This document shows, piece after piece, positions 1 to 64,000 of a stretch of 64,000 nucleotides of DNA. Source of the stretch: Rheinheimera lutimaris. Lineage in GTDB: Bacteria > Pseudomonadota > Gammaproteobacteria > Enterobacterales > Alteromonadaceae. Positions within the stretch are counted from its first letter, which is position 1, and each line of letters starts with the position of its first letter. Position numbers and translations under genes: made by a program. Under the pieces are notes generated by a model. That model did not search any database and was not told the origin of the DNA. It worked only from the letters and a program-made list of their open reading frames with translations. Location: assembly GCF_013283795.1 (NCBI RefSeq), contig NZ_JABSOD010000003.1:124001-188000 (forward strand). The letters are read 5' to 3'.

Positions 1-633
1 ATAAGCACCATATTCTGAACCCCTGTCACTGTGAAATAACAAGCCTGGCTTTACCTCACGATGCATCAGCGCCTTTTTCAAGGCTGACACCGTTAAATCG
101 GCTGTTCGGGTTTGGCTAAGCTCCCAACCCACAATACTTCGAGAGTACAAATCAATAATCACCGCTAGATAAGACCATTGGCCATTCACCTTTAAATAAG
201 TGACATCTCCGGCCCATTGCTCATTTGCCGCTACCGGAGCAGCTTCCTGGCGCTTCTGGTTACCCACAGTAATGCAAGGGTTTGCTGGCAAGGGCGTGCG
301 TCTATATAGCCTGCTGACTTTTCCTACCAGGCTCATATCACGCATTAATCTCTCAACCCGTTTGCGATTGATCACTTCACCTTCTCGTCGCAACGCAGCA
401 TGGATCCTCGGGCTACCGTAATTACCGTTGTGCTCACAAAACAACTCTAGGATCCGCTCTGCCAACCTACGATTTTGCAAGGTTCGTTCTGCATATTCAC
501 GATTTTGCCAGCGGTAAAATCCTGCTACCGAAACATCTAATCGCGCACACAGGTATCTGATCCCAAATACATCACCATGCTCGGCTATGAATCCGAATCT
601 GGCTGTTTTTGTTCCTTCAGATACCTGTCCCAC
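1..633 (-). CDS. IS3-family transposase OrfB (partial, runs off the window)
   Basis: OrfB is the catalytic DDE subunit of an IS3-type transposase and is normally made as an OrfAB fusion by -1 frameshifting. The frame has no ATG start; a GTG lies at 633, just after the slip site. Visible features are the N-terminal RFGFIAEHG...YLCAR stretch, NYGSPRIHAALRREG, the first catalytic Asp in AGDVTYLKV, and the second in FHSDRGSEYGAY at the window edge. The catalytic Glu would lie beyond position 1. No stop codon interrupts the 211 codons seen, so the gene is probably intact outside the window. Confidence 0.85.
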   Translation of the reverse strand, partial: MGQVSEGTKTARFGFIAEHGDVFGIRYLCARLDVSVAGFYRWQNREYAERTLQNRRLAERILELFCEHNGNYGSPRIHAALRREGEVINRKRVERLMRDMSLVGKVSRLYRRTPLPANPCITVGNQKRQEAAPVAANEQWAGDVTYLKVNGQWSYLAVIIDLYSRSIVGWELSQTRTADLTVSALKKALMHREVKPGLLFHSDRGSEYGAY

Positions 634-959
634 TTTTTTAGAAAGTCGTTTTCCTTCTTCAGCTCAGCCAACTCTTTGCGTAAGCGTTTAAGTTCCGACT
701 TTTCTTTCTCGCTAGCTTCTTTACTGATTACAGGCTTTTCACCAGGCTCTTTCGTCATACTGATTCTTCTCGTTGGCTGAGCAACAAATTTACCCTCCCT
801 GTACTCTTGCCGCCAGCGATAAACCATTATCGGATGTAGCCCTAAAGCTTCCGCTATCTGAACCGAAGTAACACTGAGTTTCTCGGTTAAATCGATAACC
901 TTTAGCTTAAACTCAACGCTATATTCCACAACCCGCTGGTCACAAAGTATTCTTGCCAT
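585..959 (-). CDS. IS3-family transposase OrfA
   Basis: A 124-residue protein of usual OrfA length. The N-terminal half carries a helix-turn-helix (about residues 15-55, including VQIAEALGLHPIMVYRWRQ) for binding the element's ends. The C-terminal half (about 75-118) is a Lys/Glu-rich leucine-zipper coiled coil used for multimerisation. The stop codon lies about 50 nt inside the OrfB frame, the standard IS3 overlap. Confidence 0.88.
   Translation of the reverse strand: MARILCDQRVVEYSVEFKLKVIDLTEKLSVTSVQIAEALGLHPIMVYRWRQEYREGKFVAQPTRRISMTKEPGEKPVISKEASEKEKSELKRLRKELAELKKENDFLKKWDRYLKEQKQPDSDS
633..639 (-). other. Programmed -1 frameshift slip site (A_AAA_AAG) between OrfA and OrfB
   Basis: On the minus strand OrfA reads CTA AAA AAG TGG; the heptamer A AAA AAG is the classic IS3-family slippery sequence. 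Slipping back by one base continues into the OrfB frame (KKVGQVSEG...RFGFIAEHG) without a stop. Confidence 0.75.
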
Positions 960-1013
960 TTTTTGCCTACCTCATCGTAATGATAGGCGTCTACTTTATT
1001 GGGGGAGGTTTCC

Positions 1014-1061
1014 GTTGACGTCCCAGCAGCCGAAGGCGGCGCGTGATGTGCCTTGTTATGT
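1014..1061 (-). repeat. attC-like half site, disrupted by the IS3 element
   Basis: Read on the minus strand, the stop codon of the L7/L12-like gene lies inside ACATAAC, followed by AAGGCACATCACGC, a small GCCG-CCTT-CGGC hairpin and CTGGGACGTC. This resembles the first half of an integron attC site. The matching second half with a GTTRRRY-type core is missing because IS3 sequence begins at once. Assignment is by pattern only; no integrase gene is in the window. Confidence 0.45.
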
Positions 1062-1346
1062 GTTTTTAACCAAGCCATCTATTACATCTGATGCTTCTTT
1101 TAAACCTGCACCCGTAATTTTGCGATAAAGCCGGATAGCCTTTAACCTTTGACCGGCTTTTACCGCCTTATGAACCTCAACGGGAACAAGGGTGCTGTCG
1201 TCAAATTCAATGCCAGTATGCTTGATAAGCGCATCAACTTTGACTTCCAGAAAGCGAATTCTTTTCCGGTAAGAATCAAGTTGTGTATTCACAATCAGAT
1301 AAAGCGCGACCAAAGAAGGAAATAAGACCCCTAATATTTCAGCCAA
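1056..1346 (-). CDS. Small membrane-anchored protein with a ribosomal L7/L12 C-terminal-like domain
   Basis: A 96-residue protein. Residues about 5-22 form one hydrophobic segment (ILGVLFPSLVALYLIV), followed by a short helix with a heptad-like pattern. A C-terminal domain (about 57-94) matches the bL12 C-terminal fold signature (AIRLYRKITGAGLKEASDVID). Proteins of this type are often annotated L7/L12-like; their function is unknown. The start is TTG at 1346, chosen because AAGGAG lies 8-13 nt upstream and no ATG is available. The stop codon lies inside an attC-like core site and the start is about 20 nt after another, so the gene fits a single integron cassette. Confidence 0.65.
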   Translation of the reverse strand: MAEILGVLFPSLVALYLIVNTQLDSYRKRIRFLEVKVDALIKHTGIEFDDSTLVPVEVHKAVKAGQRLKAIRLYRKITGAGLKEASDVIDGLVKNT

Positions 1347-1365
1347 TCTGTCTACTCCTTAAAAC

Positions 1366-1522
1366 ACATAACATTTTATTATTGAGCATGCTCGTTTTCT
1401 CAGTTCCGATAGAGGAAATATTGATTGATAACTCATTGGAAAATAATCATAAATCTTCATATTTTATTTTCACTGCCTGGAAAAACGAGCATGCGTTCTC
1501 TTTCGGAGGCTATGCGTTATAT
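1366..1522 (-). repeat. attC-like recombination site with inverted repeats
   Basis: A 157-bp segment bounded by ACATAAC (1366-1372) and GTTATAT (1516-1522), which are inverted cores. Inside it, GCATGCTCGTTTT (1385-1397) pairs perfectly with AAAACGAGCATGC (1483-1495). Inverted core boxes with nested complementary arms are the layout of an integron attC site. It lies directly upstream of the L7/L12-like gene in the orientation expected for the preceding cassette. At 157 bp it is somewhat long for an attC. Confidence 0.45.
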
Positions 1523-1675
1523 TTCTGCGCGCCCCAACATTAAGTACCTAACTTATAGCATCCGGCTAACACCGGCAACAATATAAAAAACACCGCTGTG
1601 GACGAAGCTACCGCGCCTTGCCAGCAACCCCACCCAGTGCTAACATTTGTGCACACATAAAGTCAGGAGCTGAGC
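1523..1675. other. Intergenic region upstream of the toxin-antitoxin pair
   Basis: No gene is seen. It contains an ACCTAAC motif near 1546-1552 that fits the RYYYAAC core-site consensus, and the palindrome TGTGCACA just upstream of the antitoxin gene, a possible autoregulatory operator. AGGAG at 1663-1667 is the antitoxin ribosome-binding site. Confidence 0.35.
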
Positions 1676-1960
1676 ATGGATACCCGTATACAGTTTCGTG
1701 TTGATGAAGAAACAAAACGTTTGGCGCAGCAGATGGCTGAAAGCCAGGGCCGCACACTAAGTGATGCCTGCCGCGAACTGACAGAGCAATTGGCCGAGCA
1801 GCAACGTAAAGCCGTATCACATGATGCCTGGTTAACTCAGCAGGTGAACATGGCATTTGAAAAGCTTGACGCCGGACAGGCGGTTTTTATTGACCATGCA
1901 ACTGCCAAAGCCAAAATGGCTGAACATAAAGCCAATATTCGCAAACGCCAGCAGCAATGA
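1676..1960 (+). CDS. Type II antitoxin, RelB/DinJ-like
   Basis: A 94-residue protein starting with a ribbon-helix-helix motif (DTRIQFRVDEETKRLAQQMAE), the DNA-binding and dimerisation module of RelB/DinJ-type antitoxins. A basic, flexible C-terminal tail would wrap the toxin. It overlaps the toxin gene by 4 nt (ATGA), the typical coupled antitoxin-toxin arrangement. The start is ATG with AGGAG 8 nt upstream. It is expected to neutralise the toxin and repress the operon. Confidence 0.8.
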   Translation: MDTRIQFRVDEETKRLAQQMAESQGRTLSDACRELTEQLAEQQRKAVSHDAWLTQQVNMAFEKLDAGQAVFIDHATAKAKMAEHKANIRKRQQQ

Positions 1961-2235
1961 TCTTCTGGGAACAAGCGTCGCTGATTGATCGGCAACAGAT
2001 CTTTGAATTTCTGTATGGCTTCAACCCTGCTGCAGCTGAAAAAACCGACGCGATTATTGAAGCCAGAGTAGAGAATTTATTACAACATCCATTAATGGGT
2101 GTGCAGCGGGACGGCATTCGCGGCAGGCTGCTGATTATCCCGGAAATCTCTATGATTGTGTCGTACACCCTTGATGCCGACAACATTCGCATTATGCGGG
2201 TACTGCACCAGAAGCAACAGTTTCCAATCGGATAA
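1957..2235 (+). CDS. Type II toxin, RelE/ParE superfamily
   Basis: A 92-residue protein with the RelE/ParE fold signature: an N-terminal helix pair (ASLIDRQQIFEFLYGFNPAA), then PLMGVQRDGIRGRLLIIP and a C-terminal IRIMRVLHQKQQFP strand-and-tail. The conserved Arg and His near the C-terminus fit an mRNA interferase such as RelE/YafQ, but a ParE-type gyrase poison cannot be excluded from sequence. Its start overlaps the antitoxin stop. The pair lies between the cassette-like region and the leu operon. Confidence 0.8.
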   Translation: MIFWEQASLIDRQQIFEFLYGFNPAAAEKTDAIIEARVENLLQHPLMGVQRDGIRGRLLIIPEISMIVSYTLDADNIRIMRVLHQKQQFPIG

Positions 2236-2255
2236 CCTTGACCCGTTCGAGCTTA

Positions 2256-2276
2256 AAGGGCGCTTCATGCGCCCTT
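2256..2276. terminator. Hairpin between the convergent toxin and leuD genes
   Basis: AAGGGCGC and GCGCCCTT form a perfect 8-bp stem with a 5-nt loop between two convergent genes. Neither strand has a good U tract directly after it, so it is a weak or factor-assisted terminator at best. Confidence 0.4.
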
Positions 2277-2297
2277 GCAGTAAACAGCTTGCCAGGC

Positions 2298-2900
2298 TTA
2301 GCCCAACCAGGGCTGGCTGGCTTTGCGGCTTTGCTCGTAATCCGCTATTTGCGGGTTTAACTGCTCACTGCTGCCGATAAAATCTAAGCCGGATAACAAT
2401 CGCTGCTTAATATCGGCGTCGATATTAAAGCCCATGGCGGCGTTATTACCGAACATGATCTCCTGGCTGGCTAAATCAATTTGCCAATGCTGCGGCCCTT
2501 GTTGGCAGCGGTTAAACAGTAAGTCAATATTGGTTTTACTTAACTGAATTAACAACATGGCGTTGTTAACGCTGTTATTAAAGAAAATATCGGCAAAGCT
2601 TTCGGCAATGATCACATTAAAACCGTATTGCTGAATGGCCCAGGGCGCATGTTCGCGGCTGGAGCCACAGCCAAAATTGGCGCGGGTCAGCAGGATACCG
2701 GCGCCCTGATATTCCGGCTTGTTAATCACAAACTCCGGATTCGGGCTGCCATCGGCCAAATAGCGCCAGTCGTAAAACATCGCTTCGGCAAAACCATCGC
2801 GGCTGACGCTGGTTAAAAACTGCTTCGGGATGATTTGGTCGGTATCAACGTTGTTTTTGTCCAGCGGGCAAACTAAGCCCTGTGCAAATATCTGGCTCAT
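2298..2900 (-). CDS. leuD: 3-isopropylmalate dehydratase small subunit
   Basis: LeuD is the swivel domain of isopropylmalate isomerase and works with LeuC to convert 2-isopropylmalate to 3-isopropylmalate in leucine synthesis. Its 200 residues are the usual length. Landmarks are the N-terminal [18 protein letters not shown] and [13 protein letters not shown], both diagnostic of LeuD. It is the last gene of leuABCD; its ATG overlaps the leuC stop by 4 nt (translational coupling). Cytoplasmic. Confidence 0.97.
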
Positions 2901-4332
2901 GCCCGGTCTCCTTGTTCATTCACTGCTGCAATATTGACAAACTTACCGGCAATGGCTGCCGCCGCGGCCATGGCAGGGCTAACCAAATGGGTACGGGCGC
3001 CGCGGCCCTGGCGGCCTTCAAAGTTACGGTTTGACGTTGAAGCACAGCGCTGGCCGGCCTCGACTCTGTCATCATTCATGCCTAAACACATACTGCAGCC
3101 CGGTTCACGCCACTCGAAACCGGCATCTTTAAAGATGCCGGCTAAGCCTTCGGCTTCAGCCTGGCGCTTTACCACGCCAGAGCCCGGCACCACTAAAGCG
3201 CGTACGCCGGCTGCGACTTTTTGGCCCTGCACCACAGAGGCCGCGGCGCGTAAGTCTTCAATCCGGCTGTTGGTGCAACTGCCGATAAACACTACATCGA
3301 CTTTGCAGTCGGTCAGCTTTTGGCCTGGCTCTAAGCCCATATAGGCCAGCGCCCGTATCGCGGCTTCACGCTTAGTGGCATCGCTAAAGCTGTCCGGTGC
3401 CGGTACGCTTTGGTCTACCGCTATTACCTGCTCCGGGTTAGTACCCCAGGTAATTTGTGGCGTAATAGTCGCCGCATCAATTTCCACCACTTGGTCAAAC
3501 ACCGCATCAGCATCAGAATACAGGCTTTGCCAATACTGTACTGCAGCGTCCCAGTGCTGCGCCTCAGGGGCATGTGCTTTGCCTTTAATATAGTCAAAGG
3601 TGATTTGATCCGGTGCAATCAGCCCGGCCTTGGCGCCCATTTCAATGCTCATATTGCACAGGGTCATCCGTCCTTCCATGCTCATAGCGCGGATAGCACT
3701 GCCGCTGAACTCGGCGACGCAGCCGTTGCCGCCGGCCGTGCCTAACTTACCTATTACCGCCATAATCACGTCTTTTGGCGTAACATGGACGCTTAACTCG
3801 CCACTTATCTCTACTTTTAACGTTTTAGCCGGCTGTTGCGGCAGGGTTTGCGTCGCCAGTACGTGCTCGACCTCTGAAGTACCAATACCAAAAGCCAGGG
3901 CGCCGAAAGCACCGTGGGTAGAGGTGTGCGAGTCACCACAAACGATAATCATGCCCGGCTGGGTTAAGCCCTGCTCCGGGCCAATAACATGCACTATGCC
4001 CTGATCGGGGTGGGTTAAGTCCAACAGCGGAATGCGGTTTTCCCCGCAGTTGGCGGCTAAGGCTTCTAATTGTTTGCGTGAAGTTTCACCAGCCGCGTCG
4101 ATACTGCGGCGCTGGGTCGACACGTTATGATCCATAGTGGCGAAGGTTAAATCAGGCCGGCGCACTTTGCGATTGGCCAATTTTAAACCGGAGAACGCTT
4201 GCGGTGAGGTGACTTCATGAATTAAATGCCGGTCGACATACAATAAATCGGTGCCGGGGTTCAATTTGCCCACCACATGGCTGGCATAGATTTTGTGATA
4301 CAAGGTTTGAGCTTTAGAAGTAGCCTGGCTCA

Positions 4333-4333
<1 letters not shown>
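2897..4333 (-). CDS. leuC: 3-isopropylmalate dehydratase large subunit
   Basis: LeuC is the [4Fe-4S]-bearing catalytic subunit of isopropylmalate isomerase. Its 478 residues resemble E. coli LeuC (466). The cluster cysteines are visible in [11 protein letters not shown] (about residue 351) and GCSMCLGMN (about 413-416). Other landmarks are [19 protein letters not shown] and [19 protein letters not shown]. It follows leuB with a one-base stop/start overlap (TAATG) and overlaps leuD by 4 nt, so all four leu genes form one transcript. Confidence 0.97.
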
Positions 4334-7001
<2,668 letters not shown>

Positions 7002-7060
7002 CTTGTGTTTCCTGTTCCGTTAGTCGGTATCGGTGGCAACTTGTGGCGGGGCTAAAATGC

Positions 7061-7090
7061 AAAAAACCCCGGCCAGTGGCACGGGGTTTT
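7061..7090 (-). terminator. leu attenuator (intrinsic terminator in the leader)
   Basis: On the minus strand AAAACCCCG and CGGGGTTTT form a strong GC-rich stem around TGCCACTGGC, ending in a T-rich run. It lies 23 nt after the leuL stop and about 60 nt before leuA, the position of a transcription attenuator controlled by ribosome stalling on the leader's leucine codons. Confidence 0.88.
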
Positions 7091-7113
7091 AGCGTTATCG
7101 GTTCGTTACGTTT

Positions 7114-7191
7114 TTACCAATAAGCAGCACCCCGCGCGCCGGTGAGGAGCACGAGGAGGCTAATTGTAGAAACGCGACGGTTAAAATTCAT
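7114..7191 (-). CDS. leuL: leu operon leader peptide
   Basis: A 25-codon minus-strand frame, too short for ordinary gene calling, starting ATG at 7191. It contains a Leu cluster (ISLLVLL) and ends AAYW. All four leucines use CTC, a codon that is infrequent in the neighbouring genes, which would make the ribosome very sensitive to charged tRNA-Leu(GAG). With the terminator at 7061-7090 it forms a classic translational attenuator: leucine shortage stalls the ribosome and favours an antiterminator. Confidence 0.85.
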   Translation of the reverse strand: MNFNRRVSTISLLVLLTGARGAAYW

Positions 7192-7232
7192 TGATTGCTC
7201 TGTTGATTACATTGGTTAGCAAAACGCCAATA

Positions 7233-7261
7233 GTAATAGCATGGTTATTTTTTAACTGCAA
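7233..7261 (-). promoter_or_regulatory. Candidate leu operon promoter
   Basis: On the minus strand TTGCAG (7261-7256) and TATTAC (7238-7233) are separated by 17 nt and would start transcription about 35 nt before leuL. The hexamers match the sigma-70 consensus only moderately (3/6 and 4/6). Confidence 0.35.
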
Positions 7262-7310
7262 CAGTATAGATGGCCAAATGGCAAAAACTTTTATCTGAAA
7301 ACAAAACTGC

Positions 7311-7339
7311 TTGCATATTACCGCAAGGTTACATAAGAT
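7311..7339 (+). promoter_or_regulatory. Candidate promoter of tRNA-Leu
   Basis: TTGCAT (7311-7316) and TAAGAT (7334-7339) are spaced by 17 nt and followed by a GC-rich discriminator (GCGCGCCG). Such discriminators are typical of stringently controlled stable-RNA promoters. Confidence 0.55.
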
Positions 7340-7378
7340 GCGCGCCGTCTTACCAAGAGCTTTGCCGCAAACGACTCT

Positions 7379-7465
7379 GCCCGGGTGGTGAAATCGGTAG
7401 ACACAAGGGATTTAAAATCCCTCGCTCGAAAGGGCGTGCCGGTTCAAGTCCGGCCCCGGGCACCA
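7379..7465 (+). tRNA. tRNA-Leu (anticodon TAA)
   Basis: An 87-nt cloverleaf with encoded CCA. The acceptor stem GCCCGGG (7379-7385) pairs with CCCGGGC (7455-7461). The anticodon stem AGGGA/TCCCT carries loop TTTAAAA with anticodon TAA; there is a long class II variable arm and a T-loop GGTTCAAGTCC. Long variable arm, anticodon and close likeness to E. coli leuZ identify it as reading UUA/UUG. It lies next to the leu operon but transcribes away from it. Confidence 0.97.
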
Positions 7466-7718
7466 TTTCTTCTCGTATATCACCAATTCAACAACATCAA
7501 CTCAAACAACAGCTTTTGCAGATTCTGCCGGCTATCCATCAGCAATAATAATTCGATACCTTGCTTGCAGGCTTGCTGCCGTCAGCTTTAGCTTATAAGT
7601 TGGATAATCAGGCAATGATCCCACACTTTTGTGTATCCGGCATAAGCGGCTAAGTAGCTAACATAACAAACATCGGGGTAACCCGTTTTCACCTTTCTTA
7701 CTGCAAAGGAGTCTTGTT
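7466..7718. other. Intergenic region after tRNA-Leu
   Basis: About 250 nt without a supported gene. The short frames crossing it also run through the tRNA and have no protein-like composition. AAGGAG at about 7706-7711 is the ribosome-binding site of the following SDR gene. Confidence 0.5.
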
Positions 7719-8450
7719 ATGACAACTAATAAAGCCAAAGTAATTCTGATCACCGGCGCCAGCAGCGGCATCGGCGAAACCACAGCAAGAGTGTTAGCAA
7801 ACGCGGGGCATACGGTGGTGATTGCCGCCCGCCGCACCGATCGTCTTGAAGCCCTTGCTCAGACAATTAAGCAAGATGGCGGCACGGCCAAAGCCTACGC
7901 ACTGGATGTGACATCGCGTGATAATTTCAAAGCGGTAGTTGCTGCCGCTACAGAGGAGTTTGGGCCGATTGATGTGCTGATTAACAACGCCGGCTTGATG
8001 CCGTTATCACCAATGGCAGCGCTTAAAGCCGATGAGTGGAACCAGATGATCGACGTTAACATTAAAGGTGTGTTAAACGGTATTGAGTCTGTTTTAACCG
8101 CAATGGAACAACGTGGCGGCCATATTATCAATGTGGCCTCTATCGCTGCGCATAATGTGTTTCCCACCGCGGCGGTGTATTGCGCCACTAAGTTTGCTGT
8201 ACGCGCCATTTCAAATGGCCTGCGTATGGAAACCCAAAAGGTGCGGGTTACCACGGTTTCGCCCGGCGTAGTAGAAAGTGAGCTGGCACACACCACCACA
8301 GATACTGCCACCAAAGCCTGGCTGGAAGATTTTCGTAAAGTGGCGTTAAAACCGCAAGCCATAGCCAACGCCATTGCTTATGCCATTGAGCAACCGGACG
8401 ATGTTAATGTCGATGAACTGATAGTACAGCCCACTCAGTCAAGCTACTAA
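7719..8450 (+). CDS. Short-chain dehydrogenase/reductase (classical SDR)
   Basis: An NAD(P)-dependent oxidoreductase of 243 residues, typical for a classical SDR. The cofactor motif TGASSGIG lies near residues 13-20, the structural NNAG near 88-91, and the YxxxK catalytic pair in AVYCATKFAVRA (about 152-156) with an upstream Ser in NVASIAAH. An Arg-Arg pair after the second beta strand (IAARRTDRLEAL) suggests NADPH preference. Substrate is unknown. It is transcribed alone, with a strong terminator shared with the convergent alcohol dehydrogenase gene. Confidence 0.9.
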   Translation: MTTNKAKVILITGASSGIGETTARVLANAGHTVVIAARRTDRLEALAQTIKQDGGTAKAYALDVTSRDNFKAVVAAATEEFGPIDVLINNAGLMPLSPMAALKADEWNQMIDVNIKGVLNGIESVLTAMEQRGGHIINVASIAAHNVFPTAAVYCATKFAVRAISNGLRMETQKVRVTTVSPGVVESELAHTTTDTATKAWLEDFRKVALKPQAIANAIAYAIEQPDDVNVDELIVQPTQSSY

Positions 8451-8466
8451 AACCCGTTAAGCTAAC

Positions 8467-8503
8467 AAAAGCCCCGGCAGCATTATGCGCCGGGGCTTTT
8501 TAT
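8467..8503. terminator. Bidirectional terminator between the SDR and alcohol dehydrogenase genes
   Basis: AAAAGCCCCGGC pairs with GCCGGGGCTTTTT; the A-rich and T-rich flanks make it work for both convergent genes. Confidence 0.88.
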
Positions 8504-8542
8504 TCATACAGCCGCGCTACGGTGTAACCTTTACGGTTAACG

Positions 8543-9697
8543 TTACAGCGCCAGCGTCAAAATTTGCCGCGCTTTGGTTAAATCAATGTCGCTGTGCTCA
8601 CCCAGCGCGGTCATGCCGTTACGCTCCAGGTTAGCCACTAACTTATCAATATCTGCCGCGGCCAGGTTGTAATCTGACAAGCGGGTTTTTACGCCCATAT
8701 GCTCGAAAAAGTCCTGGGTAGCTTTAATGGTTTTATCAATAATTTCATCTTCAGTGCCGCTGCTGATATTAAATACCCGCTGACCAAACTGCAGCAGCTT
8801 TTGCCGCTTTTGCCCGCGCTGCACATACATTAAGGTGGGTAACACGATCGCCAGGGTTTGCGCATGATCCAAGCCAAACAAGGCGGTAAGCTCGTGGCCT
8901 ATCATATGCGTAGCCCAGTCTTGTGGTACGCCTTTGCCAATTAAACCATTTAACGCCATAGTAGCCGACCACATCACATTGGCACGCACGTCGTAATCTT
9001 GCGGCGTGGTCAGGGCTTTTGGCCCTTCGCTGATCAACGTTTGTAAAATGCCTTCAGCAAAACGGTCCTGCAACGGCGCGTTAACCGGGTAAGTCAGGTA
9101 CTGCTCTATTACATGCACAAAGGCATCGACCACACCGTTACCCACTTGCTTTAATGGCAATGAGAAGGTGTATACCGGGTCAAGCACGGCAAATACCGGT
9201 TGCACTATATCTGAGCCAAAAGCGCGCTTTTGTGCTGTGTCTTTATTGGTGACCACCGAGTTACCGTTGCTTTCTGAACCGGTAGCCGGCAGGGTTAATA
9301 CCGCGCCGATTGGCAGCGCCGAGCTAAAGGCCGCGCCTTTGGCCAGAATATCCCACGGCTCGCCGTCAAAGTGGGCCGCTGCCGCAACAAACTTAGCGCC
9401 GTCAATTACACTGCCGCCGCCCACTGCCAGAATAAAATTCAGCTGTTTGGCGCGCACCAACTCTACTGCCTGCATCAGGGTTTGCAGCGTTGGGTTAGGC
9501 TCTACCCCGGCAAATTCCTCAAAGCTTACGCCGTCCAGCAGCTTTACGACATCATCGTACACGCCGTTCCGTTTAATAGAGCCACCACCGTATAACAACA
9601 GAACTTTGGCGTCTTTGGGTAAGCGGCTTTTCGCTTCTTTAATCTGGCCTTTACCAAATAAGATTTCAGTTTGATTTTTAAAATTAAAATTCAGCAT
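8543..9697 (-). CDS. Iron-containing alcohol dehydrogenase (YqhD/BDH-like)
   Basis: A 384-residue group III alcohol dehydrogenase, probably reducing aldehydes with NADPH. The nucleotide motif AVGGGSVIDGAKFV lies near residue 95. Metal ligands appear in NGVVDAFVHVIEQYL (Asp, His) and in MIGHELTALFGLDHAQTLAIVLP (two His). Length and motifs match E. coli YqhD (387 residues), an aldehyde scavenger. It lies 27 nt downstream of the exported DJ-1-like gene on the same strand, so the two are probably co-transcribed and may act in reactive-aldehyde defence. Confidence 0.9.
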   Translation of the reverse strand: MLNFNFKNQTEILFGKGQIKEAKSRLPKDAKVLLLYGGGSIKRNGVYDDVVKLLDGVSFEEFAGVEPNPTLQTLMQAVELVRAKQLNFILAVGGGSVIDGAKFVAAAAHFDGEPWDILAKGAAFSSALPIGAVLTLPATGSESNGNSVVTNKDTAQKRAFGSDIVQPVFAVLDPVYTFSLPLKQVGNGVVDAFVHVIEQYLTYPVNAPLQDRFAEGILQTLISEGPKALTTPQDYDVRANVMWSATMALNGLIGKGVPQDWATHMIGHELTALFGLDHAQTLAIVLPTLMYVQRGQKRQKLLQFGQRVFNISSGTEDEIIDKTIKATQDFFEHMGVKTRLSDYNLAAADIDKLVANLERNGMTALGEHSDIDLTKARQILTLAL

Positions 9698-9724
9698 TAC
9701 AACTCCGGTATGTGTTATCAGCGC

Positions 9725-10567
9725 TTAACGCTGTTGTTCCAGCTGCGCCAGTACGGCGTCAGCCAGGGCTTTGTCTGAAAACGGGTTTTGCCCGGTAATA
9801 AGCTCACGATCTACCACCACATTCGGCGTCCAGGCTGCGCTGTATTGCATAGCACCGCCGGCTTGTTGCATGGCTTTACCAGGATAATATTGCAGTTTGT
9901 CGCCGTTTAATGAGCCTTCAAATACGGTTTCTTCTGCATCAGAGAAAATTGTCATCTTGTAACCGGCATAAATCCAGTTAGTCGCTGTAGCCGGGCTTTG
10001 TTGCACCAGCGCCTGTTGAAACGCCTGCGGGTTTTGCTGGGCGGATAACAGCGCTATCGGGCCATGGCAAATGGCCGCAGTAGGTTTAGCCTCAGCATTA
10101 AAATGCTTAAGAATGGTGCCTACTTCAGGGTTGTTGGCTAAATCGATTAACGGTGCGTGGCCACCCGGAATAAATACCGCTTCGTATTGCGCAAGGCCGT
10201 TGGCAATCACTTCTTTTAATGACAGCGTATCGTCAATACCGGGAATAGCCGCAACCACCTTGCTGATACGCTGCATTTCAGCCTCGCTACCGCCGAAGTA
10301 TTGCACCGTTACCGACTTTTCATCCACCGCCGGCGCATTGCCTTTTGGCGTGGCCAATATCAGCTCGTAACCGGCAGTAATAAAGGCATCGGCCGGTACA
10401 CCAAACTCGTTGAGATAGTAACCGGTGCTCAGTGTTTTGCCGTCTTGCAGTTGCATCTGGCTTTCGCTGGATAACAACACCAGAATTTGACCTTTGCTGT
10501 CGCCGGCAAACGCCGCCTGGCTAAACAGGCTTACCATGGCCACTGATAACAGAGTGCGCTTAAGCAT
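9725..10567 (-). CDS. Exported DJ-1/PfpI family protein
   Basis: A 280-residue protein with a Sec signal peptide (MLKRTLLSVAMVSLFSQAAFAG), so probably periplasmic. The DJ-1/PfpI core carries FIPGGHAPL and the nucleophile-elbow cysteine in AAICHGPIALL, as in Hsp31/class I glutamine-amidotransferase-like proteins that detoxify glyoxals or act as chaperones. Its exact activity is unknown. It is divergent from the LysR gene with about 140 nt between starts and upstream of the alcohol dehydrogenase gene. Confidence 0.85.
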   Translation of the reverse strand: MLKRTLLSVAMVSLFSQAAFAGDSKGQILVLLSSESQMQLQDGKTLSTGYYLNEFGVPADAFITAGYELILATPKGNAPAVDEKSVTVQYFGGSEAEMQRISKVVAAIPGIDDTLSLKEVIANGLAQYEAVFIPGGHAPLIDLANNPEVGTILKHFNAEAKPTAAICHGPIALLSAQQNPQAFQQALVQQSPATATNWIYAGYKMTIFSDAEETVFEGSLNGDKLQYYPGKAMQQAGGAMQYSAAWTPNVVVDRELITGQNPFSDKALADAVLAQLEQQR

Positions 10568-10707
10568 ATAATCGTTTCCTTTTAGGCAAAACGCGCTGAG
10601 GATATTCCCGACGCGTTATTCAGTGATGTCAGCTTAAGCCGTTACGCTTGCAGTTAGAACTCAGCTCTTTTACCATCAGCCATCATATTTCTGATGGCTG
10701 GGGTTTT

Positions 10708-11610
10708 ATGTCGTACTTTGTGCAATTACGTACCTTTGTCGAAGTGTATCGCTGCGGCACTATTACCAAAGCCGCCGCTAACCTGGGCTTGTCACAGCCG
10801 GCCGCTACCGCGCATATTCAAAGCATTGAGTCATTGGTGGGTTTTGCCTTATTTGAGCGCAAAGCCCGCGGGGTAGAACCCACCGCCGCCGCGCACGATT
10901 TAGCACTGCAGGTGTCCACGCATTTAGATGCAGTAGAGCAAAAACTGGCTTCGGTGCGTAATCGCAGTAATGCGGTATACGGCACACTGAACATTGCAGG
11001 CCCGGCGGAATATATCAGCCATATTGCCGGCGCACAGTTTGCAAACTTACTGCAAGCCGGTGAGGTAAACCTGGTGGTGCATATTGGTAATAAAGACCGT
11101 ATTTACCAGTTGCTGGCCGACGGCACGGCTGAGCTGGCCATTACCGCCTCAACGCCGGATCCGGCGGTATATGACTACCAGATTATTGATAGCGAGCGGC
11201 TGATGCTGGTAGCCAACCGTTTTACCGGCGCACAGCTGTCACAACAGGCACTTAGCGCAGAGCAGCTGCGGTTATACCCGGTGGTCAGCTACGACCCCAC
11301 CCTGCCGCTGATCCGCCATTACTTTAATGCGGTGTTTAACGATAACTGCCAATCGCCAATTGCGGCTATTTGTCCCGATATCCGCGCCATTGCCGGTATT
11401 GTAAAAGCCGGCATTGGCTACAGCGTACTGCCGGATTACTTATGCCGCGAGGCGATAAAAAATGCCGGGTTAGTGCAATTAGGTCAGCCCGGGCCAGAGA
11501 ACTTTATTTATCTGGTATGGCGCAAAGGTGCCCTTAAGCACCCGCGCGTTAGCTACGCCAAAGATATCCTGATGGCGTTTGCCAATTTAAATAAATATGC
11601 CGCCAGCTAA
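10708..11610 (+). CDS. LysR-family transcriptional regulator
   Basis: A 300-residue regulator with an N-terminal winged helix-turn-helix (about residues 4-62: FVQLRTFVEVYRCGTITKAA, then LGLSQPAATAHIQSIE) and a C-terminal periplasmic-binding-type effector domain (about 90-295). I place the start at ATG 10708: the alternative TTG at 10648 adds 20 residues not typical of LysR proteins, whereas 10708 puts the HTH at the usual distance. It is divergent from the DJ-1-like/alcohol dehydrogenase pair, which it probably controls. The inducer is unknown. Confidence 0.9.
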   Translation: MSYFVQLRTFVEVYRCGTITKAAANLGLSQPAATAHIQSIESLVGFALFERKARGVEPTAAAHDLALQVSTHLDAVEQKLASVRNRSNAVYGTLNIAGPAEYISHIAGAQFANLLQAGEVNLVVHIGNKDRIYQLLADGTAELAITASTPDPAVYDYQIIDSERLMLVANRFTGAQLSQQALSAEQLRLYPVVSYDPTLPLIRHYFNAVFNDNCQSPIAAICPDIRAIAGIVKAGIGYSVLPDYLCREAIKNAGLVQLGQPGPENFIYLVWRKGALKHPRVSYAKDILMAFANLNKYAAS

Positions 11611-11678
11611 CCGCTTTGCCAACGAAAACCGCGGGAATTGCGATACACTTAGCTGCAAGTATTTGTTAAGGAGCCGCT

Positions 11679-12905
11679 ATGCCACGTTATTCTGCTGAAT
11701 TTATTAAAGAGATGCCCAAGTCTGATTTACACCTGCATCTGGATGGCAGCCTGCGCCTTAGCAGCTTAATTGAGATGGCCAAGCGCACCGGCACCAAGCT
11801 GCCTGCAGACACCGTGGAAGGCTTAAAACAGCTGGTGTTTAAAGAAAAATACAACAACCTGGGTGAATACCTGCACTGTTTTCAGTACACCTGTGCTGTG
11901 CTGCGCGATATGCAGAACTTAGAACGTGCCGCTTATGAACTGGCAATAGACAACCAACTGGAAGGCGTAAACTATATTGAAGTGCGCTTTGCGCCACAGT
12001 TGTTAATAGATCTGCCCAACGGCATCGACTTTGACCGTGTTATGCATGCTGTGAATGACGGTTTAAAGCGCGCTATGCAGGAATACAATGCCACTGAGGT
12101 GGTGCTGAGCGGCCAAAAACCGCCTTTTGCTTACGGCATTATTAACTGCGCCATGCGGATGTTTGGCGACAAAGGCTTCTCGCCGTACTACACCAATCTG
12201 TTTCAACTGATGCGCGATTTTGCGCCGATGGACGTAATAAAACTGGCAGCAATGGAGCTGGTGCGCGCCAGTGTGCGGCTGCGCGACGAAGCGGGTGTTC
12301 CTATCGTCGGGCTGGATTTAGCCGGCCAGGAAAGTGGCTATCCGGCCGGTAAGTTTAAAGAAGTGTATGAATACGCCCATCAGCACTTTTTACTGAAAAC
12401 CCTGCACGCCGGTGAAGCCTATGGCGCTGAAAGCGTATTTGAAGCCATTACCGAATGCTATGCCGACCGTATCGGCCATGGTTATTCAATGTTTATCCCG
12501 GAAATGATTTCGCACCCCGACATCAGTGATAAAGCCGCTTATATCCGCAACCTGGCCTCTTATATTGCCGATAAGCGCATCGCGATAGAAGTGTGCTTAA
12601 CCAGTAACCTGCAAACTAACCCCGCTATCAGCGATATTAAGCAGCATAAATTTAAAGATATGCTGGATAACCGCATTGCTACCGTTATTTGCACCGACAA
12701 CCGGCTGGTGTCTAACACCACAGTGAGCAAAGAATACCAACTGGCACTGGATAACTTTGATATTCCGCTTAAGCGCTTAAAAGACATGGTGGCTTACGGT
12801 TTTAAAAAGAGCTTTTTTCCGGGGACCTATGTGGAAAAACGTGAATATGCCAAGCACTGCCTGGAATATTTTGACCGCGTAGCGAAACGTTATGGATTTA
12901 TCTGA
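11679..12905 (+). CDS. add: Adenosine deaminase family protein
   Basis: A zinc amidohydrolase converting adenosine to inosine. Its 408 residues exceed the about 333 of E. coli Add. Zinc and catalytic residues are visible in LHLHLDGSLR (two His, about residues 17-19), LHAGEAYG (His and catalytic Glu), RIGHGY (His) and VICTDNRLVSNTT (Asp). The second acidic residue of the usual TDD is Asn here, as in some other bacterial members; this could alter substrate preference, so adenine or another nucleoside remains possible. Start is ATG with AAGGAG upstream. Cytoplasmic, monocistronic. Confidence 0.88.
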   Translation: MPRYSAEFIKEMPKSDLHLHLDGSLRLSSLIEMAKRTGTKLPADTVEGLKQLVFKEKYNNLGEYLHCFQYTCAVLRDMQNLERAAYELAIDNQLEGVNYIEVRFAPQLLIDLPNGIDFDRVMHAVNDGLKRAMQEYNATEVVLSGQKPPFAYGIINCAMRMFGDKGFSPYYTNLFQLMRDFAPMDVIKLAAMELVRASVRLRDEAGVPIVGLDLAGQESGYPAGKFKEVYEYAHQHFLLKTLHAGEAYGAESVFEAITECYADRIGHGYSMFIPEMISHPDISDKAAYIRNLASYIADKRIAIEVCLTSNLQTNPAISDIKQHKFKDMLDNRIATVICTDNRLVSNTTVSKEYQLALDNFDIPLKRLKDMVAYGFKKSFFPGTYVEKREYAKHCLEYFDRVAKRYGFI

Positions 12906-12929
12906 ATAAAATCAATAATATAAGAGTTG

Positions 12930-12947
12930 TGTCGCCAAAAACATACA
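12930..12947 (+). promoter_or_regulatory. Candidate GlrR upstream activating site 1
   Basis: TGTC-N10-TACA matches 7 of 8 positions of the GlrR-type consensus TGTC-N10-GACA. It lies about 170 nt upstream of the sigma-54 promoter at 13096-13113 and shares the internal GCCAAA with site 2. Confidence 0.5.
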
Positions 12948-12994
12948 GTGTAACCAATTGATAAATAACAACTTTATTTTTTAGGCAAATTAAC

Positions 12995-13012
12995 TGTTGC
13001 CAAACAGCGACA
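12995..13012 (+). promoter_or_regulatory. Candidate GlrR upstream activating site 2
   Basis: TGTT-N10-GACA matches 7 of 8 positions of TGTC-N10-GACA. It lies within a longer palindrome, with AACTGT on the left and ACAGTT on the right. It is centred about 95 nt upstream of the sigma-54 -24 element, a normal distance for an NtrC-family activator. Confidence 0.55.
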
Positions 13013-13095
13013 GTTAATTTTCCCGCCGCGCACCAACACCGCACAAAACAATTCTAAACACCTGATTAATAATGACAATTAATCATAATTCAAAG

Positions 13096-13113
13096 TTGGC
13101 ACAGCCCCTGCAT
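13096..13113 (+). promoter_or_regulatory. Sigma-54 (RpoN) promoter
   Basis: TTGGCACAGCCCCTGCAT carries the invariant GG and GC doublets exactly 12 nt apart (-24/-12) and otherwise follows TGGCAC-N5-TTGCW closely. Transcription would start near 13122-13125, giving an RNA with a structured leader and then the 66-codon gene. The only sigma-54 activator in the window, GlrR, is encoded 2.5 kb downstream. Confidence 0.78.
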
Positions 13114-13135
13114 TACCTATTGTAAGCGACGCTAC

Positions 13136-13193
13136 AGGAGAATGTCGCAAGCGCAATCAGATACAGCAGAAACTGCCTTTGCCACATTCTCCT
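13136..13193 (+). ncRNA. Structured leader or small RNA element with a 10-bp stem
   Basis: AGGAGAATGT (13136-13145) pairs perfectly with ACATTCTCCT (13184-13193), enclosing a smaller GCAG-AAA-CTGC hairpin (13166-13176); TTTT follows after one more base. It starts within about 15 nt of the predicted sigma-54 start site. It could be a short regulatory RNA ending in a weak terminator, or a structured 5' UTR of the next gene. I see no resemblance to GlmY. Confidence 0.4.
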
Positions 13194-13249
13194 TTTAACC
13201 GTCTTAACGCAGCCAAACGAAGTAAAGGCTGCACCTTACGGAGGTTGTT

Positions 13250-13450
13250 ATGGACTTTTTCTTACTGGGTACAGTGTTATTTTTACTGGCGAATGTAGCG
13301 ATAGTAGTCACTATGCTGCGCCGCGTTAATCTGAACAATGACAGTGTACTGGCTTGGGAACAGGCGCAAACAACGGCAACCCAACCGGTATTTGCTCAAC
13401 CACGCCCGGTTATACAGTATCAACCGGAGTATATGGCTAAAGCGGCTTAA
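13250..13450 (+). CDS. Small single-span membrane protein, unrecognised
   Basis: A 66-residue protein. Residues about 3-24 are one hydrophobic span (FFLLGTVLFLLANVAIVVTML), then RR (inside-positive, so the tail is probably cytoplasmic) and a polar Gln/Pro/Ala-rich tail of about 38 residues. Start is ATG with GGAGG 8 nt upstream (tacggaggttgtt). The only promoter visible is the sigma-54 promoter 130 nt upstream, and two terminators follow at once, so it is a stand-alone unit. I do not recognise the family. The position suggests a GlrR-controlled envelope-stress effector. Confidence 0.7.
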   Translation: MDFFLLGTVLFLLANVAIVVTMLRRVNLNNDSVLAWEQAQTTATQPVFAQPRPVIQYQPEYMAKAA

Positions 13451-13476
13451 GCCGTTTTAGCTGACGATCCCATGAG

Positions 13477-13500
13477 TTCAGCGGCTTTCGCTGAATTTTT
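13477..13500 (+). terminator. Intrinsic terminator 1 after the small membrane protein gene
   Basis: TTCAGCG and CGCTGAA form a 7-bp stem with a 5-nt loop, followed by TTTTT. Confidence 0.75.
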
Positions 13501-13502
13501 GC

Positions 13503-13533
13503 AAGGCCGGAACCCCACCGGCCTTTTTTTTTT
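13503..13533 (+). terminator. Intrinsic terminator 2 (strong)
   Basis: AAGGCCGG pairs with CCGGCCTT around AACCCCA, followed by a run of 10 T. Together with the preceding hairpin it insulates glrK from the sigma-54 transcript. Confidence 0.92.
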
Positions 13534-13583
13534 GCCGCTAAAATAGGGTATGCTTAGCGCCCTTGCGGCTAAGACAGAACATT

Positions 13584-15002
13584 ATGCGCTTTTCAATTCA
13601 AACGGCTTCGTTACGCCAACTGGTATTGCTGAGTTTCTTTCTCGCCTTAATTCCGGTGGCAGTATTGATGTGGCAAAGCCACAAAGCCTTAAGTGGTGTA
13701 AGCCGCAATGCGGTAACGGAAGCAGAATCCTCTGTCGCCAGTGTGCGCCGTGCTGAAAACATGCAAAACCTGGTGGTGGATATTGAGCGGGCGGTGCGCC
13801 AGCATGCGGTGGTAAAAACCGATGCACTGGCCCGGGTTGCCCGCAGCCACCTCGACAGCTACGGTACCCTGTTACAGCAAGTGTGTGACAATATTGGCCA
13901 ACCACAACTGTGCCGGCAACAACAGTATCAACTGACACTGTTGCTGGATAACTTTGCCAGCCTGACCGGGCCGCAGCTGGAACCGGTGGTACAACAGTTT
14001 CGCCAACAACAGCAGCAACTCACGCAACAAATTTGGCTGCTGCTGGAGCAAAATCTGCAGCAACAGCAACGCTTTGTAGTAGAAAGCCAACAACAGCTGG
14101 CCTGGCAAACGGTAGCACTGGTGTTATTAACACTGCTGCTGGTGCTATGGGCGTCGGGGCGTATTACCGCGCCGGTGCGCAAGCTGGATAAGATGATCCG
14201 CGCTATCGGTCAGCAACATCAGTTCCCGGATGAAAAACTTACCGGCCCGCGTGAGCTGACCGAATTAGGTGAACAGCTGCGCTGGCTCAGCTCACGTTTA
14301 CAACAATTAGAGGCACTGCGGCTGATTTTACTGCGCCATGCCTCGCATGAGCTAAAAACACCGCTGTCCAGTATTCGCGAAGGCTGCGCCTTGTTAAGCG
14401 AACAGTTGGTAGGGCCATTAAATAAACAGCAACTGGAAGTGGTAGGCTTGCTTAATGGCAGCGCCGACCGGCTGAGTGTATTAACCGAGCAATTACTGGA
14501 CTACAACCGCTTATTGCAACAGGCTAAACCAGAGCCAGACTGGCATTCGCCGCAGCAATTGTTTACCGACTGCTTTAACGACCATGCCTTGTCATTACAA
14601 CAACGCGGCCAAAGTATCGAGCTAAGCTGTCAGTTAAGTGCAATTTATACCGACGCCACCCTGTTCCGGCGTATACTGGACAACCTGATTAATAATGCTC
14701 AGGCCTATGGCGGCCAGGACAGCCCGGTATGGGTAAAACTGTACCAACAAGAGCACCAACTGGTGTTAGATGTTGCCAATAACGGCAACCCGATACCCAC
14801 CGCATTGCGGGAGAAACTGTTTGAGCCGTTTCAGCGTGGCACTACTGCGCGTTTTGACGCAGTGCAAGGCTCCGGTTTAGGCTTGTCGATAGTGGCAGAT
14901 TGTGCGCGCCTGTTAGGTGGCCACGCCGACATTGTTGATGTAATTTATGCCGACGTCTGTATTCGGGTGCGGCTCCCCTTGTTAGAGGAAAAAAACGCAT
15001 GA
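13584..15002 (+). CDS. glrK: Sensor histidine kinase GlrK (QseE)
   Basis: A 472-residue inner-membrane kinase (E. coli GlrK 475). TM1 lies at about 9-29 and TM2 at about 173-190, flanking a Gln-rich, helical periplasmic domain; a HAMP-like linker follows. The phosphorylated His is in LLRHASHELKTPLSS (about 255), the N box is RRILDNLINNAQAYGG (about 362) and the G box GSGLGLSIVADCARL (about 430). I start at ATG 13584, since the TTG at 13563 only adds 7 residues and lacks support. It overlaps qseG by 4 nt. Partner identity is clear from gene order with GlrR. Confidence 0.92.
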   Translation: MRFSIQTASLRQLVLLSFFLALIPVAVLMWQSHKALSGVSRNAVTEAESSVASVRRAENMQNLVVDIERAVRQHAVVKTDALARVARSHLDSYGTLLQQVCDNIGQPQLCRQQQYQLTLLLDNFASLTGPQLEPVVQQFRQQQQQLTQQIWLLLEQNLQQQQRFVVESQQQLAWQTVALVLLTLLLVLWASGRITAPVRKLDKMIRAIGQQHQFPDEKLTGPRELTELGEQLRWLSSRLQQLEALRLILLRHASHELKTPLSSIREGCALLSEQLVGPLNKQQLEVVGLLNGSADRLSVLTEQLLDYNRLLQQAKPEPDWHSPQQLFTDCFNDHALSLQQRGQSIELSCQLSAIYTDATLFRRILDNLINNAQAYGGQDSPVWVKLYQQEHQLVLDVANNGNPIPTALREKLFEPFQRGTTARFDAVQGSGLGLSIVADCARLLGGHADIVDVIYADVCIRVRLPLLEEKNA

Positions 15003-15613
15003 AAAGCGGATTTATTATTAGCCTGCTGCTGTTATTAAACGGCTGCCAGTTGCTTGTACCACCACCGCCACCGGATACCACACCGGCAGAGCCGGTGGTA
15101 CAACCGGAACCGTCAACGCCCACCTTGCCGGAACCGGAGCCGGTGGCAACACCACTGGCCATAGCCGATGATGCCGCTACACTGCAAGCCTGGGTAAACT
15201 ACCGCGCAGCGATGTTAGGCCGGATGAATGAAGAGCGCGATAACCTGCTGGCAGACACCAGCCAGGATGAAATATGGGCGCTGAAACGCACTATTTTACA
15301 ACTTCACCCGGACACACCCTATTTAACCCGGTTGCGGGTGCAAATGCAGTCGGCTGAGCAATTAGCGCAGCTGCCGGCGCCGTTAGCCGCCTTGCTCAGC
15401 TGGGATCTGGCATTTAATCAAAAGCTGCTGGAAGCCGAGTCGGCGGTAAGCGCATTAACAAGGCTTAATGCCCAGCAGCATGACAACCTGGAACGACTGC
15501 AAAAGACCAACAAAGAGTTACAAAAGAAGATAGATGCGCTGACGCAAATAGAAGCGCAGCTAAATCAGCCGGTACAGGTTCCCCAACCGGAGGACAATAA
15601 TGGCCAGCCCTAA
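14999..15613 (+). CDS. qseG: QseG-like outer membrane lipoprotein
   Basis: A 204-residue lipoprotein with signal peptide and lipobox LLNGC (Cys16). A Pro-rich segment (about 19-45) is followed by helices and a coiled coil (about 150-185: LERLQKTNKELQKKIDAL). In enterobacteria QseG links the outer membrane to GlrK and modulates the kinase. The sequence is divergent and the call rests mainly on gene order between glrK and glrR and on lipoprotein character. It overlaps both neighbours (4 nt with glrK, 14 nt with glrR). Confidence 0.8.
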   Translation: MKSGFIISLLLLLNGCQLLVPPPPPDTTPAEPVVQPEPSTPTLPEPEPVATPLAIADDAATLQAWVNYRAAMLGRMNEERDNLLADTSQDEIWALKRTILQLHPDTPYLTRLRVQMQSAEQLAQLPAPLAALLSWDLAFNQKLLEAESAVSALTRLNAQQHDNLERLQKTNKELQKKIDALTQIEAQLNQPVQVPQPEDNNGQP

Positions 15614-16949
15614 ACCACGCTTGCTGCTGGTAGACGACGACCCCAGCTTACTGCGCCTGCTCACGCTGCGCCTCGAAGGTGAAGGTTATCAGGTGATCAG
15701 TGCCGACTCAGCCGAGGCCGCCTTACCGTTACTGGGCAAAAACAGCGTTGATGTTGTGCTAAGCGATCTGCGTATGCCGGGACTGGATGGCATGAGCCTG
15801 TTTGACGAAATAGCTAAACGCTATCCCGGTTTGCCGGTGGTACTTATGACCGCACACGGTTCTATTCCGGAGGCCGTTGCCGCCACTCAGCGTGGTGTGT
15901 TCGGCTTTTTAACCAAGCCACTTAACACCAATGAGCTGCGCGATATTCTGCAAAATGCGGTGCACCAATCGGTGCCGGAACAAGCCGGCTGGCGCGCCGA
16001 CATTATTACCCGCAGCAAGTTAATGGAAGATGTGCTGGAGCAAAGCTACCGTGTGGCGCAGCGCGATGTCAGTGTGTTGATCACCGGCGCCAGCGGCACC
16101 GGTAAAGAACTGTTGGCTAAAGCCATTCACAACGCCAGCCCGCGCGCCGGCAAACCCTTTGTAGCAATAAACTGTGGTGCCCTGCCGGAACATTTGCTGG
16201 AATCTGAACTGTTTGGCCATACCAAAGGGGCTTTTACCGGGGCAGTAACAGAGCACGGCGGTTTGTTTCGTGAGGCCGATGGTGGCACGCTGTTTTTAGA
16301 TGAAATTGGTGATATGCCGGTGTCGCTGCAGGTTAAATTGTTACGGGCTTTACAGGAACGGCAGATCCGCCCGGTGGGCAGCGCTAAAACTATCCCCATT
16401 AATGTGCGGGTGCTGTCGGCCACACACCGCGACTTACAGCAGGCGATGGCCGATGGCAGCTTTCGTGAAGATTTATACTACCGGCTGAACGTAGTTAACC
16501 TGCAATTGCCCACCCTGGAACAACGGCCGGAAGATATCCCGCTGTTGGCCCGCCATGTGTTGCAACTCAGCGTTGAACGTCATCAGGTAGATGTCACCCG
16601 TTTTTCTGATGATGCCATGCAGTTGCTGGCGACCGCCAAATGGCCGGGTAATGTGCGCCAACTGGTTAACGTAGTAGAACAATGTGTTGCCTTAACCCAC
16701 AGCCCGGTAATCGGTGCGGCCCAGGTAGAGCAAGCATTGTCACAAGACAGCAGCTACTGGCCCAGCCTGACCGAAGCACGCGATCAGTTTGAGCGACAAT
16801 ACCTAATCCGGGTGCTGCAAATGACTGAAGGTAACGTTACGCGGGCCGCCGAGCTGGCCGGGCGCAACCGCACCGACTTTTATAAATTATTGAAAAAGCA
16901 CGAACTCAGCGCCGCGCAGGTAGCTGAACAAGGCGATGAAATCGAGTAA
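15600..16949 (+). CDS. glrR: Sigma-54-dependent response regulator GlrR (QseF)
   Basis: A 449-residue NtrC-family activator (E. coli GlrR 444). The receiver domain has the acidic pair VDDD, phospho-acceptor Asp56 in LSDLRMPG and the switch residues MTAHG and LTKP. The AAA+ domain has Walker A GASGTGKE (about 163) and the sigma-54-contacting loop GAFTGA (about 210). A Fis-type HTH (about 410-440: VTRAAELAGRNRTDFYKLLKK) ends the protein. It is phosphorylated by GlrK and activates sigma-54 promoters; the only one visible nearby drives the 66-residue membrane protein gene. Confidence 0.95.
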   Translation: MASPKPRLLLVDDDPSLLRLLTLRLEGEGYQVISADSAEAALPLLGKNSVDVVLSDLRMPGLDGMSLFDEIAKRYPGLPVVLMTAHGSIPEAVAATQRGVFGFLTKPLNTNELRDILQNAVHQSVPEQAGWRADIITRSKLMEDVLEQSYRVAQRDVSVLITGASGTGKELLAKAIHNASPRAGKPFVAINCGALPEHLLESELFGHTKGAFTGAVTEHGGLFREADGGTLFLDEIGDMPVSLQVKLLRALQERQIRPVGSAKTIPINVRVLSATHRDLQQAMADGSFREDLYYRLNVVNLQLPTLEQRPEDIPLLARHVLQLSVERHQVDVTRFSDDAMQLLATAKWPGNVRQLVNVVEQCVALTHSPVIGAAQVEQALSQDSSYWPSLTEARDQFERQYLIRVLQMTEGNVTRAAELAGRNRTDFYKLLKKHELSAAQVAEQGDEIE

Positions 16950-16955
16950 ACTTTT

Positions 16956-17312
16956 ATGACTGCAATCACACCACCAGATGCGCATCTTATTGATGATGAA
17001 CATAACCCTGAACTGATAAAAGCCAAAATTATCAGCGAAACCGCACGAATTAACTGGCTGGAGCTACAAAAGTTCTATGCCGCAGGTTCAGTGATCAGCG
17101 TAGAGCCTACACTGGATCTGGTTGAAGCTGCTTTTGCCTTTAGCTGCGATGATAAGGCACTGGTGGCTGATTGGCTGGCCGGTGGTCTGCTGGGCCGCAC
17201 TACAGAGCAGCAGGCGCAGCTATGGTTTAATAATAAAACCGAATTGTGGGCAGTGGTGATTTCCCCCTGGGTGTTGGTGCAACATAAACCGCTGGCTAAC
17301 GAGCTGAACTAA
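16956..17312 (+). CDS. DUF2288 family protein
   Basis: A 118-residue soluble protein matching the DUF2288 pattern: INWLELQKFYAAGSVISVEP, LDLVEAAFAFS, and WAVVISPWVLVQHKPL near the C-terminus. Function is unknown. It starts 6 nt after glrR, so it is probably the last gene of the glrK-qseG-glrR transcript. Confidence 0.75.
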   Translation: MTAITPPDAHLIDDEHNPELIKAKIISETARINWLELQKFYAAGSVISVEPTLDLVEAAFAFSCDDKALVADWLAGGLLGRTTEQQAQLWFNNKTELWAVVISPWVLVQHKPLANELN

Positions 17313-17361
17313 AGCTCTGCTACACTGAAGCTAACCTATTGTACTTAAAGGCAAACAGACA

Positions 17362-17913
17362 ATGACTGATCTGTATAAAAAAAGCAGCAGCTCCCGCGTT
17401 ACATTGTCGCAGCTGATGCTGCCATCACACTCTAATTTCAGCGGTAAAATTCATGGTGGCTATTTGTTGTCCTTGATGGATCAAATTGCCTTTGCCTGTG
17501 GTTCTAAGTTCAGTGGTAAATACTGCGTCACCGCCTCGGTCGACCGGGTAGACTTTTTAAACCCGATTGAAGTCGGCGAGCTGGTAACGTTAAAAGCCTC
17601 GGTGATTTTCGTTGGCAACAGCTCTATGGTGGTGGGTATTCGCGTGGAAGCGCAAAACATCCAAACCGGCAAAATAAAGCACTGTAATTCATCTTATTTC
17701 AGCATGATTGCCAAAGATGAACAGGGTAATAACGTGCGGGTGCCGCGGCTGATTTTAACCAGCAAAGAAGAAGTGCTGCGCTTTGTTAAAACCACACAGC
17801 GGTTAAAGCTACGCCACAGCTATGCTGAACTGTGCGCCGACTTTGACGGTGATATGCAACAGGCTATAACGCAGATCACCGCCAATTATCAGGTACAGGT
17901 GCAGTTGGGTTAG
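17362..17913 (+). CDS. Acyl-CoA thioesterase (hotdog fold, YciA/BFIT type)
   Basis: A 183-residue hotdog thioesterase hydrolysing acyl-CoA. The signature HGGYLLSLMDQIAFACGSKFSG (about residues 31-52) gives the active-site helix with Asp, and VTASVDRVDFLNPIEVGELVTL is the conserved central region. The C-terminal tail (about 130-183) is longer than in YciA. Substrate chain length cannot be told. Its stop codon overlaps the stop of the convergent gamma-glutamyltransferase gene. Confidence 0.88.
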   Translation: MTDLYKKSSSSRVTLSQLMLPSHSNFSGKIHGGYLLSLMDQIAFACGSKFSGKYCVTASVDRVDFLNPIEVGELVTLKASVIFVGNSSMVVGIRVEAQNIQTGKIKHCNSSYFSMIAKDEQGNNVRVPRLILTSKEEVLRFVKTTQRLKLRHSYAELCADFDGDMQQAITQITANYQVQVQLG

Positions 17914-19634
17914 TAGCCTGCCGCCTGGCCGTCTTTGCGTGATTCTGACGCGCCAATCCATACGCCATTAGCATGATCGCGCATAATGGCCTGGTAACCG
18001 CCATAGCCACCTAAGCCATAGCGTACATCGTGGCCTTTTTTCATCAGCTCGCGTACGGTTTCATAAGGTATGCCACGCTCTACTTCAATATAGCCACCGT
18101 TTTGCAGGTACATCTCACTGCTGTCGGTTGGCTCGGTGCTACCCAAATGCTGCCAGCGTGCGGCATCGCCGGCTTCCTGCAGGTTCATGCCGTAATCGGC
18201 CATATTAATCAGAATTTGCACATGGCCCTGTGGCTGCATCGCACCACCCATTACGCCAAAACTCACCAACGGTTTGTCGTCTTTAGTAATAAAAGCCGGA
18301 ATAATAGTATTAAACGGTCGTTTACCCGGCTCATACACATTGGCGTGTTGCTTATCCATAGAAAACAGCTGGCCGCGGTCCTGAAACACAAAGCCAAGGC
18401 CGGGCACTACCACGCCAGAGCCCATACCACGGTAATTGCTTTGAATTAACGACACCATATTGCCGTGTTTATCGGCGGTGGTCATATAAATAGTGTCGCC
18501 CTGATACAAATTCGGATTACCGGCATCAACCCGTTTTGCCGCTTTATCACCAATTAACTTCGCCCGCTCGCGGCCGTATTCTGCCGAAATCAACCCTGCT
18601 ACCGGCGCCTGGTTAAAGTCCTGGTCGGCATAAAATTTGGCGCGGTCTTCAAACGCCAGTTTTTTTGCTTCAACCAGCAGATGCAGGCTTTGCGGCGTGT
18701 TAAAACCACTGGCTTTTAAATCAAAGTTCTTCAGAATTTGCAGCATTTGCAGCGCGGCTATGCCCTGACCATTCGGTGGCAACTCCCACAGGGTGTAGCC
18801 TTTGTAGTCTACTCCTACCGGCTCTACCCAACTTGAGCGGTGGTTAGCAAAATCAGCAAAGCGCAAATAGCCGCCGTTGGCACGCATAAAGCGGTCAATT
18901 TCTACTGCGATATCGCCTTTATAAAAGGCATCGCGGCCTTTAACAGCAAGCTGCTTCAGCGTATTGGCCAATGCCGGGTTTTTAAACATTTCGCCCTTCA
19001 CCGGCGCTTTACCGTTGATAGTAAAGGTACCGACAAAATCGCCCGGTTGCGGGCTTAACACCGGCACACTGCGATCCCAGTAATACGCAATTAATTCACT
19101 GACCGGAAAACCCTGTTCAGCATAGCCAATGGCCGGTTGCAGAACATCTGCCATCGGCATACTGCCAAACTTTTGGTGCAGCTCAAACCAGCCGTCTACT
19201 GCGCCTGGTACACTGATAGGCAACATGCCGTGTGGCGGCAAATCGGTGCGGCCAAGCTTTTGCAGCTCATGCGCCAACATATCGTAACTTAAACTCAGTG
19301 GAGAGCGGCCCGAGGCATTTAAACCGTGCAATTTTTGTGTCTTGGCATCCCAGACTATGGCGTACAGATCGCCACCGATACCATTACCGGTAGGCTCCAT
19401 CAACCCCAGGGCTGCATTCGCGGCAATGGCGGCGTCAATGGCATTACCGCCACGGCGCATAATATCCAGTGCAATTTGAGTGGCTAAAGGCTGACTGGTT
19501 GCGGCCATAACATTGGGGGCAATAACTTCAGAGCGACTGGCAAATTCGGCGCCGGTAATACGGTCATAGCCGTGTGCCGCGGTGGCCAGTACTAAACTTA
19601 AGCCGGTAACAACACCGGTAAACAGGCTTTTCAT
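17910..19634 (-). CDS. ggt: Gamma-glutamyltransferase (YwrD-like)
   Basis: A 574-residue Ntn-hydrolase precursor with a signal peptide (residues 1-22), so periplasmic. It would self-cleave before the nucleophile Thr in QGDTIYMTTADKHGN (about residue 381), which together with SLIQSNYRGMGSG matches the YwrD-like branch. The N-terminal part has RRGGNAIDAAIAANAALGLMEP and the gamma-glutamyl-binding TGNGIGGD. It transfers or hydrolyses gamma-glutamyl groups of glutathione. It runs convergent to the thioesterase gene with a 4-nt overlap. Confidence 0.93.
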   Translation of the reverse strand: MKSLFTGVVTGLSLVLATAAHGYDRITGAEFASRSEVIAPNVMAATSQPLATQIALDIMRRGGNAIDAAIAANAALGLMEPTGNGIGGDLYAIVWDAKTQKLHGLNASGRSPLSLSYDMLAHELQKLGRTDLPPHGMLPISVPGAVDGWFELHQKFGSMPMADVLQPAIGYAEQGFPVSELIAYYWDRSVPVLSPQPGDFVGTFTINGKAPVKGEMFKNPALANTLKQLAVKGRDAFYKGDIAVEIDRFMRANGGYLRFADFANHRSSWVEPVGVDYKGYTLWELPPNGQGIAALQMLQILKNFDLKASGFNTPQSLHLLVEAKKLAFEDRAKFYADQDFNQAPVAGLISAEYGRERAKLIGDKAAKRVDAGNPNLYQGDTIYMTTADKHGNMVSLIQSNYRGMGSGVVVPGLGFVFQDRGQLFSMDKQHANVYEPGKRPFNTIIPAFITKDDKPLVSFGVMGGAMQPQGHVQILINMADYGMNLQEAGDAARWQHLGSTEPTDSSEMYLQNGGYIEVERGIPYETVRELMKKGHDVRYGLGGYGGYQAIMRDHANGVWIGASESRKDGQAAGY

Positions 19635-19726
19635 AGCAGACTCCGTTATTTTTGTTATCTTGACCTTACTCAGCCACGGCTTACCATACCAGAGCTTTAC
19701 GACCAGTGAAACGCTGCCTGCGATGT

Positions 19727-20122
19727 TTACGCGCTGTGCAGGTGTAAATTAAGCTGTTGTTTTTGCTGCGGCGTAATAGCGACTGCTTTGTTGCCGGCAT
19801 AATCGAATTGCACCATTACCGCAGTTCCCGACACCGTCTTTACCCCTGCCTGCCAGGCTTCCTGATACACATCGAACGAGCTGCCACCGATACGGCTGAT
19901 ATAAGTGCGTATTTCTACCGCTTTGCCGTAATGTGTTTGGGCGTGGTACTCCAGTTTTACGCTGGCCACAATCAGCGGCCATTGCTTCAAATTAAGCTGT
20001 GGAGTAAAAATTTCAAAAACGCCTTGTCTGGCACCTTCAAACCACACCGCAAACACGGTATTGTTGATATGTCCGAGTGCATCCGTGTCAGAGAAACGCG
20101 GAGAGAAATTGTCTTGCCACAT
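19727..20122 (-). CDS. Acyl-CoA thioesterase, 4HBT/YbgC-like
   Basis: A 131-residue hotdog protein. The 4-hydroxybenzoyl-CoA thioesterase signature SDTDALGHINNTVFAVWFEGAR lies near residues 10-31, with the active-site Asp in DALGHINN. Length is normal for YbgC/FcbC. Its start codon is only 14 nt from the divergent 2OG-oxygenase gene, so the two promoters must overlap each other's coding starts. Confidence 0.88.
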   Translation of the reverse strand: MWQDNFSPRFSDTDALGHINNTVFAVWFEGARQGVFEIFTPQLNLKQWPLIVASVKLEYHAQTHYGKAVEIRTYISRIGGSSFDVYQEAWQAGVKTVSGTAVMVQFDYAGNKAVAITPQQKQQLNLHLHSA

Positions 20123-20136
20123 AACAAGGTTACCTG

Positions 20137-20841
20137 ATGACTGATTTTATTGAGGTGTACGATAATGCGTTAAGCAGCGAATTTTGCCAACAGCTGATTA
20201 ACGCCTTTGATGCCAGCCCGCACACAACTGCCGGCCGCACTGGTTCAGGCGTCGATACCAGTAAAAAAATCAGTACCGACTTGTACTTATACCAGCACGC
20301 GGAGTACCAGCCATTTATGAAGGTGATTTGGGAAGCAACCACGCGCTATGCCTGCGAGTATTTTAAAAAGTACCACTTCGCGCTCATTGGCCCCCTGGGC
20401 TTAACTATCGCCCACCCGCAAACCGGCCAGCCTACCGCCATTACTCACGACAACTTTGCTGAGCTGGGCGAGCCGAAAACCATGGACTTTATCCGTGCCT
20501 TGTTTCGCCTGGGCAATATCCAGGCGCAGAAGTACGAAGCAGGAAAAGGCAACTACGGCTACTGGCACAGCGAAGTGTACCCGCAACAAGGCAGCACAGA
20601 GCCATTACACCGCACCTTGCTGTTTATGTTTTACTTAAATGATGTAGCTGAAGGCGGCCAAACCGAGTTCTATTACCAAAACAAAAGTATTAAACCCAAG
20701 GCCGGTAGCATGGTGATAGCACCGGCCTACTTTACCCACACCCATCGCGGTTGTGTGCCGGTATCAAACGATAAATACATTTTAACCAGTTGGATCCTGT
20801 TTAATACCGCCGAGCAAATTTACGGCCCGCCACAGCGCTGA
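20137..20841 (+). CDS. 2-oxoglutarate/Fe(II)-dependent oxygenase (prolyl-4-hydroxylase-like)
   Basis: A 234-residue soluble protein. The C-terminal half has the double-stranded beta-helix pattern: first iron ligands in GYWHSEVYP (about residues 147-149, an HxE instead of the commoner HxD), the central LLFMFYLNDVAEGGQTEF, the distal His in THTHRGCVPVSN and a basic residue (DKYILTSW) for 2-oxoglutarate. This is the layout of bacterial P4H-like hydroxylases. Substrate is unknown. It is a single gene followed by a clear terminator. Confidence 0.85.
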   Translation: MTDFIEVYDNALSSEFCQQLINAFDASPHTTAGRTGSGVDTSKKISTDLYLYQHAEYQPFMKVIWEATTRYACEYFKKYHFALIGPLGLTIAHPQTGQPTAITHDNFAELGEPKTMDFIRALFRLGNIQAQKYEAGKGNYGYWHSEVYPQQGSTEPLHRTLLFMFYLNDVAEGGQTEFYYQNKSIKPKAGSMVIAPAYFTHTHRGCVPVSNDKYILTSWILFNTAEQIYGPPQR

Positions 20842-20846
20842 GTATT

Positions 20847-20868
20847 AAAAAGCCCTTGCGGGCTTTTT
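20847..20868. terminator. Bidirectional terminator between the 2OG oxygenase and TonB receptor genes
   Basis: AAAAAGCCC and GGGCTTTTT pair around TTGC and lie between convergent genes. Confidence 0.88.
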
Positions 20869-20880
20869 AATGAAACCCGG

Positions 20881-23001
20881 CTAGAAATCCAGCCGGTAAC
20901 CTACTGATAAGGTACGGGGCTTACCCGGCTGGATACCACCATTAGCACGGTTAGCAATGTAGGTTCTATCCAGCAGGTTGTCTACGTTAAAGTACAACTG
21001 CTGGTTGGGCGTTACATTATATTTAGCCGACAAATCCAGTACAGTACGGCTGTTAATGGCATCTAAACCAGCCTCATCCAGACTGGCGTGTGCCGAAGAC
21101 ACATAACGCAACCGTGCCAACACTGTATAACGTTCTGCCTCTATGCCGGATTCCAGGCTGGCCTGATGCTGCGGCACGTAAGGCATTTCATCACCGTTTT
21201 TAACAGTACCGAAAATGCCGCTGTCAAAATCAGATTGAAATTCACTGTGGGTAAAGGTGTAGCTCAACTTTACCGGGATGCGGTAATGTTGGTGCTGATA
21301 TTCATGCCGGCTGCTGAATTCCACCCCATTAACCACCACTTCACCAAAGTTAAACTGATCACCGATATTATCCGGATTACAACCTACGCTGGCTGTACAG
21401 TTGCCATGCATATTGTCGTATTTCGAGCTAAACAGCAGCACCTCTGCCTGACGCTCGCCACGCTGATAGCGCAGCCCCAGTTCGGCATTGATGCTCTCTT
21501 CTTCTTTTTGTTCAGCATTCGCCGGTGCTGCCGGGGCGAAACCTTTTTGCACGCCGGCCAATAATACGATCTGGTCGTTCAGGCGATAAGTAGCGCCAAT
21601 TGACGGCAGCACAATTGAACTACCTGCCTTACGCACGGTAGAGACACCGCTGCGGTCTGGCGCACGGTTCCAATTTTGTGTTTCAGTGTCGATATCTTCA
21701 TAGCGCAGACCACCACTGACTACCAGATTATCAATGGTCCATTCATCATGCACATATAAGGCTAACGCATCGGCAGATGCAGTGCGATTATCCTGAGTGC
21801 CCGGCACACCGGCACTGGTCAGCGTCATGCCCAGATCCTGCCCCAGCAGGTAAATATCATCCCACTGAAAGCGATCTTCTTCGTCCTGGTGTAAACGGCC
21901 ACCAAAAGTCAGTTGGTGCGCTGCCAATGGCAGGGTGAATTCTGACTGGATACCTTTTGACTCGTAACCACGATTGTTGGCACGAATGCTGACATTAATA
22001 CCTTCAACCGTAGGAGCCGCTTCAAATGCAGAGTATGCCTGTAAATTAGCCAGGCCAACCTGATTCGCTTTATACCAGTTACGGCTGAAATCATTTAAAT
22101 AAGCAGTAGTGCTGAATTGCGCACCGTTTGCCAGGTCGTACTGATAATTTAGCTGGTAACCTTTATGCTCGGTATTCATTACATCGTTTTGCGACGCGGC
22201 ATAACGGCGATAAGGCGTTGCCTGATAGTCGGCATCGGTTAAACCGGCGTAGGTTTCGTCTGAAGTTTCATCAGCGTAGCTTAACTTTAACTGCAGTTTG
22301 TGCGCGTCATTGCGGCCAAAGCGGCCGGCAAACTTAGCCAGCAAGTCGGTTTTTTCAAAGCCGGTGCCAGCGCCGTCGGGTAAGTCTTTAAAGCCATCGG
22401 CACCATAGTGATAACCTTCTATTACCGCACCTAAGTTATCGCGCTCGCCACCAACAAAGCCATGCAGCTTACGAAAGCCATCTTGCCCCAGCGCGGCGTC
22501 AAGGCGGCCGGCCAGTGCGGCTTGCGGAATACTGCGTGATACCAGATTCAACACACCTCCGGTCGTACGCGGGCCATACTTCACCGACGACGAGCCTTTA
22601 ATAATCTCTACCGCTTCCAGCCGGCCGGTAGTTGGAAAGTAATACGCGGCAGGTGCAACATAAGGCGCCGGTGCAATTAATACTCCGTCCTCCATTACCG
22701 TAATTTTGTCGTTGCGCCCGGTACCGGTGCCTCGCATACCGATATTTGGCCGCAAACCATAACCATCTTCTTCCTGCACATAAACGCCGGGTGTAGTGGC
22801 CAGCACCCGGGATATATCGGTATAACTGAATGTATCTAAATCTTGCTGTGAAATGTAACCGGCAGAGCCGGGAATATCGTTAACTGCCTGTGACGAGCCG
22901 ATAATACTCACCCGCTCAATAGCGTTCAGCTCAGTCTCTGCAGCTGTCGCATACGCAGACATCAGCGCCACAGAAAGCAGGCTCAAAGATAATTTACCCA
23001 T
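20881..23001 (-). CDS. TonB-dependent outer membrane receptor, FecA-type
   Basis: A 706-residue receptor for ferric complexes. Signal peptide 1-20 (MGKLSLSLLSVALMSAYATA); TonB box region about 25-35 (IERVSIIGS); plug domain with RPNIGMRGTGTGRNDKIT and DGVLIAPAPYVAPAAYYFPT, typical of the FecA group; 22-strand barrel ending SVGYRLDF with terminal Phe. I start at ATG 23001 (GGAG 5 nt upstream); the frame extends 25 codons further but that part crosses the Fur-type box. No FecR/FecI pair is present, so it is a transport-only receptor. Probably iron-repressed. Confidence 0.9.
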   Translation of the reverse strand: MGKLSLSLLSVALMSAYATAAETELNAIERVSIIGSSQAVNDIPGSAGYISQQDLDTFSYTDISRVLATTPGVYVQEEDGYGLRPNIGMRGTGTGRNDKITVMEDGVLIAPAPYVAPAAYYFPTTGRLEAVEIIKGSSSVKYGPRTTGGVLNLVSRSIPQAALAGRLDAALGQDGFRKLHGFVGGERDNLGAVIEGYHYGADGFKDLPDGAGTGFEKTDLLAKFAGRFGRNDAHKLQLKLSYADETSDETYAGLTDADYQATPYRRYAASQNDVMNTEHKGYQLNYQYDLANGAQFSTTAYLNDFSRNWYKANQVGLANLQAYSAFEAAPTVEGINVSIRANNRGYESKGIQSEFTLPLAAHQLTFGGRLHQDEEDRFQWDDIYLLGQDLGMTLTSAGVPGTQDNRTASADALALYVHDEWTIDNLVVSGGLRYEDIDTETQNWNRAPDRSGVSTVRKAGSSIVLPSIGATYRLNDQIVLLAGVQKGFAPAAPANAEQKEEESINAELGLRYQRGERQAEVLLFSSKYDNMHGNCTASVGCNPDNIGDQFNFGEVVVNGVEFSSRHEYQHQHYRIPVKLSYTFTHSEFQSDFDSGIFGTVKNGDEMPYVPQHQASLESGIEAERYTVLARLRYVSSAHASLDEAGLDAINSRTVLDLSAKYNVTPNQQLYFNVDNLLDRTYIANRANGGIQPGKPRTLSVGYRLDF

Positions 23002-23058
23002 AAAAACTCCGTTTATTAACAATTCGGCTTTAATGCACGCAATTAGAACACAGTAAAA

Positions 23059-23077
23059 AATGCGAATCAATCGCATT
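23059..23077 (-). promoter_or_regulatory. Candidate Fur box for the FecA-type receptor
   Basis: A perfect 19-bp palindrome, AATGCGAATCAATCGCATT, located 58-76 nt upstream of the receptor start. It keeps the AATG...CATT ends and the NATNAT core of gammaproteobacterial Fur boxes. Confidence 0.6.
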
Positions 23078-23216
23078 CATAGCCTTGTTTCTATTGTGAG
23101 AAACGAGCCGTTCCCACTACAAATATCCATGTTAATTTTTTGATAATTAAATGCATAAGAATACATTTCCATCAACCAGTCTGGCTAGAGGTAAAATTAT
23201 ATTGATTGATCTTAGC

Positions 23217-23235
23217 AATGATAATAATTATCATT
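23217..23235 (+). promoter_or_regulatory. Fur box for the catecholate-type receptor
   Basis: AATGATAATAATTATCATT is a perfect palindrome and close to the canonical Fur sequence GATAATGATAATCATTATC. It lies about 75-93 nt upstream of the plus-strand receptor start, so that gene is expected to be repressed by Fe-Fur. Confidence 0.88.
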
Positions 23236-23309
23236 CGTTAAACTATTTACGAAACTTTACGTTCCAGCCCGGCATCCCTGCCTGAAGAACACTGTTAAAG
23301 GAGTTAAAA

Positions 23310-25730
23310 ATGTTGTTTCGCCCTACCACTCTGGCGTGCGCCATGGCCGCTGTTTTTGCGCTACCGTCAGCTCAGGCAGAGCTTGCCGCCGCACCGGATT
23401 ACAATATGGAAGTTATCGTGGTTACCGCCTCGGGCTTCGAGCAAAAACTGGTAGACGCGCCGGCCAGTATTTCCGTGATCACTCAGGAAGAATTGGCTAA
23501 ACGGCCTTATACCACTCTGCTGGATGCGGTACGCGATTTAGAAGGGGTAGATATCGGCGAAACCCGCGATAAAACCGGCCAGGGTAGTATCAGCATGCGC
23601 GGCATGGGGTCAGACTACACCCTGATACTGGTTGACGGTAAACGGCAGAATAACCACGGCGACATTTATCCGAATAACTTTGGCGGCAACCAGTTCGGTC
23701 ATATCCCGCCACTGGATGCGGTAGATCGCATTGAAGTTATCCGTGGCCCGGCATCTACTTTATACGGCGCAGATGCTTTGGGCGGCGTTATCAATATTAT
23801 TACCAAAAAAGTTACCGATAAATGGGTAGGCTCGGTTAGCCACAGCCGCACCGTGCAAACTGATGACGCCTTTGGCGAAGATATCACCACCGACTTTAAC
23901 GTAATGGGCCCGCTGATCCCGGGTGTACTGGGTATGTCACTGCGCGGCAGTTTTTACAACCGCATGGCATCCACACCGCAATATGCCCCGGTTGCTTACC
24001 CTAACGGCGAAGTGCGTAACCGCTCGCTGGGTTTCGGTAGCGGCGGTAAAACGGTCGACAATGATAACGAAGTGTTCGGCGGCCGCTTAAGCTGGACTCC
24101 GGCCAGCAACCAAAGCATTTGGCTTGATATTGAAACATCTAAGCAACAATACGACAACACACCGTTGATTAACGATGACGGCTCCAGAGAGTATCCGGTA
24201 GGCACTGTGGATAATATTGACAGTGTTTGGGCTGCGGGTAATTTTTGCCGTGGCGGTAGCGGTAGTCGTCAGGCTGCTTGTGAAGCCAGCGGCGGTGTAT
24301 GGGCACGTCGTGCCAACCCACGTATCGGTTATAGCCCGACTCAGGAATTCAGTCGAGATACCTGGTCAATAACGCACGAAGGTAAATGGGATTTTGGTAA
24401 CAGCTTTGTGTCGTTATCTTATGTTGATACGCAAAACCATGGCCGCACCCTGCCGTTTACCACCAGCGAGCGTGAACTGCTGCTTGCTATGTTTGACGGC
24501 ACAGGCATTTATGCCGGTATCAGCGAAGACGATCGCAAAGACCTGGCTGAAGCTACCTTCCTGCCGCGGGCAAAACGGGTTATGGCCAGCAATCAGTACA
24601 CGCTGGATGCCAAACTGGATATGCCGTTTGATCTAGCCGGCCAGCATATTGCAGTAGTAGGTGCTCAGGTGATCCGCGGTGAGCTGGAAGACGGCGTATT
24701 TGGTATGGAAAGCGGCACACCCGGTGCTGTGCAAGAACACAATATGTGGTCGGTATTTGCTGAAGATACCTGGGATGCAACCCAAGCCTTCTCGATTACT
24801 GCCGGCTTGCGCCGTGACGACCATGAAGTATTCGGCAGCCAGTTGAGTCCGCGTTTATATGGTGTATACACGCTAAATGAAAGCTGGACCATTAAAGGTG
24901 GTGTCAGCACCGGCTACAAAACACCAAAAACTACCCAACTGTACAATGGCGTAATTGGTTTTGGTGGTCAGGGCACCTCACCACAATTCGGCAACCCGGA
25001 TCTGGAAGCAGAAACCAGCGTATCAACCGAGATTGCAGCTTACTGGCAACACCATAACGGCCATAACTTTAACGCCACCATCTTTAAGAACGATTTTGAC
25101 GATAAAATCGCTTCACAACCATGCGGTACCGGTACCAATATTGAATGTGCACCAACCGGTGAATATGCCGATCTTGGCTATGCCACCAGCAGCAAAACCG
25201 TCAACATTGATAAAGTTACCATTCAGGGCGCTGAGCTGGCCGGCCGTTGGCAAGCCACCGACAGCGTAGCATTGCGTGCTAACTACACCTATACCGACAG
25301 TGAGCAGAAAAGCGGCGCCAACAAAGGCCAACCGCTGGGCAACAGCGCCAAGCATATGGCTAACCTGACGCTAAGCTGGGATGCGACTGACGAGCTGAAT
25401 GTATTTCTGACCTCAGAGTACCGCACCAAACGTTTCCGCTCATGGGATGTCGACAACGATAAAGCCTTACATTACAAGGCCTATAACGTGTTCCATCTGG
25501 GTGCTTCTTACCAGGCCAGTGAGTCAGTAACCTTTAATGCGCGGATTAACAACCTGCTGGATCGTGACTTCACAACTTACAGTATCGCCTTTACCGAATG
25601 TGACGAGACAGCTTCGAGCTGCGTGTACGATAGCAACGGTGAAAATGGTTACAGTGCAAGCTTTGTTGATGACTACAATAACAAAGATAAAGCGCGTAAC
25701 TTCTGGGTGGGTGTAAACGTACGCTTCTAA
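23310..25730 (+). CDS. TonB-dependent outer membrane receptor, siderophore type (FepA/CirA-like)
   Basis: An 806-residue receptor. Signal peptide 1-23; TonB box MEVIVVTAS at about 32-40; plug domain with SISMRGMGSDYTLILVDGKR and PPLDAVDRIEVIRGPASTLYGADALGG; barrel ending NFWVGVNVRF. The plug pattern is that of the FepA/CirA/IrgA group that imports catechol siderophores. It is divergent from the FecA-type receptor, each with its own Fur box. Ligand is not determined by sequence. Confidence 0.9.
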   Translation: MLFRPTTLACAMAAVFALPSAQAELAAAPDYNMEVIVVTASGFEQKLVDAPASISVITQEELAKRPYTTLLDAVRDLEGVDIGETRDKTGQGSISMRGMGSDYTLILVDGKRQNNHGDIYPNNFGGNQFGHIPPLDAVDRIEVIRGPASTLYGADALGGVINIITKKVTDKWVGSVSHSRTVQTDDAFGEDITTDFNVMGPLIPGVLGMSLRGSFYNRMASTPQYAPVAYPNGEVRNRSLGFGSGGKTVDNDNEVFGGRLSWTPASNQSIWLDIETSKQQYDNTPLINDDGSREYPVGTVDNIDSVWAAGNFCRGGSGSRQAACEASGGVWARRANPRIGYSPTQEFSRDTWSITHEGKWDFGNSFVSLSYVDTQNHGRTLPFTTSERELLLAMFDGTGIYAGISEDDRKDLAEATFLPRAKRVMASNQYTLDAKLDMPFDLAGQHIAVVGAQVIRGELEDGVFGMESGTPGAVQEHNMWSVFAEDTWDATQAFSITAGLRRDDHEVFGSQLSPRLYGVYTLNESWTIKGGVSTGYKTPKTTQLYNGVIGFGGQGTSPQFGNPDLEAETSVSTEIAAYWQHHNGHNFNATIFKNDFDDKIASQPCGTGTNIECAPTGEYADLGYATSSKTVNIDKVTIQGAELAGRWQATDSVALRANYTYTDSEQKSGANKGQPLGNSAKHMANLTLSWDATDELNVFLTSEYRTKRFRSWDVDNDKALHYKAYNVFHLGASYQASESVTFNARINNLLDRDFTTYSIAFTECDETASSCVYDSNGENGYSASFVDDYNNKDKARNFWVGVNVRF

Positions 25731-25746
25731 TCTGCTGCAGTAATTG

Positions 25747-25773
25747 AAAAAGCCGCATCCGTTGCGGCTTTTT
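25747..25773. terminator. Bidirectional terminator between the TonB receptor and elaA
   Basis: AAAAAGCCGCA pairs with TTGCGGCTTTTT around TCCG, between convergent genes. Confidence 0.9.
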
Positions 25774-25778
25774 ATTGT

Positions 25779-26234
25779 TCAGTGTACCGGCTTAATCATT
25801 TTCAGATGCGGAATATCATCCTCCAGATACGGCTCACTGGCGGGCTTAAAGCCTAAATCCTGGTAAAACTGCTGTAGATAACACTGCGCTGAAATATGAA
25901 TATCGGTATCCGGCCATAATTCTGCGGCAACACTAAGGGTTTTTTCTACCAGCACCTGACCAAGACCCAAACGCCTCGCCGTTTGTGACACGCACACGCG
26001 GCCTATCCCCGGAAAGCCGTCAAAGCTGACTCCCGGCGCCAAAACACGCGAGTACGCAATAACCTTGTCGCCCTTTTTCAGAATAACGTGACGGGTTTGT
26101 GCATGTAAGTCTTTGTCATCCAGCTCCGGATAAGGGCAATTTTGTTCTACCACAAATACGTCCACCCGCAGCTGCAACAAGCTATACAGCGTATAAGTGT
26201 CTAATTCATCGAAAGTTAGTACCTGCCACTGCAT
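25779..26234 (-). CDS. elaA: ElaA-family GNAT acetyltransferase
   Basis: A 151-residue GNAT protein. The N-terminal WQVLTFDELDTYTLYSLLQLR and VEQNCPYPELDDKD are signatures of the ElaA subgroup; the acetyl-CoA loop is GRVCVSQTARRLGLGQVLVEKTL (about residues 83-105). Length matches E. coli ElaA (153). The acceptor is not established. Confidence 0.88.
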   Translation of the reverse strand: MQWQVLTFDELDTYTLYSLLQLRVDVFVVEQNCPYPELDDKDLHAQTRHVILKKGDKVIAYSRVLAPGVSFDGFPGIGRVCVSQTARRLGLGQVLVEKTLSVAAELWPDTDIHISAQCYLQQFYQDLGFKPASEPYLEDDIPHLKMIKPVH

Positions 26235-26427
26235 TTATTCGGTTCCCTCGCTGCACAAAACACTTACTATACCAGAGGAAAAAGCCCCGCGCTCCCGTGA
26301 AATAACACTGCAATACGTAGGGCGCGTAACAGCATCATAAAATTGCTATTTTTCTGTAACCAATTTGACATTTAGTACCGGTTAAATATAGCGGCCTAAT
26401 AATCCGTTTTCGCCCGGAGCAATAATA

Positions 26428-28437
26428 ATGTCAGACAGTAAAACTAATCTCAGTATCGACAACTCGGGTGTTGACCCGCAAACCAATTTTTCACTAAACC
26501 CTACGTTTGCCGCCATTGTCGACAGCCGGATGGCGCGGCGCAATTTCCTTAAAGGCAGTGTCGGCGCGGCTGTCGCTGCAATGCTCGGTGGCTCGCTGGC
26601 CGCGTGCAGCAGCAGTGACGATGGCGAGCCAACTCCGGTCGTACCGCCGGTAGCAACCACACCGCTGTTGGGCTTTACTGCCGTGGCAGCCGGCAGAGCC
26701 GACGCTATAGTAGTACCGCAAGGTTACAGTGCCAGCGCTTTTTTACCCTGGGGTACCCCTTTATCCGGCACTTATCCGCCATTTTTAGCCGATGCGACAA
26801 ACACCGGGGCCGAGCAGGAGCAGCAAGTTGGCATGCACCATGACGGTATGCATTTCTTCCCTATTGATACGCGTAATGCCGGTACCAGCTCCACTGAAGG
26901 TTTGTTGGTGTTTAACCACGAGTATATCGACCACAACCTGATCCATCCTAATGGTATCGATAGCATGCCACGCCCTGCCGAGCAGGTGCGCAAAGAAATC
27001 GCTGCCCATGGCGTTACTGTGGCGCATATCCAGCAAAACAGCGACGGCAACTGGCAATTGGTGAATAACAGCCCGTTTAACCGCCGCATTACCGGCGCTA
27101 CCCCGATGGAACTCAGTGGCCCGGTGCGCGGCAGCAGCAAAGTGATCACCAAATACAGCCCTGACGGTAGCCGCACCCGCGGTACATTAAATAACTGCGG
27201 TAATGGTTTTACGCCTTGGGGCACTTATTTAACCTGTGAAGAAAATTGGGCCGGTTACTTTGTTAATGCCGACGCAGAGCAGCCTCGCGAGCACAGCCGT
27301 TATGGCGTGCCGTCGTCCAACGGCCGTTATTTCTGGGAAACCGCCACGCCAACAGCTGATGTGTATCAGCGCTTTAACGCCGGCAGTGTCGCCGCCGACG
27401 CTACAGAAGATTACCGCAATGAACCGAATACTTTTGGCTGGATAGTAGAAATTGACCCGTTTAATCCCGACAGCGTGCCGCAAAAGCGCACGGCTCTGGG
27501 TCGCTTCGGCCATGAAGGCATTATTTTTGGCAAATTGGAAGAAGGCAAGCCGGTCGTGCTGTATTCCGGTGATGATTCGACCTTTGAATATATCTACAAG
27601 TTTGTCTCTGCCGCGCCCTACTATAAAAATACCGCCGGCGGTCATTTGTTAAATGACGGCACCCTATACGTAGCCCGCTTTAATGACGACGGCAGCGGTG
27701 ATTGGTTGGCGCTGGACATTAACAACACTGATTTTGCCGCGAAAGCTGCGGCTGCCAATGTCACTTTCAGCGATCAGGCCGATGTACTACTCAATACCCG
27801 TTTAGCTGCCGATGTGGCAGGCGCGACCAAAATGGACCGGCCGGAATGGGGTGCAGTACACCCGGATACCGGCGAGGTCTACTTCACCCTAACTAATAAC
27901 AGCCGCCGCACCGACGAGCAGACAGATGCCGCCAACCCGCGTGCAGCGAATGTTACCGGACATATTATCCGCTGGCATGAACGTGAAACTCAGGCTGCCA
28001 TGGCCTTTGATTGGGACATTTTTCTGCTGGCCGGTGATGTCGGCACCGCAACGCCGGATACTGAGCTGACCTTAACTGAAGACAACCATTTAGCCAGCCC
28101 GGACGGGCTTTGGTTTGATAAAAATGGTCTGCTGTGGATCCAAACCGATATGAGTGGCTCACAACAAGGTGAAGGGCCTTTTGGTAACAACCAGATGCTG
28201 GTAGCCGACCCGGTAACACGGCAAATAAAACGCTTTTTGGTTGGCCCGACAGATTGCGAAGTTACCGGTATCAGCGCCACACCGGATATGAAAACATTGT
28301 TTGTGAATATTCAGCACCCTGGCGACCGCTCTGCCCCTGGCGACTTTACCAGCCACTGGCCGGATGGCGGCAGCAACCGGCCACGCTCGGCAACGGTGGT
28401 TATTACCAAAGATGATGGCGGTATTATCGGTAGCTAA
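26428..28437 (+). CDS. phoX: PhoX-family alkaline phosphatase, Tat-exported
   Basis: A 669-residue DUF839/PhoX protein, a Ca/Fe-dependent phosphatase family that releases phosphate from organic esters. The twin-arginine motif ARRNFLKGS lies near residues 36-44, unusually far in because of a 35-residue polar leader, followed by a hydrophobic stretch and a Cys (LAACSSSDD) that could be a Tat lipoprotein site. Family motifs include FNHEYIDHNLIHP, GTYLTCEENWAGYF, and DRPEWGAVHPDTGEVYFTLTNNS. It is monocistronic. No Pho box could be assigned with certainty. Confidence 0.88.
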   Translation: MSDSKTNLSIDNSGVDPQTNFSLNPTFAAIVDSRMARRNFLKGSVGAAVAAMLGGSLAACSSSDDGEPTPVVPPVATTPLLGFTAVAAGRADAIVVPQGYSASAFLPWGTPLSGTYPPFLADATNTGAEQEQQVGMHHDGMHFFPIDTRNAGTSSTEGLLVFNHEYIDHNLIHPNGIDSMPRPAEQVRKEIAAHGVTVAHIQQNSDGNWQLVNNSPFNRRITGATPMELSGPVRGSSKVITKYSPDGSRTRGTLNNCGNGFTPWGTYLTCEENWAGYFVNADAEQPREHSRYGVPSSNGRYFWETATPTADVYQRFNAGSVAADATEDYRNEPNTFGWIVEIDPFNPDSVPQKRTALGRFGHEGIIFGKLEEGKPVVLYSGDDSTFEYIYKFVSAAPYYKNTAGGHLLNDGTLYVARFNDDGSGDWLALDINNTDFAAKAAAANVTFSDQADVLLNTRLAADVAGATKMDRPEWGAVHPDTGEVYFTLTNNSRRTDEQTDAANPRAANVTGHIIRWHERETQAAMAFDWDIFLLAGDVGTATPDTELTLTEDNHLASPDGLWFDKNGLLWIQTDMSGSQQGEGPFGNNQMLVADPVTRQIKRFLVGPTDCEVTGISATPDMKTLFVNIQHPGDRSAPGDFTSHWPDGGSNRPRSATVVITKDDGGIIGS

Positions 28438-28447
28438 CGATTAATGA

Positions 28448-28478
28448 GGCCGGCGTTATGGCAACAGCGACGCCGGCC
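28448..28478. terminator. Hairpin between convergent phoX and the GGDEF-EAL gene
   Basis: GGCCGGCGT and ACGCCGGCC form a perfect 9-bp stem with a 13-nt loop, partly inside the end of the GGDEF-EAL gene; a short TTTT follows 3 nt later on the plus strand. Confidence 0.65.
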
Positions 28479-30888
28479 ACTTTTGCTGCAATACCTGGTT
28501 GGTAACAAAATCAACCAATTGTGTTTCAGGTAACGGTCGCGACAAATAATAGCCCTGCGCAAAGTCACAGTTGTAGCGCTGCAATAGCTGCAAATGCGCC
28601 AGCGATTCCACGCCTTCGGCCACCACCTTTAGCCCCAGTTTATGCACCATAGCAATAGTAGAAGCCACTATCTGCTCATCTGCCGGATTATCCAGCATAC
28701 CCATAACAAAACTACGGTCTATCTTGATGGTACTTACCGGCATGCGTTTCAGATAGTTCAGCGACGAATAGCCGGTACCAAAATCATCAATAGCAAAGGC
28801 AAACCCCAGTGCTTTTAAGCGATGCATGACATCCAGGGTTTCATTGATATTACTCACCAGAGTACTTTCGGTCAGCTCCAGCTCAAAATGTGCAGCATTG
28901 AGCGCATACTTTTGCAGTATAGCGGCAAAGTTTTCCGGCAGGTTACGGTCGAGAAATTGGTCCGCTGATAAGTTAACTGCAATCACGACCTGCGACAGCC
29001 CTTGCTGTATCAGGGTTACACAGTGCTGACAACTGCGTTCAAATACCCAGTAACCAACACCGGTCATTAACTGTGCCTGTTCCAGCACACTGATAAATTC
29101 ATCCGGCGGTACCATACCGCGCTGCGGATGCTGCCAGCGCAATAAAGCTTCAAAACCACAAAGCCGGCCGCTGATTAAATCAACCTGTGGCTGCAGGCTT
29201 AAACTGAACTGCTGTTGCTCTATGGCCTGACGTAACTCCGCCTCTAACTGCATACGATTTGCCAGATCAGACGACATCTGCTCCGCGAAAACAAAGCTGC
29301 AGTTGCGGCCGTTACTCTTAGCCTGATACATAGCTAAATCAGCACGGCGAATCAACTCCTCTGCAGCAAAGCCGGCATCGGCACTACAAGCCACGCCAAT
29401 ACTGACGCTCAGTGACACAGCGCCCTGCTCAAGCGCAAACTGCTCATCAAATACCGCTAATGCCTTTGCTGCCAGTTGCTCTGCGTGCTCCGGTGCCGTT
29501 ATATGGGGAAGTACGATAGCAAACTCGTCGCCGCCAAAGCGGCACACGATATCCGCAGGCCGCACCAGGCTTTGCAGGCGTTTGGCAGTTTCAATTAACA
29601 ACTTATCGCCGACAGCATGGCTACGGCTATTGTTAATATTTTTAAAGTTGTCTACATCCAGAAACAATAAACCGACATAGCCCGGCTGCTGTTGCAACGC
29701 CGCCAGCGCCAAACTCAATTGATATTGCAACATATTGCGGTTGGCCAGTCCGGTTAGCTGGTCAAACATGGCCATATTTTGCAAACTGGCCGTGTTTTCG
29801 GCCAATTGCCGGTCGAGATTTTCCAATTCGTGGCTTAGCGTCATTACAGACGTGGTGAAGGTTGTCAGTTCATCCTGTAATAAACCGGCTGGCAATGTGC
29901 TCTGTTGCCGAAAATCAGCATAACGCCGTTTGGCCAGTAAAGGTAAGGCATTGGCCAACTGCAGAATACGCCGGCTGATGCGCCTGGTAACTAACATAAT
30001 AAGCAGCAACAAGGCCACAAAGCAGCCCACCGCCACGGCGATAATACGCTGCCTGTAGTGTTTATTCTCGGTTACTGCGGCGCTGACATCTTCCAGCATC
30101 AGCAATAAATGTGCATCTGTTCCGGTTGGGTCCAGCGCAATAAAGTGCAAATAGTAACTGTGTTGCTGCAGCGTAAGCACCAGGCCATCGCGACGCGCCT
30201 GCGCCATGTCAAACTGCGCCGGCAATACCTGATACAGTTGCTGCAACAGCTGATGGTCCGATGCCTGCAACAGGGTAAAACGCTGACTGCCGCTATTGTC
30301 GGTACTATCGTGCAATATGGCAACTTCAACGCCCAATGCCTGATGCAGGTTATACAGCACTTCAGTCAGATCAGTACTAACCAGCAGCACCGCCACTTCG
30401 CCATGACGGTTTAGCAGCGGCAGCGTAAGTATTTTGTCGCAGTGTACATCGCAGCTGACCAAAGCTTGCGGGCTTTGTTCCGCCAGGGTGCGCGCCACCA
30501 ATTCATTGCTGACAGACGGCACCGCAGCACTGCTGCGATACAACAATTGCTGCTGCGGGCCAAATAAACTCAGTTGGCGCACAGCAAAGTTCTGCTGCAG
30601 GGGTTCCAGTTGAAAAGCTAAACCGGCAGCGAACTGGTCGAAGTTATCTGCCAAATGCAACTGTTGTAATTCGGCCTGGGTTTGTAACCAGGTAAGTAAT
30701 TGCTGTGCTGAAGACTGACTGTAAAACTGAAAATACTGCTGGCCCTGAGCTTTGCGCTGAGCTTGCTGCCGGCTGAATTGTTCGTTCATATGCAATAAGG
30801 ATAAACCGGTAAACCACAGCAACAGGATCAACAGCATACTGAGCATCAGCAGCAGAATTTTCCACGACAAACTCAAATAGCGCGGCAT
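28456..30888 (-). CDS. Membrane GGDEF-EAL protein (c-di-GMP turnover)
   Basis: An 810-residue inner-membrane regulator. TM1 at about 9-32, a large periplasmic sensor region (about 35-275), TM2 at about 277-300, a short HAMP-like linker, then GGDEF (RFGGDEFAIVLP, intact, with an RxxD inhibitory site RPAD five residues before it) and EAL (CGFEALLRWQHP; later motifs ELTEST, AIDDFGTGYSSL and KIDRSFV are intact). Both domains look active, so the net activity is open. It is the last gene of a three-gene operon with a porin-like and a PstS-like protein, suggesting it reads a periplasmic ligand-binding event. Confidence 0.92.
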   Translation of the reverse strand: MPRYLSLSWKILLLMLSMLLILLLWFTGLSLLHMNEQFSRQQAQRKAQGQQYFQFYSQSSAQQLLTWLQTQAELQQLHLADNFDQFAAGLAFQLEPLQQNFAVRQLSLFGPQQQLLYRSSAAVPSVSNELVARTLAEQSPQALVSCDVHCDKILTLPLLNRHGEVAVLLVSTDLTEVLYNLHQALGVEVAILHDSTDNSGSQRFTLLQASDHQLLQQLYQVLPAQFDMAQARRDGLVLTLQQHSYYLHFIALDPTGTDAHLLLMLEDVSAAVTENKHYRQRIIAVAVGCFVALLLLIMLVTRRISRRILQLANALPLLAKRRYADFRQQSTLPAGLLQDELTTFTTSVMTLSHELENLDRQLAENTASLQNMAMFDQLTGLANRNMLQYQLSLALAALQQQPGYVGLLFLDVDNFKNINNSRSHAVGDKLLIETAKRLQSLVRPADIVCRFGGDEFAIVLPHITAPEHAEQLAAKALAVFDEQFALEQGAVSLSVSIGVACSADAGFAAEELIRRADLAMYQAKSNGRNCSFVFAEQMSSDLANRMQLEAELRQAIEQQQFSLSLQPQVDLISGRLCGFEALLRWQHPQRGMVPPDEFISVLEQAQLMTGVGYWVFERSCQHCVTLIQQGLSQVVIAVNLSADQFLDRNLPENFAAILQKYALNAAHFELELTESTLVSNINETLDVMHRLKALGFAFAIDDFGTGYSSLNYLKRMPVSTIKIDRSFVMGMLDNPADEQIVASTIAMVHKLGLKVVAEGVESLAHLQLLQRYNCDFAQGYYLSRPLPETQLVDFVTNQVLQQKWPASLLP

Positions 30889-30890
30889 TG

Positions 30891-32072
30891 TCAGAACCGG
30901 TACATCAGTTGTACTGCCAACACCTGCCAGTATTGGCTTTTATTGGTCAGCACATCCGGTTGCAATACCGGCGCCAGCCGGCCGGTGCCTTTATTCCAGT
31001 GCGTTTCGCCATGCAGCCGCCATTGCCGGCTAATATCAACACTGACACCGACAGCAACAGCATGTTGATAGCCAAACCAGCGCGGCACCACACCACCGGT
31101 TTGGCGCTCCAGCATACGGCCCTGGCGGTCATCTTTATCCAACACCATATAGTCCAGCATGGTGTAAAAGCGCAACTGGGGTGAATAGTGGTACTGTGCC
31201 AACATATAGCCACCCTGGCCTAATTGCTGACGTTCAAACTGCGGCGCAAAAAAACCGTTGGTTTTAATCCGCTCCTGCAGCAACTCAGTGGCAAACTCCC
31301 AGTTCTCGGCCTGATAACGCAAATTCAGCATTACCCGCTGTACAGTAAAATCTGCTGCACTGATAAGTTCGCCCTCTCCGGGCCGGTATTTAAACGCAGA
31401 GTCGAGCAAGATGGCGCCATAACTAAAACGGCTGAAAGCAGGCTGCCAGTAGACACTGAGCTTGTGATCCCGCTGCAGTGAGGTCTTACCCTGAGTGTCG
31501 TAACCCAACAGCTGGCGGCTTTGCTGTTGTGATATAGGAATGGTACCGAAACTCCAGTTCAGCGTCAGGTCGCCGTAGTCACCGGAATTACGCGCCTGCA
31601 ACGCTAAACCATCCGTGCCAACAGCAATATCGCGAAAACCGTCAAAGTATACTGACTGCGGTAAAATAATAGATGGCCGGGTAAAGGGCACGTCACGGGT
31701 ACCGGAGTATAACCAATGCTGATTTTTAAAGCGGCCAAAATACATATTGGCCTGCCACGCCTCGGTATTGTAAAACGCCCAATCCAAAAATAAATAATCC
31801 AGCCGTGTACCCTGCGGATAACGATTGCCACCGTCGAGATAAACTACCTGACCGGCCAGGTGCCAATCTGCCGCCAGACTGTAGCGGCCGTTTACGCCAA
31901 GCTCTGTTAATGCCGCTGATGTTTTACCGCTGTTATTAATATAATTGCTGTCATCAGCGCGGATCAACCCTTGAGCAACAAAGCCTTGCCAGGAAAAATC
32001 TTCAGCTACTGTAACGCTGCTGAATAACATAAACACAGTTAACAACACAGTGCGAAGCAATGCTTTATTCAA
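30891..32072 (-). CDS. Porin-like outer membrane beta-barrel protein
   Basis: A 393-residue protein with a signal peptide (residues 1-23, cleavage after SVTVA) and alternating amphipathic strands ending QLMYRF with a C-terminal Phe, i.e. an outer-membrane barrel. The start is TTG at 32072, supported by a strong GGAGGT 5 nt upstream and by the lack of an ATG before the signal peptide core. It overlaps the end of the PstS-like gene by 8 nt and ends 2 nt before the GGDEF-EAL start. Substrate is unknown; phosphate-type anions are a guess from the neighbour. Confidence 0.75.
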   Translation of the reverse strand: MNKALLRTVLLTVFMLFSSVTVAEDFSWQGFVAQGLIRADDSNYINNSGKTSAALTELGVNGRYSLAADWHLAGQVVYLDGGNRYPQGTRLDYLFLDWAFYNTEAWQANMYFGRFKNQHWLYSGTRDVPFTRPSIILPQSVYFDGFRDIAVGTDGLALQARNSGDYGDLTLNWSFGTIPISQQQSRQLLGYDTQGKTSLQRDHKLSVYWQPAFSRFSYGAILLDSAFKYRPGEGELISAADFTVQRVMLNLRYQAENWEFATELLQERIKTNGFFAPQFERQQLGQGGYMLAQYHYSPQLRFYTMLDYMVLDKDDRQGRMLERQTGGVVPRWFGYQHAVAVGVSVDISRQWRLHGETHWNKGTGRLAPVLQPDVLTNKSQYWQVLAVQLMYRF

Positions 32073-32469
32073 TGCGCACCTCCTTTACCGCAGAGCCGAC
32101 ATAGTGTGCCTCAACATAACCGATAGCACCGGCTTCTGTGCGCACCAGTTCCAACATCGCTGCCATACTGTCTACCTGTTGTGGCCGCCGGCCGGTTCCG
32201 GAAAAACTGCGTTTATCCCAAATGCCGGTTAACTGATAAGGAAAGAGTCTGAGTTGTTCGCGACAAAAGCGCTGATGTAACGGGGAGCTGTCTGCCAATA
32301 CGATAACTTTAACCGGCGTGCCGTCAGGCCACTGCGTCTGGCGTAGGGTAAAAATATTACGCAGCTGGCTTTGACTCAGTGTCTCCAGCGGCACTGAGCC
32401 ATGCACTACCACTGTCGCCGCATTAAGCGGAAACAGCAACAGCAGGCCAAGCCAAAGCAGAGCTTTCAT
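32065..32469 (-). CDS. Small PstS-like periplasmic substrate-binding protein
   Basis: A 134-residue protein starting at ATG 32469 (a TTG three codons earlier is weaker) with signal peptide MKALLWLGLLLLFPLNAA. The mature part follows the phosphate-binding-like pattern of short stand-alone proteins: LSQSQLRNIFTLRQTQWPDGTPVKVIV, FCREQL, and GAIGYVEAHYVG. It is half the size of true PstS, and no pstCAB transporter genes are present, so it probably serves sensing rather than ABC import. First gene of the operon with the porin and GGDEF-EAL proteins. Confidence 0.78.
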   Translation of the reverse strand: MKALLWLGLLLLFPLNAATVVVHGSVPLETLSQSQLRNIFTLRQTQWPDGTPVKVIVLADSSPLHQRFCREQLRLFPYQLTGIWDKRSFSGTGRRPQQVDSMAAMLELVRTEAGAIGYVEAHYVGSAVKEVRIE

Positions 32470-32628
32470 CACAGGCAAACACCGGATGCAATTACAGGCA
32501 TTATTTGTATTTTGTTCACTGTTCTGTTTATCTCCGGCTTAACGCCGGCAAAACAGCCGGCGTCATTTGGAAATATCATTCTAGCAGAGCTACTTAGATC
32601 CTGCCTTGTTACCTACAGCGGCAGCAAC

Positions 32629-33888
32629 TTAGCGGCTGGGTTTAGCCGCTGAACGCTGCTGCGACGGGCGCTGGCCATCACGATGTTCCGGCCGCGCCAT
32701 TTTAGGTTTCTTTGGTTTATAAGGCTTGGTATTTAATTTAGACTCCGGTAACACATTTACCGGCTCAAAGCCTGCCAGCACCTGACGCGTAAGCGTTTGT
32801 TTAATTAAGCGCTCAATGCCGGCCAACTCTTTAGTTTCATCTGCGCATACCAGCGATACTGCATGGCCGGCAGCACCGGCACGACCGGTACGGCCGATAC
32901 GGTGTACATAATCTTCTGCAACGTTTGGTAACTCAAAATTGACTACCTGCGGCAGCTGATCAATGTCCAGGCCACGGGCAGCAATGTCTGTTGCCACTAA
33001 CGCACGCACAGCGCCGGCTTTAAAATCAGCAAGGGCTTTAGTGCGGGCATTCTGGCTTTTATTGCCGTGAATAGGCGCTGCTTTTATGCCGGCATTTTCC
33101 AAATGCAGACTAAGCTTATTCGCCATATGTTTGGTTTTGGTAAAAATAAGCACCTGCTGCCATTTATTGTCGTTAATCAGCTTGGTTACCAGCGCGGCTT
33201 TGCGGTTTTTATCAACCGGATATATCACCTGTTCTACCCGCTCGGCGGTGGTGTTTGCCGGGCTGACCGACACTTCCAGTGGATCATTTACCAGGCCTTT
33301 GGCAAGTTTACGGATATCGTCAGAGAAGGTTGCAGAAAACAACAGGTTCTGGCGTTTTTTCGGCAACAACGCCAGTACTTTTTTAATGTCGTTGATAAAA
33401 CCCATATCCAGCATACGGTCGGCTTCATCCAGCACCAGCACTTCAAGCTGGGTAAAACGCACCGCGTTTTGCTGGTATAAATCCAGCAGACGGCCCGGCG
33501 TCGCTACTAAAATATCCACACCACGACGCAGCGCCATCATCTGCGGGTTAATTTTTACGCCACCAAATACCACCGCACTTTTCAGCGGCAGGTACTTACC
33601 GTACACCGCTACGCTCTCAGCTACCTGAGCCGCCAGCTCGCGCGTCGGCGTTAATATCAGCGCCCGCACCTGGTTTGGCTGTACTTTAGCGCCGTCAGTC
33701 AATAACTGCAGCAACGGCAAGGTAAAGCCGGCGGTTTTGCCGGTACCGGTTTGGGCTGCAGCCATTAAATCACGGCCGCCCAGCACCGCAGGAATAGCCT
33801 GTAACTGGATAGGAGAAGGAGTGGTGTAGCCTTTGTCGGCAATAGCTTTAAGCAGCGCTGCCGACAGGTTTAAATCAGTAAATTGCAT
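32629..33888 (-). CDS. rhlE: DEAD-box RNA helicase, RhlE-like
   Basis: A 419-residue ATP-dependent RNA helicase. The Q motif begins at residue 2 ([14 protein letters not shown]...[14 protein letters not shown]), then motif [10 protein letters not shown], motif [15 protein letters not shown], motif III SATF and motif [12 protein letters not shown]. The C-terminal tail is basic ([20 protein letters not shown]), as in RhlE. I start at ATG 33888 because RhlE proteins begin there; an in-frame ATG at 33963 would add 25 unrelated residues. It likely acts in ribosome assembly and cold adaptation. Confidence 0.93.
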
Positions 33889-33997
33889 GCGATATCCCGC
33901 AGGTAATGCTGCGAAACAAAACTGCCGCAGCTGCAGTGGCCTCTCAAACAGAGGGGCGCGCATGTTACAGCAAAACCGGTCTTAGCACCAATAAAGA

Positions 33998-34024
33998 TGA
34001 AAAAAGCCGCAGCAAGCTGCGGCT
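33998..34024 (-). terminator. Terminator of the pullulanase operon
   Basis: On the minus strand AGCCGCAG-CTTG-CTGCGGCT is followed by TTTTTT. It ends the TonB receptor-pullulanase transcript. A second perfect hairpin (CTCCGGC-CGCA-GCCGGAG) lies just before it at 34036-34053. Confidence 0.85.
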
Positions 34025-34065
34025 AAACACCAGGAAGCTCCGGCCGCAGCCGGAGGTAGAACAGC

Positions 34066-37000
34066 TTACAGTTTAGTGATTGTCATCACCGGTGCTGCAG
34101 GAACTGTAGCATCTACACTAAAGCGGTAAGTGGCCACTTCGGTGACATTAAACGATAAGTTACCCCCTTCATCTTCCAGGGCTTTTGGCGTATCCAATGT
34201 CATAGCACCGACTTCTGCGCCATAGTTAACAGTGCCCCAGTTGGCATCAGCGAACTTAAAGCCATACTGTTTCACTTCGTCCAGCAATGTATCTATTTGA
34301 TACACATTACCGCCGATGTAGGTCATAGGGTCGTCATTTGACCAGGGATTAGCGTTCATATCACCTTTCAGATATACCGTAACGCCAACGCCGTAAGGCG
34401 GTAATTCCTGCACGGTGAGCACCGGTGCCGCTTTATTATTGGCATCGAGCGTAAACACATAGGTGGCGGTGTTCGGGATCACGACATTAAGGTTGTCGCC
34501 GGGATTAGTCAGCGTTTTCGCCGCACCAAGGGCCACGCTGTTGCCGTCACCACCTGCGCCAAATACCAACGGATTCCAGTCGGCGTCGGCTACTTTAAAG
34601 TTATAACTGCCGGCAGCTAAATCCAGTGCCAGTGAGTACACGCCTTCGCCGTCATAGGTCATAGCATCTACCGCCCCCCAGCCATTCATGTCGCCTTTTA
34701 CATAAATAGTGCTGGCTTCATAAGGTGGGATATCCGGAGCGCCGCTGGTGGCGTCTGCTGCCAGGCCCGCTCCCTGCGTGGCACCCTGGACTTTAACAAA
34801 CACAGCCATGCTGTACGCCGGCACGGTAAAGCTGCCCTCATCAACACCGGCAACAAAAGCCGCGGTACTGACATTGCTATCTACCGACGCCTGTTGAATC
34901 GGGTGTAAATCGAAACCGGCTGCGGTAGGAATAGTATGGGTATGCTCCTGCGCACTGCCGTTAATCACCACCACTAAGGCGTCAAACGACGGGTCAAGAT
35001 CAGTTAAACCCGTTCCGTCGTCAATGCTCATTACGATTAAACCCTGCGTTTGGTTTTTACCGGTATTATGAAAACCAACGCGGTCGATAACCTCTTGCGC
35101 CGTGGCTAAACGGAACAACGGGCTGCCGGCACGGATGCTTAAAAACTCTTTAAACACCTCACTGGCAAAACTAATCTGCTGCGGCTCCGGTTTGGCATTG
35201 GGGTCCAGCAAAATTTTCGCTATGCCCTCCCAACTGTCTTTATTCTTCTCTGCCAAAGGCAAACCAACACCGAAGTTATTACTTTGCATCGTGAAATCAA
35301 CAAAGTTAAACCAGTCACCAGCGTCGTAGCTGTCGCGGTCCATTGATTTAGAGCGCAGGAAATCGCCACCCATTTGTAAAAATGGTATACCCTGGCTCAT
35401 CAGTGGAATAGCAATGGCAATATTTTGTGCCCGCACCCGCTCAGCAGCGGTCAGGCTGGTTGCTAAACCGTATTGCAGTTTATCCCACAGCGTTTCGTTA
35501 TCGTGCTTGGATACATAGTTAATAATATCAGCTGGTTTTTCGGCATAACCTGCCGCCTGACCGTTCCAGGTATAACTGGATGCCGGGCCGGCAATACCCT
35601 GATAACTTTCCAGCACATAATCTTTTAAAGTACCGGCAAGGCCAATGCGGATAATATCCTGTTTATGCAGGTTATCTTCTGTTGCTTTACCGCTAAACAG
35701 CGTAGCTCCCCGCACTTCATCACGCAGTCTGTCATTAAAGGTGCCGACACCCGTGCCTGCCATGTCCTGTTGTTTAGCTTGTACAAATAAGCGGTTGTCG
35801 GCTACTTCTTCAAAGTTCCAGCCTTCACCATAAAAGTAAACATCAGGAGCTACACTGCGCACTACATCACGGGTAGCCAAAATACTGTCTTTCGGATGGT
35901 GGCCCATCACATCGAAGCGGAAGTCGTTAAAGCCAAAATCACGCGCCAGAATCACCATCGAATCCTGCATAAATTTTTCGAACATGCGATGCTCAGTAGC
36001 GGTGTTTTCACAGCAAGTGGAGCGCTCAATGGCACCGGTAGTTTCGTTATAACGGTGGTAGTAGCCGGGCACAATTTTATCGAACACTGAGGTGGTGCTA
36101 AGTCCGGATGCACTGGTATGGTTATATACCACGTCCAGCACGGTACGCAGGCCAAGATCGTTCAGCGCTTTGTTCATCGCCCGCACTTCGGTAATGCGTG
36201 CCACGCCGTCCGGGTTGGACGCATAGCTGCCTTCAGGGGCAATAAAGTGCTGCGGGTCGTAACCCCAGTTAAAACCATCAATGCTGCGCAGCGCCTCTAC
36301 CAACTCCTGTGCTTTTTCGCCAAAAGCGGAATAGCCTTTCAGCACCGACAGTAAGGTGGCATTAGCATCGGTATTGCCGCATACCGGGGCATCAGCTTTT
36401 AAACCACATAATTTGCCAACCGTGTCGCTAAGATCAATCCGGCTGGCGGCGTTTTCTTTGATATTGGCCTGATCGTTAAGCGGCAATAAGTGAAAATGCG
36501 TTAAACCGTGCTGTGCCAGTGATATCAGGTGTTTAACCGGTAATGACTCTGTCTCGGTAAACGCCAGATACTTACCGCGGTTAGCTGCACTAACGCTTTG
36601 GTCGCGGATGCTGAAGTCACGCACATGACCTTCGTAAATCACGATATCTTCCGGCTTAGCTACCGCAGGCACAGTGCGTTCGTCCCAACCGGCGGGTTTT
36701 AAATCATCGTCATTTAAGTTAACAAACTGACTGTATCGGCCGTTAATAGCCACGCTTACCGAATAGGGATCTGTCGCTTCAATAGTTTCAACTTTACGCG
36801 TCAGAGGGTGATATACGGTGACTTCATATCGATAGAACTGGCGGTCAAGCGCATCACTGCCGCTGTATTGCCAAATGCCGGTTGCCGGGTCAAGGATCAT
36901 CGCATGGGTAGCGGTAAGGTTACGGCCGCTGTCGTACACTTTTAACTGCACATCACGCGCGGTTGGTGCCCAAACATTAGCCGTAATGCCACCATCCTGA

Positions 37001-38046
37001 TACTGAATGCCTAAGATCGCTTCGTCGGCGTCTGCATCACCCTTGGTGTACAAATCATCCAGCACTTTGGCCGCTTGTACCCAGGTAGCGCTAAGTAGTT
37101 TGTTGTCGGCATCAAACGCTGCTAACGCCAGTTGGTTTTTAACCATGGCTTTGGCTTCATCTGCGCTGAAGTTGGCGCTGAACGCCGGGGCATCGGCCAA
37201 ATGCGGTACTAACGCTTTTTGCTGCTCTGTCAGCTCAACCGGCGCCAGCTCCATGCTGTCGCCGCTGAGGTTGCCATCGCGGCCAATTGCTAATCCGGCA
37301 TCTGCATCAAAGTACAGTTTTACCGGGCTGGTAGCAGCAATGCCACTGTTCCAGACAAAGGTATTCTGGTCAAGCCAATGCGCGGCAGCGCCCTGAATAC
37401 TTACTCCCAGTGACTCGATAGGAAATTCAAACACGCCGGTAACACCGGAAAAAATCCAGTTCATCCGCGCAAATTTTGGATGATCCTGTGATAGCGGCAT
37501 TTGCATATCAGTGCCGGGATCTTTACCGGCATCATCAGTACCAATGTGCACAATAAAGTTGCCGCAGGCGCCCGGCGTTCCGGCATAACCCGGTTTTAAC
37601 TGTAAAATCCAGTAAGCACCGTAGTTTGGGTCAATACCGTTATGCACCAAACCGGTTTCCCAGCCCGGCGCAACTGATGACGGGGCATACGCATCACAGG
37701 TTTCATTGTTCCAGGTATGTAAGCGGTAACCGTCATACACCCCATCCTGCGGCCGTTTATAAAACAGCACTGCTTCGTTAGCGCCAGCCATCACCACCGG
37801 CGCCGGCGCTTTCGGATTTTCACCTATTTCACAGCTTTCATTGTTAGCGGTAGGCACCTGCGGCGCCGGGCAGAATATCGGCGGCGGATCGATACATTCG
37901 ATACCGGCTGCATCGGGGATCAGCGGCACATCACAGCTTAACAGTACTTCGCCAGGTGCAGTGCTGTCAGCACCACCACAGGCACTCAGCAGCTGGGCGG
38001 CCAGCAATAACGAACCGAGCTGCAGCATTTTTTTAGTAGTAGACAT
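34066..38046 (-). CDS. pulA: Pullulanase-type alpha-1,6-glucosidase lipoprotein with two C-terminal starch-binding modules
   Basis: A 1326-residue GH13 debranching enzyme. Signal peptide and lipobox LLSACG (Cys23) anchor it to a membrane. The N-terminal PUD/CBM regions (about 60-330) and a CBM48-like domain precede the barrel. Catalytic regions: DVVYNH (about 635), FRFDVMGHH with the nucleophile Asp (about 707), the acid Glu in YGEGWNF (about 740) and SKHDNE (about 846). Two tandem repeats at about 1108-1215 and 1220-1326, each beginning YVKGDMN/YLKGDMN, resemble SusE/SusF-type starch-binding domains. It lies 23 nt after the upstream TonB receptor gene, in one operon. Confidence 0.93.
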   Translation of the reverse strand: MSTTKKMLQLGSLLLAAQLLSACGGADSTAPGEVLLSCDVPLIPDAAGIECIDPPPIFCPAPQVPTANNESCEIGENPKAPAPVVMAGANEAVLFYKRPQDGVYDGYRLHTWNNETCDAYAPSSVAPGWETGLVHNGIDPNYGAYWILQLKPGYAGTPGACGNFIVHIGTDDAGKDPGTDMQMPLSQDHPKFARMNWIFSGVTGVFEFPIESLGVSIQGAAAHWLDQNTFVWNSGIAATSPVKLYFDADAGLAIGRDGNLSGDSMELAPVELTEQQKALVPHLADAPAFSANFSADEAKAMVKNQLALAAFDADNKLLSATWVQAAKVLDDLYTKGDADADEAILGIQYQDGGITANVWAPTARDVQLKVYDSGRNLTATHAMILDPATGIWQYSGSDALDRQFYRYEVTVYHPLTRKVETIEATDPYSVSVAINGRYSQFVNLNDDDLKPAGWDERTVPAVAKPEDIVIYEGHVRDFSIRDQSVSAANRGKYLAFTETESLPVKHLISLAQHGLTHFHLLPLNDQANIKENAASRIDLSDTVGKLCGLKADAPVCGNTDANATLLSVLKGYSAFGEKAQELVEALRSIDGFNWGYDPQHFIAPEGSYASNPDGVARITEVRAMNKALNDLGLRTVLDVVYNHTSASGLSTTSVFDKIVPGYYHRYNETTGAIERSTCCENTATEHRMFEKFMQDSMVILARDFGFNDFRFDVMGHHPKDSILATRDVVRSVAPDVYFYGEGWNFEEVADNRLFVQAKQQDMAGTGVGTFNDRLRDEVRGATLFSGKATEDNLHKQDIIRIGLAGTLKDYVLESYQGIAGPASSYTWNGQAAGYAEKPADIINYVSKHDNETLWDKLQYGLATSLTAAERVRAQNIAIAIPLMSQGIPFLQMGGDFLRSKSMDRDSYDAGDWFNFVDFTMQSNNFGVGLPLAEKNKDSWEGIAKILLDPNAKPEPQQISFASEVFKEFLSIRAGSPLFRLATAQEVIDRVGFHNTGKNQTQGLIVMSIDDGTGLTDLDPSFDALVVVINGSAQEHTHTIPTAAGFDLHPIQQASVDSNVSTAAFVAGVDEGSFTVPAYSMAVFVKVQGATQGAGLAADATSGAPDIPPYEASTIYVKGDMNGWGAVDAMTYDGEGVYSLALDLAAGSYNFKVADADWNPLVFGAGGDGNSVALGAAKTLTNPGDNLNVVIPNTATYVFTLDANNKAAPVLTVQELPPYGVGVTVYLKGDMNANPWSNDDPMTYIGGNVYQIDTLLDEVKQYGFKFADANWGTVNYGAEVGAMTLDTPKALEDEGGNLSFNVTEVATYRFSVDATVPAAPVMTITKL

Positions 38047-38069
38047 TGCTTTTTTGCTCCAAAATCCGG

Positions 38070-40958
38070 TTAAAAGGTATACACCGCGCCAAGGTAGAGC
38101 TGGCGGCCAAAGAACTGTATGGTGCCGGTTTGCGCCTTGTCACCGAAGTAACTCTTAGTGGGTTCATCTGTCAGGTTATTCACCTGAAACAGCAGCTTGA
38201 AATGGTCGTTCAGGTCATACGAGGCTTGCATATCCACCACGGTTTCGCTGTCGAAATTAGTGATTTGCTCATCAATACCTACCTGCGACGACACAAACGG
38301 TGAGCGGTAGCGCGCGCTGACCCGGGTGTCAAAGCCGCGATAGTTCCAAAATACCGTGCCGGTAAATACGTCTTGCGACAACCCTTCAAAACTGGTTTCA
38401 ATGCTGGCACCGCCGAGGTTGTTAACCAGGCTCACTTCACTTTCGGTATAGGAATAACTGCCCTGCACGCCAAGCCCGGACCAGATCTCAGGCAAGGTAT
38501 CGAATACTTTGGTAAAGGCCAGCTCAGCGCCACGGATATAACCGCCCTCGCCGTTATTTACCGCAGTAGAGAAGGCACCGTTAAAGGTGGCGCGCGGAAT
38601 GCCGTCTTCATCTATTACTTCAAGCGGTACATCGTAGCCGGCGGCGGCAAAATCAAACTGTTGAATGGTAAAATCGTTTACAAAAGACTTAATATCTTTA
38701 TAAAACAACGCAAAGGCTATGGCGCCGGAGGGCAGATAATACTCGTAGGATAAATCATACTGTACCGCCTCAAACGGCCGTAAAAACGGGCTGTTTGAGC
38801 TGTTACCGCTGATTTCGCCGTCATCACTGATGGTAATTGACGTATTAGATGCCAGCCGGTTAATGGGTGGCCGCGACATCACCTTGGCAGCAGCAAAGCG
38901 GATTTGTGTGTTATCGGTCAGGCCAAAATTAAGGTTCAGCTGTGGCAGTACGTCGGTGTATTTTTCCCCCAAAACACCGGGTGCATAGCGGGTGTTTACC
39001 AGGCCGGCGTCATCGGTAATATTTTGCGCACCGCGCAGCGGGTCGCTGTTGACATCGGCAAGGTTGGTGGCACTTTGGTCGGTTTGCACTACGCGTACAC
39101 CAATATTACCGGTTAAGGCTATGCCAAATAACTCCGCATCCAGGTTAGCCATTACATAACCGGCCAGCACATCTTCATACACTTCGCCGCTTTCCAGTAG
39201 GGTCCAGCTGGTGTTGGGGCCGCTGTCAGCCAACTGCTCTTCCACTAAATCAGGGTTACCGGCGCCCCAGGTTTGCACCGGTTGTGGTATACCTTGCGGA
39301 AACCAGGCAGCCAGGGCTTTATCCAGGTCAACCGACAAATACGACGGATAGGCAGCAAAATCGCCTTTAAAATCGACAACCTCTGTCATATCAGCGGTAA
39401 GACGCAGTGGTGGCTGGGTGGTAAGAAAAGCACCGTCGCTGCCGTATTCAAAAACAGAGCGATCATTTTTATAAGTGCGCTCAGAGTAGCGCACACCTGC
39501 TTCAAGTGAGGCCACTACCGGCATATCCAGCAGCCAATTGGCATCGAAACGCACAGCGTTTACTTCGTCCTCGTTAACATAGGGGTAAATGCCATACTTA
39601 CTGACCATCACCTTGTCGACATCTGAAAATGCGGCCGCCTGGTTAAAACCAACGCCGGGCAGGTTCAGATTATTCAGCTGATAGGTTATGGACACATTGG
39701 TATCCAGCAGCGGTGTTTCTGCCGTGGCGTCTTGCGCGACCAATGCCCACAGCAGGCCGTTACGGAAATTACTTTTGGCGCTGGAATGCGATACATCAAA
39801 GGATAAATTTACCGTGTCGCTGACATCCCAATCGGCATTAATGCCGTAACTGCGCACTTCGTCGTAGTCGCGGTTGTCATCGTTAACAATCTCTACCCGG
39901 GTAAAGCTGGTCGTGGTGCGGTTAAAGGTGCCGCCAATTACCGAACTGCCGTTTAATACCGGGTTACCCAGTGCCGCAGTGGGGCCACCAAATTTAACCC
40001 GATAACCGCGGGCAAAGGCTTCTTTGTCAAATTTAGACAAAAAGGCATCGGCTTTTAAAGTAAACGCATCGTGTGGTGTCCATTCCAGCGCGGCCATATA
40101 GCCGTCACGGGTCTCTTCACCGCCTTTATGCTGCAGTTCAAAACCTTCACTGATGTATTCATTGATACCGTCATCGTTAGTGTCTTTTTCGCCGTTGTAA
40201 GCCAAACCGACAAACTGGGTGGCAACACTGGGCTGAAATAAGCGGGCGTAGCCGGCAGCAAAGCCGAGGGTATCGTTAAGAAACTTGCCCTGATATGACA
40301 AGCTGAAACGATGACCGGCACTGGTACCATCCGGCACTTCGTCAGCACGGTCGTTATACATGCGACGGGCATTAACGGTAAAAGTATGTTGTTTTTCGTT
40401 GCGCAGCGGGCTGGCGGTTTGCAGCTCTACCGTACCGGCTACACCGCCTTCAATCAGCGACGCCTTGGGCGATTTATATACTGCCGCAGAATTAATTAAC
40501 TCAGATGGATACTGGTCAAATTCAATATTACGCTTGCCGCTGGTGGACACCTGCTCACGGCCGTTAAGCGTAGAAAATACAAAACCGCCGGACATACCGC
40601 GGATGTTAATCTCCGCCGCCTGACCACCGGTACGTACTGCTGAAATACCCGGCAAGCGGGTTAATGCATCGGCCATTGATACATCCGGCAGCGCGCCTAA
40701 ATCATCGGCTGAGATGGTTTCTGATACCGTATCACCAAAGCGCTTGGCATCCAGTGAACGGAACAGGCTGCTGGCAAAGCCGCGCACCTGAATAACCTCG
40801 ACACTGTCCAGTGCCGCATCAGCTACTGTGCTGTCGGTTGAGATTTGTTGATTTGCTGGTTGTGGCGTTTGCTCTGCTGTTTGTGCAACAGCAGAGCATA
40901 CCAGACTACTTACGCCTGCCATAGCAAGCGTAAGCAGACTAAGCTTAAACTTATTCAT
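38070..40958 (-). CDS. TonB-dependent receptor for alpha-glucans (maltodextrin type)
   Basis: A 962-residue outer membrane transporter of the large carbohydrate-type family. Signal peptide 1-25 (MNKFKLSLLTLAMAGVSS); TonB-box-like VEVIQVRGF at about 53-61; plug with DDLGALPDVSMADALTRLPG and INIRGMSGGFVFSTLNGREQV; barrel ending YLGAVYTF. It is the first gene of an operon with pullulanase, so maltooligosaccharides from pullulan or starch are the likely cargo. A palindromic operator lies 120-133 nt upstream. It is a paralogue of the receptor at 45998-48826. Confidence 0.9.
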   Translation of the reverse strand: MNKFKLSLLTLAMAGVSSLVCSAVAQTAEQTPQPANQQISTDSTVADAALDSVEVIQVRGFASSLFRSLDAKRFGDTVSETISADDLGALPDVSMADALTRLPGISAVRTGGQAAEINIRGMSGGFVFSTLNGREQVSTSGKRNIEFDQYPSELINSAAVYKSPKASLIEGGVAGTVELQTASPLRNEKQHTFTVNARRMYNDRADEVPDGTSAGHRFSLSYQGKFLNDTLGFAAGYARLFQPSVATQFVGLAYNGEKDTNDDGINEYISEGFELQHKGGEETRDGYMAALEWTPHDAFTLKADAFLSKFDKEAFARGYRVKFGGPTAALGNPVLNGSSVIGGTFNRTTTSFTRVEIVNDDNRDYDEVRSYGINADWDVSDTVNLSFDVSHSSAKSNFRNGLLWALVAQDATAETPLLDTNVSITYQLNNLNLPGVGFNQAAAFSDVDKVMVSKYGIYPYVNEDEVNAVRFDANWLLDMPVVASLEAGVRYSERTYKNDRSVFEYGSDGAFLTTQPPLRLTADMTEVVDFKGDFAAYPSYLSVDLDKALAAWFPQGIPQPVQTWGAGNPDLVEEQLADSGPNTSWTLLESGEVYEDVLAGYVMANLDAELFGIALTGNIGVRVVQTDQSATNLADVNSDPLRGAQNITDDAGLVNTRYAPGVLGEKYTDVLPQLNLNFGLTDNTQIRFAAAKVMSRPPINRLASNTSITISDDGEISGNSSNSPFLRPFEAVQYDLSYEYYLPSGAIAFALFYKDIKSFVNDFTIQQFDFAAAGYDVPLEVIDEDGIPRATFNGAFSTAVNNGEGGYIRGAELAFTKVFDTLPEIWSGLGVQGSYSYTESEVSLVNNLGGASIETSFEGLSQDVFTGTVFWNYRGFDTRVSARYRSPFVSSQVGIDEQITNFDSETVVDMQASYDLNDHFKLLFQVNNLTDEPTKSYFGDKAQTGTIQFFGRQLYLGAVYTF

Positions 40959-41261
40959 GCCCCTGTTTCCCCGTATGTTTTTATTTTAGTGGTTGCGCAT
41001 TCCATGCAGCAGCATGAGAGTTGCAGCCTGCTTTTTAAGCAGTTCATTTATTAACCTAAATGGAACGGGGTGCAATATGAATACGTATTCAGCTGCGCCA
41101 AAGCGGCGCAAAGCTGACAAAGCGGCACCATAACAGTGCAATACAACTAACGCGCTTTATCCGGCTAACGCATTACGCTATTGTAAGCGGCAACAGCGGC
41201 GCACTTTAAACCACAACTAACATCCAACACTCAGCGCCATATTTGCACGAAGGGATCAGCA
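40959..41261. other. Divergent regulatory region
   Basis: 303 nt without a gene, between the maltodextrin receptor (minus) and the gene at 41262 (plus). It holds the palindrome at 41078-41091 and, toward the receptor, TTGCAC and a TAATAA element about 16 nt apart that could be its promoter. AGGGA at 41251-41255 is the ribosome-binding site of the plus-strand gene. Confidence 0.5.
41078..41091. promoter_or_regulatory. Palindromic operator 1 (TGAATACGTATTCA)
   Basis: A perfect 14-bp palindrome with a central CG, the geometry of LacI-family operators. Its centre is 126 nt upstream of the maltodextrin receptor start. The same 14 bases recur at 48945-48958, and a two-base variant at 49119-49132. 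Confidence 0.75.
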
Positions 41262-42581
41262 TTGCGTAACCAGGCCAGTAACAGCCCCGCCGACAGCGTA
41301 TTTATGCGCGAATTAAAACGTGTCCTTAACAGCCTGAGCACGCCGGCATCGGCGTTATCACTGGTAAGTATCGCCGCCGACTTTTTCCGCGCCACACACA
41401 GTAGCGTAACCCCGCCGACAGCCATGGCTGAACTGAGCTTTCTGGCAGAAAAGATATTGCAGTTAACCGAAGGGCAAAATAACGCCGAAACCCTGACCCG
41501 CTCGGCGCGGTTACTCGGCATTTTGCAATTAACCGTGCCCAAGTCCAAGCGGCGCTGGCGCGAGGTACAATTCGGCTACAAAGCCCTGTATCGCGCTGCG
41601 CTGTCGCTGCGTTTGTTGCAGCATATGCTGACGCAGCAATTGCTGAACGATCCCTGGATAGAGCAACACTATGCACAGCGCGATGCAAAAGACCCGCAGT
41701 GCCCGTTTCGGTTAAATGTGCAGTTACCTCTGGTAATGGCGGTGTTATTGCTGGATGTGGGAATGCTGCACCCCAAAGCGCTTGCCGTGTTAGCCGGCAA
41801 TAACGGCACCCTGGACCCGCAGCGCGCACTGCAATCAGAAGAGCGACACCAGTTACTGCAACTGAGCACCACGGCGCGGCAGCACTTTTTCTCACTGGCG
41901 CTGGCCGTAGTACGTTTTCGCAGTAACAATAAGCAGGAACAACAACTGGATATGGCGCAGCAGCAACAACGGTTAGACTTTACCGAACGCCTGCTGGCGG
42001 CAGCTGGAGATCCTAACAGTGCGGTGGGCAGCCTGTTAAAAGTACCACAGGTATACAGCTCAATTGTGTTGCCTGGCCGCCAGCGCTTCGCCTATGAAGC
42101 CCTACCCAAAGCCACTTTGTTGCTAAAAGACGCGGTAAAACGCGGCGAGTTAAATGCACTGTATACCGGCCATTTGCTGAAAATTACCGGCGTGTTTCCG
42201 CAAGGTTTTGGCGTGGCATTTATCCCGGCGCAAACTGATCTGAGCGTACAGGAAAAATACGAATTAGCTATTGTAAATCAGTTATATCCGGCTAAAGCAG
42301 AAGAGCCGTTATGCCGGGTAGTCAGCCGTAATTTGCAGTACCGCCGCGGTGGCCATAACAGCTGTATCAGCGTAGCAAATAATCTGTATTTTAAGCCGGC
42401 GCGTGACCGCTTGGCCATTATGCCTCCACAACGTTTACAGGAGATTCTGGCCGGGTTGAGCGCCGATTTTGAGCCCGGCCAACTGCGGCGTTTTATTCCG
42501 CGCTGCTGGCACCCGGAGCAATTTTTCAGCCAGAGTGAACACCAAAACCTGTGGAATAACGCACCACAGCGGCAGAATTGA
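41262..42581 (+). CDS. Unrecognised cytoplasmic protein, possibly a degenerate HD-GYP domain
   Basis: A 439-residue soluble, Leu/Gln/Arg-rich protein without signal peptide or membrane span. A stretch at about 160-205 (AVLLLDVGMLHPKALAVLAG, then GTLDPQRALQSEERHQLLQLS) resembles the HDxGK...KPGxLTxEE region of HD-GYP phosphodiesterases, but the HD metal ligands are replaced, so it would be inactive. I am not sure of this likeness. The start is TTG 41262 with AGGGA 6 nt upstream; ATG 41304 is the alternative. It is divergent from the maltodextrin receptor and shares its operator region. Confidence 0.6.
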   Translation: MRNQASNSPADSVFMRELKRVLNSLSTPASALSLVSIAADFFRATHSSVTPPTAMAELSFLAEKILQLTEGQNNAETLTRSARLLGILQLTVPKSKRRWREVQFGYKALYRAALSLRLLQHMLTQQLLNDPWIEQHYAQRDAKDPQCPFRLNVQLPLVMAVLLLDVGMLHPKALAVLAGNNGTLDPQRALQSEERHQLLQLSTTARQHFFSLALAVVRFRSNNKQEQQLDMAQQQQRLDFTERLLAAAGDPNSAVGSLLKVPQVYSSIVLPGRQRFAYEALPKATLLLKDAVKRGELNALYTGHLLKITGVFPQGFGVAFIPAQTDLSVQEKYELAIVNQLYPAKAEEPLCRVVSRNLQYRRGGHNSCISVANNLYFKPARDRLAIMPPQRLQEILAGLSADFEPGQLRRFIPRCWHPEQFFSQSEHQNLWNNAPQRQN

Positions 42582-42600
42582 ACGTACTTTACGTTACATA

Positions 42601-42958
42601 TTACCGTTGCAAAAACTGCTGATATAACGGCAACTGAGCCGCTGTGCTGCTTATTATCGCTTTTAAATCAGCCAGAAAACCGTTTAGCTGGCTGTCAGTT
42701 AAGCTATCGGCCAGAGGGTGATAATGTTGTGGTCGTAAATGCTGCCCCAACATAACCTGCTGCCAGGCCACTTCAGTAAACAGCTCATCTTGCTGACGAA
42801 ATACCGCCCCTGACTGGCGAAACAATTCAATGCGTTGTGCCAGTGAGTCCGGCAACGCCATGGTGCGGCAATGCTGCCACTATGGGCAATAGCACGGGTG
42901 TAGGGCATAACCGGCAAGGTAGCGGCTGTTGGTACTTTTGCTAACACAGCTATCTGTT
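42601..42958 (-). pseudogene. Relic of a third flavin-dependent halogenase
   Basis: Directly after the stop of the second halogenase, a frame reads QIAVLAKV...PYTRAIAHSG, matching halogenase 1 (QPYTRSIAHATG). At about 42870-42885 it jumps, with a frame change, to CRTMALPDSLAQRIELF, matching the C-terminal CREMAVPDSLTERIALF, and continues to a normal end. Relative to halogenase 1 the N-terminal about 250 codons and about 145 internal codons are gone. No functional enzyme can result; the last 86 codons (from ATG 42861) are still open. Confidence 0.85.
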
Positions 42959-44461
42959 TTAGCGCGGTTTATTTAACGGATAATGCTGGCTGCACATGCG
43001 GTTAAAGTGGCCAACGTCATCAATACGGCGTAAAAAGGACTGAACCTCCGGTTTCGTGCTATCTGCCGGCACTAATTGAGACGGATAAATACCGTAGCCA
43101 GAAAATAAACAGTGCCATGAGTTGATACTGTAGTAACTGTCCAGCTTATTGGCTGTCAGGTAAGGGCCAATATCCTCTCTGCTTAGCCAGGCCTGGGTTA
43201 AGCCTTTTAGGTGCAGCGGTAAGTCTTCATTGGCAGCATTATCACGCCAGTATTGGCTATCAGTTCTGTTATTTAAACGATAATGCCCGACAATATAATC
43301 GCGTATGCCCTCAAAGCGGGTGTTAATGCGCTGATTAAACTCTGGCTGCAGGGCGTCACTGTAATTGCCTTTGACCAAACAATCCGCAAACATCTCTACG
43401 GTGGTTTGTACCAGATGCAAAGCCGTTGCCTCCAGCGGCTCAATAAAGCCCTGCGACAACCCCACAGCAAGGCAGTTTTTGTACCAGTGCTGCTCCAGCC
43501 TGCCAACTTTCATTTTCAGATGTCTTGCCACAACACTGTCATCAACGCCAAGGTGAGCTCTGAGCTCCTGTTCTGCCTGTTCAGCACTACAGTATTTCGA
43601 GCTGTATACATAGCCATTACCCACACGGCTGGTCAGTGGAATACGCCATGCCCAGCCATTACTCAGAGCGGTGGATTGCGTCATCAGTTTTTCATCAGGC
43701 AGACAAGGCGTTTGCATAACCACGGCAGCATCATTAAACAAGTTTGCGCTGTAACTGATAAACTTAACCCCCAGTGCCTGGCTGATTAAGCGGGCAGAAA
43801 AGCCTGTACAGTCAACAAAAAAGTCTGCTTCAAGCACACCATGTTGCGCCGACACCAGGGCACTGATACTGCCATCTTCAGCTATAACAACGTCACTGAC
43901 ACTGAACTCGCGGTAAGTTACCCCCAGGCTTTTAGCATAAGTTGCTAGAAACCGGCCTAATAACGTGGAGTCGAAATGGTAGCCATACTCCACACTAAAC
44001 GGGAAAGACTCATCAGCTAAAGGCTGGCGGCCTTGCTGTGCCAGGGCAGCATTAAGGAAATAGTGATCTGGGTTTGCATTGACATCCAGCCCCAGACGAC
44101 GGTAATAACAACTATGAATAAACACATCCTGGGTGTGTAAATCTGTCTGGGCGACAAAGGGATGAAAATAACGGCTGTATCCCGGTACGTCTGTCCAGCC
44201 ATTAAACTCAATACCCAGTTTGTAAGTGGCATTGCAGGCACTCATCCACTCAGCTTCAGGGATACCTAAGGTATCAAATAACCCACGCAGTTGTGGCGTT
44301 GAGCCCTCACCCACACCAATAGTAGCTATTTCAGGTGCGCCGACAAGCTCTATGGTGATATCAGCTGCCAGGTGCTTTCTTAACAAACAAGCCGTTATCC
44401 AACCGGCTGAGCCGCCGCCTACAATCACGACTTTATTGATTTTTTTTGGCGCTGATACCAT
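42959..44461 (-). CDS. Flavin-dependent tryptophan-halogenase family protein 2
   Basis: A 500-residue protein of the PrnA-like family. FAD motif GGGSAGW (about residues 15-21), active-site Lys in ATYKLGIEF (about 81), halogenase motif GWAWRIPL (WxWxIP) and the catalytic Glu in FIEPLEATALHL are all present, so it should form and use hypohalous acid. I start at ATG 44461 (AGGAAAG 8 nt upstream); a longer frame from 44515 lies inside halogenase 1. It overlaps halogenase 1 by 29 nt. Substrate is unknown; family members beside TonB receptors often prefer indoles over tryptophan. Confidence 0.88.
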   Translation of the reverse strand: MVSAPKKINKVVIVGGGSAGWITACLLRKHLAADITIELVGAPEIATIGVGEGSTPQLRGLFDTLGIPEAEWMSACNATYKLGIEFNGWTDVPGYSRYFHPFVAQTDLHTQDVFIHSCYYRRLGLDVNANPDHYFLNAALAQQGRQPLADESFPFSVEYGYHFDSTLLGRFLATYAKSLGVTYREFSVSDVVIAEDGSISALVSAQHGVLEADFFVDCTGFSARLISQALGVKFISYSANLFNDAAVVMQTPCLPDEKLMTQSTALSNGWAWRIPLTSRVGNGYVYSSKYCSAEQAEQELRAHLGVDDSVVARHLKMKVGRLEQHWYKNCLAVGLSQGFIEPLEATALHLVQTTVEMFADCLVKGNYSDALQPEFNQRINTRFEGIRDYIVGHYRLNNRTDSQYWRDNAANEDLPLHLKGLTQAWLSREDIGPYLTANKLDSYYSINSWHCLFSGYGIYPSQLVPADSTKPEVQSFLRRIDDVGHFNRMCSQHYPLNKPR

Positions 44462-45935
44462 GCAGATAACTTTCCTGTGTCGGTAATTGACTAACATAAC
44501 CTGAGAATACAGCACTGATATTACTCATAAAATCACTGCATTCTGCTTCAGGCAACGTATTGGCTAACGGGCTGTAACTGTGCGGCATAATACCCTGCCC
44601 CAATAACACCTGATACCAGCCCATTTCTGAGAACAGCTCATCACTGCGGCGAAAAACCCGGCCGGAGTCAGCAAAAAGCGCAATCCGTTCGGTCAGTGAG
44701 TCCGGCACTGCCATCTCCCGACACCTTTTCCAGAATGGCTCGCTGCGCTGGTTAAGATGATAGTGCAGAATAATAAAGTCGCGGATAGCTTCTATTTCTA
44801 AATCGGCCTGGCGGTTAAATTCATCAGCCAGGCAGCTATCTGCCGGGTTTTGAGGAAATAATTTAAGAAAACGCCCTATACCCGATTGGATCAAATGTAA
44901 ACTGGTAGACTCCAGCGGCTCTAAAAACCCGCTGGCCAACCCCAACGCCAGACAGTTTTTATGCCACTGTTTTTTACGTCGGCCTGTGGTAAACCGCAAA
45001 AATTTGGGGTCAGACCTTTCGCCTTCAGGCAAATGTTGCAGCAAGGTGTCAAGTGCCTGCTCCTGCTGCATAAAGGCGCTACTGTACACCATGCCATTGC
45101 CTGTGCGGCTTTGCAGCGGTATATGCCACTGCCAGCCCGTAGCATGCGCTATCGAGCGCGTGTAAGGTTGTGTGGTATTACCCTGTCTGGTTTGTATTGC
45201 AATGGCACTGTCAGCCGGTAGCCAGTGCTGCCAGCTCTCGTATCCTGTATTAAGCGCCTCTTCAATCAATAAGCCGCGAAAGCCGCTACAATCAATAAAA
45301 AAGTCGGCTGCCACAACCTGATTATCATCAAGTATCAGATCGCGGATGTTGCCGCTTGACGGGCAGATATTAACCCGTGAAATTTTCGCATCAATGCTGT
45401 GTACGCCTAACTTGACCGCGTAATCACGCAGTAAGCGGGCATAAGCAGAGGCGTCAAAGTGATAGGCATAACTTAGTCCCGGAATAGTGGTTCCGGGCAA
45501 TGTTTTAGCAGGCGAAAACTTATTCGCTTTTGCCGCCAGAAAATTTAACGAATAGCGCCAATAGTCTGAGGCGTTTTGCGGTGATTGCCTGAGCCAATAA
45601 TTAATAAAATGGGTTAAGCCTACATTACTGCCAACATCACCAAAAGCATGCATATACTGGCTGGACGTCTGCCCCCAGCCTGCAAACTCAATACCCAGCT
45701 TAATCGTGGCATCCGTCTGCTGAATAAAATACCGCTCATCTATACCCAGCAACTGGTTAAAACTCTGAATGGGCGGAATAGTGGCTTCGCCTACACCGAC
45801 AGTGCCAATATCAGTAGACTCAACCAGAGTTAACCTGATCTTGTCTTTAAACACTTTGGCAAGAGCTGATGCCACCATCCAGCCAGCACTGCCGCCGCCT
45901 GCGATTACTATATGACGAATACCATTCTGGTGCAT
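44433..45935 (-). CDS. Flavin-dependent tryptophan-halogenase family protein 1
   Basis: A 500-residue PrnA-like halogenase. FAD motif GGGSAGW (about 13-19), GEATIPPI, active-site Lys in ATIKLGIEF (about 79), WxWxIP in GWQWHIPL (about 264-270) and Glu in FLEPLESTSLHL (about 338) are intact, close to PrnA K79 and E346. Start ATG with AGGGAC upstream. It follows a TonB receptor gene, separated by a terminator, and is translationally coupled to halogenase 2. It needs a flavin reductase, which is not encoded here. Cytoplasmic. Confidence 0.9.
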   Translation of the reverse strand: MHQNGIRHIVIAGGGSAGWMVASALAKVFKDKIRLTLVESTDIGTVGVGEATIPPIQSFNQLLGIDERYFIQQTDATIKLGIEFAGWGQTSSQYMHAFGDVGSNVGLTHFINYWLRQSPQNASDYWRYSLNFLAAKANKFSPAKTLPGTTIPGLSYAYHFDASAYARLLRDYAVKLGVHSIDAKISRVNICPSSGNIRDLILDDNQVVAADFFIDCSGFRGLLIEEALNTGYESWQHWLPADSAIAIQTRQGNTTQPYTRSIAHATGWQWHIPLQSRTGNGMVYSSAFMQQEQALDTLLQHLPEGERSDPKFLRFTTGRRKKQWHKNCLALGLASGFLEPLESTSLHLIQSGIGRFLKLFPQNPADSCLADEFNRQADLEIEAIRDFIILHYHLNQRSEPFWKRCREMAVPDSLTERIALFADSGRVFRRSDELFSEMGWYQVLLGQGIMPHSYSPLANTLPEAECSDFMSNISAVFSGYVSQLPTQESYLHGISAKKNQ

Positions 45936-45948
45936 ATTTTGTCCCTAT

Positions 45949-45975
45949 AAAAAAGCCCCTGACAACAGGGGCTTT
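45949..45975 (-). terminator. Intrinsic terminator between the TonB receptor and halogenase genes
   Basis: On the minus strand AAGCCCCTG-TTGT-CAGGGGCTT is followed by TTTT. It lies 20-60 nt after the receptor stop and ends 14 nt before the halogenase 1 start, so it should lower or gate halogenase transcription. Confidence 0.88.
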
Positions 45976-45997
45976 GTAATGTCAGACAATATTAAGG

Positions 45998-48826
45998 TTA
46001 GAACTTATAACCAAAGCCAAGCATAAAGTTACGGCCATATCTTTGATAGTCTTGCGCGCCAATAACTTGGCCGGTTTCACCATCAACAAAGTTGGTAACA
46101 AAAGGTTCGTCGGTAATATTCTGTACCTGGAATGTCACGCTCAGTCCTTTCAGAGCATCGATAGACGATTCTGAAAAATCATAGCCCAGCTGTGCGTCCC
46201 ACAAGGTTTCAGACGCTGCTGTTCTGGTATCCAAATTAGCAGTCTGATTACGCACTGCGCCCTGGTACTCTGAACGGTAGTTCATGCTGGTACGGAATTG
46301 AAAACCTGCTTTTTCATAGTACACAGTGAAATTGTATACTTTGTCAGATAAGCCAGGGATCTCCTGCTGCATACCTTTTACATCTACTTCTGAATCCAGG
46401 AAAGTAGCACTTAACACCGCACCAAAACCATCCAATGCTTCAGTCAGAACATTAAATGGCACCACTGCTGTTAACTCAGCACCACTCACTTTGGCATCAC
46501 CAACGTTGTCCGGTATGGTATTAACACCCAGGTTGGTAATTGGCACATCTTCCGGGTTAGGCGTGTTAAAGTCTGAGAAGTCAAAAATCGTATCGTTATT
46601 GGCAACCCAGTCTTTTATGTCTTTATGGAACACAGCCGCAGCCACATAGCCTTCACTGGTATAGTAGTATTCGTAAGACAGATCAAACTGATCGGCAACG
46701 ATAGGTTTTAGTGACGGATTGCCGCTACCAGAACTCCATGGTGACGTGGTTAGATCGTCAGGGTTAAACACGCCAGGGTTGTTGCGTCCGCGATCAAAAC
46801 CATAGCTAAAGCTTGAGTTCATTTGATCCATACGTGGGCGTGCCACAGTGCGTGCTGCGCCAAAACGCAATTGCTGCTCATCAGTTACTTTTAATACCAG
46901 GTTTAAACTTGGTAATACATTGCTGTAGCTGTCACCCTGCGTTGTTGGATCAATATTTAACCCACCTTCAGGGCGTGAACTGACCTGAAAACCATCCGAG
47001 CTTTGGTCTGTGTATACATATTGTACGCCGATGTTACCGTATAACGGTAGATCAAACACATAGCTGCTGATATCTGCTTTTACGTAAGTAGTATAAATAT
47101 CTTCAAATACTGTCCAGGTACCACGCCATTTATCAGGCACTGTGTCGCCCTGCACTACAGAGTCATATACACCATCGCGATACATTGCCAGTGAGTCATA
47201 GGCAATCATATTACCCATACCGAGGTATCCCAGTGACACATTGCCCAGGTAATATTTGTCGTCAATAGGTAAGGTCGAATTTACGTCGCCGGCCACATAA
47301 TTAGGTACGCGTAAGTATTCACCGTAGTCTACTTTCGACTTTTCACGTTTGCTGTAGTTAACACCTACCTCTACAGAACTGAAGAAGTCATTTTCCAGCA
47401 ACCGGTTTGCCGCAAGCTTGAAGGTGGTCATTTCGTCTTTAGTTTCAGGCGTCAGTAAGTTACCGTCCTGACCATCAACGCCCACTTCACCTACACCCCA
47501 GTTTCTTGCTGCACCTAACTCAAATAATGCACGGTCTGAGTAATCCAGAGAAGGGGTAAAAGTTGCACCGGTAAGGCTGTCGTTCATTTCAACGATAATA
47601 TCGTCACCCACGCCCTGGCCTGCATTGCCACCACGACCGGTTGTGGCATAACTTTCCATAACCCACAGCTTACGGTCGGCTTTTGAATAGCTTAAATCGG
47701 CTTCAAGAGTCCAGTCAGCCAACTGATATTCAACATTTGCACCGAAAGACGTCAGTTCTGCCTGACGGAAGTTTACGTCGTTACGTACTATGCCTTTAAC
47801 ATCGTTAGCACGGAAACGTGTTGCCACACCATTACGCTCTTCCAGCACTTCAATAGTGGACGAACCATCGTCACGACCATAACCAATTGGTAACTCAACA
47901 CCACGTAAGATTTGTTTGTCTTCAAAATCCACGTACATGGCATCAAATGTCAGATGTAAATCTTTATTTGGCGCAAATTCCAGTACACCAAGCACCGAAT
48001 CCCGGGTCAGTTCAGAAGAGCGAACATATGGCTTAGCACCGCCCAGCCTGCGAATACCATCTTCGTTGCGATCGTAGTTCCAGGCGTGCCAGCGCTCTTC
48101 CTGGTTGGGTGACTGCATATGTGCGTAGGCCAACGCCACACCCACTTTGCCGTCATTAAACTGGTCGATATAACCGATAGAGCCACGTTTACCCTGATCA
48201 TCCATATCTGGATTAACCGCTTCTAAACCATTTTTCTCAAAACGCACGTTCGCATTAATGATGCGTTCGCTTTTGTCTAACGGACGTACTGAGCGTAAAT
48301 CAACAGTACCGCCAATCCCCTGAGTGATAAGTGATGCATCCGGCGTTTTGTATACCACAACTTCACTGATAACCTCTGATGGGTACAAATCAAATTCAAC
48401 CCCACGGTTATCACCGATAGAAACCTGCTCGCGGCCGTTAAATGTAGTGGTATTAAAATCACCGCCCATACCACGAACTGAAACCAGGCTGGCACGGCCA
48501 TCCAAACGCTGTGCTGACAAGCCCGGTAAGCGTGCTATAGATTCAGCAATACTGGAATCGGGCAGCTTGCCAATATCTTCAGCAGAAACAGAATCTACAA
48601 TGCTGTTAGAGTATTGCTTGGTGTTAATTGACTCGGCTACAGAGCGCCTAAAGCCTTTTATTTCAATAACTTCTACGCTTGCGGCAGCCTTTGCTTTCTC
48701 TCTGGCTTCTGCTGGCGACTCGCGTTGTTCTGTGTCAGCCGATGTTTCTTGGGCCGCAATGCTGTAGCTGCTCAACCCGACCGTTGCTAAAGCAACCGTC
48801 AGCATACTGAGTTTAAATTTAGTCAT
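45998..48826 (-). CDS. TonB-dependent receptor, carbohydrate type, heading the halogenase operon
   Basis: A 942-residue outer membrane transporter. Signal peptide MTKFKLSMLTVALATVGLSS...; TonB-box-like VEVIEIKGF at about 52-60; plug with AEDIGKLPDSSIAESIARLPG and VSVRGMGGDFNTTTFNGREQV; barrel ending MLGFGYKF. ATG 48826 is chosen over 48835 and 48877 because it aligns with the paralogue at 40958 (MNKFKLS) and puts the operator at the same distance (125 versus 126 nt). Cargo is probably a glucan or related oligosaccharide, inferred from the paralogue and malQ. Confidence 0.88.
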   Translation of the reverse strand: MTKFKLSMLTVALATVGLSSYSIAAQETSADTEQRESPAEAREKAKAAASVEVIEIKGFRRSVAESINTKQYSNSIVDSVSAEDIGKLPDSSIAESIARLPGLSAQRLDGRASLVSVRGMGGDFNTTTFNGREQVSIGDNRGVEFDLYPSEVISEVVVYKTPDASLITQGIGGTVDLRSVRPLDKSERIINANVRFEKNGLEAVNPDMDDQGKRGSIGYIDQFNDGKVGVALAYAHMQSPNQEERWHAWNYDRNEDGIRRLGGAKPYVRSSELTRDSVLGVLEFAPNKDLHLTFDAMYVDFEDKQILRGVELPIGYGRDDGSSTIEVLEERNGVATRFRANDVKGIVRNDVNFRQAELTSFGANVEYQLADWTLEADLSYSKADRKLWVMESYATTGRGGNAGQGVGDDIIVEMNDSLTGATFTPSLDYSDRALFELGAARNWGVGEVGVDGQDGNLLTPETKDEMTTFKLAANRLLENDFFSSVEVGVNYSKREKSKVDYGEYLRVPNYVAGDVNSTLPIDDKYYLGNVSLGYLGMGNMIAYDSLAMYRDGVYDSVVQGDTVPDKWRGTWTVFEDIYTTYVKADISSYVFDLPLYGNIGVQYVYTDQSSDGFQVSSRPEGGLNIDPTTQGDSYSNVLPSLNLVLKVTDEQQLRFGAARTVARPRMDQMNSSFSYGFDRGRNNPGVFNPDDLTTSPWSSGSGNPSLKPIVADQFDLSYEYYYTSEGYVAAAVFHKDIKDWVANNDTIFDFSDFNTPNPEDVPITNLGVNTIPDNVGDAKVSGAELTAVVPFNVLTEALDGFGAVLSATFLDSEVDVKGMQQEIPGLSDKVYNFTVYYEKAGFQFRTSMNYRSEYQGAVRNQTANLDTRTAASETLWDAQLGYDFSESSIDALKGLSVTFQVQNITDEPFVTNFVDGETGQVIGAQDYQRYGRNFMLGFGYKF

Positions 48827-48944
48827 GTCCTTCATCCCCGGTGTGTTATTTGTGTCGTCTGCCAGCTGTAAGCGCAACTGTTGCAGTACAACCAGACTTT
48901 TGTCTAAGGCTATTTATTAAACTTATTAGGTCAACAGCTCAATA

Positions 48945-48958
48945 TGAATACGTATTCA
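48945..48958. promoter_or_regulatory. Palindromic operator 2 (TGAATACGTATTCA)
   Basis: Identical in all 14 bases to operator 1 and extended by two more symmetric bases per side (TATGAATACGTATTCATA). Its centre is 125 nt upstream of the second TonB receptor start. Confidence 0.75.
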
Positions 48959-49118
48959 TAATTGCTAAATCGCACAAAAGCAGCGCATTGTTTCAATTTA
49001 ATGCACTAACGCAGTGCAAAACTCGCTTTCGTCTGAAACACCATATTTTCTTAGATATACCGCTTAGTTGTAGCAGAGTGGAGAGAAGATACAGAGCTGG
49101 TTTTAGTGATATTTTCAA

Positions 49119-49132
49119 TGCATACGTATGCA
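49119..49132. promoter_or_regulatory. Palindromic operator 3 (TGCATACGTATGCA)
   Basis: A perfect palindrome differing from operators 1 and 2 by one symmetric base pair change (GAAT to GCAT). It lies 103-116 nt upstream of the AraC-type gene and malQ. Confidence 0.6.
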
Positions 49133-49234
49133 GCAGGTTTAATAATTGTACAAGGCTGATTTATGCTTGCACCAGTATATGGCAGCCGGTAGCAAATATG
49201 TGGATCTTGCTTTGCTGCCGCGCCGGAGCACATT

Positions 49235-49684
49235 ATGACAACCAGAAGCATTAAGCACTGCACTGCTGCTAAGCAGAGCGCACAGAGCATTGCAGCTACG
49301 TCGCAGCTATTGGCAATGCTGCGCAGCTATATCATTGATTGCTTACCGCGGGCACCGCGTTTATCCGATGCTGCTGATGTCTTGCATATCAGTAGCAGAA
49401 CCCTGCAACGGTTGTTGCAACAACAGGGTAGCAGCTTTCGCTCACTGGTTACTGACTGCCGGCATCGGCTGGCACAGCAATATTTACATGACCACAGCCT
49501 GAGCTTGCAGCAAATTGCTTATCAGTTAGGGTTTGAAGAGCAAAGCAGTTTTCAAAAGGCATTTAAATGCTGGCAAGGTTGCTCACCGGGCGCATTTCGC
49601 CAACACAAGCTGCCGCAAGCGGGCAGGACACATCATTTTTCCGCGCACAGCGCGCTGCTACAGGTGAATTATGGAATTAATTAA
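49235..49684 (+). CDS. Short AraC-family regulator (DNA-binding domain only)
   Basis: A 149-residue protein. Residues about 30-135 hold the double helix-turn-helix of AraC/XylS proteins (LSDAADVLHISSRTLQRLLQ and LSLQQIAYQLGFEEQSSFQKAFKCWQG). The usual effector domain of about 150 residues is absent and no open frame upstream encodes one, so it is either a MarA/SoxS-like compact regulator or a truncated gene. It overlaps the start of malQ by 14 nt, so it is translated with MalQ and may control alpha-glucan genes. Confidence 0.78.
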   Translation: MTTRSIKHCTAAKQSAQSIAATSQLLAMLRSYIIDCLPRAPRLSDAADVLHISSRTLQRLLQQQGSSFRSLVTDCRHRLAQQYLHDHSLSLQQIAYQLGFEEQSSFQKAFKCWQGCSPGAFRQHKLPQAGRTHHFSAHSALLQVNYGIN

Positions 49685-51809
49685 GCAACTCGCCGCGTTG
49701 GCGGGTCTGCAAGACAGCTACGTGCATGCCCAGGGCCATACTGAGCATGTCAGCCTGGAAAAACAGCAGGCCATACTAGCCGCCATGGGCTTTGATCTGA
49801 GCTCTGACAACAGCATACAACAGCATATTGCTGCTCTGACAGAGCAGCCCTGGCTGGAGGTGATTGCGCCGGTAACGGTTTGCCGCCAGGGCGAGCTACT
49901 GCGCTTTCGCCTGCAGCAGTTACAACATGAAGCCATAAGCGATTGGCAGTGGCATATTGTTACCGAAGAGCAGCAGCAATTCAGCGGTAATATCACCATT
50001 GCCGCGAAAGACATTGTTGAACAACGGACTACCGGCAAAGGCGAGATACTGGCCGCAGAGCTGACTTTAGAGCTGAGCCTGCCATTGGGTTACCATCAAC
50101 TGAGTCTGAGCAACGGCACACAGAGCTATCAGCAACAGCTGATTATCACACCGCAACGCTGCTTCCAGTTGCATGACAAAGCGGTGCTGCACAAAACCTT
50201 TGGCCCGGCCATTCAGTTATATGCGCTAAAGTCTCAGCGAAACTGGGGTATCGGGGATTTTATCGACCTGCAGCAGATGATTGCACCGTTGGCGGCGCAG
50301 GGTTGTGATTTTATCGGTTTAAACCCTTTGCATGCTTTGTATCCGGAGCTACCGCAAGATTGCAGCCCTTACAGCCCGAACAGCCGGCTGTGGTTGAATA
50401 CCGAATATGTTGCGCTGGAACATACAGAAGAATATCGTGAATGTGCCGCAGCACAACAACGCTTTGCCACAGAAAACTTTCAACAACGCTTACAGCAGTT
50501 GCGCAATTGTTCTGATGTAGATTACATCGGTGTAGCTGCGCTGAAAAAAGACATTTCTGTGTTGTTATTTCAGCAGTTTAAGCAACAACATCTGGCGAAA
50601 AATACGCCTCGTGCAGCAGAGTTTCAACGCTTTGTCAGCGACAGTGGGATAAGTTTGCACCAATTGGCTATTCATCAGGTATTGCAAGGTGAGTTATTTG
50701 CCCGCGATTGGAGTATGGCTGCCTGGCAAAATTTCCCGCCGGAGCTGCGCGACCCGAACAGCAGCGCAGTAGCCGCTTTTGCCCGCGAACATACCGATGC
50801 GATACAACGTCAACTCTATCTGCAATGGCAAGCCCAACTGCAATTAGCCGATGTAAAGCGTCTGTGTCAACAACACGGCATGGCGATTGGTTTGTATTGC
50901 GATGTAGCTGTAGGTACCAGCCGTAGCAGCGCCGAGAGCTGGGGCGCACCGGAAGATTATCTGCTGGATTTAAGCGTAGGAGCACCGGCCGACATTATGG
51001 CGCCGAAAGGCCAAAACTGGGGCTTGCTGGCTTATAATCCGCAAACGTTACGGCAAAAAGCCTATCGGCCTTTCATTGAACTGATCCAAGCCAATATGCG
51101 CTATGCCGGCGCCTTGCGGCTGGATCACGTGATGGCGTTGCTGCGCCTGTGGTGCTGCCCTATCGGTGCCGATGCTACTGCCGGCACGTATATCCGCTTT
51201 CCGGCTGCCGATTTATTTGCCATTCTGGCACTGGAAAGCCAGCGCAACAGCTGTGTGGTTATCGGTGAAGACCTCGGCACCGTTCCGGTAGAGATCAGCC
51301 ATTTAATGGCACAATATCAGGTGTTGTCGTACCGTGTGTTTATGCTGGAACAAAAAGCCGGCAGTTATGACCACGCAGCGCAAACCTATCCTGAATTGGC
51401 ATTGGCAACTGTCAGCACCCACGATATGCCTACCTTAGTGGGTTATTGGCAGGAGCATGATTTAGCCCTGCGCCACAAGCTGGATTTATTCCCCAACCCA
51501 CAAGTAGCCGACAGCCTGTACCAGCTGCGCGCCGATGAAAAGCGCCTGATGGCAGAGCGTTTGCAATTAAGCGATGGTGACTACGCCCAACTGGTGCAGG
51601 CCAGCCATTTATTTACCGCACAACAACCGGCTAAACTACTGGCATTTCAGTTGGAAGATTTACTGTTGATGCACACGCCGGTGAATATCCCGGGTACCAG
51701 TACCGAGTACCCTAACTGGCGGCGTAAGCTGGAACATAATATCGATGAGATATTAACCCGCCCCGATGTACTGACGTTACTGGCGGCAATAAAAACCGCG
51801 CGACAATAA
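49671..51809 (+). CDS. malQ: 4-alpha-glucanotransferase (amylomaltase)
   Basis: A 712-residue GH77 enzyme (E. coli MalQ 694) that disproportionates maltooligosaccharides in the cytoplasm. N-terminal MalQ-specific domain (1-150); catalytic region with IQLYALKSQRNWGIGDF and SPYSPNSRLWLN; nucleophile Asp in LRLDHVMAL (about 483), acid Glu in VVIGEDLGTVP (about 530) and the transition-state Asp in STHDMPTLVGYW (about 583). It is in an operon with the short AraC regulator and processes products of the pullulanase/TonB receptor operon. Confidence 0.96.
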   Translation: MELIKQLAALAGLQDSYVHAQGHTEHVSLEKQQAILAAMGFDLSSDNSIQQHIAALTEQPWLEVIAPVTVCRQGELLRFRLQQLQHEAISDWQWHIVTEEQQQFSGNITIAAKDIVEQRTTGKGEILAAELTLELSLPLGYHQLSLSNGTQSYQQQLIITPQRCFQLHDKAVLHKTFGPAIQLYALKSQRNWGIGDFIDLQQMIAPLAAQGCDFIGLNPLHALYPELPQDCSPYSPNSRLWLNTEYVALEHTEEYRECAAAQQRFATENFQQRLQQLRNCSDVDYIGVAALKKDISVLLFQQFKQQHLAKNTPRAAEFQRFVSDSGISLHQLAIHQVLQGELFARDWSMAAWQNFPPELRDPNSSAVAAFAREHTDAIQRQLYLQWQAQLQLADVKRLCQQHGMAIGLYCDVAVGTSRSSAESWGAPEDYLLDLSVGAPADIMAPKGQNWGLLAYNPQTLRQKAYRPFIELIQANMRYAGALRLDHVMALLRLWCCPIGADATAGTYIRFPAADLFAILALESQRNSCVVIGEDLGTVPVEISHLMAQYQVLSYRVFMLEQKAGSYDHAAQTYPELALATVSTHDMPTLVGYWQEHDLALRHKLDLFPNPQVADSLYQLRADEKRLMAERLQLSDGDYAQLVQASHLFTAQQPAKLLAFQLEDLLLMHTPVNIPGTSTEYPNWRRKLEHNIDEILTRPDVLTLLAAIKTARQ

Positions 51810-51825
51810 TAAAGTTATTGCAAGT

Positions 51826-51850
51826 AAAAACCGCCTAACGGCGGTTTTTT
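51826..51850 (+). terminator. Terminator of the araC-malQ operon
   Basis: AAAAACCGCC-TAAC-GGCGGTTTTTT, a 5-bp GC stem extended by A/T pairs and ending in six T. Confidence 0.9.
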
Positions 51851-51943
51851 GCTCTACATATATTTACAACTCATTAATCATTGATTCATCAGCCACCTGT
51901 TATACCTGTTAGTGATTTTCGCAAACTCATATGAGGAGTCACT

Positions 51944-52525
51944 ATGTTTAAGCTAATCCCTACTGTTGTGCTTGCAGGTAGTTTTGTTGCCACAGCGGGT
52001 TACGCACAAGCGCAGGACAGCGGTTTTTATCTTGGCGGGCACTACGGTCAGCATAAAGTAGAGTTGGAGTCTGATTTTGCCGACACAGATTTAAAGTTCG
52101 GCGTTGCCGGTGTCAGCGCCGGTTATCAGTTAAATCAGTTTCTGGCGCTGGAAGCCCGTTATGCTGAAGGTATTGAGGACGAAGATATCATTGACGGCAG
52201 CGATTCAGCTAAGTTTGAAATTGACCGCCATATGGCGTTAATGGCACGCGGCAGTATTCCACTGGGCGAGCGTTTTTCTCTATTCGCCACCGCCGGTTAC
52301 GGCGAAACCCGCTACGCACTTACCTATAATATCCCGGGGCTGACAGGGTCAGAAACCAGCACAGAAAAAGGTGTTATCTATGGTGCCGGTGCTGCCTTTA
52401 ACCTGACAGAGCAACTGAGTTTGGTGGCGGATTACACTATTTTGCCAGAGCTGGAAGACAAAGACGATGGCCTGTTTGAGTCTGATGTATCGCTGATGAC
52501 GGTTGGCCTTAATTATCGCTTTTAA
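51944..52525 (+). CDS. Outer membrane beta-barrel protein (OmpA-like fold)
   Basis: A 193-residue protein with a signal peptide (cleavage after GYAQAQ), then an eight-strand barrel pattern: FYLGGHYGQHKVELES, VAGVSAGYQLNQFLALEARYAEG, SLFATAGYGETRYAL, AAFNLTEQLSLVADYTIL and a C-terminal MTVGLNYRF with terminal Phe. It is of the small OmpX/OmpW/OmpA-barrel type; function is unknown. Start ATG with GAGGAG 8 nt upstream. Single gene. Confidence 0.85.
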   Translation: MFKLIPTVVLAGSFVATAGYAQAQDSGFYLGGHYGQHKVELESDFADTDLKFGVAGVSAGYQLNQFLALEARYAEGIEDEDIIDGSDSAKFEIDRHMALMARGSIPLGERFSLFATAGYGETRYALTYNIPGLTGSETSTEKGVIYGAGAAFNLTEQLSLVADYTILPELEDKDDGLFESDVSLMTVGLNYRF

Positions 52526-52554
52526 GCAACACACCCGGTAAATTAGTCAATATA

Positions 52555-52582
52555 AAACAGGGGCTTAACGCCCCTGTACTTT
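52555..52582 (-). terminator. Terminator of the M13 peptidase gene
   Basis: ACAGGGGC pairs with GCCCCTGT around a 5-nt loop; on the minus strand TTTTATA follows, so it mainly serves the peptidase gene but may act for both convergent genes. Confidence 0.8.
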
Positions 52583-52602
52583 ACCGGCTAAATTAGCAAA
52601 AT

Positions 52603-54678
52603 TTACCAGATTTTTACCCGCACTTTGTCATCGCGGTACATGCCATCGCCCGGTTTTACATCGTACGCATCATAAAACTGCGGCATATTCGACAAGGTAC
52701 CCAGCACGCGATACATGCCCGGTGAATGTGGCCCGGTAATCACTTGTTGGCGCAGTGCTTCGTCGCGGAATTTAATACGCCATACCTGACCCCAACCCAT
52801 AAAGAAGCGCTGCTCCGGCGTGAAACCATCGATTACTTCGCCCGGCTTACCCTGCAGCGAGTTTTGATAGGCTTTATAAGACACCGTTAAGCCGCCCAGA
52901 TCGGCGATATTCTCACCTAAGCCCAGTGCGCCCTGCAGGTGTAAGTCATCTATCGGATTAAAGCTGCTGTACTGATCGACCATTAACTGGGCACGTTGCT
53001 GAAACTGTGCCGCATCTTGCTCTGTCCACCAATCGCGCAGGTTACCGTCACCGTCTGAACGACGGCCCTGGTCGTCAAAGCCGTGGGTAAACTCATGGCC
53101 GATAACGCCGCCAATAGCGCCATAATTCACTGCATCGTCTGCATCGACGTTAAAGAATGGCGGTTGCAAAATAGCCGCCGGAAACACAATTTCATTCATG
53201 GTCGAGCTGTAATAGGCATTTACCGTTTGCGGTGTCATGCCCCACTCGCTGCGGTCAACCGGCTTACCTAAACGCTCGATAGTGCGCTGATATTCACACT
53301 CAGCACTGCGACGCAAGTTACCGATTAAATCTGCAGCGTTTATCTCGACACAGCTATAATCACGCCATTTGTCCGGATAGCCAATTTTGGTATTAAATTT
53401 AGCCAGCTTAATTTGTGCCTGCTTTTTCGTTACCGGGCTCATCCATTCCAGTTCGTCAATCGACTGGCGAAACGCACCGCGCAGATTTTCAATCATCTGA
53501 TCCATCCGCGCTTTGGCTTCCGGCTTAAAGTATTGTTCGACATACTTTTTACCCACCATAAAGCCGAGATTATTGTCGACCAGGCTAACAGCACGCTTCT
53601 CGCGGCTACGCTGCTCTTGCAGACCATTTAAGGTTTTGCCGTAAAAATCGAAACTGGCATCAGCAAAGGCTTTGTTCAGGTTATTGGCATTGCTGCGCAG
53701 TAAATGAAACTTCAGATACTGCTGCCACTGCTCAACTGATGTTTGCGCCTGCAATTTGGCAAAAGCAGTAAAGTAAGTTGGCTGACGCACCACCAGTTCA
53801 TTAATATTGCCAAGGCCAGCAGCCGTTAAAAATGCTTGCCAGTTAAAACCCGGCGCTAATTTGCTTAGCTCAGCCAGCGTCAGTTTATTATAGGTGGCGT
53901 TACGATCGCGGTTTTGCACCCGGCTCCACTGGGCCGCAGCAATTTGCTTCTCCAGCGCGACGATATCCGCAGCAGCTTGTTCGGCGTTATCAAAGCCAGC
54001 CAGAGTCCACAGCTTGACAATAAAGGCCTGATATTGTTGCAGTAGCTCTTTGGAGCGCGCATCGTCTTTTAAATAATAGTCACGGTCCGGCAAGCCTAAA
54101 CCCGCTTGCGAAGCGCCGGTAATATACTGATCTGACTGTTTTTGATCCTGACCAACATAGACTGCTACCGGCGTACCAATACGATAACGCTGCCAGTTGC
54201 CCCACAATGTAGTCAGTTCTTTATGATCAGTTACATTTTCAATCGCCGCCAGCTCGTCGCGCAGTGGGTTTAAGCCCAACACTTCGGCCTGTTGCTCATC
54301 CAGGAATGATTGATATAAATCAGCAATTTTCTGCTCGTCCGAGCCTTTGGCATGCTGCTCTGCAGCCAGTTGCTGCACTATGGCTAATACCTGCTTCTCG
54401 GCGTTCTCCCGTAGTTCATCAAAGCTGCCCCAACGCGCTTTATCGGCGGGAATTTCGGTACTATCCAGCCATTTGCCATTCACATGGCGGAAAAAGTCCT
54501 GCTGCGGTGCCACGCTGGTATCCATATTGGCCAGCGTAATGCCCGAGCTTAAACCGGCGGGGTTCTGTGCGGTGCTGGTTTGCTCTGCTGCATTGCCGGC
54601 AGGTGTTGTACTTTGAGTACAGCCAATTGCACTCAATGCCAGCGCAATGCTTAGCGCGACGGTGGTTATTTTTTTCAT
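52603..54678 (-). CDS. pepO: M13 family zinc metallopeptidase, lipoprotein (PepO/neprilysin-like)
   Basis: A 691-residue peptidase. Signal peptide ending in LSAIGC (Cys20, probable lipidation) places it in the periplasm, membrane-anchored. Zinc motif HEFTH in GGVIGHEFTHGFDDQGR (about residue 528), third ligand in LGENIADLGGL (about 590) and substrate-binding NAYYSSTMNEIVFPAAILQ are intact, as is the N-terminal M13 domain with FFRHVNGKWLD. It degrades short peptides. Single gene. Confidence 0.93.
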   Translation of the reverse strand: MKKITTVALSIALALSAIGCTQSTTPAGNAAEQTSTAQNPAGLSSGITLANMDTSVAPQQDFFRHVNGKWLDSTEIPADKARWGSFDELRENAEKQVLAIVQQLAAEQHAKGSDEQKIADLYQSFLDEQQAEVLGLNPLRDELAAIENVTDHKELTTLWGNWQRYRIGTPVAVYVGQDQKQSDQYITGASQAGLGLPDRDYYLKDDARSKELLQQYQAFIVKLWTLAGFDNAEQAAADIVALEKQIAAAQWSRVQNRDRNATYNKLTLAELSKLAPGFNWQAFLTAAGLGNINELVVRQPTYFTAFAKLQAQTSVEQWQQYLKFHLLRSNANNLNKAFADASFDFYGKTLNGLQEQRSREKRAVSLVDNNLGFMVGKKYVEQYFKPEAKARMDQMIENLRGAFRQSIDELEWMSPVTKKQAQIKLAKFNTKIGYPDKWRDYSCVEINAADLIGNLRRSAECEYQRTIERLGKPVDRSEWGMTPQTVNAYYSSTMNEIVFPAAILQPPFFNVDADDAVNYGAIGGVIGHEFTHGFDDQGRRSDGDGNLRDWWTEQDAAQFQQRAQLMVDQYSSFNPIDDLHLQGALGLGENIADLGGLTVSYKAYQNSLQGKPGEVIDGFTPEQRFFMGWGQVWRIKFRDEALRQQVITGPHSPGMYRVLGTLSNMPQFYDAYDVKPGDGMYRDDKVRVKIW

Positions 54679-54900
54679 TTTGGGTTCCTGGTTCGGTCAA
54701 ACTCTATTGTTATTTTTAACTAATGTTGTTCTGCTAATTACAGTGCCAGTGTAGAGCGCGGATCAGCGCTGTCCAGCCAATAGCCGTTAAGCGCAAGCCT
54801 GGCTGCGATAAATAACCAAGCGCAGGCAGCCGATTTAACTTGAACTGCACCATGTTTTTGCGCAGGATCAACGCCAGACGTTTTAACCACAGGACTTACC
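54679..54900. other. Intergenic region between pepO and the DUF350 gene
   Basis: About 220 nt without a supported gene; divergent promoters are expected here but I could not pick convincing hexamers. Confidence 0.4.
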
Positions 54901-55314
54901 ATGTTAGATACCGCCTTATCTTCACTTGCCGGCTTACCCGCCTTCGCCGCTTATTTTGCCCTGGCCGTGGTGTTACTGCTGCTGTTTATCCGTTTGTATA
55001 CCTGGGTAACGCCACATGACGAGTTCGGTCTTATCCGCGCTAATAACCCGGCCGCCGCAATAGCCTTTGCCGGTGCTATTATTGGTTTTGCCTGGCCGCT
55101 GGCCAGTGCTATTACCCACTCTATGTCGCTGCTCGATTGCGCCATCTGGGGCGGCGTGGCTTTAGTGGTGCAAGTGTTGACGTTTATAATCGGTAGCGCC
55201 GCACTAAAACAACTGCCACAACGTATTACCCGGGGTGAATTGGCGGCAGGCATGTTCTCTGCCGGCTGTTCAATTACTGTCGGTATGCTAAACGCCGCCT
55301 GTATGAGTTATTAA
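54901..55314 (+). CDS. DUF350 membrane protein (YjfL-like)
   Basis: A 137-residue protein with four hydrophobic spans (about 13-33, 47-70, 80-100, 112-135). The pattern FIRLYTWVTPHDEFGLIRANNPAAAIAFAGAIIGFAWPL and GGVALVVQVLTF is that of DUF350/YjfL. It is the first gene of a three-gene unit (DUF350, DUF1190, glutathionylspermidine-synthase-like) matching E. coli yjfL-yjfM-yjfC. Function is unknown; the group is linked with polyamine-glutathione-type ligases. Confidence 0.85.
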   Translation: MLDTALSSLAGLPAFAAYFALAVVLLLLFIRLYTWVTPHDEFGLIRANNPAAAIAFAGAIIGFAWPLASAITHSMSLLDCAIWGGVALVVQVLTFIIGSAALKQLPQRITRGELAAGMFSAGCSITVGMLNAACMSY

Positions 55315-55324
55315 GGAGCACCCT

Positions 55325-55972
55325 ATGAGCAAAACATTTAAACGCAGCAAAACGGCCCGTTTAATAATGATGGTGCCGGCCGCCGGCATGGTACTGGCCG
55401 GCTGTGGCGAAAAACCGGTAGAGGTACAGGTATTTAATACGCCGGACGAATGCGCCGCCTATTACAACCCGCCGGCAGAATGCAAAGCCGCCTTTGCCGA
55501 GGCTAAAGCCTTGCACCCACAGGTAGCGCCGCGCTATGCCAGCAAACAAGAATGCGAAACCGACTTTGGCAGCGGCCAATGCGAGACTGCACCGGTACTG
55601 GCAGCAAACAATAGCGTAGCAACAGGCAGTAGCGAACAAAGCCAACCGCAAAGCCAGCAAAGCAGCGGCTTTTTTATGCCAATGATGATGGGCTTTATGG
55701 CCGGGCAAATGTTGAACCGCGGCGGTATGGCCGGCACACCGCAGCAGCAATCCGCTGCCACCAACCGCTCGCCGGTAGCTAACCAGCCGCTGTACAAATC
55801 CCGCGACGACCGCGGTACTTTCCGCACTGCCACTAACACACCGGTAGCGTCACAACCCGGCGCAACCAGTATCCGTCCGTCGGCAGTGCAACCGAAACCG
55901 GCCACTATGGCACGCCGTGGCGGCTTTGGTGCCCAGGCGGCCAAGCGTAATGTTGGCAGTTATGGTGGTTAA
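55325..55972 (+). CDS. DUF1190 lipoprotein-like protein (YjfM/YgiB-like)
   Basis: A 215-residue secreted protein. The hydrophobic N-terminus ends in MVLAGCG (about Cys26), a lipobox. Then come paired-Cys motifs (FNTPDECAAYYNPPAECKAAF and SKQECETDFGSGQCE), a Gln/Ser linker, a Gly/Met stretch (FMPMMMGFMAGQMLNRGG) and a basic Ala/Gly-rich tail. This is the YgiB/YjfM (DUF1190) layout. It lies between the DUF350 and ATP-grasp genes with gaps of 10 and 6 nt. Confidence 0.85.
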   Translation: MSKTFKRSKTARLIMMVPAAGMVLAGCGEKPVEVQVFNTPDECAAYYNPPAECKAAFAEAKALHPQVAPRYASKQECETDFGSGQCETAPVLAANNSVATGSSEQSQPQSQQSSGFFMPMMMGFMAGQMLNRGGMAGTPQQQSAATNRSPVANQPLYKSRDDRGTFRTATNTPVASQPGATSIRPSAVQPKPATMARRGGFGAQAAKRNVGSYGG

Positions 55973-55978
55973 TCGCTG

Positions 55979-57127
55979 ATGAAACGCATAAACAGTAACC
56001 CCAGGCCGGGTTGGAAAGCCTTTGCCGAAAGCGTCGGCTTTAATTTTCATACCTTTGACGGCGAACCCTACTGGGACGAAACAGCTTACTATCAGTTCAG
56101 CCTTGAGCAGATAGAGCAGGATCTGGAACAGCCCACTGAAGAGTTGCATCAGATGGCGCTGGATCTGGTCGATGATATCGTTAGCGATGAGCAAAAGCTG
56201 CAGCAACTGGCAATACCGCCACGCTTTTGGGATGCGGTGCTTGCCAGTTGGCGGGCAAAAGAGCCATATTTGTACGGCAGAATGGATTTTAGCTATAACG
56301 GCAGCGGGCCCGCCAAACTGTTAGAGCTAAACTACGACACCCCCACCTCCTTGTATGAAACCGGCTTTTTTCAGTGGGTGTGGTTAGAAGATCAATTAAT
56401 GCGCGGCGAGCTGCCACAAGGCGCCGACCAGTTCAATTCGCTGCAAGACAAACTGCAGCAAGCCTTTGGCGAGCTTAACCTGGCACAGCCGTTCTACTTT
56501 GCCAGTGTGACCGAAAGTATCGAAGATAAAGGCACAGTAGATTACCTGATGGACATTGCGCTGCAGGCCGGTTTGAACTGCCGCTATATTCAGTTGGAGC
56601 AACTGGGTGATATCGATGGCCAACTGGTCGATTTAGACGGCTTTCCTGTTCACGGCTTATTTAAGCTGTATCCGTGGGAGTTTATGCTGCAGGAAGATTT
56701 CGCCGGCACTATTTTAACCAGCCAAACGCAGTTTATCGAACCGCTGTGGAAGTGCCTGCTGTCAAACAAAGGTATATTGCCACTACTGTGGCAAAAGTAT
56801 CAGGGCCACCCCAACCTGTTGCCGGCCTTTTTTGATGATGGTAGTAGCTTGCAAAACGGCTGGCTGCGTAAGCCACTGTTATCGCGTGAAGGCGCTAACA
56901 TTGAACTGCTTACTGCTGAGGGCAAAACGTTTAAGCAAGATGGCCCTTACAACGACAGTGGCTATATTCGCCAACAGCTGGCACCTTTGCCAAAATTTGG
57001 CGATAGCTACACCCTGATTGGCAGTTGGGTAGTTGGCGACAGCGCGGCCGGTATTTGTATCCGCGAAGACAACAGCCTGATCACCAAAGACAGCTCAAGA
57101 TTTATCCCACATATTATCCTCGACTAA
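55979..57127 (+). CDS. Glutathionylspermidine synthase family ATP-grasp protein (YjfC/YgiC-like)
   Basis: A 382-residue ATP-grasp ligase-like protein. Family landmarks are YGRMDFSYNGSGPAKLLELNYDTPTSLYE (about 100-128), WKCLLSNKGILPLLW, and KPLLSREGANIEL near the ATP site, ending PHIILD. E. coli YgiC/YjfC share these and lack the amidase domain of bifunctional GspSA. The acceptor amine or peptide is unknown. It is the last gene of the yjfL-yjfM-yjfC-like operon. Confidence 0.9.
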   Translation: MKRINSNPRPGWKAFAESVGFNFHTFDGEPYWDETAYYQFSLEQIEQDLEQPTEELHQMALDLVDDIVSDEQKLQQLAIPPRFWDAVLASWRAKEPYLYGRMDFSYNGSGPAKLLELNYDTPTSLYETGFFQWVWLEDQLMRGELPQGADQFNSLQDKLQQAFGELNLAQPFYFASVTESIEDKGTVDYLMDIALQAGLNCRYIQLEQLGDIDGQLVDLDGFPVHGLFKLYPWEFMLQEDFAGTILTSQTQFIEPLWKCLLSNKGILPLLWQKYQGHPNLLPAFFDDGSSLQNGWLRKPLLSREGANIELLTAEGKTFKQDGPYNDSGYIRQQLAPLPKFGDSYTLIGSWVVGDSAAGICIREDNSLITKDSSRFIPHIILD

Positions 57128-57135
57128 ACCGGTAT

Positions 57136-57170
57136 GATGCCACAACTGATGATTACAGCACTGTGGCATC
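57136..57170 (+). terminator. Hairpin after the yjfC-like gene
   Basis: GATGCCACA pairs with TGTGGCATC (9 bp) around a 17-nt loop, 9 nt after the stop codon. The U tract is poor (CCGTTT), so confidence as a terminator is moderate. Confidence 0.5.
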
Positions 57171-57492
57171 CGTTTACAACCTTCCCGAAAACCGCATTTT
57201 TGGCCCAATAATGTGTAAGATTTTCTGACACGTCAAATTAATTATTTTTACAGTTAATTCAGTCAGTTAATTATTCATCATAAAAATATCATCGAAATCT
57301 TACCAGCATTTTTTGACAACGCTGTCATTGTTGCCATAGTCAATACCGCTCATTTTCTAAACGACACGGAGCAGTAACGTCAGGCAGGCAACAGATAAAA
57401 TGTGCAAAACAAGGCATTGCTACACGGTTGTATCAAGCAACGTCTCCTGAATAAAAAAGATAAAAAAATAAGCGACACCATTGGAGGAAGTT
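57171..57492. other. AT-rich upstream region of the chitinase cluster
   Basis: About 320 nt without a gene and noticeably more AT-rich than its surroundings. It contains TTGACA (57313-57318) and CATAGT (57335-57340) 16 nt apart, a possible promoter, and the imperfect inverted repeat AGTTAATTCAGTCAGTTAATTA near 57255-57275. GGAGG at 57484-57488 is the chitinase ribosome-binding site. Confidence 0.45.
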
Positions 57493-59220
57493 ATGTTTAA
57501 ACAAACAGTTAAAATCTACAGTGGCATATCATTGCTGTTACTGGCAGCCAGTGTTCAGGCTGCCACACCTAACGCCCCGGTGATCAGTTGGATGCCGGCC
57601 GATTACCAACTGCAAAATGGCAGTGTGCAGGTGCCGATACGTTGGGATATGTGGTGGGGCACCAACGGCAATAAGTGGTATTTGCAGAAAAATGACAGCG
57701 TTGTCTATGACGCAATACTTACGCCAAACGGCCAAAATGCGCAAACGGGCAACACCAGCTTAACCTTTACCCAGCCCGGCAGTTACCAGCTACAAGTCAG
57801 CCTGTGTCAGGTAAATGGCGCCACTGAAGAATGCGCGCAAAGCGGCATCACCACGATAAATATCAGCGGCGCCGGCGGTGGTGATGGTGGAGATGGCGGC
57901 GATGGCAGCTTTGACCCCTGGACCGATCTGGATATGACCGCCTGGCCGCATCCGTTAAAGCAAAATAACGTCGCTTATAACAACAGCACAGGCAAAAAAG
58001 TCGGTGCCTATTTTGTTGAATGGGGCATTTATGGCCGCGCTTTTAACCCTGCTGATATACCAGCACAAAACCTGACCCATATTTACTATGGTTTTATCCC
58101 GCTGTGCGGCCCGAATGAGGGTTTGCGCCAGGCGAATCCGGAAGGTTATGCCGCGCTAAACAGCCAGTGCGCTGGTAAGCCGGATTATTCAGTGGTGGTG
58201 CACGACAAGTTTGCCGCGCTGGAAAAAGGCTACCCGGGTGATGTCTGGGATCAGCCAATCCGCGGTATTTTTGCTGAGCTGTACCGGCTGAAACAAGCGC
58301 ATCCGCATATCAAAATTCTGCCGTCTGTCGGCGGCTGGACCTTATCTGATCCGCTGTATCAGGTTGGCGTAAACCCGGCAGCCCGTGCGGTGTTTATTGA
58401 CTCCATCATTGACTTTATCCGCACCTACGATTTCTTTGACGGCATTGATATCGACTGGGAATTCCCGGGCGGCGGCGGTGCCACACCAGAATTGGGTAGC
58501 CCGCAGGATGGCGCCGGTTTTGCCACTTTAATGCAAGAACTGCGCGCTGCGCTGGATGCACTTGAAGTGGAAACAGGCCGCGAATACGAGCTGGCCGCAG
58601 CGATGTCGGGCGGCGTGGAGAAACTTAGCGTAGTGGATTGGGAAGATGCCGCACCTTACATGGATTACATCAACCTGATGACCTACGACTACTACGGTGC
58701 CTGGAACGGCGTGTTAGGCCACCAAACCGGGCTCTACCCATCACCTAACTCACCTATCAGTGGCTTTAGTGCGCATGAAGCGGTGCAGTACCTGCTTAAT
58801 CGCGGTGTACCGGCCGGCAAAATAGCGCTGGGCGCCGCTATGTATGGTCGTGGTTGGCAGAATGTGTCGGGCACCAGCGGCGGTAATCCGTTTACCGGCA
58901 CCGGCGGTGATGGCATTACCGGCGGCTGGGAGCGCGGCATTATGGACTACAAGAAAATAGAAGCCGACTTTATGGGCGGGCCGGATGCCAGTGGCGTTAA
59001 TGGCTTTACTGTAGGCTGGGATGACACTGCCAAGGCCAGTTACGTCTGGAACCCTGCGACCAACACGCTGATCAGTATCGATACCAAGCGCTCGGTACGT
59101 GAGAAAGGCGCCTATATTCTGCAGCATCAGCTGGGCGGCATTTTCGCCTGGGAAATCGATGCCGATAACGGCCATATTTTAAACGCGATGCATGAAGGCT
59201 TAGGCCATACGCAGCAATAA
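57493..59220 (+). CDS. GH18 chitinase with ChiA-type N-terminal domain
   Basis: A 575-residue secreted endochitinase-like protein. Start ATG 57493 (GGAGG 4 nt upstream); the TTG at 57481 lies inside the ribosome-binding site region. Signal peptide 1-24 (cleavage after VQAA); an Ig-like ChitinaseA N-terminal domain (about 25-128) guides chitin chains; a Gly/Asp linker (GGGDGGDGGDG); then the GH18 barrel (about 165-570) with SVGGW, the catalytic DxxDxDxE in DGIDIDWEFP (about 316-325), MTYDYYGAW and a C-terminal FAWEIDADNG. It resembles Serratia ChiA. Confidence 0.95.
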   Translation: MFKQTVKIYSGISLLLLAASVQAATPNAPVISWMPADYQLQNGSVQVPIRWDMWWGTNGNKWYLQKNDSVVYDAILTPNGQNAQTGNTSLTFTQPGSYQLQVSLCQVNGATEECAQSGITTINISGAGGGDGGDGGDGSFDPWTDLDMTAWPHPLKQNNVAYNNSTGKKVGAYFVEWGIYGRAFNPADIPAQNLTHIYYGFIPLCGPNEGLRQANPEGYAALNSQCAGKPDYSVVVHDKFAALEKGYPGDVWDQPIRGIFAELYRLKQAHPHIKILPSVGGWTLSDPLYQVGVNPAARAVFIDSIIDFIRTYDFFDGIDIDWEFPGGGGATPELGSPQDGAGFATLMQELRAALDALEVETGREYELAAAMSGGVEKLSVVDWEDAAPYMDYINLMTYDYYGAWNGVLGHQTGLYPSPNSPISGFSAHEAVQYLLNRGVPAGKIALGAAMYGRGWQNVSGTSGGNPFTGTGGDGITGGWERGIMDYKKIEADFMGGPDASGVNGFTVGWDDTAKASYVWNPATNTLISIDTKRSVREKGAYILQHQLGGIFAWEIDADNGHILNAMHEGLGHTQQ

Positions 59221-59416
59221 CTAATATTGCCGCGGCCCTATGCTACTTAGTTGGCTCGGGCTCTATAACCTAAGTGATTGGAGTTGCAGTGAGGCGACGA
59301 GTGAGCGAGACCCCATGAGCATAGACAAACTATGTGATTGGGGCGAGCAAGCGAAGTCAACAAAGCTGCCGCTTCAAGCACGACGGGTATAGCCGGCATT
59401 TTGCAGGAACTTAAAT
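59221..59416. repeat. Probable dispersed intergenic repeat element
   Basis: The spacer contains two related blocks: AAGTGATTGGAGTTGCAGTG and ATGTGATTGGGGCGAGCAAG, each followed by a GCGA-rich stretch (GAGTGAGCGA, AAGCGAAGTC), then a tail GCTGCCGCTTCAAGCACGAC and GGGTATAG. It has no coding potential. The style resembles short intergenic repeats I know from Shewanella and relatives. Copy number elsewhere cannot be seen here. Confidence 0.4.
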
Positions 59417-62035
59417 ATGAAACTAACTACAACCTTGTCGCTGCTGGCGTTGGCCAGTACAGCGGCTTTTTCTGCCCGCGCGGTTGATTGCAGCAATCTG
59501 GCGCAGTGGCAAAACGATGCCGCCTATAGCAGCGGCGCTCAGGTACAACAGCAACAACAGGCCTTTCAGGCTAACTGGTGGACACAAGGCAACGACCCGC
59601 TCAGCCATTCTGCGCCCTATCAGGAGTGGAGCTTGCTTGGTGCCTGTGATGGTGCTGAGCCTGAACCGGATCCAGACCCGGAGCCTGAGCCAGATCCTGA
59701 ACCAGACTCGGAACCCGAGCCGGATCCAGAACCTGAGCCGGATCCCGGCGTACCGGGCGACAGCAGCTGCCGGCCCGATGGCTTATACCAAACCCCCGGC
59801 ATTACGGTGCCGTACTGTACGGTGTATGACGCCAATGGCCGCGAGATTATCAGCCCGGATCATCCGCGGCGCATTATTGGTTACTTTACCAGTTGGCGTC
59901 ATGGTAAAAACGGCCAGCCGGCCTATTTAGCCTCCGATATTCCGTGGGACAAAATTACCCATATTAACTACGCCTTTGCCCATGTTAATGGCGCTAATCA
60001 AATCTCGGTTGGCGATGCAACTGACGCCAACAATGCCTCTACCGGCATGGAATGGCCGGGTATCGCCGGCGCAGAGCTTGACCCCAACCTGCCCTACAAA
60101 GGCCACTTTAACTTGCTGCAAAAGTACAAACAGCAGCATCCGCATGTTAAAACGCTGATTTCAGTGGGTGGCTGGGCAGAAAGCGGCGGTTATTTTGACA
60201 GTAACGGCGAACGCATTGCCAGTGGCGGTTTTTATACCATGACCACCAACAGCGACTTAAGTATTAACAATCAGGGTATTAACACCTTTGCCGACTCAGC
60301 CGTGGCCTTTATCCGCCAATACGGCTTTGACGGTGTCGATATTGATTACGAATACCCCACCAGCATGAACGACGCAGGTAACCCGGACGATTTTGCACTG
60401 GCAAATGGTTTACGTGGCGGCCTTATGCGCTCTTATGTTGAGCTGATGAAGGTACTGCGGCAAAAACTGGACGCCGCCGGTGCGGCAGACGGTAAGCATT
60501 ATCTGCTGACCATCGCCTCACCGTCGTCCGGCTACCTGCTGCGCGGTATGGAAGCATTTCAGGTTACCCAGTATCTGGATTACGTTAATATTATGAGTTA
60601 CGACCTGCACGGTGCCTGGAACCAGTTTGTCGGCCATAACGCCGCGCTGTTCGATACCGGCGAAGATGCAGAGTTAGTCGCCTGGAACTACTACAATACC
60701 GCGCAATACCAAAATATTGGTTATCTGAATACCGACTGGGCGTACCGCTATTTCCGCGGCACCATGCCCGCCGGCCGTATTAATATTGGTATTCCTTACT
60801 ACAGCCGCGGTTGGAAAGATGTGCAAGGCGGTAACTTTGGCCTCTGGGGCAGCGCAGCCTTACCCAACCAAAGCCAGTGCCCACCCGGCACCGGTGGCAG
60901 CACAGTAAGCAAATGCGGTAACGGCGCTGTGGGCATCGACAACCTGTGGCACGATAAAAACACCATGGGCAATGAAATGCCGGCTGGCTCTAACCCGCTT
61001 TGGCATACCATGAACCTGGCCGAAGGCATCAGCGCCAGCTACTTCAGCCTGTATGATTTAGACCCGACCAATCCTGAACATCAACTAACCGGCAGCTACA
61101 GCCGGCATTATGATGCGACGGCCGTGGCGCCCTGGTTGTGGAATGCGCAGAAACAGGTGTTTTTATCGGTAGAAACCGAGCAAAGCATCGCCGCCAAAGC
61201 GCAGTATGTGATTGATAACGGCATCGGCGGTGTAATGTTTTGGGAGCTGGCCGGCGACTACGGCTGGAATGCTGCCAAAGGCGAGTATTTTATCGGCAAC
61301 ACCCTGACCACGCAGTTCTATAACAGCTTTAACGGCGCCACACCTTATGGTGCAGTAAAAGCTGAACGCGCTATGCCAACACAGGCAGCCGATATCCGTC
61401 TGAGCATCAGCGATTTTAAACCGGGCGATCAGAACTTTCCGATTAACCCCAAGCTGACCTTAACCAACCATAGCGACAGCACTATTCCGGGTGGCAGCAG
61501 TATCAGCTTTGATGTGCCCACCGCCATACCGGATAGCATCAGCGATCAAAGTGGCTTTGGTTTAACGGTAATAGAGAGTGGCCGCAACGCCAGTGGCAAT
61601 AATATCGGCGGCCTTGACAACAATCTGCACCGCGTCGCCTTTACTTTGCCGGCCTATTTAGCTGTCGCCAGCGGTGAAAGTGTCACGGTAACACTGAATT
61701 ATCAGCTGCCAATGCCAATGCCGTCAAACTGGGTATTAACCGCTAATGGCAGCGACTATGCCTTTGCCGAAGAGTATCCGCAGCTGCCTGTTGTCAGTAT
61801 TGGCACAGGAGATGGTGGTGACGGCGGCGACGGTGGTAACGGTGAAAGTTGCGGTGGTATTACGGCCACCATTCACCCTTACCCGCAGTGGCCGCAAACC
61901 GATTGGGCCGGCAACCCAAGTCACGCCAGTGGCGGTGATCATTTGTCTTACCAGGGCGGCGTGTATAAAGCCAACTGGTGGACTAACTCGGTGCCGGGCA
62001 GTGATGGCAGCTGGAGTTTTATCTGTAATTTATAG
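59417..62035 (+). CDS. Multidomain GH18 chitinase with two CBM5/12 modules
   Basis: An 872-residue secreted chitinase. Signal peptide 1-22; N-terminal CBM5/12 (about 24-76, with AYSSGAQVQ and FQANWWTQGNDP); a Pro/Glu/Asp repeat linker (about 80-113); GH18 barrel (about 150-640) with LISVGGW, DGVDIDYEYP (about 304-313) and MSYDLHGAWN; a ChiC-type domain (about 655-790, ADIRLSISDFKPGDQNFPIN); a Gly/Asp linker; and a C-terminal CBM5/12 (about 815-872, YKANWWTNSVPGSDGSW). Chitin-binding modules at both ends suggest processive attack on crystalline chitin. Confidence 0.95.
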   Translation: MKLTTTLSLLALASTAAFSARAVDCSNLAQWQNDAAYSSGAQVQQQQQAFQANWWTQGNDPLSHSAPYQEWSLLGACDGAEPEPDPDPEPEPDPEPDSEPEPDPEPEPDPGVPGDSSCRPDGLYQTPGITVPYCTVYDANGREIISPDHPRRIIGYFTSWRHGKNGQPAYLASDIPWDKITHINYAFAHVNGANQISVGDATDANNASTGMEWPGIAGAELDPNLPYKGHFNLLQKYKQQHPHVKTLISVGGWAESGGYFDSNGERIASGGFYTMTTNSDLSINNQGINTFADSAVAFIRQYGFDGVDIDYEYPTSMNDAGNPDDFALANGLRGGLMRSYVELMKVLRQKLDAAGAADGKHYLLTIASPSSGYLLRGMEAFQVTQYLDYVNIMSYDLHGAWNQFVGHNAALFDTGEDAELVAWNYYNTAQYQNIGYLNTDWAYRYFRGTMPAGRINIGIPYYSRGWKDVQGGNFGLWGSAALPNQSQCPPGTGGSTVSKCGNGAVGIDNLWHDKNTMGNEMPAGSNPLWHTMNLAEGISASYFSLYDLDPTNPEHQLTGSYSRHYDATAVAPWLWNAQKQVFLSVETEQSIAAKAQYVIDNGIGGVMFWELAGDYGWNAAKGEYFIGNTLTTQFYNSFNGATPYGAVKAERAMPTQAADIRLSISDFKPGDQNFPINPKLTLTNHSDSTIPGGSSISFDVPTAIPDSISDQSGFGLTVIESGRNASGNNIGGLDNNLHRVAFTLPAYLAVASGESVTVTLNYQLPMPMPSNWVLTANGSDYAFAEEYPQLPVVSIGTGDGGDGGDGGNGESCGGITATIHPYPQWPQTDWAGNPSHASGGDHLSYQGGVYKANWWTNSVPGSDGSWSFICNL

Positions 62036-62065
62036 CACTTAATAATCCGGGCGGTTGGGCTGAAA

Positions 62066-62111
62066 GCTCACCGCTTTTCCCAGGTTTTGGGTTTCGGGTA
62101 ATGCGGTGAGC
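62066..62111 (+). terminator. Stem-loop downstream of the second chitinase
   Basis: GCTCACCGC (62066-62074) pairs perfectly with GCGGTGAGC (62103-62111) around a 28-nt loop. There is no clear U tract, so it may be an mRNA-stabilising hairpin rather than a terminator. Confidence 0.4.
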
Positions 62112-62256
62112 GGGTAACACTTTTCAGGCTCGTCGCAGCAACTCGCGCCCGGGCGGGCACTCAGACACTCTGCGCCGCCCTGCCAAGGTCACGCCCCTCA
62201 CCAATATCGAATTCAGTGCAGCCTTGAAACGTCTTGGCAGCATAGGAGATCCAAAG

Positions 62257-62792
62257 ATGAAACCCAACCATTTAATCCCAGCAATCCTATCAACCAGCCT
62301 GCTATTTATCAGCCTGCAGGCCAGCAGCCATGGCTATGTCGACTACCCCAAAGCCCGGCAGCAAATTTGTAAAGACGACGGCGGCTACTGGTGGCCGGCC
62401 GATGGCAGCGGTATTCCCAATGCAGCTTGCCGTGCTGCTTACCAGCAATCCGGCGGCTATATGCTGACGCAACATCATGAATTTTCTGCTAACGTCGGCG
62501 ATTACCGCAATATGGCCGCCGTACAAAGCGTGGTTAGCGATGGCAGCCTGTGCGCTGCCGGCGACAGCCGCAAGAGCGGTATCGATATTCCGTCAACTGA
62601 ATGGCAGCGCACCACTGTCGATCTGGCGACAAGCAGCGAATTAACACTGCGCTTTCGCGCCACCACACCGCATAACCCCAGCTTCTGGCAAGTTTAATGC
62701 CGGCAGCGGCGACAACCCGCCGCCACTGTGGTTTGATAACGGCACTTATGTGAACTTGCAGACCCCGGCCGAAGTTGGCGCCCGGGGGTAGG
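62257..62792 (+). pseudogene. AA10 lytic polysaccharide monooxygenase, truncated by deletion or frameshift
   Basis: The open part (62257-62697, 146 codons, ATG with AGGAG upstream) encodes a signal peptide ending ASS and a mature protein starting HGYVDYPKARQ. The N-terminal His1 and the second brace His in RATTPHNPSFWQ show an AA10 LPMO of the CbpD-like branch, which cuts chitin oxidatively. It stops right after the second His, so the final strands with the axial aromatic residue are missing. Another frame (from KFNAGSGDNPPPLW) stays open to 62792, suggesting lost sequence. It lies downstream of the chitinases. Confidence 0.75.
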
Positions 62793-62819
62793 TAGAAATT
62801 AGAGCTGTTTACTCTAAAC

Positions 62820-63305
62820 TCACCAAAGCGCTTGTTTCGACACGGCCAGCCACATAATCACCAGCACGGTTGCCGGTAGGGTGATCAGTGCCAGATTGGT
62901 AAAAGCTTTATGGTAAAACTGCACCAGCGCCTGCTGGCGTGCTGTTAAGGCGGTACCGGCACTGCGCCTGGCGATTAGCCGGTTTACCTTCCAGTTACCC
63001 AGCCAGATATCGACTATTTCCAGCGGTACTATGATTAGCAGCACCAGCCAGAGCTTTTGTTGCAGCCACGGCATGCTGATAAAACCGAATATAAAAGCCA
63101 CGCCGGCGCCGCTTAACAGCAGGGTAACCAGTGCAATATGTTCCAGTGTTAGCGTCCAGAAAAATACCCGGTACACTTTGGCGGTGGCAGCTGATAACTC
63201 GCCTTCCTGCTGCTGCATATAGCGCAGTACCAACCAGGATCCCAGCGCCGGGCCTAACCACATCACCAGTGAGCCGATATGAATAACCTTAAGCGCGGCG
63301 TACAT
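62820..63305 (-). CDS. DUF2269/CopD-like integral membrane protein
   Basis: A 161-residue protein with four hydrophobic spans (about 8-28, 48-72, 77-97, 128-152). The N-terminus YAALKVIHIGSLVMWLGPALGSW matches DUF2269-type proteins, and an early His in the first span could bind haem or metal. I start at ATG 63305 after a run of seven G that serves as ribosome-binding site (GTG 63320 is the alternative). It overlaps the upstream membrane-protein gene by 43 nt, so the two are coupled. Function is unknown. Confidence 0.7.
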   Translation of the reverse strand: MYAALKVIHIGSLVMWLGPALGSWLVLRYMQQQEGELSAATAKVYRVFFWTLTLEHIALVTLLLSGAGVAFIFGFISMPWLQQKLWLVLLIIVPLEIVDIWLGNWKVNRLIARRSAGTALTARQQALVQFYHKAFTNLALITLPATVLVIMWLAVSKQALW

Positions 63306-63940
63306 GGTTTGCCCCCCCACAGCTTCCAGGCAATCAGTACAAACCAGGCGGTGCTAAGCACCATACTGGCGGCGGTAAAGTACTCCGCCAGTTTCAGCTG
63401 CTGCAACGCTACGCTAACCGACAAACCCAGGCCCAATAGCCAGACCACTATGCCGGGGTATAGCCAGAGTTTTAACGCCGGTTGCTGCTTTAACAGCGCC
63501 AACGTTAGCAGCATACCGCCGATGTTGTATAAGCCGTTACCAAGAAAGCCGGTCAGGTGCATGGCAAGTAAATCAATAAACTGCAGTGTGGCAACATCGG
63601 TAATGGCGATATGAGGCATGACAAAGGCGTACAGGGTTTCGGCCATCAGATCCGGCGCCATGCCAAGCGCCACCAGCAACACACCATACTGCCGGGCGGC
63701 GCCCGGCTCCAGCGCGGTAGACAGCATAACGGCAAAGGCGAGTAAACTGAGCGCGGCCAGCATCCAACTTAGCCAGCCCAGTTGCCATAGCAGAAGGTTG
63801 TTATTGATGTAATTAAGCCTTGTAGCAAGGTCATCACCTACCGGTAAGCCCGGTCGCATCGGGCCGTTCATCATAATGCAGGCAATAAAAATCAGTATTG
63901 CAATCAGTAGCGTGGCGTAAAAATAATGCGGTTTCGTCAT
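63263..63940 (-). CDS. Integral membrane protein, unrecognised
   Basis: A 225-residue protein with about six hydrophobic spans (starting near 8, 51, 84, 122, 158 and 190) and few charged residues. I do not recognise the family; it has the look of small DUF4386-type membrane proteins. The tail (WGGKPCTPRLRLFISAHW) reads through a seven-base homopolymer and the start of the next gene, so its true end could differ by a frameshift. It is co-transcribed with the DUF2269-like gene. Confidence 0.65.
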   Translation of the reverse strand: MTKPHYFYATLLIAILIFIACIMMNGPMRPGLPVGDDLATRLNYINNNLLLWQLGWLSWMLAALSLLAFAVMLSTALEPGAARQYGVLLVALGMAPDLMAETLYAFVMPHIAITDVATLQFIDLLAMHLTGFLGNGLYNIGGMLLTLALLKQQPALKLWLYPGIVVWLLGLGLSVSVALQQLKLAEYFTAASMVLSTAWFVLIAWKLWGGKPCTPRLRLFISAHW

Positions 63941-64000
63941 ATCAGGCAGTCCATAGCGACAAGGCAGTTATCTTAAAAAGTATGTTATTCGTTTAAGGGG
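63941..64000. other. Window edge
   Basis: The last 60 nt upstream of the membrane-protein gene hold no recognisable gene in this window. Confidence 0.3.

Follow-up and report, generated by a model that had tools for sequence, protein, structure and literature searches.

We conclude that three copies of a 14-bp palindrome in the window (the whole stretch of DNA analyzed, 64,000 nucleotides) are very probably operators of a MalR-type LacI-family regulator that would switch alpha-glucan and halogenase genes. A receptor gene and the halogenase gene Hal1 behind one of these operators would form an exchangeable cassette, with the operator kept. The first-pass annotation had described the palindrome at three promoter regions, and this was borne out. 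Three exact copies were found, the runner-up matches in the window had three mismatches, and no match with two or fewer mismatches was detected besides the exact sites. All three are even palindromes with exact symmetry and a central CG, as in LacI operators.

41078..41091, no strand: putative MalR operator 1, TGAATACGTATTCA, exact match, ahead of TBDT1-pulA
48945..48958, no strand: putative MalR operator 2, TGAATACGTATTCA, exact match, ahead of TBDT2-Hal1-Hal2
49119..49132, no strand: putative MalR operator 3, TGCATACGTATGCA, exact match, ahead of araC-malQ

In this aquatic bacterium, the three palindrome copies resemble binding sites of a single starch-sugar regulator. The genes of the region are as follows.

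34066..38046, minus strand: pulA, pullulanase-type debranching enzyme (Pfam; NCBIfam TIGR02103)
38070..40958, minus strand: TBDT1, TonB-dependent receptor of the TonB-Xanth-Caul type (Pfam; NCBIfam TIGR01782)
41262..42581, plus strand: ORF439, divergent from TBDT1 (match in 12 of the 20 loci L182-L201)
42606..42936, minus strand: remains of an older halogenase gene (PF04820 fragment containing a stop)
42959..44515, minus strand: Hal2, second flavin-dependent halogenase family protein (Pfam; PDB relatives 5hy5, 8fov)
44433..45935, minus strand: Hal1, flavin-dependent halogenase family, PF04820 (Pfam; PDB relatives 9luq, 6y1w, 6frl)
45998..48826, minus strand: TBDT2, TonB-dependent receptor, cassette member (Pfam; TIGR01782)
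49235..49684, plus strand: AraC-type HTH-only protein, 149 aa (Pfam HTH_18)
49671..51809, plus strand: MalQ, 4-alpha-glucanotransferase (Pfam GH77; TIGR00217)

TBDT1 and pulA, separated by a 23 nt gap, are a probable operon. The operators in the window stand ahead of TBDT1-pulA, TBDT2-Hal1-Hal2, and araC-malQ. The halogenase remnant matched the 3′ part of Hal1 in G014-G016 with 84-87% nucleotide identity over 273-275 nt. As for ORF439, no family was found among the Pfam and NCBIfam families searched, and its AlphaFold model was poor, with a mean pLDDT of 43; its membership of the regulon is uncertain.

The word TGNATACGTATNCA occurred exactly seven times in the 4.08 Mb genome, against an independent-base expectation of 0.23 and no occurrence of the reversed-pattern control. 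All seven sites adjoin alpha-glucan genes, so that the genome-wide scan proposed in the first-pass annotation as a check for enrichment upstream of maltose genes came out in favor of its reading. Besides the targets in the window, these genes are GH13-GH31, GH97, a sugar transporter with a divergent GH13 alpha-glucosidase, and a glycogen/maltodextrin phosphorylase. Three one-mismatch sites were detected in the genome (C1:44928, C15:43997, and C28:16245). With up to two mismatches, 75 sites were found in the whole genome versus a background of 66, and with up to three mismatches, 7 were found in the window versus 10.4 expected. The exact word alone is special, and degenerate matches are near background. 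A chance origin of the palindromes was ruled out by the counts in the genome, the genus, and the order.

The spacing to the start codons had also been put forward as an argument against chance. In this genome, the near-identity is real: the operator centre lies 126.5 nt from the ATG of TBDT1 (40958) and 125.5 nt from that of TBDT2 (48826). The argument is weaker than it seemed, because the two receptors are paralogs and the spacing varies in relatives, from 124 to 144 nt in 23 TBDT2 loci and from 118 to 142 nt in 21 of 22 TBDT1 loci; the remaining TBDT1 locus gave 74 nt, a value extrapolated from a partial alignment. Operators 2 and 3 share one divergent intergenic region and are 174 nt apart here. 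DNA looping between them at a fixed helical phase was considered and is unsupported, because this distance varies between 152 and 190 nt among 23 genomes.

Both exact words were present between TBDT2 and araC-malQ in 23 of the 24 mapped genomes of the genus (G004 was without the pair), and the other columns averaged 65% conservation. TGAATACGTATTCA was the same word in all loci with an exact site ahead of TBDT1 (22/22) and TBDT2 (23/23), as was TGCATACGTATGCA in all araC (18/18) and malQ (5/5) rows with an exact site. The letter at operator position 3 is constant per target gene across the genus. Since sites were collected by exact words, weaker operators were missed and the sameness of the 12 fixed bases was built in by selection. 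Likewise, the loci of the 23-genome alignment were picked for holding both exact words, and only its flanking columns and the position-3 letter are informative; Fisher values from this alignment take no account of relatedness among the genomes. Gene context covered 24 of the 28 site-bearing genomes of the genus and 145 of the 147 sites in these 24 (G026, G027, G029, G030, and two G025 sites were left out). Among the mapped sites, 131 of 145 lay 40-165 nt ahead of a query alpha-glucan, receptor, or chemoreceptor gene. The remaining 14 comprised four ahead of alpha-amylases (L187, L213, L216, and L228), seven ahead of a GH13 gene, which was cyclomaltodextrinase-like in the one scanned (L208), and three whose distance to a receptor or transporter gene was 196-300 nt.

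The candidate regulator is a LacI-family protein with a LacI HTH and a sugar-binding domain, encoded at C23:65896-66924 on the same contig, 57 kb to the left of the window. In the genus, sites were found in 28 of 31 genomes, and the same 28 carry an ortholog of this protein with at least 79% identity. The three genomes without sites and ortholog were also without TBDT1. These three do not single out MalR, because the LacI query gave no match at all there. Across the 295 genomes of the order, the ortholog was found in 51; all 51 had sites, and 50 had at least two. Among the 244 genomes classed as without the ortholog, including G213 with a 36% match, any site was found in 17 and at least two sites in 4. 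The ortholog matches in G006, G022, and G071 were flagged for one in-frame stop. An exact site was present within the fetched flanks (up to 10 kb) of 52 of 80 named orthologs, at 1.7 to 9.8 kb; the flanks of the other 28, Shewanella sp. ANA-3 included, contained no exact site. The stretch GVSQSTVSRAL and the hinge Leu were invariant in all 80, and the genome's other seven LacI proteins differ in this stretch. The hinge Leu fits a regulator of the LacI family. These results support, at the level of sequence, the earlier proposal of one LacI-family maltose/starch regulator encoded outside the window, with operators at the starch uptake, debranching, MalQ, and halogenase genes. A maltodextrin-derived ligand would alter the binding of MalR, and the receptor, debranching, transfer, phosphorolysis, and halogenase genes would then switch jointly.

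Promoter-like elements were found beside all three operators.

41048..41053, minus strand: -10-like TAATAA, 24 nt from operator 1 (TAATAA in 17/22 and CAATAA in 5/22 TBDT1 rows)
41070..41075, minus strand: -35-like TTGCAC, 2 nt from operator 1 (TTGC here in 22/22 TBDT1 rows)
48914..48919, minus strand: -10-like TAATAA, 25 nt from operator 2, within a 16-nt invariant block
48937..48942, minus strand: -35-like TTGAGC, 2 nt from operator 2 (TTGAG invariant in 23 genomes)
49162..49167, plus strand: -10-like TATGCT, 29 nt from operator 3 (TG.TTTATGCTTG invariant in 23 genomes)

The 16-nt block around the TBDT2 -10 is the longest invariant stretch outside the operators in the 23 genomes. At both receptor promoters, 2 nt separate the operator from the downstream -35, and the operator centre lies at about -43 to -45; the footprint shows this abutment clearly for TBDT2, and the TBDT1 data are compatible with it. 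We also counted generic -10 hexamers downstream of operators, starting from 246 oriented site-gene pairs reduced to 78 and then to 72 non-redundant ones, in which related genomes are not independent. For operators ending in TATGCA, 15 of 40 had such a hexamer at 28-29 nt versus a null of 1.49 (0 of 500 shuffles), which is an enrichment. For those ending in TATTCA, 2 of 32 had one at 24-25 nt versus a null of 1.26, which is none. The signal in this test is diluted, because both sides of divergent sites were kept. No clear promoter was seen in the upstream regions of GH13a and GH97.

An operator directly upstream of the -35 is the usual activator position. Given that both receptor promoters show this arrangement, we regard MalR as somewhat likelier to act as an activator than as a repressor. 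Sugar-specific LacI-family proteins are, however, mostly termed repressors, and we place classical repression only a little below an even chance; it competes with the activator part of our reading alone. MalR beside the -35 would then block the contacts of sigma region 4 or of the alpha-subunit until maltodextrin releases it, and a protein bound to the operator would indeed extend to the edge of the -35, 2 nt off. Repressor operators frequently cover the -10 or the transcription start, whereas those at the receptor promoters leave both uncovered, and the conserved spacing from operator to -35 fits a contact between protein and polymerase. Within the LacI family, the available text of PMC4052901 names repressors as well as two dual regulators, Cra and PckR.

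It is improbable that a different regulator, for instance one of the other LacI paralogs or the small AraC protein, binds the palindrome and is co-inherited with the mal genes by coincidence. Regulators that always accompany the mal locus cannot be told apart by co-occurrence. Furthermore, a few genomes have sites without a MalR ortholog: G142 has three and G268 two, with LacI proteins of at most 32% identity, and G047 and G088 have two each. Against this stand the ortholog in all 28 site-bearing genomes of the genus and the fit of the central CG (in the available text of PMC4052901) and of the hinge Leu to the LacI family. As for the AraC protein, araC was not found beside malQ at several loci where the site is retained (L182, L183, and L191-L193). 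That the receptor promoters match solely through a duplicated upstream region, with a functionless palindrome, is hardly credible: TBDT1 and TBDT2 are paralogous (33% identity over 500 residues), but the identical word precedes the unrelated GH13, GH31, GH97, phosphorylase, transporter, and alpha-amylase genes, and both exact words are kept between TBDT2 and araC-malQ while the surrounding columns vary.

With MalR as the probable binder, the halogenases closest to Hal1 also belong to the regulon, a new point supported by the sequence comparisons. The operator was found upstream of a receptor and a Hal1 relative in 20 of 20 loci versus 0 of 20 paralog controls. As test loci we used the 19 top-ranking places in other genomes (49-55% identical to Hal1) and G082 (50%), with six intermediate-ranked places skipped (G016, G189, G071, G091, G119, and G164) and an in-frame stop flagged in G243, G224, and G195. 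The controls were hand-picked lower-ranked paralogs with 46-50% identity, and 14 of the 20 came from genomes represented among the test loci. At L303 (G292), a chemoreceptor-like gene separates the receptor from the halogenase. In the 14 of 23 loci with all three proteins in full length, the identities of TBDT2 and Hal1 correlated at 0.965, and at 0.96 after removing MalQ. Thus, the receptor and the halogenase appear to be exchanged together as one cassette while the operator stays in place, and this, like the remnant of an older halogenase in the window, is also new. In the alignments of Hal1 and Hal2, the FAD-binding GGGxAGW, the catalytic Lys, WxWxIP, and the catalytic Glu region were present. 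By strict patterns, the 23 Hal1 proteins of the genus have WxWxIP and PLEST in 23/23, GGGxAGW in 19/23, and the Lys pattern in 20/23.

The regulon is an extension of a known one, and the halogenase is what matters. In several genera of the order, close Hal1 relatives are linked to a single nutrient regulon, and this link supplies a defined growth condition, together with a partner protein, for testing the role of the halogenase. The exchange of receptor and halogenase under a kept operator would illustrate well, in a natural setting, how parts can be swapped while the switch in front of them stays fixed. We give an even chance to a broader proposal, that a distinct flavin-dependent halogenase clade serves maltodextrin uptake in the order as a dedicated component, switched on by MalR, and inherited and exchanged with its own TonB-dependent receptor under an unchanging operator. 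If so, the target of the halogenase would be the receptor, the cargo of the receptor, or a molecule produced while the cell feeds on starch, and halogenases without established natural substrates would gain a physiological role.

In the literature covered, with most subscription journals and RegPrecise outside it, nothing on point linked a halogenase with TonB receptors, LacI, Xanthomonas, starch, or maltose, and nothing on point emerged for SusR; among the papers listed, PMC11337851, PMC7333567, and PMC12943173 contain the word halogenase. Hal1 and Hal2 resemble BrvH and other flavin-dependent halogenases (PDB 6frl, 6y1w, and 9luq) in the FAD motif, the catalytic Lys and Glu regions, and WxWxIP, and a second halogenase gene adjoins the BrvH gene too (available text of PMC5945002). 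The natural substrate of BrvH is not established in that text, which, unlike the supported case in Rheinheimera, states no regulon or transporter link and contains the word TonB 0 times. The maltose CUT locus of Xanthomonas campestris and malA of Caulobacter likewise have a TonB-dependent maltodextrin receptor, with a maltose-induced gene, beside alpha-glucan enzymes and a maltose regulator (available text of PMC1790865); unlike in Rheinheimera, halogenase occurs 0 times in the main text of that paper. The sites agree with the LacI-family operators of Ravcheev et al. 2014, as far as the text of PMC4052901 is available, in the even palindrome with central CG and in lying inside the 140-30 bp upstream range that holds over 75% of sites. 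They differ in the position-3 letter fixed per target gene across the genus.

The closest known system is the maltodextrin regulon of Shewanella, controlled by the LacI-type MalR (Rodionov et al. 2010, available text of PMC2996990). Our candidate regulator is 64% identical over 340 residues to a Shewanella sp. ANA-3 protein, which we infer to be the published MalR; the 21 kb around its gene contained no exact site. Based on this identity, we therefore take the regulon to be the one described in Shewanella, extended to Rheinheimera-type bacteria. In the available text of PMC2996990, MalR sites precede susB and malT-cga and lie between the divergent ompMal and malZ-glcP, and the word halogenase is absent from the main text. 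The Rheinheimera sites are likewise at GH97, TonB-dependent receptor, GH13, and transporter genes, and we found an exact site ahead of GH97 in five named Shewanella loci (L159, L163, L166, L174, and L181). Unlike the regulon in that text, the Rheinheimera regulon adds pulA, araC-malQ, GH13-GH31, and phosphorylase. At L298-L302, L304, and L306, in genomes of genus g19 that are probably Shewanella, a GH13 gene and a receptor gene diverge across two sites, and a halogenase gene follows the receptor.

We confirmed the positions that the first-pass annotation gave, for both words, to the 14-bp palindrome before the paralogous TonB-dependent receptor genes TBDT1 and TBDT2 and before araC-malQ. The genome-wide scan it had proposed (4,083,776 bases, 51 contigs) yielded seven copies of TGNATACGTATNCA, where about 0.23 are expected with independent bases, and none of the reversed pattern. 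Alpha-glucan functions adjoin all seven predicted operators.

Exact operators in the genome (C, contig)
Window, C23:124001-188000, operators 1, 2 and 3: adjoining TBDT1-pullulanase, TBDT2-Hal1-Hal2 and araC-malQ
C23:26439: flanked by a chemoreceptor gene and a GH13-GH31 pair
C23:34418: 5' of a GH97 gene
C23:56278: flanked by the genes of a sugar transporter and of a GH13 alpha-glucosidase
C51:78667: inside the final codons of a phosphoglucomutase gene, 5' of a phosphorylase

The chemoreceptor gene (L024:6647-8440) is divergent from the putative GH13-GH31 operon across one operator, an arrangement present in nine mapped rows, and may be a regulon member. The operator within the last phosphoglucomutase codons (L028:8668) was compared in 12 loci, and the codons just preceding it vary at silent positions.

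The first-pass annotation had attributed all three window palindromes to one LacI-type regulator encoded elsewhere. Among the eight LacI-type genes of the genome, that at C23:65896-66924 (candidate regulator, here MalR) is 10 kb away from the C23:56278 site and 57 kb outside the window. Its closest named relatives are from Rheinheimera, the best at 97% identity, records very near this genome possibly being omitted. Sites were detected in 28 of the 31 genomes of the genus (4-9 per genome, 173 in total; control matches, two in total), and the same 28 carry a LacI ortholog at 79-100% identity, with one in-frame stop flagged in each of G006 and G022. The three genomes without sites gave no match whatever to the LacI query and also lack TBDT1. 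In the order (295 genomes), all 51 genomes with the ortholog had sites, and at least one site was found in 17 of the 244 without it. Site and ortholog also co-vary within genera in which some genomes have them and others do not: both are missing from G283, G310 and G320 (genus g19), G090 (g28), G151 (g3), G312 (g79), G293 (g91), G059 (g17) and six g29 genomes, all of which have congeners with both. G212 (g19) has one site and no ortholog. The predicted operators are linked to this regulator gene, and the assignment of the window sites to the MalR regulon is well supported. Three exact sites in G142 and two in G268 occur where the ortholog is absent; both genomes encode many other LacI proteins.

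The named orthologs belong, among others, to Rheinheimera, Alishewanella, Arsukibacterium, Alkalimonas, Shewanella, Alteromonas, Paraglaciecola, Colwellia and Pseudoalteromonas. In 52 of 80 such loci an exact site occurs at a distance of 1.7 to 9.8 kb from the regulator gene, and the GVSQSTVSRAL stretch and hinge leucine are unchanged in all 80.

We mapped 145 sites in 24 genomes of the genus, and in 131 a query gene starts 40-165 nt away. Seven of the 14 others stand before a GH13 gene, which is cyclomaltodextrinase-like in L208, the sole one scanned. Three have a receptor or transporter gene at 196-300 nt, one of these three sites being at a contig end, and four precede alpha-amylase genes, two of which match a starch-binding domain.

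Alpha-amylase genes preceded by an exact operator in four relatives
L187:9226-11055
L228:2389-4218
L213:2773-4533
L216:596-2359

No exact site was found at an alpha-amylase gene of this kind in the R. lutimaris genome. Among the 145 sites, none was seen without a nearby alpha-glucan, receptor or transporter gene. In L208, L223, L230, L232, L235, L246 and L257, the GH13 gene directly follows the asymmetric operator, which precedes GH97 in the R. lutimaris genome.

Twelve operator bases are identical by selection, since an exact word was searched. Position 3 was A or C in every mapped site, although any base was permitted, and the choice is fixed per target gene. TGAATACGTATTCA is found at TBDT1 (22/22), TBDT2 (23/23) and the phosphorylase (12/12), and TGCATACGTATGCA at araC (18/18), malQ (5/5) and GH13a (23/23 distinct sites). 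The asymmetric word occupies the shared transporter/GH13b site (16/16) and GH97 (4/4), in one orientation each.

Downstream of the operators, promoter blocks are conserved. Across 23 genomes, the TBDT2-araC region has 54 invariant columns among the 338 that lie outside the operators. They include TTGAG starting 2 nt past operator 2, a 16-nt block, the longest one, with TAATAA 25 nt past that operator, and TG.TTTATGCTTG past operator 3. These blocks would place the predicted operator directly 5' of the -35 element, centred around -43 to -45 at the receptors, and around -48 at araC-malQ if TATGCT is the -10. Among 72 non-redundant site-gene pairs, TTG occurs 2 nt past 10 of 32 operators ending TATTCA vs 1 of 40 others (p 0.002), and 5 nt past 14 of 40 ending TATGCA vs 5 of 32 (p 0.11, not significant). 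Generic -10 hexamers stand 28-29 nt past 15 of 40 TATGCA-ending operators (null 1.49), and 24-25 nt past 2 of 32 ending TATTCA (null 1.26); at the receptor promoters of the latter class, the -10 is TAATAA or CAATAA. For PckR, a LacI-family regulator, published statements include a regulatory mode predicted from site position (PMC4052901). By the same reasoning, operator position leans towards activation by MalR, and is not proof of it. MalR would bind the operators and activate the target genes, as putative operons, with maltodextrin as the probable signal.

The predicted targets include Hal1 and Hal2, proteins of the flavin-dependent halogenase family (PF04820), in which the expected motifs are present and whose alignments with solved halogenases span most of each protein. 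The genome holds five full-length PF04820 matches, all on the window's contig, and one fragment. In 20 genomes, close Hal1 relatives are encoded downstream of a TBDT2-type receptor that is preceded by the exact operator. For 20 somewhat less similar halogenases, no operator was found within 5.6 kb, one mismatch included. Coordinates alone suggest the same arrangement in G061, G234, G244, G301 and G036, the site being about 3.1 kb 5' of the halogenase, and a Hal2-like gene directly follows the site in some Alteromonas and Paraglaciecola loci (L145, L149, L153, L170, L175). Just beyond the right window end, C23:186000-199500 (L027) carries a LacI gene, a GPH-type transporter, GH1 and DUF6445 genes and two more halogenase genes (C23:192748 and C23:196103), which suggests that halogenases of their own are present at other sugar loci.

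Receptor and halogenase behave as a cassette. Two genus members (L188 of G005, L248 of G021) have TBDT2 and Hal1 at 97-99% identity to those of the window; in the 11 others compared the figure is 39-53%, and the adjoining MalQ keeps 66-83%. Over 14 loci, the identities of TBDT2 and Hal1 show a correlation of 0.965 with each other, and of only 0.31 and 0.32 with that of MalQ. Similarity can persist in the promoter and signal-peptide DNA as the receptor body changes: window 48786-48960 matches G003 at 93% over 175 nt, where the receptor is 40% identical. The window segment that follows Hal2, 42606-42936, shares 84-87% identity over 273-275 nt with the 3' portion of Hal1 in G014-G016, and the 88% match of the window to G005 stops at 42935. 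The plain reading is that an older halogenase gene has decayed to this segment, which was left when the present receptor-halogenase cassette replaced an older one.

ORF439 (window 41262-42581), divergent from TBDT1 and matching no known family, is matched in 12 of the 20 loci L182-L201, in most cases adjoining TBDT1, and has a relative about 4.5-5 kb from malR in L119, L123 and L128-L130. Window 49235-49684, before malQ, encodes an HTH-only AraC-type protein of 149 aa; this gene was not found next to malQ in L182, L183 and L191-L193, where malQ directly follows the operator.

The ortholog in Shewanella sp. ANA-3 is 64% identical to the C23:65896-66924 regulator, and the 21 kb fetched around it contain no exact site. 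Published Shewanella MalR sites include those 5' of susB, 5' of malT-cga, and between the divergent ompMal and malZ-glcP (PMC2996990). As in that regulon, exact sites precede GH97 in five named Shewanella loci, and in g19 genomes they separate a GH13 gene from a divergent receptor gene. Because of this ortholog, the published targets and the matching sites, we take the regulator to be MalR. The interesting part of the MalR regulon is the halogenase group, which is included across several genera; the regulon itself is of a known kind.
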